Source: Arenicellales bacterium
GTDB lineage: Bacteria; Pseudomonadota; Gammaproteobacteria; Arenicellales; JAJDZL01
Length of the DNA stretch: 64,000 bases
Direction: 5' to 3'
Assembly (NCBI GenBank): GCA_958295885.1
Contig: OY282380.1
Coordinates: 1,054,001-1,118,000 of the forward strand
Below are positions 1 to 64,000 of the stretch, one piece after another. The notes below the pieces were generated by a model. That model saw only the letters and a program-made list of their open reading frames with translations, searched no databases and was not told where the DNA came from. Position 1 is the first letter of the stretch. Each line of letters starts with the position of its first letter. Both the position numbers and the translations under genes were made by a program.

Positions 1-905
1 GGAATTCAGATCCGTCTTTTCCAGTTTACTTTGGTTTGAACGCCAAACTGAACGGCAGTTGGCTTCATATTCGGAAAATTGGATACTTGAAGTTGATCGG
101 AGAAAATCCATATGAAAATGCAATACCGAAATCTGGTGCGGTAAAAGAAGAGAACGGAAAGTGGTATGCGTATATTGCGTATGCCATCGAAGCGATCAAA
201 AAGCCAAGACTCGCGAAAGCCGCAGGCTTGGACCGTAATGATGGACAGGTTGCGCTTTCGGACGGGCGCATTTTTTACGCTCCAGACATTGAAAGGAAAG
301 AACGAGGGCAAAAGAATTATCAAAAAATGATGGCGAGACGCCATTCGCCCAATCGCAGGCAGGGCATTAAACCGTCCAATCGCTGCCAAAAAGCCAAAGG
401 ATTAAAGCGTAATTTTGACTTTAAAATAAAACATGTGAACGACAATTGTAACTATGGAGTGTCTAAAACCATCGCCAACGATTATGACGTAGTTTACATC
501 GAGGATCTGAAAACTAAAAACATGACGGCATTGGGGAAAGGCGATGCCGTCAATCCAGACAGGAACGTGAAGTCAAAATCAGGATTAAATCGAGTCATAC
601 TGAACACAGGGTGGCATAAATTGGAGCAGATGCTGGCGTATAAAATGACAGTAAAGAAAGTGCCGCCGCACTATACAAGCCAGACATGCAGTTGTTGTGG
701 CTGCAAAGACAGACAGAATCGCATTTCGCAGAGCAAATATAAATGCCTGAAATGCGGACACTCGGACAATGCCGATATTAATGCGGCTGAAAACATACTC
801 GCCTTCGAGAACAAGGAGAGACTAAACGGACGTGTAGACTCGGCTGTCAAGCCTACCGTCAAACATAAAAAAGAATCTAATGTCAACAACTTAACGGTTG
901 TGTAA
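1..905 (+). CDS. tnpB: IS200/IS605-family TnpB (RNA-guided nuclease), 5' end outside window
   Basis: The frame is open to the left edge, so the N-terminal part lies outside the window; counting from the internal TTG at 36 gives 289 residues. The RuvC-like catalytic triad of TnpB is visible: Asp66 in GLDRND, Glu156 in YIEDLK and Asp247 in the [11 protein letters not shown] tail. A C-terminal zinc finger is formed by Cys218/Cys221 and Cys237/Cys240. TnpB proteins of this family are guided by a right-end RNA and cut DNA at the donor joint of the element. No tnpA is visible. The element must end between the stop codon and the glyQS start, only about 20-60 bases away, so it sits right against an essential gene. 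The visible part is uninterrupted, so activity cannot be excluded. Confidence 0.9.
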
Positions 906-928
906 TTAAATGTACAATTCCCATAAAT

Positions 929-3900
929 TTGCGTTGCTTATGTGCTAAAACAAATAACAGAACTCCATTGAATTTCCAACAACTGATCTTTACGCTCAAT
1001 CAATACTGGGCTGAACAAGGGTGTGTGATTCTGCAGCCACTGGATATTGAAGTGGGAGCCGGAACCTTCCATCCCGCAACATTTCTAGCTGCCATCGGCC
1101 CTGAACCGGCCAAGTCCGCATACGTCCAACCGTCTCGTCGGCCAACAGATGGCCGCTACGGAGAAAACCCCAATCGACTGCAGCACTATTTCCAGTACCA
1201 GGTGGTCCTAAAACCATCACCAATGAATTTTCAGGACCTGTACGTCGATTCATTGAAAATGCTCGGAATTGATCCTCTTAAGGACGATATTCGTTTCGTT
1301 GAAGACGATTGGGAATCTCCTACGCTTGGAGCTTGGGGACTGGGCTGGGAAGTTTGGCTCAATGGAATGGAAATTACTCAGTTCACTTACTTCCAGCAGG
1401 CGGGTGGTCTTGAATGCCGCCCCATCACAGGTGAAATTACCTACGGACTGGAACGAATTGCGATGTATCTTCAGAGTGTCGACAATGTCTTTGACCTGAA
1501 TTGGAATGATGACGTTCGTTATGGTGATCTTTATCTCCAAAATGAAAAAGAGCAGTCCGTCTACAACTTTGAAGCCGCGGATACCGGGACTCTCTTTGAC
1601 CAGTTCAACCGTTGCGAAAAGCAGTGCCAACAGCTGGTTGCTGCAAACTTGCCGCTGCCTGCATACGAACAGGTTTTACATGCATCCCATACCTTTAATC
1701 TACTTGATGCTCGACGCGTTATTGGAGTAACTGAAAGAAAACGTTTTATCGGCAGAGTCAGAACGCTGGCGAGGAATGTGGCGGAATGCTATTTTGAAAG
1801 TCGAAAATTCCAAAATTTTCCATTGCTTTCATGTTCCACCGACTCTTCGAATCACTCCGATTCTCCTGCGCCAAGCTTTGAATTTGAAGAGATTGATTCC
1901 GCTGAAAGCGCTCCCCTCCTATTGGAATTGGGCACGGAGGAGCTGCCTCCAAATGCAATTCAGCAACTCGGCAGCACTCTTGAAAAGAAACTGAAGTCTG
2001 AGCTGTTTGATTCTGGACTGATTCAAAATTCGGACCAGAATTCAAATTGGTACGCGACACCGCGAAGGATTGCAGTGGTCGTTGAAGATGTTTTGAAACG
2101 GCGAAAAGATGTGCGGAAAGTTCGTCGCGGACCTCCAGTTCACAGAGCATACGACGAACATGGAAATCCAACGAAAGCAGCAGTGGGGTTTGCAAAATCC
2201 TGTGGAATTTCAATCGACGATTTACAGCAGATCAATTTCAAAAAAGGAAGTTTCGTCGCTTGGGGATTTGTCGAACCTGGCAAAGATGCAGACGAAATTA
2301 TTCCAGGCTGCATTCAGAATGCCGTAAGACAATTGCCAATACCCAAACGGATGCGTTGGGGCAGACATGATTTCGAGTTCGTGCGACCGCTGCATTGGGT
2401 GCTGCTGTTACATGGAGAACGGCCCGTCAAATGCGAGTTATTCGGAGTTTACTCCAATATCTATACGAAAGGACATCGGTTTCACTCACCCTGTGCCATC
2501 GAAATTTCGAGTGCTGACAATTATGTCGAAGCGCTTTATTCGAAAGGCAAAGTAATTGCTGATCCTCAAGCAAGGCAATACGTAGTTCGAAATCAGATTC
2601 GAGAACTCGAATCGAAACTTGGAGGAACTGCACTCAGCGATGAACATCTTCTTGAATTAGTTACTAATCTCGTTGAGTGGCCCCACTCGTTTTTTGGCAG
2701 TTTCGATCAGGAATTTCTAGAGCTGCCTCCCGAAGTGCTCATTTCTTCGATGCGCACTCACCAGAAGTACTTTCCTGTATTGGACGAAAACGATTCGTTG
2801 ATGGCCAAATTCATAGGAGTGGCAAATATCGAACCGGAAAATCAGGAACAGGAGCAGAATATTGTTCGCGGAAACGAACGCGTTTTGCGAGCTAGACTGT
2901 CCGACGCAAAATTTTTCTGGAAACAGGATCACCTGACCTCGCTGGAAGAAAAACAACCATTGCTGAAGCATCTCGTCTTCCATAACAGATTGGGCTTCGT
3001 TTATGACAAGACAGTTCGCGTCGTCATGCTGGCTCGCTATATCGCCGAAAAGCTTGGAGCCGACGTAACGGCAACTGTGAAGGCGGCTTCACTGCTGAAG
3101 GCGGATCTTGTCTCCGAAATGGTGGGAGAGTTTCCAGACCTGCAGGGAGTCATGGGCCGGTGTTATGCGCAAAGCCAAGGGACTGCGTCTGATGTGGCGA
3201 TTGCCATTGAGGAACACTATCAGCCTCGCACGGCAAACGATGCACTGCCTCAATCATCAATCGGACAGGTTGTTGCGATCGCAGACCGGCTCGATTCCCT
3301 CTTGGGTTTAATCAGTGCTGGTGAAAAAGCAAAAGGTGACCGAGATCCATTTTCTCTGCGGCGTATGGCCCTTTCTGTTCTGAGAATCATCATTGAGTGT
3401 GAGCTGAAACTAGATCTTCAGGCCGCGCTCTTTGAAGCCGCTGACATTTATGCGCAGCATAAAAGACAGACGAAGGAAGAATACGGCGTTGAACCCGACG
3501 ACCCAACTGTCAAGCGAGTATTTGAGTTTATATTGGAAAGACTGCGCGCATACTATCTTGACAAAGGATTCGCCGCTGATGAATTTAATTCGGTGTATGA
3601 ACTGAAACCGTCCAGACCACTTGAATTTGATCAACGTATAAAAGCGGTTCGACAGTTCCGTCAGTTCGAAGAATATCGAGACTTAATTGGCACGAACAAA
3701 CGCATCAACAACATACTGCGACAGAACAAGGTTCCAGTCGGAGTCCAAGTTAACATCGACCTGCTTTCAGAACAGCAGGAGCGACAGTTATTTGATCTCG
3801 CTTTTGATCTCAGCAAAAAAGTCCGACCGCTCGTCCGCGCTGAAAACCATACTGAGATCCTGCGAGAGCTGGCGATATTGCGCGACCCAATTGATCAATT

Positions 3901-4024
3901 CTTTGATTCAGTGATGGTAATGCACGATGACCCCAAAATCCGCAGAAATCGGGTCGCTTTGCTGGGGTTTGTGAGTCGATTGTTTCGAGAAGTCGCTGAT
4001 CTTTCCAAACTGCAGGCAGGTTGA
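929..4024 (+). CDS. glyQS: Fused glycyl-tRNA synthetase, alpha-beta single chain
   Basis: Charges tRNA-Gly with glycine. Residues about 14-300 match the GlyQ alpha (catalytic) subunit, including [19 protein letters not shown] and [22 protein letters not shown] Ser/Glu-rich linker follows at about 300-325, then a full GlyS beta subunit starting at [12 protein letters not shown] and ending near residue 1031. In most bacteria these are two genes; a single-chain form is known from Chlamydia and some other lineages. The TTG at 929 is the longest start, but homology to GlyQ begins at [14 protein letters not shown], so the TTG at 968 is equally likely; neither has a convincing Shine-Dalgarno sequence. 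The tnpB stop lies only 24 bases upstream, so the native promoter may have been displaced. The stop is 8 bases before the next gene. Confidence 0.96.
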
Positions 4025-4032
4025 ATCCAATT

Positions 4033-4362
4033 ATGAATCCAGACTCCTACCAAAACATGCTGGAAGCTGTCCAAACCTTTCACAAAAAACATGATTTCGA
4101 AAATACTGGAGGTCATGAATTACGCTTTCGAGTCGCGCTGATGTGCGAAGAACTTGGAGAAATTTCAGCTGCTGTGACAAAAGGTAAGGGCAAAGATCGA
4201 TTGGCAGAGGAATGCGCTGACCTTCTGATTCTGCTCATGGGGACCTCAATAGCATCGGACTTTGATCTGAATGAAGCATTTTGGAAGAAAATGAGCATCA
4301 TCCTTGAACGACAGGGAAAGTTCGTGGATGGAACGCTACGCGTTTCGGCCTTCAACGACTGA
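4033..4362 (+). CDS. MazG-like nucleotide pyrophosphohydrolase
   Basis: A 109-residue all-alpha NTP pyrophosphohydrolase-like protein. It has the MazG metal-binding pattern: ALMCEELGEISAAV in the first half, then EECADLLILLMG. Such enzymes split non-canonical or excess (d)NTPs to NMP plus PPi. The ATG at 4033 is preferred over an overlapping TTG at 4021, because homology begins after it. The gene begins 8 bases after the glyQS stop and is probably co-transcribed. In enterobacteria-like neighbourhoods glyQS is followed by gmhB and plsC; here a MazG-like gene occupies the gmhB position. The substrate cannot be told from sequence. Confidence 0.8.
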   Translation: MNPDSYQNMLEAVQTFHKKHDFENTGGHELRFRVALMCEELGEISAAVTKGKGKDRLAEECADLLILLMGTSIASDFDLNEAFWKKMSIILERQGKFVDGTLRVSAFND

Positions 4363-4412
4363 TGCCTATGGCATTTGAAATCTAAGCGCTTACGAACGAT
4401 TCAGGTATCCGC

Positions 4413-5147
4413 ATGCTTGCAAACACAAGATCAGCAATTTTCTTCTCCATACTCGTCTTATGGACTTTGATTTTTTGGCCAGTGGCTGTAGCAGTTTATT
4501 TTTGCGAGCCAAAATTTCGTTCTAAAATTATCGGAATCTGGGCACAATTCGCAATTTGGGTCTTAAAATTGGTTTGCGGATTGCATCATCGAGTTGAAGG
4601 ATTGGAAAATTTACCTGACCGGCCCGCTGTTCTTTTTGCAAAACACCAGTCTGCGTGGGAAACCATCGCTTTTCAAACCATATTTCCACCTCAAGCCTGG
4701 GTGATGAAACGTTCACTCCTGCGTATCCCGTTTTTCGGTTGGGGCCTGGCCGCCACCGGTCCCGTCAAAATTGATCGCTCATCACCGCGAAAAGCTCTCA
4801 GTGAGGTAGTCCGGCAAGGCAAGCAAAAAATTGAAGAGGGACGATGGGTGGTGATCTTTCCAGAGGGCACGAGAATTGCACCAGGCAAACATGGAACCTA
4901 CTACGCCAGCGCTTCACTTTTGGCGATTCAGGCGAAAGTGCCCATAGTCCCTGTCGCACATAATTCCGGTGATTTTTGGCGACGGCGAGAATTTCGAAAA
5001 CGACCTGGTGAGATCTGTGTCCGAATCGGGGAACCGATTGATTCCCAAGGAATGAAGGCGAGAGAATTAAACCGAATGGCTGAAAACTGGGTGAGAAAAA
5101 CAATGCCAGAAATCAGTCCATCATATGTAAAAAATTCAAGCAGTTAG
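4413..5147 (+). CDS. plsC: 1-acyl-sn-glycerol-3-phosphate acyltransferase
   Basis: Transfers an acyl chain to lysophosphatidic acid, making phosphatidic acid at the inner membrane. The 244-residue protein starts with one or two hydrophobic segments (about residues 8-30 and 45-60). The acyltransferase motif I appears as AKHQSAWET (His-x4-Glu, a known proteobacterial variant of His-x4-Asp). Motif III appears as VIFPEGTR, with a PIVPVAHNSG segment typical of motif IV. It lies 50 bases after the MazG-like gene on the same strand, as plsC follows the gly genes in several proteobacteria. Confidence 0.9.
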   Translation: MLANTRSAIFFSILVLWTLIFWPVAVAVYFCEPKFRSKIIGIWAQFAIWVLKLVCGLHHRVEGLENLPDRPAVLFAKHQSAWETIAFQTIFPPQAWVMKRSLLRIPFFGWGLAATGPVKIDRSSPRKALSEVVRQGKQKIEEGRWVVIFPEGTRIAPGKHGTYYASASLLAIQAKVPIVPVAHNSGDFWRRREFRKRPGEICVRIGEPIDSQGMKARELNRMAENWVRKTMPEISPSYVKNSSS

Positions 5148-5149
5148 TT

Positions 5150-5700
5150 GCTTCATGGATTCACCTGTTGGCGCAGCTGTAATTTCCGCGGATTCAGTCA
5201 TCCGAAGGTGCGTTTCTGGTGCAGTGTCGGGGCGCTCAATGACTTCCAGTTCGAATTCAAGTGGATGAATTGGCTCTATGCCCTGACTCTTCATAGAGTT
5301 CCCGTTTTGCTTGTTTTATAACCGCCTTTGAAGGGGCCAGTCCTCCGCTGAATGCTTCAAGGCCTTCATTTGCGAGGGCCATCGAAACTCCCTTGTTAAG
5401 AAAAGATCGCTATTTCGATACACAGGCACAGCGGCAGCTCCATCTGCAGCTGAAACTCGCCCGCATTCCCGAGACTTGTCCGCTGCTGTCTCTCGCTACA
5501 TCCTTATGGAGCTCAATTTTCTGCAAAACTCGTACAACGGGAAGTGGTGATTTCTCAAACTGCTGGATCTCCAGCTCGATATCAATCCATTGAATCGATG
5601 ATTGAAGAGAAAGCAAAATTCGCCGAGGCGGTGCAAAGGTGTCGACAATTTGTTGAATTTTGATGTCGAATTGTAAGAAATTTAGTTCAAATTCGATCAA
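5150..5700 (-). pseudogene. Nudix hydrolase pseudogene (NudE/ADP-ribose pyrophosphatase-like)
   Basis: No intact frame crosses this stretch, but reverse-strand translation shows pieces of a Nudix hydrolase in different frames. The core (about 5255-5375) reads EAFSGGLAPS, then KAVIKQAK, then RELYEESGH. This has exactly the spacing of the Nudix box G-x5-E-x7-REUxEExGU, with the first Glu changed to Lys. Upstream, in another frame, AAVPVYRNSDLFLTREFR resembles the strand preceding the box in NudE-type enzymes. Downstream (about 5150-5270) a third frame reads EPIHPLEFELEVIERPD. A TAG at about 5410 and at least two frameshifts separate them. The N-terminal part at 5410-5700 is not clearly recognisable. 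I infer a decayed gene; sequencing error is a less likely explanation for several lesions. Confidence 0.65.
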
Positions 5701-5727
5701 AGGAGGGCAATTGAGACAAGTGGCAAA

Positions 5728-6264
5728 CTACCGTCGAATAAAAAGCAAGTGCAAATAATCGACGAAAGACAGCGCGTAGCTTCTGTTGATCATCAAGTTG
5801 ATCTCATCGTTGGAATTCCACCAAACGGTGAGTTCATAGTCGATGAATCGGGTCTTGACCATCCCGTAATCCCGGTCTCGCCCACCGCACAGATCAGTCG
5901 AACAATATTCGCCAAATAAATTCAATATTGAATCTCCCTGAACGAAGAGCGCACATTTGCCATGGCTGACATCGGTCAGACTAACTCGGTGCTCAGCATT
6001 GAAATCCTCAAGGTTTAGCAGTCTCGATATGATGTATGCTGAAAAAGGGCTATATCTCAATAGCAGCATGTTGCCTACAGCAGCCATTTCCCCCGTACCA
6101 ACCGTTCGTTGCATCATCAAATGACAGAACTGATCAAGTTGTTCTGCGCTCCTGAACTGACCTTCGAACACGGAGATCTGCTGCTCAGAAATGGAAATTT
6201 CGCAGCCGTCCTGCTCCCATGTGGCGGAACCTACGAGGATTTCACGGACTAGGGACTCAGCCAT
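5728..6264 (-). CDS. soxG: Sarcosine oxidase gamma subunit
   Basis: Last gene of the soxBDAG set. Its 178 residues match SoxG, the small subunit of heterotetrameric sarcosine oxidase, which folds like the GcvT/YgfZ superfamily and packs against the alpha subunit. The recognisable family features are moderate: VREILVGSATWEQDGCEISI near the start and RFIDYELTVWWNSNDEINLMINRSYA near the end. Identity is strongly supported by position, because the ATG overlaps the soxA stop by 8 bases. No terminator is evident in the 28 bases before the Nudix remnant. Confidence 0.85.
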   Translation of the reverse strand: MAESLVREILVGSATWEQDGCEISISEQQISVFEGQFRSAEQLDQFCHLMMQRTVGTGEMAAVGNMLLLRYSPFSAYIISRLLNLEDFNAEHRVSLTDVSHGKCALFVQGDSILNLFGEYCSTDLCGGRDRDYGMVKTRFIDYELTVWWNSNDEINLMINRSYALSFVDYLHLLFIRR

Positions 6265-9193
6265 TGAGTTTATCTCCCGCTACATCGTAAAAACAGGTGG
6301 GCCCGACCTTGACTTTTGTCGAGACACCCGCAACTGGAGAAACCACCCACAACTCTTCGCCGTGTCTGCGATGACCATTTCGAAGTAGCGCCAGCGCAAT
6401 CGACATATCCAGAGTCGGACTGCAAACGGCTGCCGTTAGATGTCCGTCGACTTCCTGCCGGGAGAGCTGCGATAGGGATGATTCGGCAAGTACGCCACCC
6501 GCTGGAATCACAGATGATTCATCTGCTGCTGTCAAACCGACCAGTTGCAGCCTGTCGTCACACTGTAATCCGGGGCGATTGAGCAAAGACCGGCCGATGA
6601 AGTCCTTGTCATTGGAAATCATCTTCCCCAGTCCCAGATCATGAGGCGTAGTTCGGCCATCAATTTCTCGCCCTACGGTAAGATGCCCTTTTTCGATTCG
6701 CAAAACGTCCAGCGCCTCAAGGCCGTAAGGCATGATTCCAAAGTCATCGCCAATCTCCATGAGCTGTTCAACAAAACTGCATGCGTATCCTGCCGGGATG
6801 TTAACTTCAAAACACAGCTCGCCAGAGTAACTCACGGAATAAATTCGACAAGGTACGTCCCGCTGTAAAACTCCCTGGCGTACCGATGCAAACGGAAATT
6901 CCAACCGGCCTGCATCAATGTCGGGGCTCAGTTTGCGCAGTATTTCCCGTGATTTCGGACCTGCGATAGCAATCGTTGCCCAGTGTTCACTAACGTTCGT
7001 TGCTGTAACGTCCAAATCTGTCCACTGAATCTGGGCAAGTTTAGTCATCCAAAGCCAGACCGCATCCGAATTTGCAGTTGTTGCGGTGACAACAAAGTGT
7101 TCGTCTCCCAAACGCGTGACCGTACCATCGTCAAATACGATGCCGTCTTCCCGCAGCATCAGCCCATAACGAATCTTGCCGACCGGCAAGCCCGATACAT
7201 TGTTGCAGTAAAGGCGCGAAAGAAACATTTCTGCATCTCGTCCTCTTACTTCGAATTTCCCTAAGGTCGACATATCTACAAACCCGACTCCCGTGCGAAC
7301 CGCTCGGACTTCGCGCTTGACGGCCTGTTCCAGTGTTTCGTCAATACGGGGAAAATATTGAGAATACAGCCAGTCGCCCGAATTCTGAAAAACACAACCC
7401 ATTTGCTCGAAGACTCGATGAAGTGGAGTTCGACGCACGGGTTTCATGTGCTTCCCCAGTCTTGCTCCTGCAATTCCTGCAAACGGGATTGGGGAATACG
7501 GCGGGCGAAAGGTAGTATGACCGATTTTTGCAGGGGACTCTCCGGTTGCTGCCGAGATCTGATGAATCGCGTTGACCCAGCTGGTTTTCCCTTGGTCGGT
7601 TCCCATGCCCGTTACTGTATACCGCTTCACCAGCTCGATGTCGCGGTAACCTTCTTTTACGGTCTGCGCCAAATCTGCGGTCGTTACGTCATTCTGAAAA
7701 TCCACAAACGCTCGATGATTCTTGCCTTCTGACCAGCCCGGACAGACAGGAAAATGTTCGATGTTCACAGGTTCATTGTCAGCGCGTGCATTTGGAATGC
7801 CAATCTGAAACATGGCTTTTTGTGCCTGAAATTCGCTATCCTTCAGTATCAAATCGAGGTCATATACGCCGCGACTCGCTCCCAGTGCAAGGAGCGGACC
7901 GCTCTGCTTGGGAGCGGTGAAAGTCTGTGCCTTTTCATCTAAAGGCAATTTACTGTGCATGTGGGCTGCCAAATGCACGGTTGGAGTCCAGCCACCGGAT
8001 ACGCAGACCAGATCGCAGGCATGGCCGATGATCTTGTTCTCTGTCGTTTTAACCGCAACTGATCTGACTCTGCGTCGTCCACCCACATCGACAATCTGTT
8101 GACCAGACTCCAGACAAGCCGTAACTTCAACCCCTGCAGCAACACAGTCTGAAACAGTCGCTTCTTTTTCCTCTTCATCTGCCACGGCCACAAAAGCACG
8201 TTGTCCCGGCCTTACGGCATAGCGGTTCAAATACTTTCGAACAGCGCCAGCCAGCATGATTCCGGGACGATCGTTATTGGGAAATACGAGCGGTCTTTCA
8301 ATTGCGCCGCTGGCCAACAAAATTCGTTCAGATCGGATTTTCCAGAATATGCCGGATTCAGCCAACTCCCCGGACTGATAAGCAAACACCATCCCGTGGT
8401 CGTAATGTCCGAAAGCCAGGGTGTGTGAGAGCAGTGTGACGTGAGGACATTGACGAAGCTCGTCGAGAGCCTCCGAAATCCATTGATCGGCTCCGATACT
8501 GCCAACGAAACCCGTTCTCCACAGCAAGCTGCCACCAAAATTTGTTTCCTGTTCGACCAATACGATGTGGATTCCCTTTCTAGCACACGTTAACGCGGCG
8601 TTTATTCCCGCCGGTCCGCTGCCGATGATCAGAATCTGGCAGTATTTGTACCGTTGATCCATGTCAGTCGAATGAACGTCTGCACCGGGGAATTTAATGT
8701 GAATCCGACCTGCTCCAGCAAAGTTACGAATGATTTTTTCGTACCATCGATGCCAGCCGAATCGCGGCCAAAGAAAAGTTTTGTAGTAAAAGCCAGCCTG
8801 CAGAAAACGGGAACCGAATGACAGCAGCTCAAACGCGTCAAAATTTCGGGAGGGCCAATTGTTCTGGCTTTTGACAGTCAATCCCTCTGACAGCAAGACT
8901 TCCGTGGCTTTCAGATTGGGGACAGGATTGATTCCGGGAGCGGTACACTCCAATATCGCAGATGGTTCTTCCACACCGCAAGACAAAATGCCTCTGGGTC
9001 GATGAAACTTGATGGACCGGGCGACAAGATGATTATTGTTTGCCAATAGTGCTGAGGCGACCGTGTCGCCAGCGAATCCGGTCAGTCTGCGTCCATCAAA
9101 CATGAATGTCAATGGCTGTGAACGGTCAATCGCGCTGCCGAATTCGGATGAGAGAATGCGATTGGTCTGCATCGGATTCAGCGGATTAGTCAC
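6257..9193 (-). CDS. soxA: Sarcosine oxidase alpha subunit
   Basis: Large subunit (978 residues) of heterotetrameric sarcosine oxidase, which oxidises sarcosine to glycine and passes the methyl carbon to tetrahydrofolate or releases it as formaldehyde. Residues about 25-110 are the ferredoxin-like entry domain (LTGFAGDTVASALLANN, KFHRPRGILSCG). A dinucleotide-binding fold follows with IIGSGPAGINAALTCARKG near residue 190. The C-terminal 380 residues are a GcvT-like tetrahydrofolate-binding domain (FVDMSTLGKFEVRGRDAEMFLSRLY, GLEALDVLRIEKGHLTVGREIDGRTTPHDLGLGKM). The GTG start overlaps the soxD stop by 8 bases, which suggests translational coupling. Full length, no lesions seen. Confidence 0.97.
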   Translation of the reverse strand: MTNPLNPMQTNRILSSEFGSAIDRSQPLTFMFDGRRLTGFAGDTVASALLANNNHLVARSIKFHRPRGILSCGVEEPSAILECTAPGINPVPNLKATEVLLSEGLTVKSQNNWPSRNFDAFELLSFGSRFLQAGFYYKTFLWPRFGWHRWYEKIIRNFAGAGRIHIKFPGADVHSTDMDQRYKYCQILIIGSGPAGINAALTCARKGIHIVLVEQETNFGGSLLWRTGFVGSIGADQWISEALDELRQCPHVTLLSHTLAFGHYDHGMVFAYQSGELAESGIFWKIRSERILLASGAIERPLVFPNNDRPGIMLAGAVRKYLNRYAVRPGQRAFVAVADEEEKEATVSDCVAAGVEVTACLESGQQIVDVGGRRRVRSVAVKTTENKIIGHACDLVCVSGGWTPTVHLAAHMHSKLPLDEKAQTFTAPKQSGPLLALGASRGVYDLDLILKDSEFQAQKAMFQIGIPNARADNEPVNIEHFPVCPGWSEGKNHRAFVDFQNDVTTADLAQTVKEGYRDIELVKRYTVTGMGTDQGKTSWVNAIHQISAATGESPAKIGHTTFRPPYSPIPFAGIAGARLGKHMKPVRRTPLHRVFEQMGCVFQNSGDWLYSQYFPRIDETLEQAVKREVRAVRTGVGFVDMSTLGKFEVRGRDAEMFLSRLYCNNVSGLPVGKIRYGLMLREDGIVFDDGTVTRLGDEHFVVTATTANSDAVWLWMTKLAQIQWTDLDVTATNVSEHWATIAIAGPKSREILRKLSPDIDAGRLEFPFASVRQGVLQRDVPCRIYSVSYSGELCFEVNIPAGYACSFVEQLMEIGDDFGIMPYGLEALDVLRIEKGHLTVGREIDGRTTPHDLGLGKMISNDKDFIGRSLLNRPGLQCDDRLQLVGLTAADESSVIPAGGVLAESSLSQLSRQEVDGHLTAAVCSPTLDMSIALALLRNGHRRHGEELWVVSPVAGVSTKVKVGPTCFYDVAGDKLNG

Positions 9194-9452
9194 CCTGTTT
9201 GGACGCTGACGGCTTCCTGAATTCGTGAGTCACCGTATTGCGCGTTACGCAAATCCAGCGCTCACACCCGCAATGGTGATACCACAGTTCGCGTGTATCG
9301 CCTCTGGTGTTCTCGCGTATATGAACTGCCTCGTTCCAGGCATCAGTCGAGGCATTGTGTGGATTGCCGAAATTCGGAAACTTGATGTCACTTCCGCCGA
9401 AACTGAACTCGCGCTCATCGCGCAGGCCACACCATGGACAAGGGATCAGCAT
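9186..9452 (-). CDS. soxD: Sarcosine oxidase delta subunit
   Basis: An 88-residue zinc-binding subunit. The CPWCG motif near the start and the WYHHCGCERW motif near residue 60 give the Cys-Cys-His-Cys zinc site known from SoxD. The GDTRELWYHHCGCERWICVTRNT segment is typical of the family. It starts 4 bases after the soxB stop and overlaps soxA. Gene order soxB-soxD-soxA-soxG is the usual one in proteobacteria. Confidence 0.95.
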   Translation of the reverse strand: MLIPCPWCGLRDEREFSFGGSDIKFPNFGNPHNASTDAWNEAVHIRENTRGDTRELWYHHCGCERWICVTRNTVTHEFRKPSASKQGD

Positions 9453-9456
9453 GGCA

Positions 9457-10725
9457 TCAATGCAGCCAAGGGTAAGGTCCGATTCCGCTGTCGTCGATCA
9501 GTTCCCCGTTTTCAAACCGGTCGAGAGAAAATGGTGCGATCAGGTCCGGGACCGCGTTTTCAGCCAGCAGTTCAGCCATCAGCCAACCCACAGCCGGGGT
9601 TGCCTTGAACCCCGAGTACCCCCACCCGCAGTTCACGTAAAGGTTTTCGATAGGTGTCGCACCCAGTACTGCATTGCCGTCCATCGTAATGTCAGCGGTA
9701 CCGGACCAATGTCGCATCAGTCTGAGATTGGACAGAATTGGCAAGATCTGCACCGCCTGAACAACGACGTCTTCGATTGTAGAAAATGAACCCCGCTTGG
9801 CAAATGATGGATAGCCATCGGATGCGCCACCCAGTATGAACTCTCCCTTATCGGTCTGACTGATGTAGCACAATTCGGCGTTGTAGTTGACAACCACATC
9901 GAGAGCAGGTTTCACCGGTTCTGACACGAAAGCCTGAACGTTAATCGATTGAATTGGCATTGACAATCCCGCGAGTTTCGCAACCTGAGACGTTGCCCCG
10001 GCAACGCTGATCAACACTTTTTCACATTGAATTGTGCCTCGGACCGTTTGAACTGCGCTGATTCTTCCAGCATTGAATTCAAAGCCGGTTACTGGACAAT
10101 GCTGTACGACGTGAATTCCCGCATCGGCAGCAGATTTTGCAAAGCCCCAGGCAACAGCATCATGACGAACGATGCCGCCTCTTTCCTGAACCAGTCCACC
10201 GGTGATGGGAAAACGCGCAGTTTCGCTCAAGTCTATTTGCGGCACCCGCTGCTTAAGCTCTTCGCGATTCAGGATCTTCGCATCAGCGCCACGCAGGCGC
10301 ATTGCATTCGCACGCAGCATGAATTCTTCCAGCTCGCCATCAGAGTGTGCAAGATCGACATACCCCCTAGGGGAATACATCAGGTTGAAACCAAGTTCTG
10401 GACCCAGAGATCCCCACAGATCAAGTGCGAAATTCTTTAGTGCAAAACTTGCATCCAGCAGGTAATCGGATCGGACGATCGCGGTATTTCGAGCCGTGTT
10501 GCCGCCGCCCAGCCAGCCCGATTCCAATACGGCTGCGTTCGTCTCGCCAAAGCGGGCTGCTAGGTAGTGTGCCGTCGCGAGCCCGTGACCGCCACCGCCA
10601 ATTATGACGATGTCGTAACTCGAACGAAGCTGCGGTGACGGGATGATGTTCGGCCAGGGATTCGACCCGAGCACATTGCGCAGCAGCGAGAATGCTGAAT
10701 AATTGACCTTTTGGGATTTCCCCAC
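9457..10725 (-). CDS. soxB: Sarcosine oxidase beta subunit
   Basis: The catalytic flavoprotein subunit (422 residues) that dehydrogenates sarcosine. It begins with the family-specific YSAFSLLRNVL segment and a Rossmann FAD motif VIIGGGGHGLATAHYLA at about residues 40-56. ESGWLGGGNTARNTAIVRSDY follows, then RHDAVAWGFAKSAADAG, which carries the His region linked to covalent FMN in characterised enzymes. GWGYSGFKATPAVGWLMAEL forms the C-terminal flavin contact. The start is GTG with no strong Shine-Dalgarno. It lies 24 bases behind the TPP-dependent decarboxylase gene, so both are probably one transcript. Confidence 0.97.
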   Translation of the reverse strand: MGKSQKVNYSAFSLLRNVLGSNPWPNIIPSPQLRSSYDIVIIGGGGHGLATAHYLAARFGETNAAVLESGWLGGGNTARNTAIVRSDYLLDASFALKNFALDLWGSLGPELGFNLMYSPRGYVDLAHSDGELEEFMLRANAMRLRGADAKILNREELKQRVPQIDLSETARFPITGGLVQERGGIVRHDAVAWGFAKSAADAGIHVVQHCPVTGFEFNAGRISAVQTVRGTIQCEKVLISVAGATSQVAKLAGLSMPIQSINVQAFVSEPVKPALDVVVNYNAELCYISQTDKGEFILGGASDGYPSFAKRGSFSTIEDVVVQAVQILPILSNLRLMRHWSGTADITMDGNAVLGATPIENLYVNCGWGYSGFKATPAVGWLMAELLAENAVPDLIAPFSLDRFENGELIDDSGIGPYPWLH

Positions 10726-10749
10726 AGGATGCAGACCTTTACAGGGAGT

Positions 10750-12363
10750 TTATTGAGGTCTCAGCCAGTCGTCGTCTTCCAATACGACGATTATTGAAGG
10801 ACCCTGGTGTTCGAGGGCTGTCTTTAGAGCGCATTCAAACGAGTCCTCGCTTTGTACCAGCGTACCCGGACAACCGAATGCTTCAGCCAGCTTAACGAAG
10901 TCCGGTGCTCGGGGATTGACGCCGATCTCGGGAATTCCTCGTTTCACCATTCCGTCCCGAATCATGGCATAGCTGTGGTTGTGCCAGATGACAATGGGAA
11001 TGCTGAGCGATTCTTCCACCGCGGTGGCGACTTCATTGACCGTAAACATAAAACCGCCGTCGCCAACCAGCGCTACGACTGGTTTGTCCGGTGTGGCCAG
11101 TTTCGCACCAATTGCGCCGGGAACCGCGCAGCCCAAGGTTCCATACCCTGCGGGATAAATCCAAGTGCGCGGCAGTTCGGTTTTCATTGCGGCTGTCCCC
11201 GTATAGACGACTTGAGCTATGTCCCCCATGATGACTGTTTCATCGGGCAGCACCGACCGCATCGCGCTGATCAGCGTGATGTGCTGTCGCTCAACTTCGG
11301 TATACTCACTCTCCTGTTCCATGCGGACTTGGTCAAGTTCGGAGACAATATCCCGGCTGCTGCCAGCTAGGTCGCTTTTCAGCCACTCGGCAATCATCAT
11401 TTGACAGGCTGCCTTCGAATCGCCGTGGACCGCAACAGACGCTGGAAAGGCATCATTGAATCGAGAAGAGTCGATATCAATTCGAATGACTTTCCCGTTT
11501 ACGGGCAGATCGTAAATGAAGCTGTCGGCTTCGGCAAGTTCCGTGCCAACAGCCAGAACTGCATCTGCCTTTCCAAGATAACGCTGAACGGCCGGACTGA
11601 TTATGCCGCCGCTCAAACTCAGGTGATTGGAATCAGGGACGATGCCTTTGCCTGCATTGGAGGAGATGACGCCGGCGCTCACAAGTTCAGCGAGGGAAGT
11701 GACTTCTCTGGAGGCATGCTGAGCGCCACCTCCCACGACAATAACCGGGCGTGCTGCTGCCCCGAGCAATGCCACCGCAGACTGTATCGAATGGACGGTC
11801 GGGAGCGGTCTGTCTGGCCGCGCACAGACCTGCCACTCGTCTTCGACTGGCATTTCCATTACGTCAATCGGAATCGCAATGTGCACGGGACGCGGTCTTT
11901 CGGAGTCAAAAATCGTGAAAGCCTTGGCGATCAGTTCGGGCACTTCATCCGGGTGATGCACCATCGCGCTAAATGCCGTCAACGGACGGGTAATGGCGCA
12001 TAAATCCGTGCTTTCATGCAGTCGTCCCCAACCCTTTCCCAAAGACCGACTGTCATTCGCACTGGAAATGACAAGCATGGGGATTGAATCCGCGTAGGCT
12101 TGGCCAATTCCAGTTGCTGCGTTGGTAACTCCAGGACCCGTAATCAGAGTGCATACCCCAGGTCTGCCGGTCACCCGGGCAAACCCGTCTGCCATGAAGC
12201 TCGCGCCTTGTTCATTGCGCGGAGTTACCGAACGAATGTTGCTGCCTTCGATTCCGCGGTACAGCTCCAGCGTATGTTCACCTGGAATTCCGAACACCAA
12301 CGTCACACCGTAACGTACGAGCAGCTGCATCAGCTCTTCCCCGCAAGTCTTCGGCGTCGTCAT
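10750..12363 (-). CDS. Thiamine-pyrophosphate-dependent decarboxylase, 5-guanidino-2-oxopentanoate decarboxylase-like
   Basis: A 537-residue member of the acetolactate synthase/benzoylformate decarboxylase superfamily. The N-terminal TPP pyrimidine domain carries FGIPGEHTLELYRG with the catalytic Glu in RNEQGASFMADGFARVTG. ITGPGVTNAATGIGQAYADSIPMLVIS closely follows AruI-type enzymes. The C-terminal domain has the TPP motif VGDGGFMFTVNEVATAVE (GDG...N). The ATG at 12363 is chosen over one 30 bases upstream because it has GGAGA at proper distance. AruI decarboxylates the 2-oxo acid derived from arginine; sulfoacetaldehyde acetyltransferase and related enzymes are alternatives. Co-transcription with soxBDAG and the divergent aminotransferase suggest decarboxylation of a 2-oxo acid made by transamination. 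Substrate is unproven. Confidence 0.8.
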   Translation of the reverse strand: MTTPKTCGEELMQLLVRYGVTLVFGIPGEHTLELYRGIEGSNIRSVTPRNEQGASFMADGFARVTGRPGVCTLITGPGVTNAATGIGQAYADSIPMLVISSANDSRSLGKGWGRLHESTDLCAITRPLTAFSAMVHHPDEVPELIAKAFTIFDSERPRPVHIAIPIDVMEMPVEDEWQVCARPDRPLPTVHSIQSAVALLGAAARPVIVVGGGAQHASREVTSLAELVSAGVISSNAGKGIVPDSNHLSLSGGIISPAVQRYLGKADAVLAVGTELAEADSFIYDLPVNGKVIRIDIDSSRFNDAFPASVAVHGDSKAACQMMIAEWLKSDLAGSSRDIVSELDQVRMEQESEYTEVERQHITLISAMRSVLPDETVIMGDIAQVVYTGTAAMKTELPRTWIYPAGYGTLGCAVPGAIGAKLATPDKPVVALVGDGGFMFTVNEVATAVEESLSIPIVIWHNHSYAMIRDGMVKRGIPEIGVNPRAPDFVKLAEAFGCPGTLVQSEDSFECALKTALEHQGPSIIVVLEDDDWLRPQ

Positions 12364-12393
12364 ACGTGTCTCCGTTACCGAATCAGGTAACAA

Positions 12394-12902
12394 TCGAGGG
12401 ATTGCAAAACAAAAATTCAGCTATGAATTTGCTTTAGAAAATCTCATTTTAGTATACCAGCAGAATCGTGCGGCAATCGTAGCGGGCGAGGCAAGACTTT
12501 TCTTTTTTCTAAATTCTGCCCACTATGGGAATCAGTTCAGCCACCGTTTTCCTGTAATCAGTTCACAGTCCGGTCGGTCGCCGCAATCTTGTGGACTGAT
12601 GAATTCCGGGCGCAAGGGTGCCGCTGTGGCTGTCGGCGACCAAGCTGGCGCATCTGCTCAAGAGAATGTCGGCCGCTGGTTTTACGGGTGACATTCACAT
12701 CAGAAACGGAAAAATATAAATAATTTAATATCAATGACTTTTGATGCATTGCAACAACCAATCCATAACTGAAATCCCAAAATTAGGATTGCTGAGGTTT
12801 GGCGCTTTGGCAACGAACTGAAAATTTGAGTCCCTGCCTTTGAAATGAAGTGTAATTGTTCGTTAACAGGTTTATTGATCGAAAATCCGAGACTTCAACA
12901 TT
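12394..12902. other. Divergent promoter region, no gene seen
   Basis: About 500 bases between the divergent decarboxylase-sox operon and the aminotransferase gene. It should hold promoters for both directions. Short open frames here show no protein-like pattern. I could not identify a riboswitch, a clear operator palindrome or a convincing promoter by eye. Confidence 0.5.
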
Positions 12903-14006
12903 ATGGACAGCCAAATATCAATTGCACCAAAACCCGTATTGGAAACAATCGACTACTACATGGTCGGAATTTCCAAACTCGATGGATTCGAAAAACCGAT
13001 CAAGCTCTCGTCCAACGAATCGGCCCTTGGCATGAGTCCAATGGCAATCGAAGCAGGCATGAAGTCGATCAAACGAGGTCATCTGTATCCCGAAGTCGAT
13101 ACGGCACGCCTGGCGGCTGCCATTGGAGCCAGTTATCGGCTCAATCCGAAACGGATGGCTTTCGGTCCCGGTTCCGATGAACTGCTTCAGCGAATTGTCA
13201 ATGCTTTCGCAGGGCCCGGAGAAGAATTAATTCATAGCAAAAACGCGTACATGCAGTTTCCGATCTATGCAAAACTGGCCGGTGCGTCCCCGGTTGCGGC
13301 CGACGACGCGGATTTTAGTTATAGCGTTGACGCGATCCTCCAGCAGGTTGGTGATCGAACCCGGATCGTGCTGCTAGCCAATCCAGACAACCCGTCAGGC
13401 ACCTATTTGTCCGGTTCTGAAATTCGCCGCCTGCACCAGCATCTGCCTGGCAGCGTACTGCTCATCATCGACGCCGCTTATGAAGAGTACGCGCAAGTTG
13501 ACGACTATGAATCTGGAACCCAGTTGGTCCATGAGTTTGACAATGTCATCGTAACCCGGACATTTTCAAAAGTTCATGGCATGGCAGGCCTGCGCCTTGG
13601 TTGGTGTTATGGACCGGAATGGGTCGTGGAACTTATTACCAAAATTGGGCCCTCCTTTCCGGTGAACTGCGTTGCGTATTCCGCAGGCATCGCCAGTATT
13701 GAAGACGCGGAATTTACCGAAAAGGTACTTGCGCACAACGAGCAATGGATCCATACCCTTACGAGCGAATTCAACCAGCTGGGTCTAACGACCTACCCCA
13801 GTCAAACCAACTTTTTACTGGTTGGTTTTCCTCTGGATTGCGGACGAAGCGCTGCTGAGACGAATCATTATCTGAATTCAAACGGCATCATTCCCAGACA
13901 GTTCGCAGTGCCGGATTATTTGGACAAATTACGTTTTACGGTAGGGACCGACGCCGAAATGTACAAAACCATTGATGTCATGCAGCAATTCATGCGTTCT
14001 GCATAG
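12903..14006 (+). CDS. HisC-like PLP-dependent aminotransferase
   Basis: A 367-residue class I/II aminotransferase of the histidinol-phosphate aminotransferase family. Visible motifs are KLSSNESALGMSP near the start, GPGSDELLQRI, the NPDNPSG motif near residue 160, DAAYEEYA with the PLP-ring Asp, and the Schiff-base lysine in TRTFSKVHGMAGLRLGW. Rather than in a his operon, it sits divergent from a TPP-dependent 2-oxo acid decarboxylase and among methylated-amine genes. An amino acid catabolic role (transamination followed by decarboxylation) is therefore plausible. True histidine biosynthesis cannot be excluded from this window. Confidence 0.85.
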   Translation: MDSQISIAPKPVLETIDYYMVGISKLDGFEKPIKLSSNESALGMSPMAIEAGMKSIKRGHLYPEVDTARLAAAIGASYRLNPKRMAFGPGSDELLQRIVNAFAGPGEELIHSKNAYMQFPIYAKLAGASPVAADDADFSYSVDAILQQVGDRTRIVLLANPDNPSGTYLSGSEIRRLHQHLPGSVLLIIDAAYEEYAQVDDYESGTQLVHEFDNVIVTRTFSKVHGMAGLRLGWCYGPEWVVELITKIGPSFPVNCVAYSAGIASIEDAEFTEKVLAHNEQWIHTLTSEFNQLGLTTYPSQTNFLLVGFPLDCGRSAAETNHYLNSNGIIPRQFAVPDYLDKLRFTVGTDAEMYKTIDVMQQFMRSA

Positions 14007-14099
14007 ATCCACTGATGAGAATAGCGCAAAGGAAACTGAAAAACTGATTCTGCACAGTCTGCCACTGGACCGGTGCTCGATTGAGACGTTGGAATTCCC

Positions 14100-14918
14100 T
14101 TACTTACGAACGCGTACGACCGGGTACTGGTCGCTGTCCAGCGGCTGTCCGTCCTTCAGGTGTGGATTGATAATGATCCGGTTGACTTCCCCATCAGAAT
14201 GGTAAGTCATGCCATCTCCGGTGTATCGCACGGCGTAACCTCTGCGCACGGCGGGCGAGGCATTCGCTTTTGCACCATGTACGATCATTCCATCGAATGC
14301 GATCACATCACCTGGCTCCATCTCCCAGCACAGAATTTTGTGCTGCCCGCGCTCTGTTTCAAAATCTGGCAGTGGCTCGAATGCATTTTCAGTACCTTGG
14401 TAAAAGGCAGCCTGACTGCCATCTTTTGCCACCGTGAACGGCTGATACCATTTTTCCCACAAGTTTGAACCAGCAATGAATTCAAGCGGGCCAGCATTGA
14501 AACTGATTGAGTCAAGCGCTAGCCAGACTGTGATGGCACGACCGTTCCGTACCGGCCAGTAAGGCAGATCATTGTGCCATGGGGTCGCCGGGTCCCCAGC
14601 GGTTTTGGCGAAAACCTGATCGTAGAGCAGATTGACCTTGGATGACTCCATTAATGCAGCGGCAATCGCTGGCGCCGAAGAATTTAGACAAAATTCGCGG
14701 CAGGCGTCATCACTTTCCCATACCCTCTGGCGATGAAAATAATTGTCCGAATGACTGAGAGCCCTGTCTGCAGAAACGCGGAGATCGGTAATCCAAGGTT
14801 CCCCAAAAACGGATTTCAGCAAAATTGCTCCATCCTTATGGTAAGTGCTCAAAGTCTCGGGCTGAACCGTGAACGGATCTCTATTCAAATCGTGTTCATC
14901 CCTTATTTCTTTCAACAT
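14100..14918 (-). CDS. Phytanoyl-CoA dioxygenase (PhyH) family oxygenase
   Basis: A 272-residue Fe(II)/2-oxoglutarate oxygenase of the PhyH family. The iron ligands appear as HND in PWHNDLPYWP and the distal His in AFDGMIVHGAKAN; the following RRGYAVRYTGD supplies the likely 2-oxoglutarate-binding arginine. YHKDGAILLKSVF near the start is typical of the family. The ATG at 14918 is preferred over a frame beginning 84 bases upstream, because family homology starts after it. PhyH enzymes hydroxylate diverse small molecules, and the substrate is not predictable here. It is convergent with the aminotransferase gene, 93 bases apart. Confidence 0.88.
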   Translation of the reverse strand: MLKEIRDEHDLNRDPFTVQPETLSTYHKDGAILLKSVFGEPWITDLRVSADRALSHSDNYFHRQRVWESDDACREFCLNSSAPAIAAALMESSKVNLLYDQVFAKTAGDPATPWHNDLPYWPVRNGRAITVWLALDSISFNAGPLEFIAGSNLWEKWYQPFTVAKDGSQAAFYQGTENAFEPLPDFETERGQHKILCWEMEPGDVIAFDGMIVHGAKANASPAVRRGYAVRYTGDGMTYHSDGEVNRIIINPHLKDGQPLDSDQYPVVRVRK

Positions 14919-15183
14919 AAACAATATATTAATTCGATTAAGAGAATTTCTGACCCAGTACGGGAAGGTGCGGAACCGGGGCGTCAAACTAAAATGGTTC
15001 AATCGTCTATTGAACCGTAACGAAGTATACTACACGATGCGGCAAGACCAATGCGAGTTGGTTTGATCACCGCAAAACCTGCTTTACGAAGTGAGCATTG
15101 AACAAGCGGCGAAACACAACGGTTGAACTCGAACCAAGTTTTCAATTACGCCCGGTATTCAGTTAAATTTGAGGGGCCATGCA

Positions 15184-16860
15184 ATGAATCACCCGTACGA
15201 CCTAGGGGCATATTTCAACTCGATCAACAGCGGTCGCAATGAATCGGAAACCTGGTTCAACCGCGGGATAATTTGGCTTTTTGGATTTGATCTGGAAATG
15301 TCCTTTCGATGCTTCAAGCGAGTCACTGAACTCAACCGGAATTACGCGATGGCTTACTGGGGCATGGCATATGCATCGGGAATCTATTACAACAAACCCT
15401 GGGCTCGAATGCAAAAAGACGAAATGGTCGAAAAATTGCGGCGAACCTATCACTATTCCCGTGAAGCAAAACAAAAAATTGCTTTTGCATCGGACTGGCA
15501 GGCGATGATGATCGATGCTTTGCAGGCACGTTATCAATCACCCACCCCGGTTGACTTTGCACACTATGAGCGTTGGAACGATGACTACGCGGACGAAATG
15601 CGACTTGTTTATGAAGCTTTTCCGGAACATGATGACGTTTCAGCGCTTTTTGCGGAAGCGCTGATGACGCGGACACCATGGGCGCTTTGGAATTTGAGAT
15701 CGGGAAAGCCGTCTGAAGGCGCATCGACGTTAGAGGCGATTGAAGTCTTGCAAAAAGCCGCGGCTCGAATCGAAAAAGCCAAAAAAGTGCCGCATCCGGG
15801 CATTTTGCACATGTACATCCACGTCATGGAAATGTCTCCCGTTCCAGAAAAAGCACTCAGAGCCAGCGACCAGCTTCGAGAACTAGTCCCGGATTCAGGC
15901 CATTTGTGTCACATGCCTTCTCATATTGACGTTCGCTGCGGTCACTATTACGAGGCTGTTATAGCCAATGACAGGGCTGCCGCCGCTGACCGAATTTACG
16001 TTAGGCATGAAGGGCTGATCAACTATCAGGCGCTTTCGCGCATTCATAATCTGCACCTGAAAGTCTACGCAGCAATGTTTCTAGGACAATGTTCTCAAGC
16101 TTTGGATGCTGCGGAAAAAATAATTGAAACCACCCCAGAGGAGCTGCTCAGAATTGAAAACCCAGCCATGGCCGACTGGATGGAAGGCTATATCGCGGTC
16201 AAGGCGCACGTCTACATTCGCTTCGGACGCTGGCAGGAAATCATCAATCACCCACTTCCCGAGGATTCAGAACTCTACTCGATGACAACTGCAACCTGGC
16301 GGTACGCGAAAGGCATTGCTCACGCGGTGCGCGGAGAAATTGAACAGGCGAAATCTGAACAGAAATATTTTTATGAAGCGGTAAGGCGCGTCCCCGAAAC
16401 CCGGTATCTGTTCAACAATTCCTGTCAGGATGTTTTGAAAATTGCCGCTCAGATGCTAAATGGCGAACTTGAATATCGACAGGCGAATTACGACGCGGCT
16501 TTCAAGTGCCTGCGCAGGGCCGTCTATCTGGATGATAACCTGAAGTACGATGAACCCTGGGGATGGATGCAGCCCGCCCGCCATGCTCTAGGCGCTCTGC
16601 TGCTCGAGCAGGGTCACATCGAAGAGGCCCGACAAGCCTATATGGACGATCTAGGTCTGTCTGACACGCTGGTCTGCACCTCACAGCACATCGAAAATCC
16701 GTGGAGTCTGCATGGACTCGTCGAGTGTCTTGAACGACTGGGTAAAAAGAAACAGGCGCGGATGTTTCGCTTTAGGCTGAACCTCGCAAAGGCAAGAGCA
16801 GATGTACCCATCAATGCATCCTGCGCCTGCAGGCTTCAGCATCACTGCTGCGATGGATAG
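15184..16860 (+). CDS. Large TPR-repeat protein, function unknown
   Basis: A 558-residue protein made of helical TPR-like units (for example FDLEMSFRCFKRVTELNRNYAMAYWGMAYASG at about 30-65 and ANYDAAFKCLRRAVYLDDNLKYDEPW near 440-470). There is no signal peptide or membrane segment. The ATG at 15184 has GAGGGG about 8 bases upstream, which fixes the start; the frame extends 15 bases further. The Cys-rich tail ASCACRLQHHCC is unusual. Proteins of this type recur in environmental bacteria without known function. Its neighbours are two Fe(II)/2-oxoglutarate oxygenases on the opposite strand. Confidence 0.8.
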   Translation: MNHPYDLGAYFNSINSGRNESETWFNRGIIWLFGFDLEMSFRCFKRVTELNRNYAMAYWGMAYASGIYYNKPWARMQKDEMVEKLRRTYHYSREAKQKIAFASDWQAMMIDALQARYQSPTPVDFAHYERWNDDYADEMRLVYEAFPEHDDVSALFAEALMTRTPWALWNLRSGKPSEGASTLEAIEVLQKAAARIEKAKKVPHPGILHMYIHVMEMSPVPEKALRASDQLRELVPDSGHLCHMPSHIDVRCGHYYEAVIANDRAAAADRIYVRHEGLINYQALSRIHNLHLKVYAAMFLGQCSQALDAAEKIIETTPEELLRIENPAMADWMEGYIAVKAHVYIRFGRWQEIINHPLPEDSELYSMTTATWRYAKGIAHAVRGEIEQAKSEQKYFYEAVRRVPETRYLFNNSCQDVLKIAAQMLNGELEYRQANYDAAFKCLRRAVYLDDNLKYDEPWGWMQPARHALGALLLEQGHIEEARQAYMDDLGLSDTLVCTSQHIENPWSLHGLVECLERLGKKKQARMFRFRLNLAKARADVPINASCACRLQHHCCDG

Positions 16861-16938
16861 GCGGATTTAAACCGGTCGACGCGCACGCTATCGCATCTTG
16901 CCGACTCCGCGGCAACCTCAGACTAATGGTGTAGAAAC

Positions 16939-17808
16939 TCAGGCAGCCTGTCTGAAAACCTGCTTGAAATAGGGTCGGTCACCGACTATTGTTACACGAT
17001 TCATCACTCGGTGCGCTGCACCATAGTCGTGCGATGCGTAGTGCTGCGTACAACGATTGTCCCAGAACGCAACATCACCAATTTGCCAGGTATGTCGGAT
17101 CTGAAAATCAGGGAGTTGAGATTGGTGATGCAGTATTCTGAGCAGCCCTTCGCTTTCCGGTTCCGACAGTTCATTGATCCGCGAGGTGTAGTATTCGTTT
17201 ACGTAGAGCGCCGTTCGTCCCGTTTCGGGATGCGTTCGAAGTACCGGGTGAGTCATAAGCGGGAATGCTTCTTTTAGTTTCTGCAGTCGTTTTTCACCAT
17301 TCGGCTGCATTCTTAAGGAAGTCGCCCAGCCCCGTTCAATGGAGTGCTGAGCGGTCAATGACTCAAGCATTTTTTTGATCGGCGAAGACAATGTGTCGTA
17401 TGCGGCATACATGCTGGCGAATACGGTATCGCCCCCTGAGTCTGGAATTTTTCTGGCGATCAGGATGGAACCCAAAGAAGGAGCTTCCTGATAGGTTACG
17501 TCAGAATGCCAGTAATGCTCGGCATCATGCGCGCGTCCTTTTGATTCAATGACAGTCAAGCGAGGATCGTCTTCTTTACAGTCAAACACCGGATGAGGCG
17601 TATCGAGCTCGCCAAAATATGCGGCAAACCTCAAATGCTCAGAATCCGAAACTGACTGATTTCTAAAAAACAACACACTGAATTCCAGCAGTGCGCTTCT
17701 GACTTCTGCGACAGTTTCTTTTGTCAGCGGCTGACTTAGGTCAATACCGTCCACGAAAGCACCCAAGTAAGGAGAACGACGTGTAGTGCTGATTTGCTTG
17801 TAACTCAT
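16939..17808 (-). CDS. TauD/TfdA-family Fe(II)/2-oxoglutarate dioxygenase
   Basis: A 289-residue oxygenase. The iron triad is visible as His and Asp in YWHSDVTYQEAPS and the distal His in DNRCTQHYASHDY; the arginine that binds the 2-oxoglutarate carboxylate is in HRVMNRVTIVGD. ALYVNEYYTSRI is a typical TauD/TfdA core strand. Substrates in this family include taurine, alkyl sulfates, phenoxyacetates and gamma-butyrobetaine-like compounds. The context of methylated amines makes an amine or betaine-type substrate possible, but that is inference. The ATG at 17808 has a GGAG Shine-Dalgarno that overlaps the stop of a short upstream frame. Confidence 0.9.
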   Translation of the reverse strand: MSYKQISTTRRSPYLGAFVDGIDLSQPLTKETVAEVRSALLEFSVLFFRNQSVSDSEHLRFAAYFGELDTPHPVFDCKEDDPRLTVIESKGRAHDAEHYWHSDVTYQEAPSLGSILIARKIPDSGGDTVFASMYAAYDTLSSPIKKMLESLTAQHSIERGWATSLRMQPNGEKRLQKLKEAFPLMTHPVLRTHPETGRTALYVNEYYTSRINELSEPESEGLLRILHHQSQLPDFQIRHTWQIGDVAFWDNRCTQHYASHDYGAAHRVMNRVTIVGDRPYFKQVFRQAA

Positions 17809-17810
17809 AA

Positions 17811-18014
17811 TTACTCCATCAATTTGATCGTTTCGTCTTTCTGTTGAATTTCAAGATGTAATTGCGTCGAATTTCCTGTTATTGTAGCAGTGACAAAAGA
17901 TCGCGTTGAGTATCGTGCATTCGCCAGAAGTTCTAGTTTCAGCTTTTTTGGTTGATCTTTTCTGGTTCCGTACTGTAAGTCGTTAGTTCTATTGAACGTG
18001 TACGTTTTGCTCAT
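17811..18014 (-). CDS. Possible 67-residue protein coupled to the TauD-like gene
   Basis: A short frame whose last codons (ATG-GAG-TAA) contain the Shine-Dalgarno of the following dioxygenase; only 2 bases separate its stop from the next ATG. The product is Lys/Thr-rich, with no recognised domain, signal peptide or membrane segment. The arrangement suggests translational coupling or a leader peptide. A frame this short can also be chance, so this is tentative. Confidence 0.3.
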   Translation of the reverse strand: MSKTYTFNRTNDLQYGTRKDQPKKLKLELLANARYSTRSFVTATITGNSTQLHLEIQQKDETIKLME

Positions 18015-18964
18015 TTTTTAGCATCAATACCGGCCATGGATCTCATGGTGAATGCTTTGACCGAACGGCTGCGAACTGCCAGCCGACTTTTAGTGGACCA
18101 CGCACTGGATGCCGCCAAGCGAAGCTCTCATTCTCATTCATATGACTTTATTTGTCAGCTGCCTCTGAAGTCCAAATGCATACGTCGACCCCAACCCGCC
18201 GAGCACACCCATATCGACGCGATTCGTGGGCAGCCAGTCCCTTTCAATGCTTCCGAATACGCTCTTGGGGTCAACTGCCTTCGCATGGAGATCGTGCGTG
18301 AACAGGATTAGAATGTCACCTATCGCAATCGCTTCATCAATTCCATTACCATCAATTGATAACAATGCCGAAATCTTCGCAAACTGTGGACGAAGCCGTT
18401 GGAAAATGAATGCTTTGCCTGTTGAAAAATAATAGTGAACTCACGGAGCACAATTTCGGACATAGTGCCGATGGATTGCCCAATCTGCTACTGACCTTGA
18501 ATTTTGTTCATTTTATTACACATCAGCTGCGATCTATTGCGCGGGTTATGGCAAAAATCGCGCAGTCACTTCTTCGTTGCTTTGGACTATTTCCTCAACT
18601 GCAGATTCTCTGAAAATTGGCGGATGTGGCTGCGCGCCATCAGTCGGCCTCGACCGCGCAATTCTCGAACTTTTGACTTCCCAACAAATTAGGGCTTTCA
18701 AAGCAACGTAAATCCAAAATTAAAATTGCTCCGCATCAGCAGTTGACGAAAAAATGTTTGAATCTGGATCAGTAGTAGATGATTCTGCTCTCATTCGTCG
18801 ACTGCGGAGGACAGGCAGGGAGATTGGAATTGATGCTGCAGCCGGCAGCTTGAAATTTGTTAAAATCGAAACATGAAGCCGACGCTTTTTCTGCCACCCA
18901 TCGTCTCGAATTTCAGTTTTGATGGAAATAAAACTCAGATGCCGTACCTGAATCGCGCAACTCA
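18015..18964. other. Non-coding stretch with a possible gene remnant on the minus strand
   Basis: Between the divergent dioxygenase and dehydrogenase genes. On the minus strand, about 18138-18440 reads as an open frame without a good start. It includes LLSIDGNGIDEAIAIGDILI and VDMGVLGGLGSTYAFGL, more protein-like than the other frames, but I do not recognise the family. The rest shows no gene. It presumably holds promoters for both flanking genes. Confidence 0.3.
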
Positions 18965-21376
18965 ATGAAAGATGCAGCCCAAGTCGTAGTAATCGGCGGC
19001 GGAATTGTCGGGTGTTCGGTCGCTTACCACTTGGCAAAGCACGGCTGGACCGATGTCGTCCTTGTGGAGAGGCAGGAACTTACGTCGGGTTCAAGCTGGC
19101 ACGCTGCTGGCGGACTGTTTACAGTAACCCGCCCCAACGCTGCCGCCCAGATTCATAAGTACACTTTTGACATCTACCCGGAGATCGAATCGGAAAGCGG
19201 TCAGTCATGTGGGTTTCATTTCACTGGTGGACTCAATATCTGCCGCACCCGTGAGGAAGTCGACAGCAACCGGATGATGCAGAGCGCCTGCCGAAGCCTC
19301 GGCATTGAAAGTTACTTCATATCACCCGAAGAAGCACACCGTAAAGCGCCAATTCTCAATACGGGTGATGTAATTTCCTGCCTTTGGGAAACCGATGGCG
19401 GACATGTCGACCCTGCTTCAGCAACTCAGGCTTTCGCTCGCGCGGCAAGAAATCTGGGGGCCGAAATCTATCGTCACACCCCAGTGATTCGAACCGAATG
19501 GTCGCCAGGAGGCCCATGGCTGGTGGGCACAGAAAAGGGCGATATCCGGGCCGAGTATATTGTCAATGCAGCGGGCCTTTGGGGACGGGAAGTCGGCAGG
19601 CTGGCAGGAATCGAACTGCCGCTTATGCCGGTTGAACACCATTATCTGGTAACGGAATCCATTCCTGAAATCGACCAGCTTGACTTCGAATTGCCTCAGA
19701 TCAACGACAACGAGGCAGGATGTTATGCGCGACAGGAAGGACAGGGACTGCTGTTTGGCGCTTACGAAACAACTTGCACGCATTGGGCGGAAGACGGCAC
19801 GCCTGAAGATTTTGGGCACGAGCTGCTGCCCGACGACCTGTCTCGCATGGAGTGGAATTTTCAAAAATCCGTAGAAATCATGCCGTGTCTCGCTGAAGCG
19901 GGAATCAAGCGGATCATCAACGGCCCGATGATTTTTTCACCAGATTTAGGACCCTTGATCGGCCCGCATCCTGAGCTGCGAAACTATTTCTGTGCGAATG
20001 GAGTGATGACAGGATTCAACCAAGGTGCAGGCATTGGCAGGGCAATTGCCGAATGGATGATTCAGGGAGAACCGGAAATCGACCTGTTCTGTTGGGACGT
20101 CGCCCGGTTCGGGCGTTGGGCCTCAAAATCCTACACCCGGGAGACAACAAGGTATTTTTATGAAAACCGAGCAGAAAATATTTATCCTTACCAGGAATTT
20201 GATGCAGGCCGTCCGATACACAAGCCACCGGTTTACAGTCGCCTGAAAGCAGCTGGCGCCGTATTTGGTGCGTCATTCGGGCTCGAACATGCGAACTGGT
20301 TCGCACAGGGGACAGTCAATGCACGTGATTCACTGACCTATCGTCAGCCCAACTGGTGGATGCCGGTAATCAACGAGGGAAAGCGCGTGCGCAATGAAGT
20401 TGGGTTGATGGAATACTCCGCAATGGCGAAGTTTGAGGTGAGCGGTCACAACGCAGAAAACTGGCTGAATTACGTCATGGCGAATTCAATACCCCAACCC
20501 GGCAAAATGATTTTGTCACCGATGCTGTCGACACAAGGTCGGCTGATTGGAGATTTTTCTGTTTCGAAGATCGAAGAAGATCGATATTTCGTGTTGGGTT
20601 CTGACATTATGCAACTCTCATTCATGCGACATTTTGGTCAGTTTCTTCCCCTTGCTGGAGTACAACTCAAAAACCTGTCATCTGACTATGCGGGTTTGCA
20701 CATTTGCGGCCCCAACGCTCAGTCACTGATGGCTCGCCTTGCAAATCAAGATATGGACACCTCGAACTTTCCCTTTATGCATGCGGCCAAAATATCGATT
20801 GGCGACATACCCGATGTCATTACGCTTCGAGTGTCGTTTACCGGTGAAACCGGTTATGAAATGTATTTGCCATCACAACTTCAGCCCAAGTTGTTCGACC
20901 TGCTGATGAGAGAAGGGCAGAACTTGGGCATCGGGCTCGCGGGTACGCGGTGTCTGATGCAAACACGGCTGGAAAAGAGCTTTCCCGCGTGGGGGCTTGA
21001 GCTCTCTCCGGACTATACCGCAGTTGAAGCAGGAATGGAGCGATTTATAAAATTGGACAAAGGCGATTTCGTTGGGCGCAGCGCGGCGATGAACTATGGG
21101 CGTCCAAGAGCAAAACGAATCACGCTGATCGTGGATGCCGGGAACTGTGCAATATGGGGCGATGAAGCAATTTTTCTGGACGGAGAGCCGGTAGGCGCCG
21201 TATCGTCAGGTGGATTTGGACCGCAGACGGAATGCCACATCGCGTTGGGTTATGTCGACGTTGATGCCTGTACCGCAGGCGGACAGTTCAGCGTGGAAAT
21301 TCTCGGCAAGCTGCGGGAAGCCGAGTTCTGCGATCAGCCAGTATATGATCCGGCTGGCACTCGAATGAGGACATAG
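18965..21376 (+). CDS. Dimethylglycine/sarcosine dehydrogenase-like flavoprotein with GcvT domain
   Basis: An 803-residue flavoprotein that should oxidatively demethylate an N-methyl glycine derivative and hand the methyl carbon to tetrahydrofolate. The N-terminal FAD domain starts with VVVIGGGIVGCSVAYHLAKHG at about residues 8-28. The GSSWHAAGGLF motif carries the His that binds FAD covalently in dimethylglycine dehydrogenase. The C-terminal half is a GcvT-type folate domain (GLMEYSAMAKFEVSGHNAENWLNYVM, LRVSFTGETGYEMYLPS, LEKSFPAWGLELSPDYTAVEAGM). It is followed on the same strand by an MttB homologue. A start at 18965 fits the FAD motif position. Dimethylglycine, sarcosine or another N-methyl amino acid are all possible substrates. 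Confidence 0.9.
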   Translation: MKDAAQVVVIGGGIVGCSVAYHLAKHGWTDVVLVERQELTSGSSWHAAGGLFTVTRPNAAAQIHKYTFDIYPEIESESGQSCGFHFTGGLNICRTREEVDSNRMMQSACRSLGIESYFISPEEAHRKAPILNTGDVISCLWETDGGHVDPASATQAFARAARNLGAEIYRHTPVIRTEWSPGGPWLVGTEKGDIRAEYIVNAAGLWGREVGRLAGIELPLMPVEHHYLVTESIPEIDQLDFELPQINDNEAGCYARQEGQGLLFGAYETTCTHWAEDGTPEDFGHELLPDDLSRMEWNFQKSVEIMPCLAEAGIKRIINGPMIFSPDLGPLIGPHPELRNYFCANGVMTGFNQGAGIGRAIAEWMIQGEPEIDLFCWDVARFGRWASKSYTRETTRYFYENRAENIYPYQEFDAGRPIHKPPVYSRLKAAGAVFGASFGLEHANWFAQGTVNARDSLTYRQPNWWMPVINEGKRVRNEVGLMEYSAMAKFEVSGHNAENWLNYVMANSIPQPGKMILSPMLSTQGRLIGDFSVSKIEEDRYFVLGSDIMQLSFMRHFGQFLPLAGVQLKNLSSDYAGLHICGPNAQSLMARLANQDMDTSNFPFMHAAKISIGDIPDVITLRVSFTGETGYEMYLPSQLQPKLFDLLMREGQNLGIGLAGTRCLMQTRLEKSFPAWGLELSPDYTAVEAGMERFIKLDKGDFVGRSAAMNYGRPRAKRITLIVDAGNCAIWGDEAIFLDGEPVGAVSSGGFGPQTECHIALGYVDVDACTAGGQFSVEILGKLREAEFCDQPVYDPAGTRMRT

Positions 21377-21512
21377 TGTTCGCTGATGGTTAAATGGAGT
21401 CAATTGGTCCGAGCTGAAGACTTGCAATCCATTTCACTCTTTGGCCGACGGGATCATCGAAATTTCAGACGTACGCATTTCCCCTAATTCAGTGTTCAGT
21501 CAGGCCAGGTAA

Positions 21513-23051
21513 GTGATTCGGCGTCGGTCCAGAAACAGGAAGCTCCGTTTGGGGCGCAGGCGCCAGCCGTTTGCACAAAGACCGTTCCAGGCTTTGCAAA
21601 ATCCGTACCCGCCAATGGAAATTCTGTCGGCTGACCAAGTCGAAGCCATTCATCAGGCCAGCCTCAAAATTCTGCGCGATATTGGAATTCGGGTTGAGAG
21701 CGAGACAGCCTTGAAACTTTTGAAGGACCTAAGAGCGGAGGTTGACAACTCCAGCAAACATGTTCGTTTTGAACCTGATCTGGTTGAAGAAATGATCCGC
21801 GGTCTGCCCGAAGAATTCACCATCCATGCCAGGAATCCGTCAAAGACAGTCACTATGGGCAGGAATTCAATCGTGTTTGCAACAGTTTGCGGCCCCTCAT
21901 TTGTAACGGATCTAGACCGCGGGCGTCGGGCCGGCACCCAGCAGGACATGGAAAATTTCGTGAAGCTGTCGGGTTCATTGAATGTGTTTCATCACGAAGG
22001 CGGCAGCGGGCTGGAGCCCTTGGATTTGCCGCCTGAAACCCGCCACTTTGAAATGATGCGTGCCCAGATTACCTTAACCGACAAGGGCTGGCAGCCGTGC
22101 TGGATGAACACGGGCGAGCGGGCTCGAGACTGCATCGAAATGGCCAAAATTGCACTGCAGACCGATGACGAAGGATTGAGGCAGAAACCGGCGATCGTTG
22201 GCGGCGTCAACACAAACTCCCCACTGCTGTTTGATGAGGGTCAAGCGGATGGCATGCGCGAATTCGCCCTAGCTGGCCAGCCTGTGCACATTACGCCGTT
22301 CACGCTGGCCGGCGCCATGGCCCCGGCGACGGTCGCGGGAGCAGTTACATTGCAGAATGCCGAAGTCCTAGGCTGTATCGCACTGACTCAGGCAGCCGCT
22401 CCAGGTTCTCCGACATTCTACGGACATTTCACATCCAATGTTGACATGAGGAGCGGTTCGCCGGCATTTGGCACGCCGGAATATGCGCAGTCGGTAATCA
22501 TGTCCGGCCAGCTTGCACGCCGCTACAGACTACCGTTTCGGTCGTCCAGCACGACAGCTTCAGCTTGTGTGGATCTCCAGGCTGTCTATGAGAGTGACAT
22601 GTCGATTCACGCCTGCATTCAGGCACACGTCAACAATGTCATGCACGCAGGCGGCTGGCTGGAAGGTGGGCTGACTTGTTCATTCGAGAAACTGATACTC
22701 GATGCCGAACTGCTGCAGATGCAGTCAGCTTTTCTTGAGCCGGTGATCGTAAACGAGGATTCGCTGGGACTAGAGGCGATTGAGGAAGTAGGTGCTGGCG
22801 GGCACTATTTTGGCGCCGCGCACACCCTTGAACGATATCAGAATGCATTCTACGAACCCATCCTTTCGGATTGGCGGAATTTCGAAAGCTGGCGGGATGA
22901 CGGCAGTCGTACTGCGCTGCAGCGAGCCAACTCAATCTGGAAAATGCTGCTGCGCGAATACGAAAAACCACCGATTGACCCCGCAATTGAAGAAGAACTT
23001 CAGGCTTACATCACAAGGCGGAAAGAGGAGATCAAGACCAAAGGTGCTTAG
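21513..23051 (+). CDS. MttB-family (non-pyrrolysine) methyltransferase, copy 1
   Basis: A 512-residue member of the trimethylamine methyltransferase family. It starts with the Arg-rich RRRSRNRKLRLGRRRQ stretch common in this family, followed by the family core (HQASLKILRDIGIRVES, VCGPSFVTDLDRGRRA, GPxx-type glycine-rich strands). The frame has no internal amber codon, so it is a pyrrolysine-free homologue. Characterised pyrrolysine-free members demethylate glycine betaine, proline betaine, carnitine or gamma-butyrobetaine, passing the methyl group to a corrinoid protein. No corrinoid protein is visible within the window. The GTG start has AGGTAA just upstream. The stop overlaps the next gene by 8 bases. 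Confidence 0.92.
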   Translation: MIRRRSRNRKLRLGRRRQPFAQRPFQALQNPYPPMEILSADQVEAIHQASLKILRDIGIRVESETALKLLKDLRAEVDNSSKHVRFEPDLVEEMIRGLPEEFTIHARNPSKTVTMGRNSIVFATVCGPSFVTDLDRGRRAGTQQDMENFVKLSGSLNVFHHEGGSGLEPLDLPPETRHFEMMRAQITLTDKGWQPCWMNTGERARDCIEMAKIALQTDDEGLRQKPAIVGGVNTNSPLLFDEGQADGMREFALAGQPVHITPFTLAGAMAPATVAGAVTLQNAEVLGCIALTQAAAPGSPTFYGHFTSNVDMRSGSPAFGTPEYAQSVIMSGQLARRYRLPFRSSSTTASACVDLQAVYESDMSIHACIQAHVNNVMHAGGWLEGGLTCSFEKLILDAELLQMQSAFLEPVIVNEDSLGLEAIEEVGAGGHYFGAAHTLERYQNAFYEPILSDWRNFESWRDDGSRTALQRANSIWKMLLREYEKPPIDPAIEEELQAYITRRKEEIKTKGA

Positions 23052-24171
23052 CGAGGCATTTGCTGAAAAAGACGCGAAGGCAGAATTAGAATTGCGGAAC
23101 ACTGCTGACTTGGCAGACGGCATCCGTAATCTGCTGCTGCGCTGTGTCAAGGTCAAGTCCGGTCAGAAACTGTTGCTCGTTGGTGAGGCAGGTGAAAGTG
23201 TCTATTACGACGCTGAACTCTGCGTGGCTGTGAAACAGGCGGCAGACCAACTTGGCGCAGTCACCAAAGTGCTGTTTGCCGAACCAGTGGTGGATGCTAT
23301 GAGCGTATCCAGCCAAGTTTCGCGGGAAATGTCGCTGTCGGATGCCGTTGTCTTTTTCTCCAGACTGGGCGATCAGACCCGCTTTATGCCGTCGCCGGGA
23401 GAGGGAAAAAAAGTGATGTGCTATACACTCACCAAAGCGCATCTGGCGGCTCCGTTTGGAACGCTTGATCACGAAAAAATGACGCAGATGCTGCAGCTGT
23501 TGGAAACCTCGATCCATTCTGCTTCGCACTATCAGATCAAAACTCTTGATGGCACCGATCTCAGCGGTGAGATCATTTCCGACGGAGACAGAAAGCCGAG
23601 TAAAAAATTTCATGTTGACCTGTTTCCAGTGATGATTTTTGAGGCGATTAACTGCCGCAATATTTCGGGCAGCTTGACGATATCGAAATTTATCACCTCA
23701 ACGTCGACGCGCGCTTATGATGACAGTGTTCTGATGATAGATTCTCCAGTGAGCGCCCGAGTCGAAAATTCCATCATTACGTCAATGAATGGCGACAGGC
23801 AGACAACCTGTAGCATCGTTCAACAACTTGAACGAGCCGCACAACTCAGCGGAGGCGACCCTTATGCGCTGCACTCTTGGCATGCGGGCATTAACCCGGG
23901 CACTTTTTTCGCAGGGAATCCCTTTGATGACCTGGAATACTGGGGCACTGTTGCGTATGGCTCTCCCCGGCATACGCATATACATGCGGCAGGACTTGAC
24001 CCTGGTGATGTTGCCTACTTCCTAATGGACGCGACAATACGAATTGACGACGAATTGTTTTGGCATGACGGTCGTTTCGTATTTCTGGACAGACCCGACG
24101 TCAAATCCCTCTTTACACCAAAAGAGCGGCAGGTGTTGAATTCACGCTATCGTCTCGATATCGGCATGTAG
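23044..24171 (+). CDS. NicX/aminopeptidase M29-like metalloprotein
   Basis: A 375-residue protein starting at a GTG that overlaps the MttB stop by 8 bases, so the two are probably translationally coupled. The fold resembles the thermophilic M29 aminopeptidase/2,5-dihydroxypyridine dioxygenase (NicX) superfamily: LLLRCVKVKSGQKLLLVGE near the start, then SWHAGINPGTFF, GSPRHTHIHAAG and a C-terminal DDELFWHDGRFVFL. The His/Asp/Glu residues in these motifs are candidate metal ligands. Members of this superfamily include peptidases and a ring-cleaving dioxygenase. Neither activity can be assumed, but coupling to an MttB homologue suggests a role in breakdown of the same methylated amine. Confidence 0.75.
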   Translation: MLSEAFAEKDAKAELELRNTADLADGIRNLLLRCVKVKSGQKLLLVGEAGESVYYDAELCVAVKQAADQLGAVTKVLFAEPVVDAMSVSSQVSREMSLSDAVVFFSRLGDQTRFMPSPGEGKKVMCYTLTKAHLAAPFGTLDHEKMTQMLQLLETSIHSASHYQIKTLDGTDLSGEIISDGDRKPSKKFHVDLFPVMIFEAINCRNISGSLTISKFITSTSTRAYDDSVLMIDSPVSARVENSIITSMNGDRQTTCSIVQQLERAAQLSGGDPYALHSWHAGINPGTFFAGNPFDDLEYWGTVAYGSPRHTHIHAAGLDPGDVAYFLMDATIRIDDELFWHDGRFVFLDRPDVKSLFTPKERQVLNSRYRLDIGM

Positions 24172-24420
24172 ATCTCTTCTTCACGATATGATTTATGATT
24201 CAGCCAAGCGGTGCGGGCGATCGTTTCGACAACAGCCACACTGCACACAAAACGTCGCAGACGCATGGTTTTATTTTAGTAAGTGTTGTCAACAGGATAT
24301 ACGCCAGTGAAAATTGGCGGCGGAAACCCTGATGTTCCAAGAGCGAACGCCTAAAGCATCGCGGAACTGTCTGATGCCAAAATAGTATTTTAAAGATGCC
24401 TGACTTTGGAGGGATTAGCA

Positions 24421-24996
24421 ATGCAGAATGATCAGCCACCCTGCTGGATTGAAACAATCAGTTCCGAATTGTGCGAGACGTATGACAAGTTAGTCGATGC
24501 CCCCAATAAGATAGGCAATCTCTACCTTGCGTTTTCGCTGCAGCCCAAACCGCTGCTTGCGGCAGACCAGCATTATCGGGATATCATGCACAACCCGGAA
24601 AGTCAGTCATTACCGTGGTTTCTGGAGCTGTTGGCATCCCAGGTCGCGGTCATCGCTGAATGCCAGTATGCACTGACTCATCACGGTGCGAATTTCAGGT
24701 CTTTGCTCGGCGATGAAGAACTTGGAGAAAAGATGCTGCAGGCCGTGCGAAATGACGATTTCGCCGACAGCTCCCTGTTCACTCCGAAACAGGCTTCCCT
24801 GTTGGTCTTTGGTGCAAAGCTGTCCCGTTCCCCGGAAAACATGACCCGCGAAGACCTTGAGCTTCTTCGACGCGTCGGCGTAACAGACACCGAAATACTC
24901 GAAGCAGTACAGGTTATTGCGTGCTTTGCTTACTGGGTGCGTTTCATCAATGCCCTGGGCGTCAATATTGGTCACGAACGAATCGGCATGTACTGA
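24421..24996 (+). CDS. AhpD/carboxymuconolactone decarboxylase-like protein
   Basis: A 191-residue helical protein of the AhpD-like fold, preceded by GGAGG at proper spacing before the ATG at 24421. The family motif is seen as IAECQYALTHHG, where active peroxidases have Cys-x-x-Cys; here the second Cys is replaced by Ala. A C-terminal VQVIACFAYWVRFINALGV helix is typical of the uncharacterised peroxidase-related subgroup. It is 249 bases downstream of the NicX-like gene on the same strand and convergent with the ABC transporter operon. Without the second Cys, classical thiol peroxidase activity is doubtful. Confidence 0.75.
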   Translation: MQNDQPPCWIETISSELCETYDKLVDAPNKIGNLYLAFSLQPKPLLAADQHYRDIMHNPESQSLPWFLELLASQVAVIAECQYALTHHGANFRSLLGDEELGEKMLQAVRNDDFADSSLFTPKQASLLVFGAKLSRSPENMTREDLELLRRVGVTDTEILEAVQVIACFAYWVRFINALGVNIGHERIGMY

Positions 24997-25027
24997 CGAA
25001 AAGGGTCAGCAGAGTGTTCTCAACCGG

Positions 25028-26686
25028 TCAGTTTCCGGCCGACTGCATGCTTTTTTGGCTTGTTCGCTGAGCCATAATTTTGTCCAGCCAGTCCGGGTTC
25101 ATCTCGGGAACAGAAGATAAAAGGAGTTCCGTATATTCGTGGTGAGGCGGTTCGAGGACTGCGGTCTTCTCACCCTGTTCGACGATGCGACCTTCCAGCA
25201 TGACAATGATTCGATCGGCAATCGCCCGAACAGTGGCTAAATCATGAGTGATGAACATGTAAGCCAGGCCGAGTTCCCGCTGCAGTCGGTCCAGCAGTCG
25301 CAGAATGCCTTCGGCAACAAGTTGGTCCAGCGCCGACGTGATTTCATCACAAATAATGAATTTCGGATTGGCTGCCAGCGCGCGGGCAATGCATATTCTC
25401 TGTTTTTGTCCGCCAGACAGTTCGTCAGGGTAGCGATCGAGAAACTGCTTTGGATCCATTTCGATCATATTCATCAGATCATTGAGCCGTCTCTGCTTTT
25501 CATCGCCTGCCATGCCCAAGTAGAAACTGAGCGGCCGACCAACGATTTTGCGAATTTTGTGCCGCGGGTTGATTGCAGTATCAGCCATTTGGTAAATCAT
25601 TTGAACTGCCTGCAGCTGAGCAATGGAACGATCATGGTAGTCGGGCGGCAGCGTTTCGCCGTCTAGCACGACGGAGCCTTGCAGCGGTGGCAACAGCCCG
25701 GTGATCACGCGTGCAGCAGTGCTTTTTCCGCTGCCCGATTCCCCAACGATTGCGACGGTTTCTTGACGATATACTTCAAAATCAACATCGGTGAGCACCG
25801 GATTTGAGGTTTTTGGATACTTTGCAGTAATGTTGTTCACACGGACCACGGGGTCATAGTCCGTGCATTGAGCAACCGTCGGCTTTTTGAATGTTCTGAC
25901 CGCCCAAAGAGTTTTGGTGTAGTCTTCTTTGGGATTGTCAAGCATGGCACGGGTTTCGGCTTCTTCAACCAGTTCGCCATATCGAAGCACAACAATCTTG
26001 TCAGCCATCTGCGCAACCACCGCGAGGTCGTGAGAGATATAGATGGCGGATGTATTAAAGAGTTCGACAATGTCGCGTATTGTGGCCAGCACTTCAATCT
26101 GGGTGGTGACGTCAAGCGCTGTGGTGGGTTCATCAAAAACGATCAGATCCGGGCGGCAGGACAGCGCCATTGCAGTCATTGCTCGCTGGAGCTGACCACC
26201 CGAAACCTGGTGGGGATAGCGAAATCCGATCGTATCAGGCTCCGGCATCCTGATTTTTGAGTAAAGATCTTTAGCGTCTGCATAGGCTTGTTCTCGGCTG
26301 CCGACTCCGTGCTGAATAACGGATTCGCTAAACTGATCAATCAGCTTGTGCGCAGGATTGAAAGCCGCGTCGGCACTTTGCGCAACGTAAGCGATCCGGG
26401 CGCCTCGCAAACGCCGTTTATCTTCCTCCGAGGCAGTTGTCAGTTCCATGCCATCAAACTTTATGCTGCTGCCTGGTTTGATTCTGCATCCTGCCTTGCA
26501 ATATCCCATGGCTGCAATGCCAATGGTGGATTTTCCAGCACCGGATTCACCAATCAATCCCAGCACTTCTCCGCGCTTCAGAGTGAGATCAACGCCATTC
26601 ACGATGTCGTGCCAGCGTCCTTCGCTGAAGCCTTCAATCTGCAGGTTCTTGATTTCCAGCAGACAGCCGTCTGAATCAAACTTCAT
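25028..26686 (-). CDS. Fused double-ATPase of a Dpp/Opp-type ABC importer (DppD-DppF)
   Basis: A 552-residue protein with two complete ABC ATPase domains in tandem. Domain 1 has Walker A GESGAGKST, signature VSGGQLQRA and Walker B LIVFDEPTTALD. Domain 2 has [18 protein letters not shown] and FIICDEITSALD. The ATG at 26686 overlaps the end of the permease gene by 11 bases. It energises uptake through the two permeases encoded upstream. As last gene of an operon with solute-binding protein and MttB homologue, the imported compound is probably the MttB substrate (a betaine or N-methylated amino acid or peptide). Confidence 0.95.
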   Translation of the reverse strand: MKFDSDGCLLEIKNLQIEGFSEGRWHDIVNGVDLTLKRGEVLGLIGESGAGKSTIGIAAMGYCKAGCRIKPGSSIKFDGMELTTASEEDKRRLRGARIAYVAQSADAAFNPAHKLIDQFSESVIQHGVGSREQAYADAKDLYSKIRMPEPDTIGFRYPHQVSGGQLQRAMTAMALSCRPDLIVFDEPTTALDVTTQIEVLATIRDIVELFNTSAIYISHDLAVVAQMADKIVVLRYGELVEEAETRAMLDNPKEDYTKTLWAVRTFKKPTVAQCTDYDPVVRVNNITAKYPKTSNPVLTDVDFEVYRQETVAIVGESGSGKSTAARVITGLLPPLQGSVVLDGETLPPDYHDRSIAQLQAVQMIYQMADTAINPRHKIRKIVGRPLSFYLGMAGDEKQRRLNDLMNMIEMDPKQFLDRYPDELSGGQKQRICIARALAANPKFIICDEITSALDQLVAEGILRLLDRLQRELGLAYMFITHDLATVRAIADRIIVMLEGRIVEQGEKTAVLEPPHHEYTELLLSSVPEMNPDWLDKIMAQRTSQKSMQSAGN

Positions 26687-27548
26687 CCTTGAGTCCTGAA
26701 GTTTTGTGTAAGAACCAGTCAATCACAAAATTGACTGCGACGGTCAGCAGCGCAATGGCCGCGGCTGGGATGAGAGGGGTATAGTCATCAAACGTGATCA
26801 GGACAGCAGTCTGTCGGACCATCGATCCCCAGTCTGCAATCGGAGGCTGAATGCCCAGCCCCAAGAAGCTCAGGGCGCTGATAGTCAGGAAAACGAAACA
26901 GAATCGCAGGCCGAATTCTGCAGCCAGCGGCGCTGAAATATTCGGCAGAATTTCTTGAATCGCGACCCACGGCAGATTTTCGCCGCGCAGCCTTGCCGCT
27001 TCGATGAAATCCATAACCACAACGTTCAGACTCACCGCTCTGCCTATTCGAAAGATTCGAGTCGCGTCGATCACACTCATAATGATGATCAGGTTGAGGA
27101 CCGAAGAACCGAATATTGACAGCAGCAGCATTGCAAATATCAGTGCGGGAATGGCCATGAAAACATCGACGATGCGACTCATCAACTGATCATACCAACC
27201 GCCTAATATCGCCGCCAGTATGCCTAATATTCCACCCACCACGAATGCAAGGATTGTGGTCAGTAAAGCGATGCCGACGGTATTTCTCGCACCGAAAAGG
27301 ATGCGCGTCAACATGTCTCGACCCAGATGGTCTGTTCCAAGGAGGAACTGTTCGCTCCAGGGCTGAAACTTTCTACCGACGATTTCAGATTCGCCGAATG
27401 GTGCAATCCAAGGGGCAAACAGTGCGACGAATATATAGGCGGCAATCACCAGCAGCCCAAATTTGGCGCTCAACGGCGCCTCACCCAGCAACTTCAGAGC
27501 GCGGAAAGAATAGCTGAGGAAAGCGGAATTTGCTGCTCGTGAACTCAA
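26676..27548 (-). CDS. DppC-type ABC transporter permease
   Basis: A 290-residue inner-membrane permease of the DppC/OppC group, with an N-terminal extension and about six transmembrane segments. The periplasmic GTDHLGRDMLTRILFGAR motif and the cytoplasmic EAA loop (DFIEAARLRGENLPWVAIQEILPN) that docks the ATPase are visible. Translation appears to start at a TTG, 11 bases after the DppB-type gene, with AGGA upstream. Confidence 0.94.
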   Translation of the reverse strand: MSSRAANSAFLSYSFRALKLLGEAPLSAKFGLLVIAAYIFVALFAPWIAPFGESEIVGRKFQPWSEQFLLGTDHLGRDMLTRILFGARNTVGIALLTTILAFVVGGILGILAAILGGWYDQLMSRIVDVFMAIPALIFAMLLLSIFGSSVLNLIIIMSVIDATRIFRIGRAVSLNVVVMDFIEAARLRGENLPWVAIQEILPNISAPLAAEFGLRFCFVFLTISALSFLGLGIQPPIADWGSMVRQTAVLITFDDYTPLIPAAAIALLTVAVNFVIDWFLHKTSGLKDEV

Positions 27549-27559
27549 AACATGAAATC

Positions 27560-28516
27560 CTATTTGGGATGCAGCAGTCGGGGGTTCGTCAGAATTGAAA
27601 GAACATCCGCAATCAGGTTGAGAATAACGTAGGTTGCTGCAAATATCAGACAGCAGGCTTGGACGACCGGCATATCCCGGCGCTGTACCGCGTCAACCAG
27701 AAACTGCCCAAGTCCCGGATAGACAAACACGACTTCGACCACAATGACGCCGACAATCAAGTATGCGAGGTTCAAAACGATCACATTCACGATCGGCGCC
27801 CAGGCGTTGGGCAATGCATGATGGAAGATGATTCGAAACCTCTTCATTCCCTTGAGCGCCGCCATTTCAATATAAGCGTTGGATAGTAGGTTGATGATTG
27901 CCGCACGAGTCATGCGCATCATGTGTGCCATAGACACAAGCGTCAGGACAAGCGCGGGCAGCAGCGTTTTTTCAAGATGTTCGACGAAGGTCGTATCCGC
28001 TCTGACGTTAGACAGACTTGGAAGCCAGCCAGCCTTAACCGAAATCAGAAGCAGCAGAATATAGGCAACGAAAAATTCAGGCGTCGATATCGAAGACAGC
28101 GTAACGATGTTGACAGACCGATCATAGAAGGTGTTTCGATATAGTGCTGCAAGAATGCCGAGTATTAAAGCGAGTGGCACTGCGATGCAGGCTGCAAACG
28201 TCGCCAGGAATATGGTGTTATAGAATCGCGTGCCGAGCACTTCGTTAATTTCCCGGCCATTTCCAATTGATCTTCCAAAATCGCCCTGAAATATGTTGCC
28301 CAGCCAATCAAGATAACGGACATGCGCCGGCATGTCCAAGCCCAGCTGTGAGCGCAGGGCCGCCACTGTTTCAGGCGTTGCCGCCTGACCCAAAATCGCT
28401 TCGGCAGCATCGCCAGGCAACATCGAAACAGCGAAAAATATGATGAGCGAAACAGCAAAAAGCGTGAGTAAACCCAACAGGATTCGCTGTGTCAGCATAA
28501 TCAGGACATGCTTCAT
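27560..28516 (-). CDS. DppB-type ABC transporter permease
   Basis: A 318-residue permease of the DppB/OppB group. It starts with the usual RILLGLLTLFAVSLIIFF first membrane segment. It carries the family LPGDAAEAILG and LGLDMPAHVRYLDWL segments, and the EAA loop YIEMAALKGMKRFRIIFHHALPNA. It pairs with the DppC-type permease. It lies 41 bases after the second MttB homologue in the same orientation. Confidence 0.95.
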   Translation of the reverse strand: MKHVLIMLTQRILLGLLTLFAVSLIIFFAVSMLPGDAAEAILGQAATPETVAALRSQLGLDMPAHVRYLDWLGNIFQGDFGRSIGNGREINEVLGTRFYNTIFLATFAACIAVPLALILGILAALYRNTFYDRSVNIVTLSSISTPEFFVAYILLLLISVKAGWLPSLSNVRADTTFVEHLEKTLLPALVLTLVSMAHMMRMTRAAIINLLSNAYIEMAALKGMKRFRIIFHHALPNAWAPIVNVIVLNLAYLIVGVIVVEVVFVYPGLGQFLVDAVQRRDMPVVQACCLIFAATYVILNLIADVLSILTNPRLLHPK

Positions 28517-28557
28517 TGGAATACTCTCAGAAAAAGTATATTTCGATGGTTATTTCG

Positions 28558-30027
28558 TCAACTGAAGAAATACTGATTTGACTTGGAATCACCCAGTAAA
28601 TCGGCGATGCGCTGACGGATTCGCTTCTGCATATCCTGACCACCTGCCTCAAGCCATGCTTCGGCATCAGATCGTTCACATAGATTAGGATACCAGTTTT
28701 CCGTCAAGTAACGGTCTTGAGTGTGTGGGTCAGTTAAAAATTCATTGGTTGGTGCAGCTCGCTTAACGACTTCTACGGCGAGAGCTTCGGCATCCACTGT
28801 CACGCCATTCGCCATTTTCGATGACCAGCCAATCAATTCGTCGCAAAGTGTCAGCATTTCCAATGATCCGGTGCGGCCGCCGGATAGAAAACCAAGGTTG
28901 TGAACAAACGGAGTTCTTGCCATTGATGCGATGCTCATATTGGCACCGGCTTCCGCTGCGGCTTGAGCATCAAACTGATGCGAATCCGAACAGCCTGCCC
29001 CGACCCAAGATGGTACGCCGATATGACGAAAGTAATCACTTGCACCGAGGCCCGTAAGCATATATTCAGGTGAACCGTAGGCAAGATTGGCCTGGCGCAG
29101 GTCCATGGGCAGGACCGCCGACCCACTCAATACTGGCGCTCCCGGTTCGGCCAGCTGGTGAACAACAATGCCAGCGATCGCCTCAGCGGATGACTGGGCA
29201 ATTGCCCCAGCGAGTGAAATCGGGCTGGACATGCCCGGAAATGTGGCTGGATAGCAGACCACCGGCACCCGCCAGCGAGCACAGTTGATGAGTCTCGCGC
29301 ATAGTTCATCGGGCAGCCGCAATGGAGAGATCGGACCCATCAATTCGACAGAAACCGGCTTATCTGCGAGACGGTTCCAGCCGCCGACCCGGTCTGCGAT
29401 AGCGGTCATCATCCGCTTCTGTATCTCATCGTCGTGTGCCAGCAGTGCCGCAGGTTTGCTGCAGTTTTCATACATGACCTTGGTAGTTTCGACCACCTCG
29501 TCTTCCGGTCGGATTTCGCTTGGATAGCCGAGCGAACCGACCATGTCAATGTTCGGCAGCTGCTCGCACAGTCTGGCGGTCTCACGAATGTCCTCAAGCA
29601 GACATGGCCTCAGTTCACCGGTTCTGAAATCCAGAATTCGCACACAGTTGTGTCCGGGACAATAGCTGGACACTTTGCTGCCGGTATCAACGCTTAAGTT
29701 GCCATCTCTATCATAGAGCAGTATTTTTCGGGGGACGGTCGCGATTGTTTTCTCGATTAGGTCAGGTGGCAGACGAATAAAGTCGTCATCGCATTCCACG
29801 CAACCATGCCGCTTGATCAGACTGCGGCGCGTAGCGGAGTGTTCGACAATAATTCCGACTTCCCAAAGAATCGCTTTTACTGCGTCGTGAATCAATATGG
29901 CGTCAGCAGACTCGAACAACTGCAGTGATAGATTCTGCATGTGCTTGCTGCTTTGTCGACGCAATTCAACTTGTCGCCGCGCTTTCTGCCGCCGCGCCAT
30001 AGAACGTGCTGAACGCGATTTGACCAT
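28558..30027 (-). CDS. MttB-family (non-pyrrolysine) methyltransferase, copy 2
   Basis: A 489-residue paralogue of the gene at 21.5 kb, with the same N-terminal basic stretch and core (ILWEVGIIVEHSATRR, CPGHNCVRILDFRTGELRP, VELMGPISPLRLPDELC, GSPEYMLTGLGASDYFRHIG). No in-frame amber codon, so no pyrrolysine. It is embedded between the solute-binding protein and the permeases of one importer, which points to demethylation of the imported compound. The ATG at 30027 is preferred because the frame upstream runs into a terminator hairpin; an ATG at 30000 is an alternative. No clear Shine-Dalgarno at either. Confidence 0.9.
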   Translation of the reverse strand: MVKSRSARSMARRQKARRQVELRRQSSKHMQNLSLQLFESADAILIHDAVKAILWEVGIIVEHSATRRSLIKRHGCVECDDDFIRLPPDLIEKTIATVPRKILLYDRDGNLSVDTGSKVSSYCPGHNCVRILDFRTGELRPCLLEDIRETARLCEQLPNIDMVGSLGYPSEIRPEDEVVETTKVMYENCSKPAALLAHDDEIQKRMMTAIADRVGGWNRLADKPVSVELMGPISPLRLPDELCARLINCARWRVPVVCYPATFPGMSSPISLAGAIAQSSAEAIAGIVVHQLAEPGAPVLSGSAVLPMDLRQANLAYGSPEYMLTGLGASDYFRHIGVPSWVGAGCSDSHQFDAQAAAEAGANMSIASMARTPFVHNLGFLSGGRTGSLEMLTLCDELIGWSSKMANGVTVDAEALAVEVVKRAAPTNEFLTDPHTQDRYLTENWYPNLCERSDAEAWLEAGGQDMQKRIRQRIADLLGDSKSNQYFFS

Positions 30028-30041
30028 AATCAGCAGGCAAA

Positions 30042-30078
30042 AAAACAAGTCCGACGAAACACCAGTTTCGTCGGACTT
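30042..30078 (-). terminator. Intrinsic terminator/attenuator after the solute-binding protein gene
   Basis: A perfect 14-bp inverted repeat (30047-30060 with 30065-30078) closes a 4-base loop. Read on the minus strand it is followed by a T-rich run (GTTTTTTTG). It lies between the solute-binding protein gene and the second MttB gene, so it probably lowers expression of the downstream genes relative to the binding protein. Confidence 0.85.
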
Positions 30079-30112
30079 TTCAATGGTGATTAAATGGAGA
30101 GTTGGTGGCCAA

Positions 30113-31705
30113 TTAACCTTTCATCCACCAACGTTCAATCATTTTGTAGCCGTCAAACTCCCAGTTGCCGGCAACTTGATCAGGTACGCCGACATTGGAT
30201 TTGAGCGCCGAAATGTGGTTCGCAAATGCGTGAATCACCGAGCCGCAGTCATCTCGAGTGATAGCCTGCATCTCCCAATACATGTCGCGGCGCTTGTCGC
30301 TGTCCAATTCAGCTCTAGCTGCCAAGAGCAGCTGGTTGAACTTTTCGTTTCTCCAGTAACTTTCGTTCCAGTTCGAGCCTTCCGAATACCCTTGGGTAAA
30401 CATCCAGTCCTCAGTCGGCCGACCACTCCAGTAACTTGCGCACCATGGGTGCTGGAGCCATACATCATTCCAATAACCGTCGTCTGGAACCTGATTTGGA
30501 ATCAGCTCAATGCCGGACGCCTTGGCATGTTCGCTATACAGAACAACAGTATCCACACAGCCGGAATAAAGACTGTCTGAGGCGCTCAATTCAACCGTCA
30601 GACTGCTAAGCCCTGCTTGTTTAAGGTGCCATTTGGCCTGTTCCGGATCGTACGCCCGCTGCTCGAGTTCATGGTTGAAGTATCGATTGGCCGGTGAGAT
30701 CGGATGATCGTTTCCCAAGCTGCCGTAGCCGCTCAGAATCGTATCAAGCACAACTTCCCGGTCAATGGACAGCTTAAGTGCCATTCGCACATGATTGTTG
30801 TCGAACGGCGGTAGGTCGGTTCGCATTGGAAAGGTGTAATGCTGAGTGCTTGTAATGTCCAGAATCTCGACATCACCGTTCCTGGCGAGCAAAGGGGCGG
30901 TGGTTGCATCCACATCCCCGATGACATCGACCGCGCCTGTAATCAAGGCGTTCTGACGCGCCGTGGAATCGGCAATCGTCAAAATTTCCGCAGTGTCCGC
31001 AAACCCGCGGTCTGACCTGTAATCGTTCGGGTTGCGCAAAAATCTGGAGTACTGACCCGGTTCAAATGATTCCAGTGAGTAAGCTCCACAACCAATATCA
31101 AACGCTTCGATATCTCCATCTTTCGACGGCAATATTGACAGCACGCTTGCGCTGAGAATTACGGGAAAATCAACGCTGGGATTCTTCAGTTTGAATTTGA
31201 CAATTTGATCGCCGTCTTTGGTAATGGAATCGACATCGGTCATAAATGACTTCATTGACGAGGCAGACTCTTCGCCTCGGTGCCGATTGAGCGACACGAT
31301 TACGTCATCCGCTGTTACGGTTTTGCCGTTGTGAAAGGTTACCCCCGGCCGCAAGGTAAATATCCACTCTGACGGGTCGGCACCGGGCTCATAGGACTCT
31401 GCCAGCAGAGGAACCACCTGCCCATTCGGCGCAACTTCCGTCAGCGCATTGTGTATCGTTGAAAACAAGAAGTTGGTGTGACCACTTGTCAGATGGATTG
31501 GGTCCAGCGAATCGGTTGATGAACCCTGCACGGTTGCAACGCGCAGGTGACCGCCTCTGACTGGTGATGCCGCGCGAGCAGCTGATCCAATGAATAATTC
31601 AGGCATCGCGCCAGCGATCCCCAGTGCACCAGACGCCTGTATGAACTTGCGCCTGGACACTTTTCGATTAGCAAAATCGAACAATTTGTTTTTAGATGAT
31701 TTCAT
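30113..31705 (-). CDS. Periplasmic solute-binding protein, DppA/OppA family, Tat-exported
   Basis: A 530-residue extracytoplasmic binding protein (SBP family 5). The signal peptide carries a twin-arginine motif SRRKFIQASGALGIAGAMP and an AxA-like site near ARAASP, so export through Tat is expected. Family features include GGHLRVATVQGSSTDSLDPI, a WIFTLRPGVTFHNGKTVTADDV segment and RWWMKG at the end. The ATG at 31705 has a strong GGAGGAAG sequence just upstream. It is the first gene of the importer operon. Ligand not predictable from sequence. Confidence 0.93.
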   Translation of the reverse strand: MKSSKNKLFDFANRKVSRRKFIQASGALGIAGAMPELFIGSAARAASPVRGGHLRVATVQGSSTDSLDPIHLTSGHTNFLFSTIHNALTEVAPNGQVVPLLAESYEPGADPSEWIFTLRPGVTFHNGKTVTADDVIVSLNRHRGEESASSMKSFMTDVDSITKDGDQIVKFKLKNPSVDFPVILSASVLSILPSKDGDIEAFDIGCGAYSLESFEPGQYSRFLRNPNDYRSDRGFADTAEILTIADSTARQNALITGAVDVIGDVDATTAPLLARNGDVEILDITSTQHYTFPMRTDLPPFDNNHVRMALKLSIDREVVLDTILSGYGSLGNDHPISPANRYFNHELEQRAYDPEQAKWHLKQAGLSSLTVELSASDSLYSGCVDTVVLYSEHAKASGIELIPNQVPDDGYWNDVWLQHPWCASYWSGRPTEDWMFTQGYSEGSNWNESYWRNEKFNQLLLAARAELDSDKRRDMYWEMQAITRDDCGSVIHAFANHISALKSNVGVPDQVAGNWEFDGYKMIERWWMKG

Positions 31706-32174
31706 CCTTTCTTCCTCCACGTTGAATATGAATCGACACTCTGAACGCCTCGCCTGTCTGATGCTCATTGCATCGTCAATTTGCCCAACTTCGGCGATAC
31801 CATGTCAATCCAAGCATTAATGCAATTCTCGCAATTCTAATGTTATCCCAATCAATTTTCAATTGTAACAGATTGTTTGAAAATGAATTTCAGCTTGCGA
31901 AGGCAGCTTCCGCCAGATGCAGATGCCCCAAAACTCGCTAATTCAGCAGCCGTTGCGCCGCAGCTGCAATCACGCGGCAGTCGAAAGGCAGCAGCCCTGT
32001 ACGTTCGCTGAACGGTCTGAAGCGATCCGTTTTCCCGTAGTGTTCAGTCCGCGTCATGACTTCCATAAGTCGCCACAGACCGGAGCATCAGCTGTTTTGG
32101 CGGGTTTCTAACACTGTGGAAAATGACACTCTCCAATGGCCATAAAATTGATTTATGTTAATAATATTATTATT
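31706..32174. other. Upstream region of the importer operon, no gene seen
   Basis: About 470 bases between two minus-strand transcription units. It should contain the promoter of the binding-protein operon and the end of the lipocalin-like transcript region. It is AT-rich near 32140-32175 (TTAATAATATTATTATTTTAATAA). No gene, riboswitch or clear operator was identified. Confidence 0.4.
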
Positions 32175-33347
32175 TTAATAACCTGTCATTTCGAGATAGC
32201 CTTTCCCAACAAGTTTATTGCTGCCTTCTTGATCTGTCACGTTGATCGCCCCTTCCCAATATTTCAGGGAATCTATTCGTTCCTGGTCATCAATGACTGC
32301 ACTTAAGGTCAATGACAGATTATGTTCCGGAATCTCCATTTTCCAGTCAACCGGATACTCACTTCCGCTTTTTTCACTTTTCCACGTCCGTAATTCTGTC
32401 AGCCTTACGTCCTGATCCGACAGCCGTATCCATTCACCATGTGGATTCACCAGGGTGCCTTCATGAAATGACTCTGCTGCGCCGCCATTTTCTATCCGCA
32501 GCTGAAAGAACATGATATCCCTGCCGTCCTCCAACTGAACTGAAAACCAATTCCAACCCACCTGTTTGGCATCCAACACAGATGTGAACCACTCATGGTC
32601 CATCCAGCTCGTACCTGAAACGCTATATTTCCTGTCGTTTAACATGACATAGCCAGTCGTGGCGATACGAGTCAGGGAATAATAATAGGAAGCACTGTCC
32701 GGTTCAGCACCTTTACGACTGTAACCTCCTTCACCATGTAGAACCGCTGGTTTCAGGCTTGTTAAATCCAATGACAGAGAAAAATCCTTCGCTGCGATGT
32801 TCATTCGAATGTCCAAGCACCCATAGCAGTTTTCAGAAACCCCTTCTATCACCCAGTCATCAAGCCATACGCTAAAAGGAGCGGACTGCGCTCCCGCCAT
32901 GCCCAGCGCTTTTCTGTTGAATCGCTCTTCACTATAGTAGCTGCCTTCTTTTACATCTGTAAGCGCAACATGTGCCATATAGATTTGATTGGTTGCCCAA
33001 TCTGAAGACAAGTCTGGTCTGTCCGCACTCACGGCACGCCGGAAAATTGTGAATTGATAGCCATAGTGAGCTTTGTCGGACGTCGATAGATTTCCCGTAA
33101 AATACCACCACTCTGTCCGAAAGTCAGGATGCGGACCATGATCAGCGGGAAAAGAGATCCGGGCGGGCCTTACGACTTTCGCAAATTTCGAATCATCATC
33201 TTCTTCACTGAGCATTTGAACGATAGATGCTGTTCCATCGCCAGAATTTTCAGTTTCCCCCTGCAGCGAAGAATTCATCCACCAGATTAAAAACGCGGCT
33301 GCAGATCCAAAAACAATTGTCCAATGAACAATCCGCCGCACCTGCAT
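32175..33347 (-). CDS. AttH/CrtC-like lipocalin-domain protein, membrane-anchored
   Basis: A 390-residue protein with one N-terminal membrane segment or uncleaved signal (residues 9-25), then a two-lobed lipocalin-like domain of the AttH/carotenoid 1,2-hydratase family. Recognisable are FPADHGPHPDFRTEWWYFTGNL, YGYQFTIFRR, and the second-half GTSWMDHEWFTS and WNWFSVQLEDGRDIMFFQLR. It starts 3 bases after an FtsX-type permease gene, which itself follows a LolD-type ATPase. This three-gene arrangement recurs in proteobacteria and is thought to act in export or modification of a lipophilic compound; the precise role is unknown. Confidence 0.88.
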   Translation of the reverse strand: MQVRRIVHWTIVFGSAAAFLIWWMNSSLQGETENSGDGTASIVQMLSEEDDDSKFAKVVRPARISFPADHGPHPDFRTEWWYFTGNLSTSDKAHYGYQFTIFRRAVSADRPDLSSDWATNQIYMAHVALTDVKEGSYYSEERFNRKALGMAGAQSAPFSVWLDDWVIEGVSENCYGCLDIRMNIAAKDFSLSLDLTSLKPAVLHGEGGYSRKGAEPDSASYYYSLTRIATTGYVMLNDRKYSVSGTSWMDHEWFTSVLDAKQVGWNWFSVQLEDGRDIMFFQLRIENGGAAESFHEGTLVNPHGEWIRLSDQDVRLTELRTWKSEKSGSEYPVDWKMEIPEHNLSLTLSAVIDDQERIDSLKYWEGAINVTDQEGSNKLVGKGYLEMTGY

Positions 33348-33350
33348 TTT

Positions 33351-35855
33351 TTAATCCTGAGATCGAATGAAATGGATGGGAGTTCTGTTGGCCAGCCTCC
33401 ACGCCGGCAGCAATCCCGCCAAGAGAGCGGCGATGGTTGACAACACGACCGCTTCAATCATAGTCGTGGCATCGATCTGCAGCTGCATCGTCCAGCCAAA
33501 CGAACGCTGATTGATTACCCATATCAAAAGCCACGCCAAAACCAAGCCAATCGGCAATGCCAGCAAACCTGAGATAAATCCCATCATTCCGGTTTCGTAA
33601 CAGGCAGACTGCCAAATTTCCCGTGGAGAGAACCCCATCGCCAACTGAACGGCCAGTTCTTTGGCGCGCTCAATCTGCATCATTGACAATACAGAAATTA
33701 CCGCGATCATCGCCACAATGATCGCCAATCCCCGCAATACGCCCGTGACTGCAAATGTTTGATCGAACACTTCCAAAGAAGCATCATACAGTTCGCGATT
33801 TCTCCAGACCGTTACGCCAGGTGACGCGATCAGCCGCTCTATCTGATCCGAAATTTCCACTATGTCTGCTTGAGGATTCATAAATACCGCCGCAGATGAA
33901 ATTGACTCATCTTCGAAATGCTGCATATATGCATTTCGATGCATGGTTACAATTCCCTGATCTGAACTGTAGTCATAATAGATGCCGGCAACTGGGAATT
34001 CCAAGGTGCGTCCGTTGTGCTGAAAATTCAGAACATCACCCGGTTTAACGTTTTGCTGCCAGGCATACGGCTCGCTTACGATTACGCTGCCGGAGCGAAA
34101 TGGATTCCACAACTCATCCGCTGCAGCATTTTTGAACTGATATCCCTGAAAAGCCTTTTCACCATAATTCACTGCAAATACTCGTGATTTTCCGTCTGTG
34201 GAACGCAACCACGACCATCGGGCCGTACCAACCGAACTGACTCCGGGCAATTGCCTGATATCTTCAATATCCTGTGGCTTCAAGGTTGCACCAAACCGCT
34301 GCGACGAAGTTATGTAAACATCACCCACAAGTCGGTCATCCAGCCATATTTGAACGGCGTTCCGGAAACTGCCAATCATCACGCCGACTCCGACTGTCGC
34401 TGAAATAGCCAAACAAAGCGTAGACACTGCGATTGATGCCTGACCTGGGACCACGGAAAAAGAGCGACAGGCTAAAACCCCTCGTACACCGTAGAATTTT
34501 TTTGAAATTGTCTGCATCATGCGTCCGATGCCGATGCACAGCATCGGCACAAGAAACATATAGGCGACAACGATTGAGAAAATTCCTGCAAATCCAAGCA
34601 TAAGGCTGCGCGGATTCATGCGTAATACGGCGATGCCAATTACGAAACTCACCACAAATCCAAATATTAGCAATTTATTTTGATAAGGCATTCGAACATG
34701 CGTGTAAGTTTGGCCGGTCAATAGCGAAGGCGCCACCTGAGATGTTTCACGCAACGCTGGAATTGTGGCGGCAATCGTTGCAATCAGTCCCAGCGATACA
34801 GCAGTCAGAACGGCTGTCGGCGACACAACAGTTCCGCGGGCGTGTATTGGGAAATACAAACTGTCAATGGAACGCTCTACGAGCACCAGCAGCAGCTTTG
34901 ACAACTGAACGCCAAATACGAAACCAATAACCGACGCAATGATTCCGATCAGCACTACTTCCAGTAGAACGCAGCTGATGAATTCGCGCTGTGTGACGCC
35001 CAGAGCTCTCAATATTCCGATCATGCGACGGCGACGCATGACTAAAAATTTCATTGTGTTGAAGACCAAAAACACTGCTACCAGCAAGGCAAGCAATCCT
35101 AGCGCAGTCAGATTTGTCTGGAACGACTCTGTCAGTGACAATCTCGATTTCTGCGCGTTCGAATCACTCTCCAACCATGTGGAATCGGGCAGCATGTCCT
35201 GATGCGAATCTGCTTCATCGCTGCTGGAAAACTCAATTCTTATCGCTGACAGCTGTCCTTTCATCCCCAGTACCGACTGAGCAGTTGCAATATCTGTCAG
35301 CAGCAGTGACTTGAAAGTCTGACTCTGAACCGGCGTGTCAGCATCCAATAACCCCACGACCCTTAAGTGAAACCGACCGCCACGCGAATCGATCAGTATG
35401 GAATCACCCACATTTTTTCCAATTGAGTCCAAAGTTTCCTGCGTCGCAATCACGCTGTATGGCTGTGAAATTAAAATTCCAATCCGACTCGTTCCGAACG
35501 TGCCGTCCGATGAAAATCTTCCAAACTGCGTTACGACATCGGTGCCAAAGATCTTTGCCTGCACATCCGTACTGTCATGAACAATGACTCCACCTTCTAC
35601 GATGGGATACACTTTGGAGCCAAATATTTTCCGCAGAGCAACATACAATTCGTCAGTAACTTCGCCTACGATTCGATGAGTTGTATCTCCCAGAATATCT
35701 GAACTTGCGGCAAGAAAGCTGCTTCGGGCGCTATGGTTTGCAACATCTACCGAAACCACAGTGGCGACAGCCAGGGCAACCCCAATCACTGACAGCAGTA
35801 AGAGAAGAGGATTCCGAAATGTTTCCCGCGCCCATGCAAGCAATAGAAATTTCAT
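33351..35855 (-). CDS. FtsX/MacB-type ABC transporter permease
   Basis: An 834-residue permease with two FtsX-like membrane units separated by large periplasmic domains. The first helix is LLLLSVIGVALAVATVVSVDVAN. Clusters of membrane helices appear at about residues 255-360, 395-480 and 720-815. The size and arrangement match permeases paired with LolD-like ATPases. It overlaps the ATPase gene by 4 bases and is 3 bases from the AttH-like gene. Confidence 0.9.
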   Translation of the reverse strand: MKFLLLAWARETFRNPLLLLLSVIGVALAVATVVSVDVANHSARSSFLAASSDILGDTTHRIVGEVTDELYVALRKIFGSKVYPIVEGGVIVHDSTDVQAKIFGTDVVTQFGRFSSDGTFGTSRIGILISQPYSVIATQETLDSIGKNVGDSILIDSRGGRFHLRVVGLLDADTPVQSQTFKSLLLTDIATAQSVLGMKGQLSAIRIEFSSSDEADSHQDMLPDSTWLESDSNAQKSRLSLTESFQTNLTALGLLALLVAVFLVFNTMKFLVMRRRRMIGILRALGVTQREFISCVLLEVVLIGIIASVIGFVFGVQLSKLLLVLVERSIDSLYFPIHARGTVVSPTAVLTAVSLGLIATIAATIPALRETSQVAPSLLTGQTYTHVRMPYQNKLLIFGFVVSFVIGIAVLRMNPRSLMLGFAGIFSIVVAYMFLVPMLCIGIGRMMQTISKKFYGVRGVLACRSFSVVPGQASIAVSTLCLAISATVGVGVMIGSFRNAVQIWLDDRLVGDVYITSSQRFGATLKPQDIEDIRQLPGVSSVGTARWSWLRSTDGKSRVFAVNYGEKAFQGYQFKNAAADELWNPFRSGSVIVSEPYAWQQNVKPGDVLNFQHNGRTLEFPVAGIYYDYSSDQGIVTMHRNAYMQHFEDESISSAAVFMNPQADIVEISDQIERLIASPGVTVWRNRELYDASLEVFDQTFAVTGVLRGLAIIVAMIAVISVLSMMQIERAKELAVQLAMGFSPREIWQSACYETGMMGFISGLLALPIGLVLAWLLIWVINQRSFGWTMQLQIDATTMIEAVVLSTIAALLAGLLPAWRLANRTPIHFIRSQD

Positions 35856-36595
35856 GAATGCGGTCCTTCAATTTCCAAAATTCCTGCACGCAGCTGCCAT
35901 CTGCAGTCAGCATGATTTGCAATGTCGCGGCTATGTGTAACCAAGATCACCGTACTTCGGTCTTTGACTTGTGAAAGCGCATGTAGAACCTGTTCCGCTG
36001 CCTGCTCGTCCAGATTGCCTGTTGGTTCGTCAGCCAAGATCACTTTTGGTTCATGTATGACGGCACGTGCGACAGCGACACGCTGCTGCTCACCGCCGGA
36101 CAGTGAATCCGGATAACTTTTCAATCGTTCCTGCATTCCGATTTTGCTCAGAATTTCGCGTACTCGTTCTTTCCGATTACCAATGTTGTTCAGTTCAAGA
36201 GGCAGCATTACATTTTCTTCTACGGTCAGCGACGGAATTAAATTGAAAAATTGAAAAACAATTCCGACATTGCGGCGACGAAACAGAGTTCGTTCGCGTT
36301 CATTGACTTCATTGATTGCACAACCTGCGACTTGAACTGTTCCACGGTCCGGTAAATCTATTCCTGCAATAAGGTTCAGCAATGTTGACTTTCCGGAACC
36401 GCTTCGTCCGACAACTGCATGAATGGCCCCGGCGTGAAACTCCGCGCATAATCTCGATAGAACGACGCGCTCATGCCTTCCTTCGACGTAGGATTTACTC
36501 AGTCCCAATATCGAAACTGAAGATTCACTTGTTACTTCTGGTAAATTCAGGATTTTTACTCGAATGACTGCGTTTTTTTTGATGTCTGGCAGCAC
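35852..36595 (-). CDS. LolD/MacB-type ABC transporter ATPase
   Basis: A 247-residue ATPase: Walker [10 protein letters not shown] near residue 60, signature [14 protein letters not shown], Walker [13 protein letters not shown], and switch His in LVTHSRDIA. LolD-like Q-loop region [21 protein letters not shown]. First gene of the three-gene unit with the FtsX-type permease and AttH-like protein. The frame starts at a GTG; an internal start closer to [11 protein letters not shown] is possible. Confidence 0.93.
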
Positions 36596-36884
36596 TTGAT
36601 TTCTTACACAACCAAACGCTTTCTGATTGTACGGAATTGGTGAACTGAATCCATCGAGATTGAACTATGCATTCAGTGAAAACTTTTCAATTCTGCGTCC
36701 ATTAAGTAAAATAATTCATCACAGGAAACCATTTCCATTTAGCAGATTAAATTAACCAGTGCTGAATCAGCTTCGATTGGCAGTCAGATGTCTGGCAATC
36801 AGGAAGTCATGCTCGAATTCGATATATCATAGAAAAGGATTTCTCCATAGTCAGCAGACGATATTCTGTTTAGGAGCCACCGTC

Positions 36885-37856
36885 ATGAGTACATCTACGA
36901 AGAACAGCAGAATTTGGAATTACGTTCCAGAACTGCCAGTTCGGCTTACGCCGTTTTTTGATTGGCCACCCAACGTTTCCGCAATTTGGCGCTGGCTGTC
37001 TGAGACCTGGCTGCAAGTCGCTCTTTACCCTATTTTCTTGGGTTTGGCGATTGTCGTCTACTACACATTTCAGCCACCCGAAGAGAGCATGCGGGAGTTT
37101 GCCTTTGGGTGGGCTGCCCAGATATGGCTTCGAAACCTAATCCTGATGTTTCTGGTTGGCGGCGGTCTGCATCTTTACTTCTACATACTCAAGAAGCAGG
37201 GGAAAGAACTCAAATACGAGGCGCGGGATCAGGACCGCAACAGCAAAATTCACGATTTCGGCAATCAGGTGCGGGACAACATGTTTTGGACCCTGGTGAG
37301 TGGAGTTGCGATCTGGTCAATGTACGAGATCGTGTACTTCTGGGCCAGCTCCAACGGGTATGTGCCGAGACTTTTCTTCGCCGACAATCCAATTTGGTTT
37401 GCTTTCTTGTTCATACTGATTCCGATATGGTCATCAGTGCACTTTTACTGGGTTCACCGTCTATTGCACTGGCCGCCTCTGTTTAAACTGGCACACGCAC
37501 TGCATCACCGAAATGTCAATATCGGTCCATGGTCTGGAATCTCCATGCACCCGATCGAACATGTTCTTTATTTTTCGTCCTATCTGATTCATTTTGTCGT
37601 TGCATCGCATCCGCTGCATTTTCTGTTTCATGCTTACTTTCAAGGTCTGGGCCCTGCTGTTTCTCACTGCGGTTTTGAAAACCTTAAAGTCGGGGGCAAA
37701 AAACGGATCGAACTCGGTGTCTTCTTCCATCAGCTGCACCACAAGCATTACAAATGCAACTATGGAACTGTGGAAATGCCGTGGGACCGGTGGTTCGGTT
37801 CTTATCATAACGGCACCGACGAGGCAACCATACGAATCCGCAAACGCAAGTGGTAG
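36885..37856 (+). CDS. Membrane fatty acid hydroxylase/sterol desaturase family protein
   Basis: A 323-residue integral membrane di-iron enzyme. The eight-histidine signature is seen as HFYWVHRLLH, HALHHRN and, after further membrane helices, FFHQLHHKHY. Several hydrophobic segments lie at about residues 35-58, 75-95, 130-150 and 175-200. The ATG at 36885 with AGGAG nine bases upstream is chosen over a frame open 126 bases further. Members hydroxylate or desaturate lipids, sterols or carotenoids. It is divergent from the AttH-like export unit, whose lipocalin partner relates to a carotenoid hydratase, so a shared lipophilic pathway is conceivable but unproven. Confidence 0.88.
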   Translation: MSTSTKNSRIWNYVPELPVRLTPFFDWPPNVSAIWRWLSETWLQVALYPIFLGLAIVVYYTFQPPEESMREFAFGWAAQIWLRNLILMFLVGGGLHLYFYILKKQGKELKYEARDQDRNSKIHDFGNQVRDNMFWTLVSGVAIWSMYEIVYFWASSNGYVPRLFFADNPIWFAFLFILIPIWSSVHFYWVHRLLHWPPLFKLAHALHHRNVNIGPWSGISMHPIEHVLYFSSYLIHFVVASHPLHFLFHAYFQGLGPAVSHCGFENLKVGGKKRIELGVFFHQLHHKHYKCNYGTVEMPWDRWFGSYHNGTDEATIRIRKRKW

Positions 37857-38832
37857 CGTTCTTCGGAATGCCTGCGAGCCTGTGAGGGGCATGAAATAAC
37901 CTGGATTGCACCAACGCAATAGAGTTCTCCTTGGTGCGCCGCGAACGAACTAAACGTCCGATGCGGGAAACTCGCAAGGCGGTGACTTCAGCACCAAGTC
38001 GCTGTCAGCCTAAATGAAGGCACTTGACGTCAATGGAATTAACGAGCGCTCCTGTTCCATCCGCATGCCTGCCATGTCAGGTTGGCGACTGCATTCGAGA
38101 AACTGTTCAAACTCTCGCTTCAGTGTGCGGGGCAACCGGTTGACACCCCTCTGATCAGATTTTCATCCAGCGGAACGCGCACTCGACAGAGTTCGGCACA
38201 CAGATACTCCGTGCTGGCATTCGAAACACTTGCAGTTTCTTCAACAATTGAGAGTAATTTTGGATTTCTGCAGCAATTTTTTCATTGCACAGATTATCTT
38301 GTCCTGTTGAAAAATTGTTGATGAAATTTCCGTTATCGACTACCTGAGTCAATTTTCAATTCTGTCGGTCGATAAAGTTCGTTCCCAAGCAGGAACCTAA
38401 TCACTTTTCAGCGGAATATTCAAGATAATTGATGCTGATTGGCATGTTACATTTACGGTAAAAAAGAGCGAAATTTATGAAAATGCCCTAAATATCCATT
38501 TCGATTTAGCCCCCCTTGATAGCAGATAGGAATGATCGTTTCCAAACTATGCTGAATCGTGTTTGGATAATTTGCGATTTTTATACTTCGGCTCTGGAAT
38601 TGGAGTGGAGTAGTGGTCCACTACAGCATAGACACTCTACAAACAATAAAATAAAATCCAGGCAGGTCTGCACAAATTTATTGAAGTCAACCTGCCCAAA
38701 TCGAAAACGCGTGCCTATCAGTTTTGCGAATGGGACATATGAAGAACCAGCCAAAACAGAGATTCTGTGGAAAGACAAAATTACAATCAAAACAGTCAAT
38801 GCCCTAAAGCTCAAAATTCTGACCCTACGTTC
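37857..38832. other. Long stretch without recognisable genes
   Basis: About 980 bases between the hydroxylase-family gene and the antitoxin gene. Several short open frames on both strands show no family pattern or good start signals. It may be a decayed gene area ahead of the toxin-antitoxin remnant. I see no repeat, RNA gene or terminator that I can support. Confidence 0.4.
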
Positions 38833-39204
38833 ATGAGCGAAAATTCCACTCGACCTCACGGCATAATTGAAGCATTTGTAAAAGTCTGTCAACGATGGCG
38901 CCTAAACGATAACGACCAAATGAAACTATTAGGCTTTCCATCAGATGATGTTATTGAGCAGCTAATTCTAGAAGGTTCAGTTCATTCTTCATCGTACGAA
39001 GTAGATGACCGCGCAACATATGTCGTCGGCATCGGCATGAGTCTTTTCTCTTTATTTGGAGAAAGTGCTGAAGCCGAAATTCATTGGCTGAACCATCCGC
39101 GGACAAATCTGCAAAACAGATCACCGCTTGCTTACATGCTTGAAGGACACATGGAAAATATTTTCACTGTGGTCGACATGGTAAAACATGAACGAGGGCT
39201 GTAA
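38833..39204 (+). CDS. DUF2384 (MbcA/ParS/Xre-type) antitoxin
   Basis: A 123-residue protein of the Xre-MbcA-ParS toxin-binding group. The C-terminal DUF2384 signature is clear: GIGMSLFSLFGE, then IHWLNHPRTNLQNRSPLAYMLEG and MENIFTVVDMV. Such antitoxins neutralise RES-domain NAD+-degrading toxins and repress their own operon. The next gene, 3 bases after the stop, is a broken RES toxin. The ATG at 38833 is preferred on homology; the frame is open 66 bases upstream. No strong Shine-Dalgarno. Confidence 0.85.
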   Translation: MSENSTRPHGIIEAFVKVCQRWRLNDNDQMKLLGFPSDDVIEQLILEGSVHSSSYEVDDRATYVVGIGMSLFSLFGESAEAEIHWLNHPRTNLQNRSPLAYMLEGHMENIFTVVDMVKHERGL

Positions 39205-39207
39205 GGC

Positions 39208-39794
39208 TTGCTAGAGAACTGTATTGTCGATAATCAACCGACTGTTGTTCTCAGGCTCGCGAATGCTTTGCGAAAATCTAAAAGTGCAGTTTTGCTTCAA
39301 ATTGGAGTTGACTCCGCAAATATCAAATCAATCAGTTCCAAACTCGCCAATGCAGAGATGCCTTTTACGGCTGAAGAAATTATCGATGACGCTTTCCGTC
39401 CGCGAAGGTACGGGCCTACACCATTCCGCGTGAGTCGATTCAGTAATGAGACAATCGGTGTTTGCTATTCATCGTTGGATAAGCAAACCTGAAAATAGGA
39501 AGCTGCATTTCATATCTTTGAGAAAAATCCGCCAGATCTTCCTCGAATCTATACATTGATTAGTTGCCAATACAGAGGTAAAACAGCGGACCTACGTGGA
39601 TGCGAAGTGTCATGTTTAGACTTGGCAAGTGAAACAAAAGCAGGATATCCATTCTGCCAGCAGCATTGCATTGCAGGCAATTGAGAAAGGGTTTGATGGT
39701 TTTTTACTGCATCTGCTCGACACAAAGGAGGCACATGCGTTCCAGTATTTTCTCGGTCAGCACTTTCCGAGCCAAGCACGGTCACTCATTTTAG
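39208..39794 (+). pseudogene. Broken RES-domain toxin
   Basis: Directly behind the DUF2384 antitoxin. Frame 1 gives RPRRYGPTPFRVSRFSNETIGVCYSSLDKQT, the arginine/tyrosine-rich front of a RES domain. It is then stopped by TGA at 39490 and TAG at 39496, continues in the same frame (EAAFHIFEKNPPDLPRIYTL) and stops again at 39682. Frame 2 continues with AIEKGFDGF and frame 3 with TASARHKGGTCVPVFSRSAL, matching the DG..SAR..GG.C RES C-terminus. At least two stops and two frameshifts make the toxin inactive. RES toxins degrade NAD+; this one should not. Confidence 0.85.
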
Positions 39795-40033
39795 GCTGTT
39801 GAACACTGCAAAAGGCCCAAAGTTTGAACAATTGCAAAGTAGCTTTTGGCTCAGTCTGTTTCATAAAATGATTTTTATTCAATGTCTTAAGGCATTACCA
39901 CTGATGTTTCATCCTGACAGAAGCAGGCATTGATATTTTTGCAACCTTTTCTGGAGCAGCAACACTATGCTCAAAGTGTTCGTAAATTTTCGGCCGCTTC
40001 GCATTGAATGTTTCCACCAACGAGCCATCCGTG

Positions 40034-40642
40034 CTACTCAACGACTTGTGGGTCGATTTCGGTTGCAGAAACTGGCTCTACGCCTTTAGCACACATCGAT
40101 TCAACGGGGAAAAATACGTTTGCAGGCGGTACGGCGCGAATCCTATACTCAACACCTTCTTGTTCATAAACGATATCGGCTGTCTTGTCATCCACTGGCA
40201 CGGCTCTGGAACCGTCCAAATCAACACCCATCCCGGGTGTCAGATATATTGCATTGCTTCGAACGGGCGCATACCCATCAATCACGCGTCCAAATATGAT
40301 CAGTTCATCAATTACAAAGGGCGTACGTTCTTCCCAGGCGTTGTCCTGCCAGAAAAAGATCATCTTCCCATACAGATTTGCGTTGGTTCTGAACGTGGCA
40401 ATACCAGCATTTCTACGTTCTTTTCGAAGTTTGAATTTCTCAATCTGCAGCCCTAGAAACTCACTGCGCGTCAGCATTCCATTCAGGGTATTGACGTAGC
40501 GGTAGGGCTCCGTCAAAAAATTCGCCATCATCAGTTGATCAAACTCATCATAAACGACACTGCAGTCAAAATTACGCGCGTAGACCGGCTGCAGTGCGAT
40601 GAGCTGAAGAAAAAATACGGAGATCAACAACCTAGTCAGCAT
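40034..40642 (-). CDS. Secreted protein of unknown function
   Basis: A 202-residue protein with a clear signal peptide (LTRLLISVFFLQLIALQPVYA, cleavage likely after VYA) and an all-soluble remainder. One Cys pair (Cys in FDCSVVYDE and Cys in ESMCAKG) could form a disulfide. I do not recognise the family. It is 26 bases downstream of ksgA on the same strand and could be on the pdxA-ksgA transcript. Confidence 0.65.
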   Translation of the reverse strand: MLTRLLISVFFLQLIALQPVYARNFDCSVVYDEFDQLMMANFLTEPYRYVNTLNGMLTRSEFLGLQIEKFKLRKERRNAGIATFRTNANLYGKMIFFWQDNAWEERTPFVIDELIIFGRVIDGYAPVRSNAIYLTPGMGVDLDGSRAVPVDDKTADIVYEQEGVEYRIRAVPPANVFFPVESMCAKGVEPVSATEIDPQVVE

Positions 40643-40667
40643 TTCTATCAATATAATCCTATCGTTT

Positions 40668-41468
40668 TTATTCTAAGGTTTGAGTGCCATGTACAAGCGT
40701 GCTTTTTGCAAGCTGCAAAAAGTGATCCACACTCAGATTCTGTGCTCTGAGAGACTCGTCTATACCCGAAATTTTGAACGCTTCAGCACTTACGAAACCT
40801 GCAAGTGAGTTTTTCAAAGTCTTTCTTCGATTCCCAAATGCTAAACGAACAAGCTTGGCAAACTCCCGAACTGTTGCTGCGTCAGCCTGAGCCGTCCTTC
40901 TGGGACGAAGAAATATAACGGTCGACTGAACTTTGGGCGGCGGAAGAAAAGACTCAGGCGAAACATCAAATACCGTATCAACGTCGAAAACCCTTGACAC
41001 GTTTACTGTAAGGCGTCCATAGTTTCGACTACCGATTTCCGCGACAAGTCGGTCAGCGACTTCCTTCTGCACCATAAAGCACATGTCTTGAATCCATTCG
41101 GCATGGCCCAGCAGATTGATGATCAGCTGTGTCGAAATCGAGTAAGGCAAATTTCCCACGACGCGAAGTTTCTCTGTGTCCGTTTGAACTGAAGAATAAT
41201 CAAACTCAAGCGCATCGCCGAACATCATCGATGCAGTCTGCGAATTCATTGAATTCTGCAGCTTTGACGCGAGCTCAGCATCGAATTCAATCGCATAAAA
41301 TTTCTTAACGCGATGTATCAGCCGTTGTGTCAATGCACCGTGGCCAGGACCGATTTCAATGATCGTGTCACCTTCTTTTGGATTAATGAAGCCGACCATG
41401 TCATCAATCACTTGAGTGTTGATCAGAAAATGCTGCCCAAGCCGTTTTCTGCGTTTTGACCTGTTCAT
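40668..41468 (-). CDS. ksgA: 16S rRNA dimethyladenosine transferase
   Basis: Dimethylates A1518 and A1519 of 16S rRNA (E. coli numbering) using S-adenosylmethionine, a late small-subunit assembly step. Motifs: RKRLGQHFLIN at the N-terminus, the SAM-binding EIGPGHGALTQRL, and the catalytic NLPYSIST. The ATG at 41468 shares an ATGA with the pdxA stop, which decides the start over one 21 bases upstream. pdxA-ksgA is the conserved gammaproteobacterial order. Confidence 0.96.
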   Translation of the reverse strand: MNRSKRRKRLGQHFLINTQVIDDMVGFINPKEGDTIIEIGPGHGALTQRLIHRVKKFYAIEFDAELASKLQNSMNSQTASMMFGDALEFDYSSVQTDTEKLRVVGNLPYSISTQLIINLLGHAEWIQDMCFMVQKEVADRLVAEIGSRNYGRLTVNVSRVFDVDTVFDVSPESFLPPPKVQSTVIFLRPRRTAQADAATVREFAKLVRLAFGNRRKTLKNSLAGFVSAEAFKISGIDESLRAQNLSVDHFLQLAKSTLVHGTQTLE

Positions 41469-42466
41469 CTCGAGTCTGATCTCCGACAAAAATTTCGAGC
41501 GAGTTCAATCGCACTCATCATGCTTCCAATATCCGCGTTTCCTGTTCCCGCTATGTCGTAAGCAGTGCCATGATCAACTGACGTGCGAATGATAGGAAGC
41601 CCGAGTGTGACATTGACAACATGTCCGAACGCGCTGTGCTTGATAACTGGCAATCCCTGGTCGTGGTACATTGCAAGCACTACGTCAAATTTTCTGAGCT
41701 GATTTTGAATAAAGATCGTATCCGCCGGGTATGGCCCCTTAATATGAACGCCTTCGCTGCGCAGAGTTTCAACTGCTGGCAGAATTTCAGTCACATCTTC
41801 AGTGCCCAGAGTCCCCCCTTCACCTGCATGAGGATTTAGACCGCAGACACCAATGCGAGGTGAGGGCATATGGAACCGTAGTTTTAGGTCATTGTTGAGT
41901 ATTCTCGCAACGCTGACAATTTTTTCCTGCGAAATCGCTGCCGAAACTTCAGCAAGCGGCAAGTGCGTTGTGACCAAGGCCACTCGTAGCTTTTCGTCGG
42001 TCAGCAACATGACAGGCAACGGCGACTGTGTGCGCTCCGCTAAAAATTCGGTGTGACCGGAAAAATCGATACCGGCTCTTCGAATCGTTTCTTTATTCAC
42101 AGGGCCTGTGATCAGTGCACCAAATTTTCTTCTGAGACAGCCTCGTATCGCGTTCTCAAGAGTATTGAGGATATAGCCCGCGTTTCCAGGATCAGGTTTT
42201 CCTGCTGTTACTCTATGACTGCACGGGACATGCAGAACTTCAATACCCGACGTCGCAGCTGATTCTTCACGATAGTCGGGAAAGGAAAACTCCTGTCCCA
42301 AAGCATTTGCGCGTTCACGCAGAACATCGCGGTCAGCGATGATCACGATCCTTTCTCTGAGCTCACCAGCCTGGAGCATGACTGCAATATCCGGTCCTAT
42401 TCCTGCTGGATCTCCCGGTGTGACAACCAAAGGCTTGCGTTTCGAATTTGACCTGGTTTCTTTCAT
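41465..42466 (-). CDS. pdxA: 4-hydroxythreonine-4-phosphate dehydrogenase
   Basis: Oxidises 4-phosphohydroxy-L-threonine in DXP-dependent pyridoxal phosphate synthesis. Typical PdxA features: LVVTPGDPAGIGPDIAVML at the start, ALITGPVNKETIRRAG, FSGHTEFLAERT, GLNPHAGEGGTLGTED and AMYHDQGLPVIKH with metal-binding His residues, ending with VDHGTAYDIAGTGNAD. 333 residues, full length. The ATG at 42466 follows an overlapping GTG three bases before. Coupled to ksgA by an ATGA overlap. Confidence 0.97.
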   Translation of the reverse strand: MKETRSNSKRKPLVVTPGDPAGIGPDIAVMLQAGELRERIVIIADRDVLRERANALGQEFSFPDYREESAATSGIEVLHVPCSHRVTAGKPDPGNAGYILNTLENAIRGCLRRKFGALITGPVNKETIRRAGIDFSGHTEFLAERTQSPLPVMLLTDEKLRVALVTTHLPLAEVSAAISQEKIVSVARILNNDLKLRFHMPSPRIGVCGLNPHAGEGGTLGTEDVTEILPAVETLRSEGVHIKGPYPADTIFIQNQLRKFDVVLAMYHDQGLPVIKHSAFGHVVNVTLGLPIIRTSVDHGTAYDIAGTGNADIGSMMSAIELARNFCRRSDSR

Positions 42467-42522
42467 CACATAGCTGTCAGCCAGCCTCGTCTGCTAAAAG
42501 GATTCCTGAATTTTGGTCTTTT

Positions 42523-42762
42523 CTATCTCAGAGCTTGATGACTGCCATCGCAAAATGGTTGTTTGCCGGTGTGTTTGCAACCGCAAAACCAGTACTTGCC
42601 ATCTCTTTTGATTTCAACTTTCATCGGCTCGAAATCAGTGACCTGATGTGAGCCATCACAGTACGGCTGCTTTTTTGACAGTCCGCATCTGCACCACCAG
42701 TACTTGCCTGTTTTTAGATTCACTTCATAGGGCTCGGTTTGCGCAATTTTCGGTTTATCCAT
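42523..42762 (-). CDS. Tandem CDGSH iron-sulfur domain protein
   Basis: A 79-residue protein with two CDGSH-type [2Fe-2S] motifs: WCRCGLSKKQPYCDGSH and FCGCKHTGKQPFCDGSH, each with the three Cys and one His ligands. Double-CDGSH proteins of this size are common in bacteria, with proposed roles in electron transfer or redox sensing. GGAGA precedes the ATG. It lies upstream of pdxA on the same strand with a 56-base gap. Confidence 0.9.
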   Translation of the reverse strand: MDKPKIAQTEPYEVNLKTGKYWWCRCGLSKKQPYCDGSHQVTDFEPMKVEIKRDGKYWFCGCKHTGKQPFCDGSHQALR

Positions 42763-42949
42763 TATCTGACTCTCCTCATCATTGATTTTTGAATATTATG
42801 AGTACGAATTTTCTAATATTTGCCAAGTTCATTTTAGATTTTTTGAAATCAGTCAATGCTGTCCGCTGTCGAGAAGAAATTTGCGCAATTTTTTGATCAA
42901 TTAAAATGACTGTTTCAGAAAGAATAATGCACAGATAGTGGAGTAAAAC

Positions 42950-43492
42950 GTGACGAAAAAAGATTTAACTCGAGAATTTGTTCCGGTTTCGATTGCCGTT
43001 TTGACCATTTCCGATTCTCGTACAGCTGAAAACGATAAATCTGGAGCACTGCTGGCTGGACGATTGGAGAAAGCCGGACATCGCTGTCAGGAACGAAAAA
43101 TCGTCCCAGATGACATTCACAAAGTTCGTGCCGCGGTGTGTAACTGGATTGTCGATTCCAATACTCAAGTGATTTTGACCACAGGCGGCACAGGAGTCAC
43201 TGGCAGAGACGGCACTCCCGAGGCGATCAAACCGCTGCTGGACAAAGAAATTGTCGGATTTGGTGAAATGTTCCGTGTATTGTCGTATGAAAAAATTGCG
43301 ACTTCAACCCTGCAGTCTCGAGCTTTCGCAGGCGTTTCGAATGCCACGTATATTTTCTGTCTGCCGGGTTCAGCAGGCGCCTGCGCGGACGCCTGGGACA
43401 TGCTGATCGAACATCAGCTCGATTATCGCAGCCGACCCTGCAATCTGGTCGAGCTGATGCCTCGACTGCTTGAGCATCTCGTAAAGAAGTAA
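42950..43492 (+). CDS. moaB: Molybdenum cofactor biosynthesis protein B
   Basis: A 180-residue MoaB/MogA-fold protein that in MoaB form adenylates or supports molybdopterin handling. Motifs: VLTISDSRTAENDKSG near the start, the LTTGGTGVTGRDGTPEA nucleotide/molybdopterin loop and FCLPGSAGAC. Starts at GTG 42950 (the sequence reads gtgacgaaaaaag). Convergent with moaA on the minus strand, 87 bases apart, making a small molybdenum cofactor locus. Confidence 0.93.
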   Translation: MTKKDLTREFVPVSIAVLTISDSRTAENDKSGALLAGRLEKAGHRCQERKIVPDDIHKVRAAVCNWIVDSNTQVILTTGGTGVTGRDGTPEAIKPLLDKEIVGFGEMFRVLSYEKIATSTLQSRAFAGVSNATYIFCLPGSAGACADAWDMLIEHQLDYRSRPCNLVELMPRLLEHLVKK

Positions 43493-43579
43493 AAATCAAC
43501 TGTTCTGAATTGATCGTTTCACACAGTACGATGCGCGGCAGCACAGAATGTTCAAGCGGCTTGTCTGAATGCAGGTGGT

Positions 43580-44599
43580 TCAGCCACCCACATATGACAT
43601 TTCTACTTTGCGGACGTCCGTGGGAATTGTTGATCGAAGCTCGGAATAACGATCTGATCTTCCTTCCCACAGCTCACGAATCAAGCGAATGAGCTGATTG
43701 ACATCAGCGCCGTTTCTGATGTGTTCCCGCAGGTCGAATCCAGAGGTGGCGAACAAACAAGTGAAAATCTTACCTTCCGCAGTCAAGCGAGCACGATTGC
43801 AGGTGCCGCAGAACGGCTGAGTCACAGACGTAATGACTCCAATTTCACCTTTGCCATCTCTATATCGCCAGCGTTTGGCAACTTCACCGTGATACGTAGG
43901 TGATGCTGGACTGAGGGGATGCTTTTCGTGAATCATTGATAGGATTTCCTTGGCCGAAATCACCTTGTCCATCTGCCAGTCATTCGTATTGCCAACATCC
44001 ATAAATTCAATAAATCGCAGAATTACGTCGGTATTTCGAAACTGTTCAACCATGGGAAGAATTTCGTTTTCGTTCATACCGCGAGCTACCACCATGTTTA
44101 CTTTGATCGGTGACATGCCGACTGCGCGGGCGTTGTCAATACCCTCAAGCACTCTTTGAACTGGAAATCTTACATCATTGATGGAACGGAAAACATCATT
44201 ATCCATTGCGTCCAAACTGATCGTGATTCGCTGAAGTCCGGATTCGCGTAATTTTCGGGCGGCAGCCGCCGACAACAGCGAAGCATTGGTTGTCATGCTC
44301 AGATCCTGTACGCCTGGCACGTTTGCAATGGCGGCGATCAGGTCCGGCAGGTTCCGACGAATCATGGGTTCCCCACCGGTAAGTCGAATTTTCTTTACTC
44401 CAAGCGCGACAAAGGCTCGAATGGTTCGTTCTATCTCTTCGAACGTAAGCAGCTCTTTACGATGCAAAAAAGCATGATTGGTCCCAAAAAACTCTTTTGG
44501 CATGCAGTAGACGCATCGAAAATTACAGCGATCAGTTATTGAGACGCGCAGGTCTCTTATCGGACGAGAGAACTGATCTACAACCGGTTTAACACTCAT
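43580..44599 (-). CDS. moaA: GTP 3',8-cyclase (molybdenum cofactor biosynthesis protein A)
   Basis: Radical SAM enzyme for the first step of molybdenum cofactor synthesis from GTP. The N-terminal cluster motif is CNFRCVYC and the second cluster lies in CGTCNRARLTAEGKIFTC. LTGGEPMIRRNL binds SAM. The conserved C-terminal Gly-Gly is present (YVGG). 339 residues, complete. AGGA precedes the ATG. Confidence 0.96.
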   Translation of the reverse strand: MSVKPVVDQFSRPIRDLRVSITDRCNFRCVYCMPKEFFGTNHAFLHRKELLTFEEIERTIRAFVALGVKKIRLTGGEPMIRRNLPDLIAAIANVPGVQDLSMTTNASLLSAAAARKLRESGLQRITISLDAMDNDVFRSINDVRFPVQRVLEGIDNARAVGMSPIKVNMVVARGMNENEILPMVEQFRNTDVILRFIEFMDVGNTNDWQMDKVISAKEILSMIHEKHPLSPASPTYHGEVAKRWRYRDGKGEIGVITSVTQPFCGTCNRARLTAEGKIFTCLFATSGFDLREHIRNGADVNQLIRLIRELWEGRSDRYSELRSTIPTDVRKVEMSYVGG

Positions 44600-44760
44600 T
44601 TTTTTTCCTTCTGAAATGCCGCTCGGACTGAGCTTGTCTTTAAATTTTACAGCATTTCGTCAATGCCTGATTTTGCTTTCGCTGACCGCTTCCCGTTCGC
44701 GCTGCCGCCTTGCACGGTCTCATTGAGCAAATTAGGGGATTCAATGCATCCATATCGGAA

Positions 44761-45363
44761 TCACCGAAGCTTTTGAGCAATGGCCAAATCGCAGACTTCA
44801 CAGAAATTCCGCAGAAAACGGTAAGTCAATCCCCAAATCACCCGAGAATCGTTCAGCGCAACGCGTATCCCAGGGAAGGTCCCTCGATAATCGGTCGGCT
44901 GAAAAGAAGGCAGGAAATTTCTCGCATTGATCAGCGAGGCGACCGGAATCCAAATCGTATCATGCACTTCCTCGTTGGAGTTGATTTCAATGTCTCCAAT
45001 TACTGAATGGACCAAACAGGAGACGACCAAGCCGCTCGCAGGGCTGGACGGAGGTGCAACGAGATCATCCAACCGCCCAACATAACGATGGGATGAAAGT
45101 TCGAGACCGATTTCCTCGAATGTTTCGCGACGCGCTGTCGCGCGGACACTGGCATCGGTTGGGTCTTTTTTGCCACCGGGAAATGCCATTTGCCCGGACC
45201 ACGGGTCTCCACGGCGTTTCGCTCGCTCGATAAAAAGTATGTTTGCTCCATCCTGACCATTTTTCAAAATCAAACTTACACCGGCACTGCGGGCTTCTCG
45301 AGTGCCGACAACAATAGGTCTGTGTCGTTCAATTCGGTTTTCTACCACTGACAATTCAATCAT
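44761..45363 (-). CDS. Nudix hydrolase, CoA pyrophosphatase-like
   Basis: A 200-residue Nudix protein. The Nudix box is intact as GGKKDPTDASVRATARRETFEEIG. The preceding LFIERAKRRGDPWSGQMAFPGG matches the UPF0035 signature of the NudL/PCD1 CoA diphosphatases. NudL family members split CoA and related compounds into 4'-phosphopantetheine and 3',5'-ADP. The gene stands alone between moaA and an AT-rich stretch. Compare with the broken Nudix gene near 5.4 kb, which is of another subfamily. Confidence 0.87.
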   Translation of the reverse strand: MIELSVVENRIERHRPIVVGTREARSAGVSLILKNGQDGANILFIERAKRRGDPWSGQMAFPGGKKDPTDASVRATARRETFEEIGLELSSHRYVGRLDDLVAPPSSPASGLVVSCLVHSVIGDIEINSNEEVHDTIWIPVASLINARNFLPSFQPTDYRGTFPGIRVALNDSRVIWGLTYRFLRNFCEVCDLAIAQKLR

Positions 45364-46131
45364 TCTCGTTCAATGCTACAGATCACTTAAATCAAATTCT
45401 GCAAATCGATCGCAGGGATTTTTTGCCGGCTGAAACTGACAAGTAATTTTGTCAAACAATTCTTACATTCAGGACAGAATAGATTTGAATAATTTTCGCT
45501 GTCCATAAATCGTTGATATTTCAGGTTAAATTCAAGTCTGGACGAAACAATTGCGAACCTGTCGGGAAGCAATCTGCAAATTTTCCCGCCTGCCTCTGAA
45601 ATGAGAAACTTCGACCTCGGGGTTTTGATATTATAGAATTGTTTTTGTTTATTAATGTTTTATCTGTGATAGGTTGTTTCCTTATTTTTGATGCTGCAGC
45701 AAAACCATTTAAGAATCACAAAAGCAAATGCCGTCGAGAATCGCAGACTGACTTCCCTCTATCGCTGCAACTTGAGTTCACACAGAGGAAACAAAATATT
45801 CTGCTTGATTCAACTGTACGGAATGCCAATATCAATTGGCTGATCAATTCGAAGTTCCCTTGTGGGGAGACGGCTAACCCGTATTTCTCATTAGCCTCTG
45901 GGGAATTTTGAAATTTGGGGCACATAGCCGGATCTTACACTTGGGGAATTGAAACTGATGAAAAACACCGTAATTTTGGGCTGAAAAGCTTGGATTATCT
46001 TCAGTTTTCGAAGCGGAAAACACAGGGTGACGGCTTTTTATCGAATCGCGTACACACCGAATCCGGCAATGTCCTTGCTGGAGCAGTGCCGCGGCGCTGG
46101 AGTCGAATTCAGGCAGGGGAATTGGGGATCA
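45364..46131. other. AT-rich stretch beside an IS remnant, no gene seen
   Basis: About 770 bases. Small open frames show no recognisable product. The strings at 45900-45960 (GGGGAATTTTGAAATTTGGGG and similar) resemble insertion-sequence ends but have no clear partner on the other side of the transposase remnant. It may contain the left end of that element. Confidence 0.35.
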
Positions 46132-47361
46132 TCACGAGGGCGCCAACCGCCGCCAGACATGCATGAACAGGTTCTGATTCGGGTAAGCGCTGGACAAAGC
46201 CACATGAATGCGCCGGGCAGAGCGTGTCACACAGGCGCCGATCTTCAACAGCTTCAAACGCAGTGTGCCCGGCTGTAAACCAGCCCATGCGGTATTTTTC
46301 AAACTTCGCAGCAGCACAATGCACACGATATGGGCAAAGGTGCTCGGATACACTCGCAAGGTGTTGGCATTGAACAGATTGCTTGAGCAGCGCTTGGCGA
46401 ACAGGTCGCACTTGAGTTCACGAAGTCGGTTTTCGGCATCTCCTCTTTGACAGTAGAAATCCTCGTACAAGGCTCGACCGCAATTGGTTTCGGCCGCCCG
46501 CGAAGTGACGATGAAACGGGCGTTGTCTTTGCAATCCCACATCTGCTCGGTTTCGTCGAACTTGCCCGGCAGCGACTCGGCTTTGCAGGTCACGCGCCTT
46601 TCGCGACTCCAACTGTCCAACATCTGATAAGACAACTCGGCAAACACACGTGTGGCGTTGCCGCTGATGCGAGGCCTTGCCTTTCAAACCAATGACTAAT
46701 CGACTCCTTGTGTCTGTTCGCAGTACGACAGGATGCGGTCGCGGCAGAACCCACTGTCGGTGCGAATGGTGATGTGCGTTTTCGGCCAGTGCACTCGAAG
46801 CATGCCGACCAGCGACTCTAGCAGTTCAGCTACACCCGTGGCGGCTTCCTTGGCGGCAGTTCGAAGCCGAACCATCAGCGGAACGTCCTCGCAGAACACC
46901 AGCAGCGGCATGTAACAGTATTCGCGGTAATGGCCATGATAGAATCTTTCCTGCTGACTGCCGTGCAACTCGAAATCGGTGGCGTCCACGTCCAGCATGA
47001 TCTGATCGGGTGCGCGGGCGCGAGACTCGACGAACAGATCCACCAGCAGCTGATCGAGCTGCTCAAAGTCGGCTTGAATCTGGTGACCTTTGTCAGCCTG
47101 CAGGCCGGCCGCTGCCACTTCCAGTCGACTCAGCGTGCTCTTGCCGGCCAAGGCTTCACAGTGGGTGCGCGAGGATTCCACGCAGCCGAGCATCGCACCG
47201 AGCAGTTCGTCTTTACGCAGCTGTTCGTGGTCGTTGAGATCTTCATAACCGTGCACCAGTCCAAGGATGCGCTGTCCAATCAAACTTTCGAGTCGATGCA
47301 CGATTCGCTGCGGATTTCGATGATCGTCGAAACACTCGGCGAGGCGTTCAAACAGTTGCAT
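46132..47361 (-). pseudogene. IS1380-family transposase remnant, copy 1
   Basis: Reverse-strand reading gives a DDE transposase in pieces. The first piece (47361-46696) has LIGQRILGLVHGYEDLNDHEQLRKD and the catalytic LDVDATDFELHG, then TIRTDSGFCRD. It stops after EQTQGVD, where an intact copy continues in another frame (VIGLKGKA, about 46685). A second shift leads to VFAELSYQMLDSW through to DFYCQRGDAENRLRELK with the last catalytic Glu. The N-terminal 40 or so residues are missing. Two frameshifts and the truncation make it inactive. It differs from copy 2 at 53.4 kb (different DDE context), so the two are separate arrivals. Confidence 0.85.
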
Positions 47362-47772
47362 TTGATTGGCGGCTTGGCGTTATTCGGGGTTTGACAGGTA
47401 AGTTTGACTCTGCTACATTGTGTATTCATGCGGGGAATGCTCCTAGTTCCTTTTTTATTTTTATATTCAACTAGTTATACTGCATTCCCTGCTTTTTTAC
47501 AACCCCATAATGAGAAATTGAGTCCAATTCTGATCATTCGAAGAACTGCGCAGGGTGCTTGCACTGGGAACAGTTACTTTTTCTCCAATCGTTGAGTATA
47601 ATTTGAAATGTTCAGCTTAAGATTCTTGACAATTGGACTGCAAATCAACGAAGAGGATTTTTGATGAAGTTCACTTGCAAACTTCATAATAATGTAAGAT
47701 AAAGCATATTCTCGTTATTTAAACGCTAACGATAGTAATTTTCAACTAAAAATTTGTAGGAGATTTATCAAA
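47362..47772. other. Upstream region of the TRAP operon
   Basis: About 410 bases between the IS1380-type remnant and dctP. It is AT-rich from 47450 on, and presumably carries the right end of the IS and the dctP promoter. A Shine-Dalgarno (AGGAG at about 47758) precedes dctP. No sigma-54 site or gene was seen. Confidence 0.4.
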
Positions 47773-48819
47773 ATGAAATCGCGCAAATTAATCGCAGCAA
47801 TGATTGCTGTTTGTTTCGCTTTCGCCGGGTTGGCTTCAGCTCCTGTTTCTGCAGACAAGGTCCGATGGAAAATGGCGAGCTGGTTTCCCAAAAATTTAAC
47901 GCAGCTGGGCACGCTCGGACTGCATGTGACCGAAACCTTGGATCGCGTTTCAGACGGTCAGATTGAGCTGAAATATTTCGATCCAGGCGCTCTCGTGCCA
48001 CCACGCGAGTGTTTTGATTCAGTCGCAACTGGCGCTGTCGATGCCTGCTGGTCAACTCCTGGATATTGGTATGGCAAAAACTCGGCGCTCGCTGTGTTTG
48101 CTGCTGTTCCATTCGGTCCTCAAGCCCCTGAATATGGCTCGTGGATTTACTTCGGAGGCGGCCACGATCTGATGAATGAGATCTACGCTGAACATGGCCT
48201 TTATTCGCTGATCTGTGGAGTGATCGCACCCGAAGCATCTGGCTGGTTCAGAAAAGAAATTAATTCAGTAGAAGACCTGAAGGGTCTAAAAATGCGCTTC
48301 TTTGGCTTGGGTGCAAAAGTTATGGAAAAAATGGGAGTGTCAACCCAACTGATTCCAGGTGGTGATATTTTCCCTGCGCTTGAACTCGGCTCAATTGACG
48401 CGACCGAATATTCAATGCCAGCGATTGACCTGAATCTTGGCTTTTACCAAGTTGCAAAACATTACTACTTTCCTGGCTGGCATCAGCAGTCCACCTTGTT
48501 TGAAGTTCTCATGAACAAGGAAAAATGGGATGCGCTTTCGGACCACCAAAAGGCGATGTTTGAGCTTTCCTGTGGTGACAATTTCCGTTATGGGCTGTTG
48601 GAAGGAGAAGCAATTCAGGCTTCCGCTCTCGCTGAACTTCAGGAAAAAGGTGTTGTCATTCACCGCTGGTCACAAGATATACTTGATGCTTTAGAAGGCG
48701 CATGGCTTGAAGTTGTGGCTGAAGAAAGTGCCGCAAACCCAGATTTCAAACGAGTTTGGGAGCACTACACCGCCTATCGCGAGCAGTACAAAATTTGGCG
48801 TGAACTTGGTTACCTGTAA
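47773..48819 (+). CDS. TRAP transporter solute-binding protein, TakP type
   Basis: A 348-residue periplasmic receptor with an N-terminal signal peptide (LIAAMIAVCFAFAGLASAPVSA). Features of the TakP subgroup of DctP proteins: WKMASWFPKN near the mature start, GLKMRFFGLGAKVMEKMG with the ligand-binding Arg, and LGFYQVAKHYYFPGWHQQ. TakP-group proteins bind 2-oxo acids or lactate. It is followed by the small and large membrane subunits and by lutAB, consistent with lactate or pyruvate-like substrates. AGGAG precedes the ATG. Confidence 0.93.
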   Translation: MKSRKLIAAMIAVCFAFAGLASAPVSADKVRWKMASWFPKNLTQLGTLGLHVTETLDRVSDGQIELKYFDPGALVPPRECFDSVATGAVDACWSTPGYWYGKNSALAVFAAVPFGPQAPEYGSWIYFGGGHDLMNEIYAEHGLYSLICGVIAPEASGWFRKEINSVEDLKGLKMRFFGLGAKVMEKMGVSTQLIPGGDIFPALELGSIDATEYSMPAIDLNLGFYQVAKHYYFPGWHQQSTLFEVLMNKEKWDALSDHQKAMFELSCGDNFRYGLLEGEAIQASALAELQEKGVVIHRWSQDILDALEGAWLEVVAEESAANPDFKRVWEHYTAYREQYKIWRELGYL

Positions 48820-48843
48820 GACAGAATCACCCGTCATAAAATC

Positions 48844-48869
48844 AGCCGAGGGCAGGCCTGCCCTCGGCT
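48844..48869 (+). terminator. Perfect 26-base palindrome between dctP and dctQ
   Basis: Two perfectly complementary 13-base arms (48844-48856 and 48857-48869), GC-rich, without an obvious loop and followed only by TCGCTTATT. It can form a strong hairpin in the intercistronic RNA. It more likely stabilises the dctP message or causes partial termination than full termination, because dctQ and dctM follow. Confidence 0.75.
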
Positions 48870-48916
48870 TCGCTTATTCCAATCTTTCGGACCCCGTCCA
48901 CTAGAAAAAACCTCGA

Positions 48917-49513
48917 ATGAGAACTCTGCTGCGAATTGACGAATTCACGGAAAAGTGGATTGTACGAATTGGACAAGCCGCCGCATGGATCTCACTTTTG
49001 CTGATGACCGTAATCGTGTTCGACGTAATCACGCGCCGCTTCTTTGTTCTCGGTTCTACCAAACTGCAGGACCTTGAATGGCACTTTCATGCAATGCTCT
49101 TCATGTTCTGCCTTGGCTACGCTTATATCAAGGATGCTCATGTTCGCATTGATCTCGTTCGGGAACGACTGAGCAGAAGAACTCAGTTATGGATCGAGCT
49201 CATCGGATGTGTTTTCTTTTTGATTCCATATGCATTCATCGTGATTTACTATGGTGTGGACTGGTGGCACCGTTCATTCATGCAGAACGAGATGTCCGAG
49301 TCCGCGACGGGACTTCCCTTCCGTTGGATTATCAAAGCAATTCTGCCCATTGGCTTCGGAATTTTAATGATAAGCGCTGTTGGAATGGCATTTCGCAAGT
49401 TTATTCAGCTGTTTGCTCCGGCTGAATTTCGGAACATTGTCAATGAACGAGAAAAACAAGAATCCGATCACCTAGATCAATCGGAAGTGACCGAATTTAA
49501 CAAGGAGCGATAG
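48917..49513 (+). CDS. TRAP transporter small permease (DctQ-type)
   Basis: A 198-residue membrane protein with four hydrophobic segments (about residues 17-37, 50-70, 92-112 and 134-155). MTVIVFDVITRRFF and LQDLEWHFHAMLFMFCLGYAYIKDAHVRIDL are characteristic of DctQ. Paired with the following large permease, 8 bases downstream. The mannitol/chloroaromatic subgroup also looks like this, so the substrate follows only from the binding protein. Confidence 0.93.
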   Translation: MRTLLRIDEFTEKWIVRIGQAAAWISLLLMTVIVFDVITRRFFVLGSTKLQDLEWHFHAMLFMFCLGYAYIKDAHVRIDLVRERLSRRTQLWIELIGCVFFLIPYAFIVIYYGVDWWHRSFMQNEMSESATGLPFRWIIKAILPIGFGILMISAVGMAFRKFIQLFAPAEFRNIVNEREKQESDHLDQSEVTEFNKER

Positions 49514-49521
49514 CAAGCATC

Positions 49522-50892
49522 ATGCTAGACATTTTTATCGACTACATGCCACTGTTCATGTTTTTAGTTCTGGCGATATTCTTATTTTCAGGATATCCAG
49601 TAGCGGCAGTTTTGGGTGGCATTGGACTTGGCTTTGGATATCTAGGCGTTTTTCTCGACGTCTTCGTGCCCATCGAGTTTTTTAACATCGTTGGCAGAAT
49701 TTGGTCAGGCATAGCGGACAACCTTGTGCTGGTGGCAATTCCCATGTTCATATTTATGGGAACCATGCTGGAGAAAAGCGGTGTTGCGCGCGATCTGCTT
49801 TTCTGTCTGCAGGTTTTGCTGCGTCGAGTGCCGGGTGGATTGGCATTGTCGGTTACCGTGATGGGAACCATCATGGCTGCAACAACCGGAATTATCGGTG
49901 CGTCGGTCGTCATGATGACGCTCATGGCTTTGCCGGTGATGCTGCATCGTCAATACAACATACCCCTGGCAACGGGATCAATTGCAGCTTCAGGCACACT
50001 TGGAATTCTTATTCCTCCGAGCATTATGCTTGTGATCATGGCAGATCTCCTCGGGCGGTCAGTCGGAAACCTTTTTGTTGCCGCAGTATTTCCGGGCTTC
50101 CTGCTAGCTTCGATATACTCGATCTACATACTCACAATCACATCAATCAAACCCTCACTTGCGCCTCCGCTTCCCGCTGAACTAGGCCCTCAAAACAGAA
50201 AAGAATTTTGGGTCATGATTTTTCGCGGATTGGTGCCGCCTGTGCTTTTGATCGTGCTCGTTCTCGGTTCAATCGTAGCCGGCTGGGCAACGCCAACCGA
50301 AGCTTCGGGGGTTGGAGCGGCAGGAGCTGTCCTGCTCGCGATCGCCAATAGAAGATTAAATTTAAAGACCTTGCGTGCTGTGGTGGAACGTTCTGCTCTC
50401 ACAGGTGCAATGCTGTTTTTCATATTTATTGGAGCGACTGCGTTTTCCTATGTTTTTCGTTCCCTCGGTGGTGACGATATTGTCATTGAATTCGTCGAGA
50501 GTACTGGATTTGGTCCTTGGGGAATTCTGTTCATCCTTATGATGATCGTTTTTTTGTTGGGTTTCTTTTTTGACTGGATTGAGATCACGCTCATTGTGCT
50601 GCCGGTCTTTGCACCCATCATCGAACTTCTGGATTTTGGAGATCATGTCGCCAAAATCGATTTGGTTTATTGGTTCGCTATTTTAATTGCGGTGAATTTA
50701 CAAACGAGTTTTCTAACGCCACCCTTTGGATTTGCACTGTTCTATATGAAGGGCGTCGCGCCCCCTGAAGTAAAGATTCAACAAATTTATCGAGGCATCA
50801 TTCCCTTTGTTATTCTTCAGGTCATTGGTCTTGGTCTTGTCATGGCATTTCCACAAATTGCACTGTGGCTCCCGGGCAAGTTGCTGAATTAG
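49522..50892 (+). CDS. TRAP transporter large permease (DctM-type)
   Basis: A 456-residue permease with about 12 membrane helices; it catalyses sodium-coupled transport of the bound substrate. DctM features: LFSGYPVAAVLGGIGLGFG near the start, LVAIPMFIFMGTMLEKSG, TTGIIGASVVMMTLMALPVML, and SGTLGILIPPSIMLVIMADLLG. Ends just before lutA with a 35-base gap, so transporter and oxidase are probably one unit. Confidence 0.95.
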   Translation: MLDIFIDYMPLFMFLVLAIFLFSGYPVAAVLGGIGLGFGYLGVFLDVFVPIEFFNIVGRIWSGIADNLVLVAIPMFIFMGTMLEKSGVARDLLFCLQVLLRRVPGGLALSVTVMGTIMAATTGIIGASVVMMTLMALPVMLHRQYNIPLATGSIAASGTLGILIPPSIMLVIMADLLGRSVGNLFVAAVFPGFLLASIYSIYILTITSIKPSLAPPLPAELGPQNRKEFWVMIFRGLVPPVLLIVLVLGSIVAGWATPTEASGVGAAGAVLLAIANRRLNLKTLRAVVERSALTGAMLFFIFIGATAFSYVFRSLGGDDIVIEFVESTGFGPWGILFILMMIVFLLGFFFDWIEITLIVLPVFAPIIELLDFGDHVAKIDLVYWFAILIAVNLQTSFLTPPFGFALFYMKGVAPPEVKIQQIYRGIIPFVILQVIGLGLVMAFPQIALWLPGKLLN

Positions 50893-50927
50893 CTCCACAA
50901 TAATCGGCTGCTATCGATGTTGTGCTC

Positions 50928-51704
50928 ATGACCACAAACTCTGCGAAGACAGTCGGGCTGTTCGCTACCTGCCTCGTTGATCTAATCCGACCGGAAGTCG
51001 GTTTTGCGACGGCGTTTCTGCTCGAAAATGCCGGGTTTGAGGTTGACGTCCCCAAAACGCAGACCTGCTGCGGTCAGCCACTGTTCAATAGTGGTGACGT
51101 TGAAGGAACCAGAAAAACAGCCAAGAGATTTCTTGACATCTTCGAATCCTATGACTACATCGTAGCCCCATCCGGCTCGTGCGCAGCAACTTTGAGCGTG
51201 CATTATCCCGAAATTTTTGAAAATGACCGAACTCAGCTGTCAAGATCAAAGAGAATTGCGAAGAGGACTTACGAACTTACTCAATTTCTGACCAAGGTGG
51301 CCGAGTTCGAAACTGATTCAGAGTTTCACTCGAATTGCACTTACCATGATTCCTGTTCTGGTTACCGCGAACTCAGAATTTATCAAGAACCGCGCAGTCT
51401 GCTTTCCAATGTAAATGGGATTAAGCTGACCGAATGTTTCGATTCGTCTGCCTGCTGCGGCTTCGGCGGTACATTTTGTGTCAAGTATCCCGACATTTCC
51501 GTTCACATTACTCAAGAAAAAGTGCAGAACATTGAACAAACACAAGCTGATACGTTATTGGGTGGGGATCTCGGCTGCCTGATGAATATTGCGGGGCTGC
51601 TGCAGCGCCACGGTAGCAAGGTTCAAGTTCTGCATGTAGCAGAAGTTCTGTCAGGCCGCGGCAGCGTACTGGGAATTGGTCAGACCGAGCAAATTTCCAG
51701 CTGA
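50928..51704 (+). CDS. lutA: Lactate utilization protein A (Fe-S, CCG-domain)
   Basis: A 258-residue protein of the LutA/YkgE group with two CCG cysteine-rich domains: CCGQPLFNSGD near residue 48 and SSACCGFGGTFCVKYPDIS near residue 180, plus YHDSCSGYRELR. LutA, LutB and LutC together oxidise L-lactate to pyruvate. The ATG at 50928 follows an overlapping GTG at 50922. It ends one base before lutB. No third subunit follows. Confidence 0.9.
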   Translation: MTTNSAKTVGLFATCLVDLIRPEVGFATAFLLENAGFEVDVPKTQTCCGQPLFNSGDVEGTRKTAKRFLDIFESYDYIVAPSGSCAATLSVHYPEIFENDRTQLSRSKRIAKRTYELTQFLTKVAEFETDSEFHSNCTYHDSCSGYRELRIYQEPRSLLSNVNGIKLTECFDSSACCGFGGTFCVKYPDISVHITQEKVQNIEQTQADTLLGGDLGCLMNIAGLLQRHGSKVQVLHVAEVLSGRGSVLGIGQTEQISS

Positions 51705-51705
51705 A

Positions 51706-53124
51706 ATGGAAATCACTTCTCAAAATTTCAAAAAAAACGTAAAGACCGCTCTTCAAAATCAGGAGCTTCAGTCGGCTCTGAAAAAATCTCGCAGCGGTTT
51801 TGTCGACAAACGCAAGATTGCGGTCCATGCTCTGAATGAATTTGAAATGCTGCGAAAAAGAGCGGCAACCATCAAAAATCACGTTCTTGCGCATCTTGAC
51901 CAATATTTGATGCAATATGAAGAAAGCGTAATTCAGGCTGGCGGGCATGTTCACTGGGCGAGCACTCCGCAGCAAGGCGTCAAAATCATTCAGGGCATTT
52001 GCCTGAAAGCTGACGCAAAATACGTTACGAAAGGCAAATCCATGATCGGTGAAGAAATGGATTTGAATCATGCGCTTGAAGAGATTGGAATGGATGTCGT
52101 AGAAACTGATCTCGGCGAATACATCATACAGCTTGCAGAAGAACGTCCCAGTCACATCATCGCTCCAGCCATTCACAAGACTCGAAACCAGATCACGGAT
52201 CTTTTCTTCGAGCATCATGCAAAACATGGAATCACCGAAAAAGTCGAAGAAGTGTCTGCGATTGTAAATGAAGCTCGTACGGTATTGCGCGAGCAGTTCG
52301 TCCGAGCAGACGTTGGCATAACTGGTGCAAATTTTCTCATTGCAGACTCGGGTTCATCGGTCTTGGTCACCAATGAAGGAAATGGAGACTTAACGAGCGC
52401 TCTCCCGAAAGTTCACATCATCACGGCGTCAATCGAAAAGATTATCCCAACCTACAAAGACCTATCTGTTTTTCTGAGACTGTTGGGACGCAGTGCAACC
52501 GGTCAGGAAATGTCGGCTTATACCAGCATCTACCGCGGACCAGCACGGTCCACAGACATGGACGGTCCGGATGAGTATCATGTAGTGATTCTAGACAATG
52601 GCCGTTCCAAAATGCTTGAGGGGGAATTTTGGGAGATGCTGCGATGCATTCGATGTGGCGCATGCATGAATCACTGCCCCGTTTACCAGTCAGTTGGAGG
52701 TCACGCTTACGGGTGGGTTTATCCCGGACCGATGGGCTCCGTCTGGACTCCGCTATTGGTAGGACTGCAGAATGCGGCGAATCTGCCCAATGCCTGCACC
52801 TTGAATGGACGGTGTGAAGAAGTCTGTCCTATGAAAATTCCGCTGCCAAGACTTCTGCGTTCTCTTCGAGCCCAGTTGTTTGAACGAGGCTTGGTGGATT
52901 GGAAATCTCGAATGGGCTTGAAGATCTGGGCGTTTTTGTCCCAGCACCCGCTGCTGTACCGTACAATTCTCAAAATCGGGGCCATGTGCCTGCATCAAAT
53001 GGGACGTCGACGCGGTTCGATTCGGAATCTTCCGTTCGGTAGCGCATGGACCGCATCAAAAGATTTTCCGGCATCGACAGGAGGATCTTTCGTGTCAGAA
53101 TGGAATTCACAAAAAAGGTCGTAA
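51706..53124 (+). CDS. lutB: Lactate utilization protein B (Fe-S protein)
   Basis: A 472-residue LutB/YkgF protein. N-terminal LUD domain (VVETDLGEYIIQLAEERPSHI, TGANFLIADSGSSVLVTNEGNGD), then two 4Fe-4S ferredoxin motifs CIRCGACMNHCPVYQ and LNGRCEEVCPMKIPL. The ATG at 51706 lies one base after the lutA stop. The C-terminal DUF162-like tail is present. The usual lutC (a second LUD-domain subunit) is not found in the next kilobases, where an IS1380-type element sits. Confidence 0.92.
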   Translation: MEITSQNFKKNVKTALQNQELQSALKKSRSGFVDKRKIAVHALNEFEMLRKRAATIKNHVLAHLDQYLMQYEESVIQAGGHVHWASTPQQGVKIIQGICLKADAKYVTKGKSMIGEEMDLNHALEEIGMDVVETDLGEYIIQLAEERPSHIIAPAIHKTRNQITDLFFEHHAKHGITEKVEEVSAIVNEARTVLREQFVRADVGITGANFLIADSGSSVLVTNEGNGDLTSALPKVHIITASIEKIIPTYKDLSVFLRLLGRSATGQEMSAYTSIYRGPARSTDMDGPDEYHVVILDNGRSKMLEGEFWEMLRCIRCGACMNHCPVYQSVGGHAYGWVYPGPMGSVWTPLLVGLQNAANLPNACTLNGRCEEVCPMKIPLPRLLRSLRAQLFERGLVDWKSRMGLKIWAFLSQHPLLYRTILKIGAMCLHQMGRRRGSIRNLPFGSAWTASKDFPASTGGSFVSEWNSQKRS

Positions 53125-53429
53125 CAGCGACTTGGCTGCTCACACATTCAGCTGTCACCTTATGATTTCATCCCAGAGCCTGCGTTATAACGTACGCACG
53201 CCATTCGCCAAAATTTTTAACATCATTGTTTTCAGACATCTTTCGCAAGTACAGAGCTAGAAAGTCCTTTACAAGGCTGCGGAGATTGCAGCTGATTCCC
53301 ACTGCCTTGAGACTGACTGCAGTATCTGGAATGGCAGCGGGAAGGAAGAACTGCGATTTGTCGTATCTGCGTGCGTACTAAGAGGGTACGGTAGTGTATA
53401 TCGGTAGACGCTGGCGTAGTGGTGGCTTA
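53125..53429. other. Region between lutB and the IS1380-type element
   Basis: About 305 bases with no protein-like reading on either strand. I looked specifically for remnants of lutC and did not find any. Confidence 0.5.
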
Positions 53430-55139
53430 CCCTAATCCGCAATTAGAAATGACAAAATAGAGAAAAGCCTTGTACAATTAGAGTTTTACCGAAACCTTCA
53501 GGATCACCCAATGGGTGATGACTGAAACAACCAAAAATAATACAAAGCTTATGAACTCCACCCTACAAAACAGCTGACAGCAATCGCAATTTAACCTCCC
53601 GCGCCGGTTTGGTGGTGATAGCGGATTGATTCAAACGCCTGGGATTGAACGAATTGGTTAATCGTTTCATGCCTGCTCTGGCCAGCAACCGCGGCTACCG
53701 TCCAAGCATTCTGTTCAACACTTTCATGCTGATGAAACACGAGGGCGCGAAATGCTTGGAGGATGTCCGTCATCTGCACTGCGAGCCGGGGCTGATGAAA
53801 CTGCTGGGATTCGAGCAGGTGCCGGAGGTCAGGACTCAGGGTAACTGGCTGCGTCGTATCGGCAGCAGCGAACAGTCGATGCAGGCTCTAGTGGAGATCA
53901 ACAAGCACCTGCTGTCAGCCGGCTTGCACCACCGCAGGCGGGTCACGCTGGACATTGATGCGACGGTGATCAGAATGCAACAAGAAAGACACCAAATTCA
54001 ATTACAAAGGCTCACGAGGCTATACGCCGATGGTGGGTCACCTCGCTGAAATTGAACAGGTGGTGGAGGTTGACTTTCGTGAAGGGAGTGCAACGCCGAA
54101 TAAAGAAAACCTGGAGTTCATCAAGAAATGTGAGGCGGCGTTGCCGGCAGGAGTTTCGATCCGTCATCTGCGAGCCGATGCAGCCACTTACTAGGCTGGT
54201 ATGATCAATTACTGTGAGGCCAACGACATTCGCTATGTGATCCGCGCCAAGATGGACACTTCAGTGAAAGATTCGATGTCGGCCATCAAGCCGTCGGACT
54301 GGGTGCCGCTGATCAAACGTAATGGCACCGATTCGGAAACTGAGCAGGTGGCTCACACCTTGCATGTGATGCACGGCACTCCGAAAGCCTTTTATCTGAT
54401 CGTTCAGCGACAGCTGATGGACCAAAAGAGCCGGATCCACAACCTGACCTACTACCAAATCTGTTTTTAGATCAAGATGATAAAAGCACGCAGAAAGGGA
54501 AGTACATGTACCGTGCGTTGGCCACGAATTTGGACTTGCAGACGAACTGGGATGAACATAAGGTCGTGCATTTTTACAATCAGCGCAGCGAAGCCTCGGA
54601 AAACCGGATCAAGGAATTACGCAGTGACTTCGGCGGCGCACATCTGCCATGTGGGGATTTTGGCGCCAATGCGGCATATTTCAAACTGTGTGCGTTAGCC
54701 TGCAATCTGTTGGCGCTGCTGCGACAATTGCTGCCGGCTGGCTGGGAAAACAGACGGGCGATCACGATACGCTGGCGTCTGTATGCGCTGGCCGCACAGA
54801 TCGTCTACCATGGGCGGCAGTGGACTTTGAAACTCAATCAAGCGCATCGGCAGCTGTATTGACGAAGCGCTTTGGTCCATCCGCAACTGCCAACTGTTGT
54901 GAATCCGCCGCCTTGTGTGGCGGCGCTCTTCTCCATTTGACATCAATTCCGTCACTGCGGAAGGCTTTCATGCGTCTTGTCAAAGGAACTTCATGTCCCA
55001 AACGTCAATGGACCGGCTCAACTGCTGGGAAATGACAAAGCCCGGGGACTGTTCTCGCCAGGCAGCGTACTGAACATTCGGAAAATCGGCTGAATTCTTG
55101 GTCCTGATGGCTGAAAAATTTTCTAATTGCGGATTTGGG
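53430..55139 (+). mobile_element. IS1380-family insertion sequence, copy 2, with inverted repeats and target duplication
   Basis: The ends are visible: the left repeat at 53430-53450 (CCCTAATCCGCAATTAGAAAT) and its inverse at about 55119-55139 match at 19 of 21 positions. A 5-base direct repeat GCTTA flanks the element (53425-53429 and 55140-55144), as expected for IS1380-type transposition. Length about 1.7 kb fits the family. The encoded transposase is broken. The intact ends and duplication show a simple insertion, downstream of lutB, with no later rearrangement across the ends. Confidence 0.88.
53530..54862 (+). pseudogene. IS1380-family transposase, copy 2, broken
   Basis: Pieces of a DDE transposase in several frames. 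The start (about 53590) reads RRFGGDSGLIQ; frame 2 then gives LVNRFMPALASNRGYRPSIL to VTLDIDATVI. After a shift near 53975 frame 3 gives NYKGSRGYTPMVGHLAEIEQ to HLRADAATY, is interrupted by TAG at 54192 and continues to QICF near 54470. After another shift, MYRALATNLDLQTNW to NQRSEASENRIKELRSDF follows, with the last catalytic Glu. The D-D-E residues are therefore all encoded but not in one frame. Inactive as it stands. Confidence 0.87.
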
Positions 55140-55258
55140 GCTTATTACACAGTTGAGCAATCAAATTCAGAACTCGGCGCGATGAACTTTAGAATTACGC
55201 AAATGTATAATCCAACATAAACTACCTCTAAATAAATATGACAAGTTAATGGACCGGT

Positions 55259-55780
55259 ATGGTTACTGAACAAACAAGGAAGGATGTTTGGGAGGAGATG
55301 TTGGACATAGCGCGTTTGGTCCGGTACTATGAAAAACTAGCTGACAGGCATCGCACCCAATTCTATATTGCTCGAGGTACATTGGTATTGTCAGCATTAA
55401 TTGGCACTGCGGTTTTTTTAAGTCAATTCAAGATTTTTCCTCAGCATATCCAAGAAATAATTCTAATAATCGCTGGTTTAGCACTTGCACTGGCAACAGC
55501 ATGGGATATCGTTGCAAATAATGCAAGAAAGGCGGCTGTATTGCATGCGATCAGCAAAGAATGCAGCTTATTGGAAATCGAATGGAGAGAATTATGGGCA
55601 GAAGTCAACAATCATCAGTCAGACGATTCCGCAGTAAGAGAAAAAAATCGGCGGTTGGCTAGGAGATTAACAAAAGTGACTGTATGGGCGGGAGACGCAG
55701 ATGTCCGTGAGAACCGAAAATTAAACGAAGAATGCGAATCCATTGCATATAAGATCATGACCGAGAAATATGTCACCTAG
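55259..55780 (+). CDS. SLATT-like two-transmembrane protein
   Basis: A 173-residue protein with two adjacent membrane helices (about residues 40-60 and 64-84) and a long charged, helical C-terminal part. The N-terminal VWEEMLDIARLVRYYEKLADRHRTQFYIARG and the DIVANNARKAAVLHAISKECS segment after the helices fit the SLATT superfamily. SLATT proteins are thought to act as membrane-disrupting effectors in nucleotide-signal-dependent immunity, but many occur without a sensor. No cyclase or SLOG protein is adjacent. It sits immediately beyond the IS target duplication and ends inside an overlapping proline-rich frame. Confidence 0.65.
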   Translation: MVTEQTRKDVWEEMLDIARLVRYYEKLADRHRTQFYIARGTLVLSALIGTAVFLSQFKIFPQHIQEIILIIAGLALALATAWDIVANNARKAAVLHAISKECSLLEIEWRELWAEVNNHQSDDSAVREKNRRLARRLTKVTVWAGDADVRENRKLNEECESIAYKIMTEKYVT

Positions 55781-55892
55781 AAATGAAAGACCGCGACCGC
55801 TCAATTAAAGTGGCAAGCCAGCTAGACCAGGTAAGACACCTCGGCCACAGCCGCCACCTCCTACACCACCACCTTCAAAAGACAACAAATAG
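55770..55892 (+). pseudogene. Small proline-rich frame overlapping the SLATT-like gene, interrupted by a stop
   Basis: An ATG at 55770 overlaps the end of the preceding gene in another frame. It encodes MSPRNERPRPLN, meets TAA at 55806 and continues in the same frame as SGKPARPGKTPRP, then QPPPPTPPPSKDNK and TAG at 55890. The continuity of the basic, proline-rich character over the stop suggests a small companion protein of about 40 residues that has been disabled, or whose second half starts elsewhere. No such protein family is known to me by name. A chance reading is possible. Confidence 0.4.
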
Positions 55893-56746
55893 CAGCGCGA
55901 ATCCAAAGATAGAAAGTTCGATTTTTAGCTGAATCGAAAATTGCAGGCGATACTTACTGTTTCGAGGCTGAATTCAGATTCTGCCATAGTGACAGGCAAC
56001 GATGTGTTGCAATTTATGCCCGCATCTGAGTGCATGCTACGGTACTCAGCGGTGTATTTTACGCTACGCAGTGATAGTGGAGCGACTGTTAAAATATTAC
56101 GATTCAGAGACGTCATTTCTGAAGAAAGTGTTAGAGAAATGGCGCGGTCCGCTGTTACGTGAGGACATTTAACCCCTAACGAAAATTGAATATGTGGTGC
56201 GAAAACGGAACCTTAGATGGTCAGATTCATCTAAGTAAAACCATTCATATCATACTCATATGGACGATAATCAAGGAATGTACAACACTATCCAAAAGTC
56301 GCCAGTCTCACTAAAGCGTACTGTGGCAGACCGGTTTGGAAGACTGTTTAAGTTCAAAAGTATGCTGTTTTTGGTGGAATTGGGAGTTGGCTGTTCCAAA
56401 TTCGGTTGCTTGACTCAGGAATGGGGAATCAACTGAGCAGGAATTGGTGACCAACACCTCCAAATTCCCAATTCCCCTTGCAGTCACCAGAATTCTACCT
56501 GATAAGGAGACGATAAATTCACAGTCTCAGTATGCACGAAGTCGGTGACAAATTGCAACTTCCCCTGCCTGCAATCATTACAGATGTTTCGGTTAAACTC
56601 AAGTCTTTAAGAATCGTCTGCAATTCCTGAATCAGATCTTGATCGGACTTTCCATCTTCAAATAATTTGGCTGTCTTTGGAACGCCTGATCGCACACATA
56701 ATTCAGTACAATACTTCACTTAAACAATGAACCGATCTGAAAAGAT
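55893..56746. other. Mostly non-coding stretch with a structured element
   Basis: About 850 bases between the SLATT-like and PP-loop genes. Short frames at 55941-56162 (plus) and 56519-56719 (minus) have some protein-like character but no recognised family or good start signals. A nested inverted repeat lies at 56374-56475 (separate entry). Confidence 0.4.
56374..56475. repeat. Nested inverted repeat, possible structured RNA
   Basis: The outer arms are a perfect 10-base pair (56376-56385 with 56466-56475) extended by four more pairs (56387-56390 with 56460-56463). Inside lie a weaker middle pairing (near 56396-56403 with 56441-56447) and a 5-base inner stem (56414-56418 with 56433-56437). 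No T-run follows on either side, so it is not a typical terminator. It could be a small RNA, the inverted repeats of a tiny non-autonomous element, or a DNA cruciform site. Confidence 0.5.
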
Positions 56747-57790
56747 ATGAAACCAAAACGCAAAGCGATCGCATTGATTTCTGGTGGGCTTGATTCGATG
56801 CTTGCAGCTCGAATTCTGCTGGAACAGGGTATTCATGTGGAAGGACTCAACATTTTTACTGGGTTTTGCGTTGAGGGTCACACCCACGCGATTCGCAACA
56901 AGCACAAAAATAAAGTAAAGCGAAATAACGCATTATGGTCCGCCGAACAGATTGGCATCAAGCTTCATATTGTAGAAGTCATTGAATCGTATAAAGATGT
57001 GGTTCTAAATCCAAAGCATGGATATGGCGCGAATCTCAATCCTTGTCTTGACTGCAAAGGTTTTATGGTTGCAAAAGCCAAGGAGTGGATGGAAGCTCAC
57101 GATTTCGATTTCATCGCAACCGGAGAAGTGATCGGACAGAGACCTAAATCCCAACTCAGGAGCAATTTCCCCGTTGTTGCACGAGAATCCGGTGCGTTTG
57201 ACCGATTGCTTCGTCCTCTGAGCGCGAAGCTGCTGCCTCCAACCCTGCCGGAACGTGCAGGCTGGGTTGATCGGAGCCGCCTATATAACATAAGCGGGCG
57301 TACTCGACGCAGGCAGATGGAACTCGCAGCGAAATTCGGCATATCCGATTACGCACAACCTGCCGGTGGCTGTTGTTTCCTGACTGATAAATCCTATTCG
57401 AGCAAGCTCCAGGATTTTTGGAATCATAAAGTTGAAAGAGACTACGAACTGGATGACATAATGCTTCTTAAAGTCGGTCGACACCTCCGACCTAGCAAGC
57501 AATGGAAATTAATAATTGCCCGTGATGCTGGAGAAACTCAATATTTGAGTGGATATCGTTCAAAATTCGCGCATTTTTCGATCATCAGTCACTCAGGCCC
57601 GCTGACCTTGGTGGACGGAAATATTCCTGCGGAAGAAGTTGAGAAGGCAGCGAGGCTGGTGGCTCGATTTGGTAAGTCAAGGTATGCAGATCAGGTCGAT
57701 GTTCAATATACGGGCCGTGATGGTTCTGAAAAAATGCTCTCCGTCTCACCCATGAATCCGTCAGAAATTCCTTCACCGTGGTACGTGTAG
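56747..57790 (+). CDS. PP-loop ATPase with NFACT-R-like domain (tRNA thiolation-related)
   Basis: A 347-residue protein. The PP-loop motif SGGLDSMLAAR at about residues 12-22 marks an adenylating N-type ATP pyrophosphatase close to MnmA/ThiI. CLDCKGFM and the later GGCCFLT carry candidate catalytic or metal-binding cysteines. The C-terminal 110 residues (DDIMLLKVGRHLRPSKQWKL, SHSGPLTLVDG) resemble the NFACT-R_2 domain. The stop overlaps a TusA gene by 13 bases. Together they suggest sulfur transfer to a tRNA or other RNA, with TusA as sulfur donor; the target base is unknown. Confidence 0.82.
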   Translation: MKPKRKAIALISGGLDSMLAARILLEQGIHVEGLNIFTGFCVEGHTHAIRNKHKNKVKRNNALWSAEQIGIKLHIVEVIESYKDVVLNPKHGYGANLNPCLDCKGFMVAKAKEWMEAHDFDFIATGEVIGQRPKSQLRSNFPVVARESGAFDRLLRPLSAKLLPPTLPERAGWVDRSRLYNISGRTRRRQMELAAKFGISDYAQPAGGCCFLTDKSYSSKLQDFWNHKVERDYELDDIMLLKVGRHLRPSKQWKLIIARDAGETQYLSGYRSKFAHFSIISHSGPLTLVDGNIPAEEVEKAARLVARFGKSRYADQVDVQYTGRDGSEKMLSVSPMNPSEIPSPWYV

Positions 57791-58020
57791 ATTCAGTTTT
57801 AGATGCCCGAAATTTGATCTGCCCGATGCCTGTAATCCGAACACAGGAACAAGTGTCAAAGCTGGAGGTTGGTCAAATATTAGAAGTGATTTGTACAGAT
57901 CCCGGCGCATTGTTCGATATTCCGGCTTGGTGTCGCATTCACGGTCATAAAGTTTTAGCAACAGATTCATCTGAAGAAGAATCCACCATTCAGCTACAGA
58001 TTTGTTCTGACTCGAGCTGA
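57778..58020 (+). CDS. TusA-family sulfur carrier protein
   Basis: An 80-residue protein with the TusA/SirA/YedF active-site motif CPMPVIRTQEQVSKL, where the first Cys carries the persulfide. The remainder (VGQILEVICTDPGALFDIPAWCRIHGHKVL) follows the family closely. The GTG start lies inside the end of the PP-loop gene, which indicates translational coupling. It probably donates sulfur to that enzyme. Confidence 0.92.
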   Translation: MVRVDSVLDARNLICPMPVIRTQEQVSKLEVGQILEVICTDPGALFDIPAWCRIHGHKVLATDSSEEESTIQLQICSDSS

Positions 58021-58407
58021 TTTTCGAGACTCTGAATTAAGTCTGGACGAATACCGCTGACTTCTCGAACAGCCAGTTGTTCATTCGATTGCGACCTGTT
58101 GACGAATCCACGCCCTGACTTAACAGCTTCGCAGCTGCAATTGACTCTTTCGAACTCCCATCGCATCGGTTCGCAACAAAATATTTTGGACCGCAGAACA
58201 TCTGAATTATCTATTCACATTCATCTTTGATGTCCGCCTGAAATTCTTTGTCGAAACCTTCGTTCATGGCCTGATTTCCACGCAAAACTTTTTGGATGAA
58301 TTTTCATTATGTCACCGATTTTTTGGAATGCTTCTGCGAAGATTTTTCACATCGGAAAAATCAAGCGTTGAATCGGAGTCAAACCTGCATTAATTCAGAT
58401 CACCTTG

Positions 58408-58424
58408 TGCACAATTTTAGTGCA
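58408..58424 (+). promoter_or_regulatory. NtrC-type binding site upstream of glnA
   Basis: TGCAC-N7-GTGCA is a perfect palindrome of the NtrC enhancer consensus and spacing. It lies about 86 bases upstream of the sigma-54 promoter, a typical distance. ntrB and ntrC are encoded downstream. Confidence 0.8.
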
Positions 58425-58493
58425 CGTTTGTATATGAATCACTATAATTGCGAATTTTCGTTAGAGAATGTGCTCCAATTCAAACAAAATATT

Positions 58494-58509
58494 TGGCATG
58501 AATCTTGCT
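58494..58509 (+). promoter_or_regulatory. Sigma-54 promoter of glnA
   Basis: TGGCATG-N4-TTGCT matches the -24/-12 consensus TGGCACG-N4-TTGCA with correct spacing between GG and GC. Transcription would start about 10-15 bases downstream, leaving a short leader before the GGAGG Shine-Dalgarno of glnA at about 58543. Confidence 0.85.
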
Positions 58510-58560
58510 ACTTATTTACTTTATCGACCGTAACACTAAAAACTTGGAGGTTATACATAG

Positions 58561-59970
58561 ATGTCGATTGAACATGTAATGAAAATGATTAAGGACAATA
58601 ATGTTCAGTTCCTTAGTCTCCGATTCACAGATACTCGTGGAAAAGTCCAGAATCTTGGTGTTCCCATCTCAAATTTTTCTGAGGAAACATTTGATGAAGA
58701 CATTTACTTTGATGGCTCCTCAATCGAAGGTTGGCAACCGATCAATGAGTCTGACATGGCGATGAGAATTGATCCGCATGCGTGCGTGATGGATCCTTTT
58801 GCTCAAGAGCCGACGATGATTGTCCGCTGCAGTATTTTCAATCCAACTACCAAAGAGTGGTACCACAAAGACCCACGAAGCATTGCTAAAAAAGCTGAGG
58901 AATATCTGACCAGCTCAGGAATTGCGGATACCGCTTACTTTGGTCCTGAACCGGAATTTTTTGTCTTTGACGGAGTTCGTTGGGGCAATCGTATGGAGAA
59001 ATGCTTCTACGAAATCAGTTCTTACGAGGGAGATTGGAACAGCGGCCAAGAATTCGACGACAGTCCGAACCTTGGTCATCGTCCGGGCATCAAAGGCGGT
59101 TATTTCCCGGTGCCTCCGGTTGACTCGATGCAGGATTTGCGAGCCGCAATGTGTTCGGCGATGCTTGACATGGGAGTGGAAGTCGAAAAACATCATCACG
59201 AAGTGGCTACTGCCGGTCAAGCAGAAATCGGTATTCGTTTCAACACTCTCGTGAGAATGGCGGACCGAACTCAGCTGTATAAATATTGCGTGAAAAACAC
59301 GGCGGCAGCACACGGCATGACCGCAACCTTCATGCCAAAACCCGTCGTTGGCGATAATGGCTCAGGCATGCATGTCCACCAATCCTTGTTTAAAGACGGC
59401 AAAGCTATGTTCAGCGGTGATATGCACTGTGGATTGAGTCAGGAAGCGCTCTGGTATATCGGCGGCATTTTCAAGCATGCAAAAGCGCTGAATGCATTTA
59501 CCAATCCGTCAACGAACAGCTACAAGCGACTGGTGCCCGGATTTGAAGCTCCAGTGCTATTGAAGTACTCCGCATACAATCGATCTGCGTCCATCCGCAT
59601 CCCCTTTTCTTCCCCAGCTGGACGTCGTGTAGAAGTTCGATTTCCAGACCCATTGGCGAATCCATATCTTGCCTACTCAGCGATGTTGATGGCAGGATTG
59701 GACGGCATTAAGAATCAAATCGATCCAGGACTTCCAGCCGACGAGGATCTTTATGAACTTTCAGCTGAAGAAGAGAGAGCAATTCCACATGTGTCTGCCT
59801 CACTGGATGAAGCTCTCGACGCATTGGATAACGATCGAGATTTTCTAAGGGCTGGTGGAGTCTTTATGGATGATATGATCGATTCGTATATCGAGCTATA
59901 CACCCATGACGTTCATGCCATACATTTGGCCACTCACCCACTGGAATTTGAACTGTATTACAGCGGATAA
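58561..59970 (+). CDS. glnA: Glutamine synthetase, type I
   Basis: Condenses ammonia and glutamate with ATP; central to nitrogen assimilation. 469 residues, the length of GSI-beta enzymes. Motifs: [14 protein letters not shown], the FDGSSIEGW latch region, the [23 protein letters not shown] segment near residue 260, and [19 protein letters not shown] with the catalytic arginines. The adenylylation tyrosine is present in DLYELSAEE near residue 398, so the enzyme is expected to be regulated by GlnE. GGAGG precedes the ATG. Promoter elements upstream and ntrBC downstream give the classical glnA-ntrBC arrangement. Confidence 0.97.
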
Positions 59971-60148
59971 AGCCATTTCAAGCTGATACGCTGGGTGCAA
60001 CGAAGAATTTCAAGAATGTATTTCCTCGTAGAGCGAAGAGGTTTGGGAATTTCCGAAGGAGTCTCAAGCCTCGCAGCTCATCTCATTAACACCACTGGAC
60101 CTAAATGTAAACAACTCTCTGTATTCAGAGGCAGCCCCAAAAATTAGC

Positions 60149-61243
60149 GTGCTGGACACTCGCTATTCCGAAAAATTAAAAATCGCTCAGAGCTTTCGGG
60201 AATCTTCCGAAACTCTGTTTCAACTGGGCACTGCAATTGTCGTCTGCGACGACAAATTTCAAGTCTTGCTCATCAATCCCTCCGCGCAGGCGCTGTTGGA
60301 TGCCGGTGATAATCTGACTTTCGGTGAAAGCATATTCGGCTTTTTTCGAAATCCCGACAGTCGTCCACTCCTGGAACAGTGCCTTTCTGCGAATCAGTCG
60401 GCGGTTGTCCGCCAAACTCAGATCCTTGATGCACAAAGACGAGAAAAATTCGTTGACTGCATACTGACTCCAGTCTCTTTTCAGGATTCAAATTACCTCA
60501 TTTTAGAATTTAATGAAGTCGATGAAGTCGTTCGTAATTTCAAGAAAATTACGATCGAAGCAAGTCAGAATGTCAATTCTGCCGTTGTTCGGATGGTGGC
60601 ACACGAAATCAAGAATCCGTTGGGAGGAATTCGCGGAGCCGCACAACTGCTGGACCGCGAACTTATTCATCACCCAGATCTGCGCGAGTACACGAAAATC
60701 ATCGTAAAAGAAGCGGACCGGTTGTGCAGTCTTGTCAACGGCATGGTTGGGCCTCAAGTTCCTACGGTTCTTAAGGAAGTCAACATTCATGAAATTTTGG
60801 AACACGTTCGAACGCTGACGCTCGCAGAAGGATTGGATGACAGTCAGATTCTTCGTGACTATGATCCGAGTCTGCCGACCGTTCAAGCTGATGCCGAACA
60901 TCTCATTCAAGTTTTTGTCAACATCGTTCGCAATGCGCTTGAAGCCACAGAAGATAACGGGGAGTTGAAATTTCGCACCCGAGTTCAACGTCATGTGAAC
61001 ATTGGCAGGCATCACTACCAAAGGATGGCGCGAATCGACATTGAAGACAACGGCCCAGGCGTTCCAGATGAGCTTCTAGATCAAATCTTCTGTCCCATGA
61101 TATCCGGAAAAGATCAAAGTGACGGACTGGGTCTTTCCATCGTGCATCAGATCATCAGACGTCACGGCGGGACAATCAGCTGTGAAAGCAGACCCGGCCA
61201 AACCTGCTTTACGATTTATTTGAAGTTTCATGATCATTCATAA
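60149..61243 (+). CDS. ntrB: Nitrogen regulation sensor kinase NtrB
   Basis: Cytoplasmic PAS-containing histidine kinase (364 residues) that phosphorylates NtrC under nitrogen limitation, under PII control. The PAS-like domain spans about residues 20-125. The phosphoacceptor is His152 in VRMVAHEIKNPLGGIRGAAQLL. Nucleotide-binding boxes are NIVRNALEAT, DIEDNGPGVPDELL and DGLGLSIVHQII. Starts at GTG 60149, 178 bases after glnA, with no terminator seen between, and a weak ribosome-binding site. Confidence 0.95.
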   Translation: MLDTRYSEKLKIAQSFRESSETLFQLGTAIVVCDDKFQVLLINPSAQALLDAGDNLTFGESIFGFFRNPDSRPLLEQCLSANQSAVVRQTQILDAQRREKFVDCILTPVSFQDSNYLILEFNEVDEVVRNFKKITIEASQNVNSAVVRMVAHEIKNPLGGIRGAAQLLDRELIHHPDLREYTKIIVKEADRLCSLVNGMVGPQVPTVLKEVNIHEILEHVRTLTLAEGLDDSQILRDYDPSLPTVQADAEHLIQVFVNIVRNALEATEDNGELKFRTRVQRHVNIGRHHYQRMARIDIEDNGPGVPDELLDQIFCPMISGKDQSDGLGLSIVHQIIRRHGGTISCESRPGQTCFTIYLKFHDHS

Positions 61244-61334
61244 AAGATCCGCTTGTGATGCCAGGTACACTGCTGAGCAGTTCCATCAATGCTCCAACGT
61301 CTTTGAATGTATTCGCAGAGTGTAGTGGAGTTGC

Positions 61335-62735
61335 ATGAGACCAGCCACTGAACCAGTTTGGATTGTTGATGACGACGAATCAATTCGTTGGGTTCTAGCT
61401 CAAGCTCTGAATAAGGAAAAAATTTCTTCCAAGTCTTTTTGCAGCGCAGATTCGGCACTTGAATCCTTCCAAAAAGAACACCCGAGAATTGTCGTTACCG
61501 ACATCCGAATGAAGGGAATGAACGGTCTCGACTTTTTAGATGAAATCACTAAACAATCGTCCAGTGTTGCCGTCATCGTAATGACTGCGTTTTCAGACTT
61601 GGACACAACCGTAGATTCCTTTCAAAGAGGCGCCAGAGAACATTTGCCAAAGCCGTTTGATATTGATGATGCCGTGAATCTCATACGACAGGTCATGAGT
61701 GAATCGGATGTGGAGTCGGATTCCGTTGACAGCATGGCGCCAACACAGACTACCATGATCGGAGAGTCGCCGCCAATGCAGGAAGTATTTCGGGCGATCG
61801 GGAGACTTTCAAAATCTGACATCAACGTACTGATTACCGGCGAGTCGGGCACCGGCAAGGAACTTGTCGCATGTGCGCTCTATGAAAACAGCATAAGAAG
61901 AACACAGCCGCTGGTTGCGATCAACGCCGCAGCAATACCAGTTGATCTTTTGGAATCCGAACTTTTTGGTCATGAGCGAGGCGCCTTTACCGGTGCCAAT
62001 CAACGACGTATCGGAAGATTTGAACAGGCTCATCAAGGCACTCTTTTTCTTGATGAAATCGGTGACATGCCTCACGACTTGCAAAGTCGCCTGCTCAGAG
62101 TCATGTCAGAAGGCAAATTCTATCGAGTTGGCGGGGTTAATCAAATTTCGGTAAATGTACGCATCATTGCGGCAACCAACCAGAACTTGGAAGAGTTAGT
62201 GAAAGAAAAACGCTTTCGCACCGATCTGTTTCACCGACTCAATGTCGTAAGAATTGCGCTTGCGCCGCTCCGCGATCGAAGTGGAGATATTCCCTTGCTG
62301 ATTCGGCATTTTTTGCGACGGTCTGCAAAAGAACTGAACACCGAAGAAAAAGTCATTGCCAATCCTGCAATGGAATATCTAACCTCATTTCATTGGCCAG
62401 GCAACATACGCGAAATCGAAAACTTCTGCCGTTCGGTGACAGTCATGACTCCAGCTAAAATGGTGACGGTCCAAGATCTGCCGCCTGAAATTCGAAGCTA
62501 TCGAGCTGCTGCGGGAAATGATCGGAACGCTTCCAACTGGGAATCGCGGCTGCAGAAAATCATTGAAGAGATGTTGACTGACCACCAAATTCAAAAAAAC
62601 GCTGATCTTCGCAATCAGATCGAGCGAACGATGATTAAGACTGTATTGAATTTTACAGGCTGGTCAAAGCAGGACACAGCGAAGATTTTAGGCTGGAGTC
62701 GAAATACGATGACCCGCAAGGTCAAAAATCTCTAA
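61335..62735 (+). CDS. ntrC: Nitrogen regulation response regulator NtrC
   Basis: Sigma-54-dependent activator (466 residues). The receiver domain has the phosphoacceptor Asp56 in VTDIRMKGMNG with the acidic pair D12-D13. The AAA+ domain has Walker A GESGTGKE, the sigma-54 contact loop GAFTGA and Walker B GTLFLDEIGD. The C-terminal Fis-like helix-turn-helix is DTAKILGWSRNTMTRKVKNL. It should activate glnA through the palindrome upstream of it. The start has a GTGGAG ribosome-binding site. 91 bases separate it from ntrB. Confidence 0.97.
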   Translation: MRPATEPVWIVDDDESIRWVLAQALNKEKISSKSFCSADSALESFQKEHPRIVVTDIRMKGMNGLDFLDEITKQSSSVAVIVMTAFSDLDTTVDSFQRGAREHLPKPFDIDDAVNLIRQVMSESDVESDSVDSMAPTQTTMIGESPPMQEVFRAIGRLSKSDINVLITGESGTGKELVACALYENSIRRTQPLVAINAAAIPVDLLESELFGHERGAFTGANQRRIGRFEQAHQGTLFLDEIGDMPHDLQSRLLRVMSEGKFYRVGGVNQISVNVRIIAATNQNLEELVKEKRFRTDLFHRLNVVRIALAPLRDRSGDIPLLIRHFLRRSAKELNTEEKVIANPAMEYLTSFHWPGNIREIENFCRSVTVMTPAKMVTVQDLPPEIRSYRAAAGNDRNASNWESRLQKIIEEMLTDHQIQKNADLRNQIERTMIKTVLNFTGWSKQDTAKILGWSRNTMTRKVKNL

Positions 62736-63214
62736 CCCGGTTATCGCACAAAAATCGGATTCTTCGGATTGCTTCTTATCAAGGCGATGACTGCCAAGTG
62801 GCATCTGTGCAACTGAGATGTTGAGGAAATGCTCAACAGATTTTCTCCGCCAAATTATCGTCGGGCAATGCGCATTCCTTACTCTTGTTTTAGAGGAATA
62901 TAATGTACGTGCATTGTGCCAGGCAAATCATAATTTACACCCTGCTTCTGAGCGAATCAAGGAGAGTGTCAAAAGCACCCATATCGCGTGATATCTTTAT
63001 GGTGCAATGAAAGGACACTCAGGATCAATTCAAAATACGTCTCTCAATTCAGGCAGGCTGTCCGTGTATTCCCTCAACCTGCCACGATCAAAATCGTCAT
63101 CACTCATTTTTACAAGGATAGGCGCAGCTGATTTAAAGAGAGTTGAACAACTCCGCCGTTGAAGATGGTGAGTTTTATCTGCGGTTTTCGCGGCTGAGTT
63201 TCTACCCACAAACC
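62736..63214. other. Convergent intergenic region with hairpins
   Basis: About 480 bases between the convergent ntrC and rpoH genes. It contains a small hairpin at 62819-62838 (7-base arms, 6-base loop, followed by GATTTTCT), a possible weak terminator for ntrC, and the long hairpin at 62964-63020. No protein-like frame. Confidence 0.55.
62964..63020. repeat. Long three-helix hairpin between ntrC and rpoH
   Basis: Three stacked, perfectly paired arms: GAGTGTC/GACACTC (62964-62970 with 63014-63020), GCACC/GGTGC (62975-62979 with 63001-63005) and ATATC/GATAT (62981-62985 with 62990-62994) around a GCGT loop. Internal loops are of 4+8 and 1+6 bases. It is not followed by a T-run on either strand, so it is not a standard terminator. 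It could be a small RNA, an RNA-processing site or a mobile palindrome. Confidence 0.6.
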
Positions 63215-64000
63215 TTAGTGCGTTAGGCAGTCGGTCCGACTGATCTGATGCCGCATGGATGAAAGCGCTTTCTTTTCGATTTGACGAACGCGTTCTGCAC
63301 TGATTCCATGTCTGACGCCTAATTCTTTCAGGGTCGCTTTTTTCTCGCCTCCAAGAAAACGCCGTTCAATGATGTCGCGACTGCGTTCACTCAGACCGTC
63401 AAGCGCACCGCGAATCATATTGTGCTGATGTTCCTGATCCTGCTGCTGCGCATACAGCCGGGCCGGATCTGACTTTGTATCGGACACATAGTATGAAGCT
63501 GGAACATAGCTGTTCCCATCGTCATCGCTCGGCGTCGTGTCTAAGGAAACCGTGGGGGCATTGATTCGTGTTTCCATTTCTCGAACAATGCTCGGCGACA
63601 CGTCGATGTCACTCGATAAAGCATGAATCTCTTCATTGCTCATCGACTCCAGACGCTTGCGGTACTGACGCAGATTAAAGAACACTTTCTTCTGTGCTTT
63701 GGTGGTCGCAATGCGAACCATCTTCCAGTTTTTCAAGATGTAGTCATACATCTCCGCCTTGATCCAGTGCACCGCATAGGAAACAAGTCGGACTCCACGC
63801 TCTGGATCGTATTTTTTCACCGCCTTCATCAGCCCGACATTGCCTTCCTGAATCAGATCCTGAAAAGGCAGTCCATAGCCGAAGAATCCCCGCGCCACCG
63901 ACACCACGAATCTCATATGAGAGAGCACCAGCTGCTGGGCCGCCTCCAGATCATTGTCCTGGCGGTAACGAACCGCCAGCTGGTATTCCTCGTCTTTTTC
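63215..64000 (-). CDS. rpoH: RNA polymerase sigma factor RpoH (sigma-32), 5' end outside window
   Basis: Heat-shock sigma factor directing transcription of chaperone and protease genes. The frame is open to the right edge, so the N-terminus is missing. Region 2 is visible: LSHMRFVVSVARGFFGYGLPFQDLIQEGNVGLMKAVKKYDPERGVRL with YAVHWIKAEMYDYILKNWKMVR; the QRKLFFNLR-type RpoH box appears as AQKKVFFNLRQYRKRL. Region 4 helix-turn-helix is LKELGVRHGISAERVRQIEKKALSSMR. The visible part is 262 residues and uninterrupted. Convergent with ntrC. Confidence 0.94.
   Translation of the reverse strand, partial: EKDEEYQLAVRYRQDNDLEAAQQLVLSHMRFVVSVARGFFGYGLPFQDLIQEGNVGLMKAVKKYDPERGVRLVSYAVHWIKAEMYDYILKNWKMVRIATTKAQKKVFFNLRQYRKRLESMSNEEIHALSSDIDVSPSIVREMETRINAPTVSLDTTPSDDDGNSYVPASYYVSDTKSDPARLYAQQQDQEHQHNMIRGALDGLSERSRDIIERRFLGGEKKATLKELGVRHGISAERVRQIEKKALSSMRHQISRTDCLTH

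Follow-up and report, generated by a model that had tools for sequence, protein, structure and literature searches.

To our knowledge, NicX and the M29 peptidases provide the only well-described enzyme activities on the NicX/M29 fold. NicX cleaves 2,5-dihydroxypyridine between C5 and C6, according to the cited passage of PMC7910607, and aerobic corrinoid-dependent demethylation by MtgBCD is presented as established in Ruegeria pomeroyi in the passage cited from PMC12478193. The locus analysed here lies in a 64,000-nucleotide stretch of DNA (the window). MtgBCD acts in glycine betaine demethylation, and the two systems have in common MttB-superfamily (MtgB-type) proteins, small corrinoid ORFs and a predicted oxidative removal of the later methyl groups; they differ in that the window has no corrinoid match and carries additional genes for a NicX-fold and an AhpD-fold protein. 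The genome has three matches to the corrinoid-binding domain PF02607, in open frames of 248, 251 and 297 aa, none of them within the window. In the open-licence literature, we found no paper on the family of the NicX-fold protein (M29L) or on an MttB–NicX pair. Our preferred reading, plausible and still tentative, is that the enzyme M29L depends on a metal, probably uses O2 and attacks the carbon skeleton of an N-methylated acid that the cell imports.

Results

The M29L gene and its start codon

A sequence-only reading of the window had described an ORF overlapping the end of an MttB gene by 8 bases, and the coordinates agree: a GTG at 23044–23046 opens a 375-aa frame whose stop ends at 24171, and the TAG stop of the upstream gene (MttB1) occupies 23049–23051. 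The ORF is a real gene, since 25 members of a set of 194 related genomes, among them that of the window, have a match (the one in G092 is short and weak). It is not certain, however, that translation starts at this GTG. The frame is open upstream to 22792, and a TTG at 23092 (residue 17) is an alternative start with which the overlap would vanish. Residues 1–17 have pLDDT values below 50 in the AlphaFold2 model, the matches of relatives mostly begin at residues 14–26, and the purine-rich GAGGAG at 23025–23030 lies 13 nt from the GTG, a long spacing for a ribosome site. Co-directional genes in bacteria often overlap by a few bases, so the 8-nt overlap is by itself no evidence of a special link. 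Promoter and terminator scans of the DNA gave no signal above shuffles, and a repeat scan returned short imperfect pairs only.

Table 1 Genes of the M29L locus and its surroundings in the window
Feature	Coordinates	Strand	Basis and remarks
Probable SoxG-like subunit	5728..6264	-	Profile grouping with SoxG-like genes; no Pfam/NCBIfam match
SoxA-like subunit	6257..9193	-	TIGR01372, 1030.4 bits (cut-off 1164)
SoxD-like subunit	9186..9452	-	TIGR01374, 84.7 bits (cut-off 116.5)
SoxB-like subunit	9457..10725	-	TIGR01373, 522.2 bits (cut-off 529.45)
PhyH-family oxygenase	14100..15002	-	70% identity to the gene that immediately follows M29L in G002 (L029)
DMGDH-like flavoprotein (DAO + FAO_M + GCV_T + GCV_T_C)	18965..21376	+	Predicted N-methyl oxidase, C1 to tetrahydrofolate
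MttB1, non-pyrrolysine MttB-superfamily methyltransferase	21513..23051	+	512 aa; MTTB; 4yyc, 2qne, 9yce; tree
M29L, NicX/M29-fold protein	23044..24171	+	375 aa; AlphaFold2 model, fold matches, profile comparison
AhpD/carboxymuconolactone-decarboxylase-fold protein (TIGR01926), CxxC changed to CxYA	24421..24996	+	Profile matches, neighbour counts
Opp-type ABC transporter ATPase, two ABC domains	25028..26722	-	Domain match
Opp-type ABC permease, oppC-like	26676..27548	-	BPD_transp_1 2.7e-28, OppC_N
Opp-type ABC permease, oppB-like	27560..28516	-	BPD_transp_1 1.8e-33
MttB2, second MttB-superfamily protein, distinct clade	28558..30048	-	MTTB 1.9e-76; tree
Family-5 solute-binding protein of the Opp transporter	30113..31768	-	SBP_bac_5 8.1e-64

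Family and fold of M29L

A search of GTDB species genomes gave 394 hits for the unnamed family to which M29L belongs. Our locus survey was built on the best 79 of these and therefore leans towards close relatives; after removal of 9 duplicate loci it comprised 94 loci, of which 40 had full flanks, so that many apparent absences of neighbours may reflect cut contigs. L036 and L082 were left out of the family alignment, leaving 92 sequences, 25 with at least 40% identity (the window included) and 67 others. Members are carried by Leisingera sp. ANG-Vp and ANG-M1, Roseovarius aestuarii and Cochlodiniinecator piscidefendens, and marine bacteria repeatedly carry the gene within clusters for the breakdown of N-methylated compounds. 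A search of viral contigs found no relative. Single-protein searches of Pfam, NCBIfam and PDB sequences returned nothing of note, a weak match to E3_UbLigase_R4 (0.028) being dismissed, and a profile of 20 relatives did not recover NicX from the PDB.

The model of M29L (pLDDT 87) places it in the NicX/aminopeptidase T fold group, as had been proposed from the sequence. Its best solved match is NicX of Pseudomonas putida KT2440 (PDB 7CN3, 7CUP; Foldseek 5.4e-15), the two folds agreeing over about 305 residues (Z 23.6). The M29 aminopeptidases (AmpT, PepS, AmpS) share the overall fold and come second (Z 15.5–16.4), more distant than NicX. The crocagin proteins CgnE and CgnB (PDB 6ZSU, 6ZSV) follow with Z of 10.6 and 10.1 over 258 and 254 residues, much weaker than NicX and, unlike M29L, from a peptide natural product context. 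Profile comparison agrees with the fold assignment: hhalign of the 92 M29L sequences against 31 NicX sequences gave a probability of 97.6% (local) to 98.8% (global) at about 16% identity, with E-values that hold for one target only. With 20 family members against a single NicX sequence, the probability was only 1.6%.

M29L is nevertheless not a NicX, because all seven alignments (six hhalign modes and a joint MAFFT alignment) leave two of the four NicX metal ligands, Ser302 and Asp320, without an equivalent residue. Asp320 falls on A324 (five alignments) or A316 (two), neither column being acidic, and Ser302 on G301 (four), a gap (two) or G306 (one); column 301 holds Gly in 59 and Ser in 21 of the 92 sequences. 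His265 aligns with H280, which is invariant in 92/92, in all six hhalign modes, and in the MAFFT alignment with S278, two residues away. His318 aligns with D322 in five of the seven, in a column that is Glu or Asp in 90/92, and with H314 in the other two. The substrate-binding His105 of NicX falls on F114 (hhalign) or D110 (MAFFT). The residues invariant across all 92 sequences include R113, F114, S278, H280, G282, W300, H312, H314, P320 and G321, and E48, R107 and D110 are kept in 90–91. The gene neighbours of M29L also differ from those of NicX, and the window's genome has no NicX match.

With Ser302 and Asp320 not kept, metal and O2 chemistry is unproven and M29-like hydrolase chemistry could still operate. 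An alternative that we consider unlikely, and the strongest of those weighed here, is that M29L is a hydrolase of the amidase, peptidase or lactamase type that depends on a metal, as in M29 chemistry, and splits the methylated substrate in an N-acyl, amide or cyclic form. Besides the lost ligands and the second rank of the M29 aminopeptidases among fold matches, it is favoured by an amidase, an alpha/beta hydrolase and an M24 protein around M29L in G021 (L031), by a DoeB-like deacylase in L087 that scores below its cut-off, and by a creatininase-like gene in 13 of the 94 loci. On the other side, the fold lies clearly nearer to NicX (Z 23.6 against 16.4), and the Pfam M29 family (Peptidase_M29, PF02073) is matched neither by M29L, nor by any of 20 family members, nor in any of 21 genomes (the window's own and 20 relatives). 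Oxygenase neighbours, moreover, are frequent, one Rieske family occurring in 36 of the 94 loci.

Gene neighbourhood of the M29L family

The closest gene partner of M29L is the AhpD-fold gene, not MttB. It is the commonest close neighbour, present within 8 kb in 19 of the 25 relatives with at least 40% identity and within 300 bp in 18. The window's copy scores 85.9 against TIGR01926, just over the cut-off of 81.8. In contrast to AhpD and the peroxidase-related proteins of that family, the M29L-linked copies lack the second Cys of the CxxC motif, which we take to be the active site of the AhpD thiol peroxidase: across the 35 copies within 400 bp of M29L it is Ser or Ala in every one, and the first Cys is kept in 31.

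Within 8 kb of M29L in the same 25 relatives, with family labels taken from the best scores of profiles made from clusters (and SoxA, SoxB and DMGDH labels split from one cluster by length), SoxA-like genes were present in 13, MttB and SBP5 in 12 each, and DMGDH-like and Rieske genes in 11 each. The window itself holds an Opp transporter, a second MttB, a DMGDH-like gene and SoxBDAG-like genes, all recurrent near close relatives. Its SoxBDAG-like operon, 12 kb upstream and so outside the 8-kb counts, is close to the M29L-linked Sox-like operons: the SoxB-like protein is 66–69% identical to those encoded beside M29L in alphaproteobacteria (L083, L054, L061 and others), and the SoxA-like protein 49–54% identical to M29L-linked ones. 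It is not a classical sarcosine oxidase by NCBIfam profiles, the SoxA-, SoxB- and SoxD-like subunits all falling below their cut-offs and the SoxG-like one having no match.

These operons, which in alphaproteobacteria lie beside M29L and likewise score under the NCBIfam sox cut-offs, and one of which is present in the window, are one argument for an improbable alternative in which M29L opens the ring of homarine (N-methylpicolinate) or of another N-methylated pyridine, with NicX-type 5,6-cleavage, deformylation and reduction to N-methylglutamate, finished by an Mgd-type (SoxBDAG-like) dehydrogenase. Rieske and GST neighbours fit aromatic catabolism, the C5–C6 cleavage by NicX described in the cited passage of PMC7910607 provides the precedent, and Mgd is reported as a participant in homarine catabolism in a citing passage of PMC13390433. 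Corrinoid demethylation by MttB, however, would not be needed if the N-methyl group were kept as far as N-methylglutamate.

Members below 40% identity adjoin amino-acid ABC transporters, 2OG oxygenases and creatininase-like genes, from which it follows that the substrates of the family must vary. This variation, together with gain or loss of M29L in the operon within one genus, would also suit M29L being a passenger in these genomes that takes no part in N-methyl catabolism, a reading we regard as slightly less probable than the homarine one. Against it stand two counts and the repeated occurrence of M29L near N-methyl oxidases, Opp transporters and MttB. MttB lies within 8 kb of M29L in 13 of the 40 full-flank loci, well above the 4.4% expected from a density measured in a chosen set of 27 genomes; 24 of these belong to the window's order, whereas many surveyed loci are alphaproteobacterial. 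MttB2 is present in 3/3 genera with close M29L, against 6/116 genera overall. All six genomes with M29L at 46% identity or more (the window's own included) also carry MttB2 and an AhpD of the same type; the P values for co-occurrence ignore kinship, four of these six genomes belonging to one genus, and the genus-level value is 8e-5. MttB2 also occurs where an M29L match is absent (G081 and G087), as does an AhpD of the window's type (G001).

The proposed pairing with MttB

The upstream gene is an MttB homologue, as first read: Pfam MTTB matches residues 5–507, its full length, with E = 1.9e-184. A pyrrolysine-dependent trimethylamine methyltransferase was rejected for MttB1, which reaches 313.9 bits against TIGR02369 (cut-off 525) and has no in-frame stop. 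The condition under which the sequence-only reading would have counted as refuted, a pair confined to this genome, does not hold: MttB followed by M29L recurs at three other loci (L047, L048 and L051), two of them from the same genus and the third from a different one. The two genes are 3 nt apart at two of these loci and overlap by 17 nt at the remaining one.

The stoichiometric linkage that the sequence-only reading had drawn from the overlap did not hold up. The survey of MttB neighbours that it proposed found most M29L relatives examined to be without an adjacent MttB, the AhpD-fold gene being commoner; MttB is directly upstream in 4 of the 25 close relatives (the window, L047, L048 and L051; the window's own MttB1 was counted by hand). 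At one locus (L029, the same as L065) a 565-aa gene separates the two. G001 and G021 have a DMGDH-MttB-AhpD operon with no M29L between, so M29L is not obligatory there. More distant family members adjoin other MttB types (L090, L095, L107), and a tree resolves three distinct MttB groups among the neighbours. That M29L is a subunit or chaperone binding MttB1, as the 8-nt overlap and the close spacing at the three other loci might suggest, is therefore very improbable, given these operons without M29L, the 21 of 25 close relatives with no MttB directly upstream and the three different MttB groups.

A proposed catabolic locus for N-methylated compounds

If M29L is instead the enzyme on the carbon skeleton that we prefer, the locus may work in the following presumed order. 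The Opp-type ABC transporter would import the N-methylated substrate. MttB1 and MttB2 may pass methyl groups to a shared corrinoid protein encoded elsewhere in the genome, by analogy with aerobic MtgBCD, and the DMGDH-like flavoprotein and the SoxBDAG-like complex would oxidise the remaining N-methyl groups. M29L, with a predicted metal site of H280 and probably H312/H314 and/or E/D322, would act on the carbon skeleton, most likely by an O2-dependent cleavage resembling that of NicX. The AhpD-fold protein, presumably a thiol peroxidase no longer, would process the product.

A further and bolder proposal, possible if rather doubtful, is that the NicX/M29 fold has a third functional branch, represented by M29L. 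Its metal site would be rewired (H280, H312-x-H314 and E/D322 rather than the H-S-H-D of NicX), and with the AhpD-fold protein lacking the second active-site Cys it would form a two-enzyme module with which marine bacteria open the carbon skeleton of N-methylated acids. No Pfam or NCBIfam model recognised the family here, it has invariant residues of its own, and it keeps recurring beside genes of N-methyl catabolism; together these features point to an enzyme step in methylated nitrogen turnover that has yet to be described. The common genes (MttB2, Opp, SoxBDAG-like or DMGDH-like, and AhpD-fold) allow a substrate screen in the named Roseobacter-type carriers. A link between the PhyH-family oxygenase of the window and the M29L pathway is a guess that we base on its relative directly after M29L in G002.

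A conserved branch of the NicX/M29 fold

In sequence and profile searches, no convincing match to M29L was found among Pfam models, NCBIfam models or PDB sequences. The top Foldseek match of its AlphaFold2 model, built with 20 relatives (pLDDT 86.7, pTM 0.86), was NicX (7cn3; E = 5.4e-15), followed by PepS, AmpS and AmpT of family M29 (E = 2.2e-10 to 5.3e-9), and VIA-align ranked NicX (Z = 23.6) above M29 (16.4 to 15.5) and the crocagin protein CgnE (10.6). Relatives of NicX were collected from matches in 34 of 398 genomes, the same search giving none in the window's own genome; hhalign, run against this one target, matched 92 M29L sequences to 31 NicX sequences with a probability of 97.6% (local) or 98.8% (global), at about 16% identity. 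The sequence-only reading was therefore right to assign M29L to the NicX/M29 fold.

The iron ligands reported for NicX (H265, S302, H318 and D320; PMC7910607) were mapped onto M29L in seven alignments, six from different hhalign modes and a joint one from MAFFT. H265 aligned with H280 under every hhalign mode and with S278 in MAFFT; of the seven alignments, five put H318 on D322 and two put it on H314. D320 landed on A324 or A316, and S302 on G301, G306 or a gap. Since the NicX set is not retained as such, M29L should not be filed as NicX. Invariant in all 92 M29L sequences are, among others, R113, F114, H280, W300, H312, H314, P320 and G321; E48, R107 and D110 are kept in 90–91, and 90 carry Glu or Asp at position 322. 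We infer that a metal would be held by H280 plus H312/H314 and/or E/D322. M29L represents a well-conserved branch of the NicX/M29 fold, as yet uncharacterised, that resides in loci for N-methyl catabolism.

With relatives in 25 of the 194 genomes of the order (its own included) and 394 confirmed matches among GTDB species genomes, M29L is a real gene; an even, phylum-wide sample contained it in 3 of 397 other genomes. Its GTG start, which makes the ORF share 8 nt with MttB1, is not certain, because residues 1–17 are modelled with pLDDT below 50, alignments to relatives mostly start at residues 14–26, and an alternative TTG at 23092 would abolish the overlap.

Features of the M29L locus in window coordinates
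Feature	Position	Strand	Remark
SoxBDAG-like operon	5728-10725	-	twelve kb upstream of M29L
DMGDH-like flavoprotein gene	18965-21376	+	
MttB1, MttB-superfamily gene	21513-23051	+	stop TAG
M29L ORF	23044-24171	+	GTG start, 375 aa
AhpD-fold gene	24421-24996	+	
MttB2	28558-30048	-	

Genomic neighbourhood and partners

Beyond the DMGDH-like, MttB1, M29L and AhpD-fold genes, which come in this order, the opposite strand encodes an Opp-type ABC transporter together with MttB2 and a family-5 binding protein. The SoxBDAG-like operon resembles operons adjoining M29L in alphaproteobacteria, SoxB being 66–69% and SoxA 49–54% identical to the best-matching genes there; SoxA, SoxB and SoxD fall short of the NCBIfam cut-offs, and no NCBIfam model matches SoxG. 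Three Roseobacter-type loci (L061, L083, L109) have M29L flanked upstream by a divergent SoxBDAG-like operon that comes with a Rieske oxygenase gene, and downstream by genes for AhpD, GST, MttB2, the binding protein and Opp.

Of the 394 GTDB matches, the survey kept the best 79 and so leans to close relatives. Among 25 close relatives (at least 40% identity), an AhpD-fold gene lay within 8 kb in 19 (within 300 bp in 18; co-directional and at most 20 nt downstream in 13), alongside SoxA-like (13), MttB (12), binding protein (12), DMGDH-like (11) and Rieske (11) genes. The neighbours of 67 distant relatives were AhpD-fold (36), Rieske (24), amino-acid binding protein (21), 2OG oxygenase (14), MttB (13) and creatininase-like (13) genes. 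Two genomes carried near M29L a DoeB-like deacylase, below its cut-off (L087, 7753-8808), and an M24 creatinase/prolidase-like gene (L031, 3752-5056), types also known from ectoine breakdown. The TauD-family gene of the window corresponds in a same-genus genome (G001) to two overlapping ORFs, its homologue there being split (L174, 8858-9746).

The AhpD-fold partner is unlikely to be a thiol peroxidase, since none of the 35 copies lying within 400 bp of M29L keeps the second Cys of the AhpD CxxC, which is replaced by Ser or Ala; 31 retain the first. E74, Y88, H93, N96, K138 and D150 are invariant in these copies, which form a distinct, probably non-redox subfamily; a carboxymuconolactone-decarboxylase-like enzyme is more likely.

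The sequence-only reading had placed its emphasis on translational coupling of M29L to MttB1. Association with MttB was partly borne out: 25 of 94 loci had an MttB gene no more than 8 kb away, as did 13 of the 40 with full flanks, against an expectation of 4.4%. That expectation was derived from the density of MttB genes in 27 genomes (239 copies, 93.6 Mb), 24 of which belong to the window's order, while many of the loci are alphaproteobacterial. The overlapping order, however, proved narrow, with MttB directly upstream of M29L in the window, L047, L048 and L051. G001 and G021 (another family) carry a DMGDH-MttB1-AhpD operon with MttB–AhpD gaps of 38 and 83 nt and no M29L in between, so M29L was gained or lost there; in G021 it is on another contig. 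Emphasis should move to the AhpD-fold partner and the whole locus. MttB2 and this AhpD occur in all six genomes with M29L at ≥46% identity (own included; four from one genus). MttB2 is present in 9 of the 194 genomes, two of which (G081, G087) have it without M29L.

In a tree of the 33 MttB proteins encoded at M29L loci, which has some long branches and is rooted for drawing only, those near M29L sort into three principal sets, namely MttB1, an MttB2-like one and a third one (L090, L095, L097, L102, L107). Third-group loci L090, L095 and L107, from alpha- and gammaproteobacteria, show the alternative order binding protein-OppB-OppC-ATPase-M29L-MttB. In L029 (G002), a DUF4143/AAA_14 ATPase gene (7745-9442) separates MttB1 from M29L.

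Proposed pathway and substrate

MttB-superfamily proteins transfer methyl groups to corrinoid proteins, as the split MtgBCD does for glycine betaine in aerobic marine bacteria (PMC12478193). The window's genome has 10 MttB-superfamily genes and three B12-binding (PF02607) matches, all small ORFs (248–297 aa) and none inside the window, which makes it probable that MttB1 and MttB2 have one corrinoid protein in common, supplied in trans. Remaining N-methyl groups would be oxidised by the DMGDH-like and SoxBDAG-like enzymes, and the carbon skeleton handled afterwards by M29L and the AhpD-fold protein. For M29L, NicX-type O2-dependent cleavage is our first choice and hydrolysis the second. R107 and R113, both arginines, point to an acidic substrate; homarine-like N-methylpyridines are one concrete idea.
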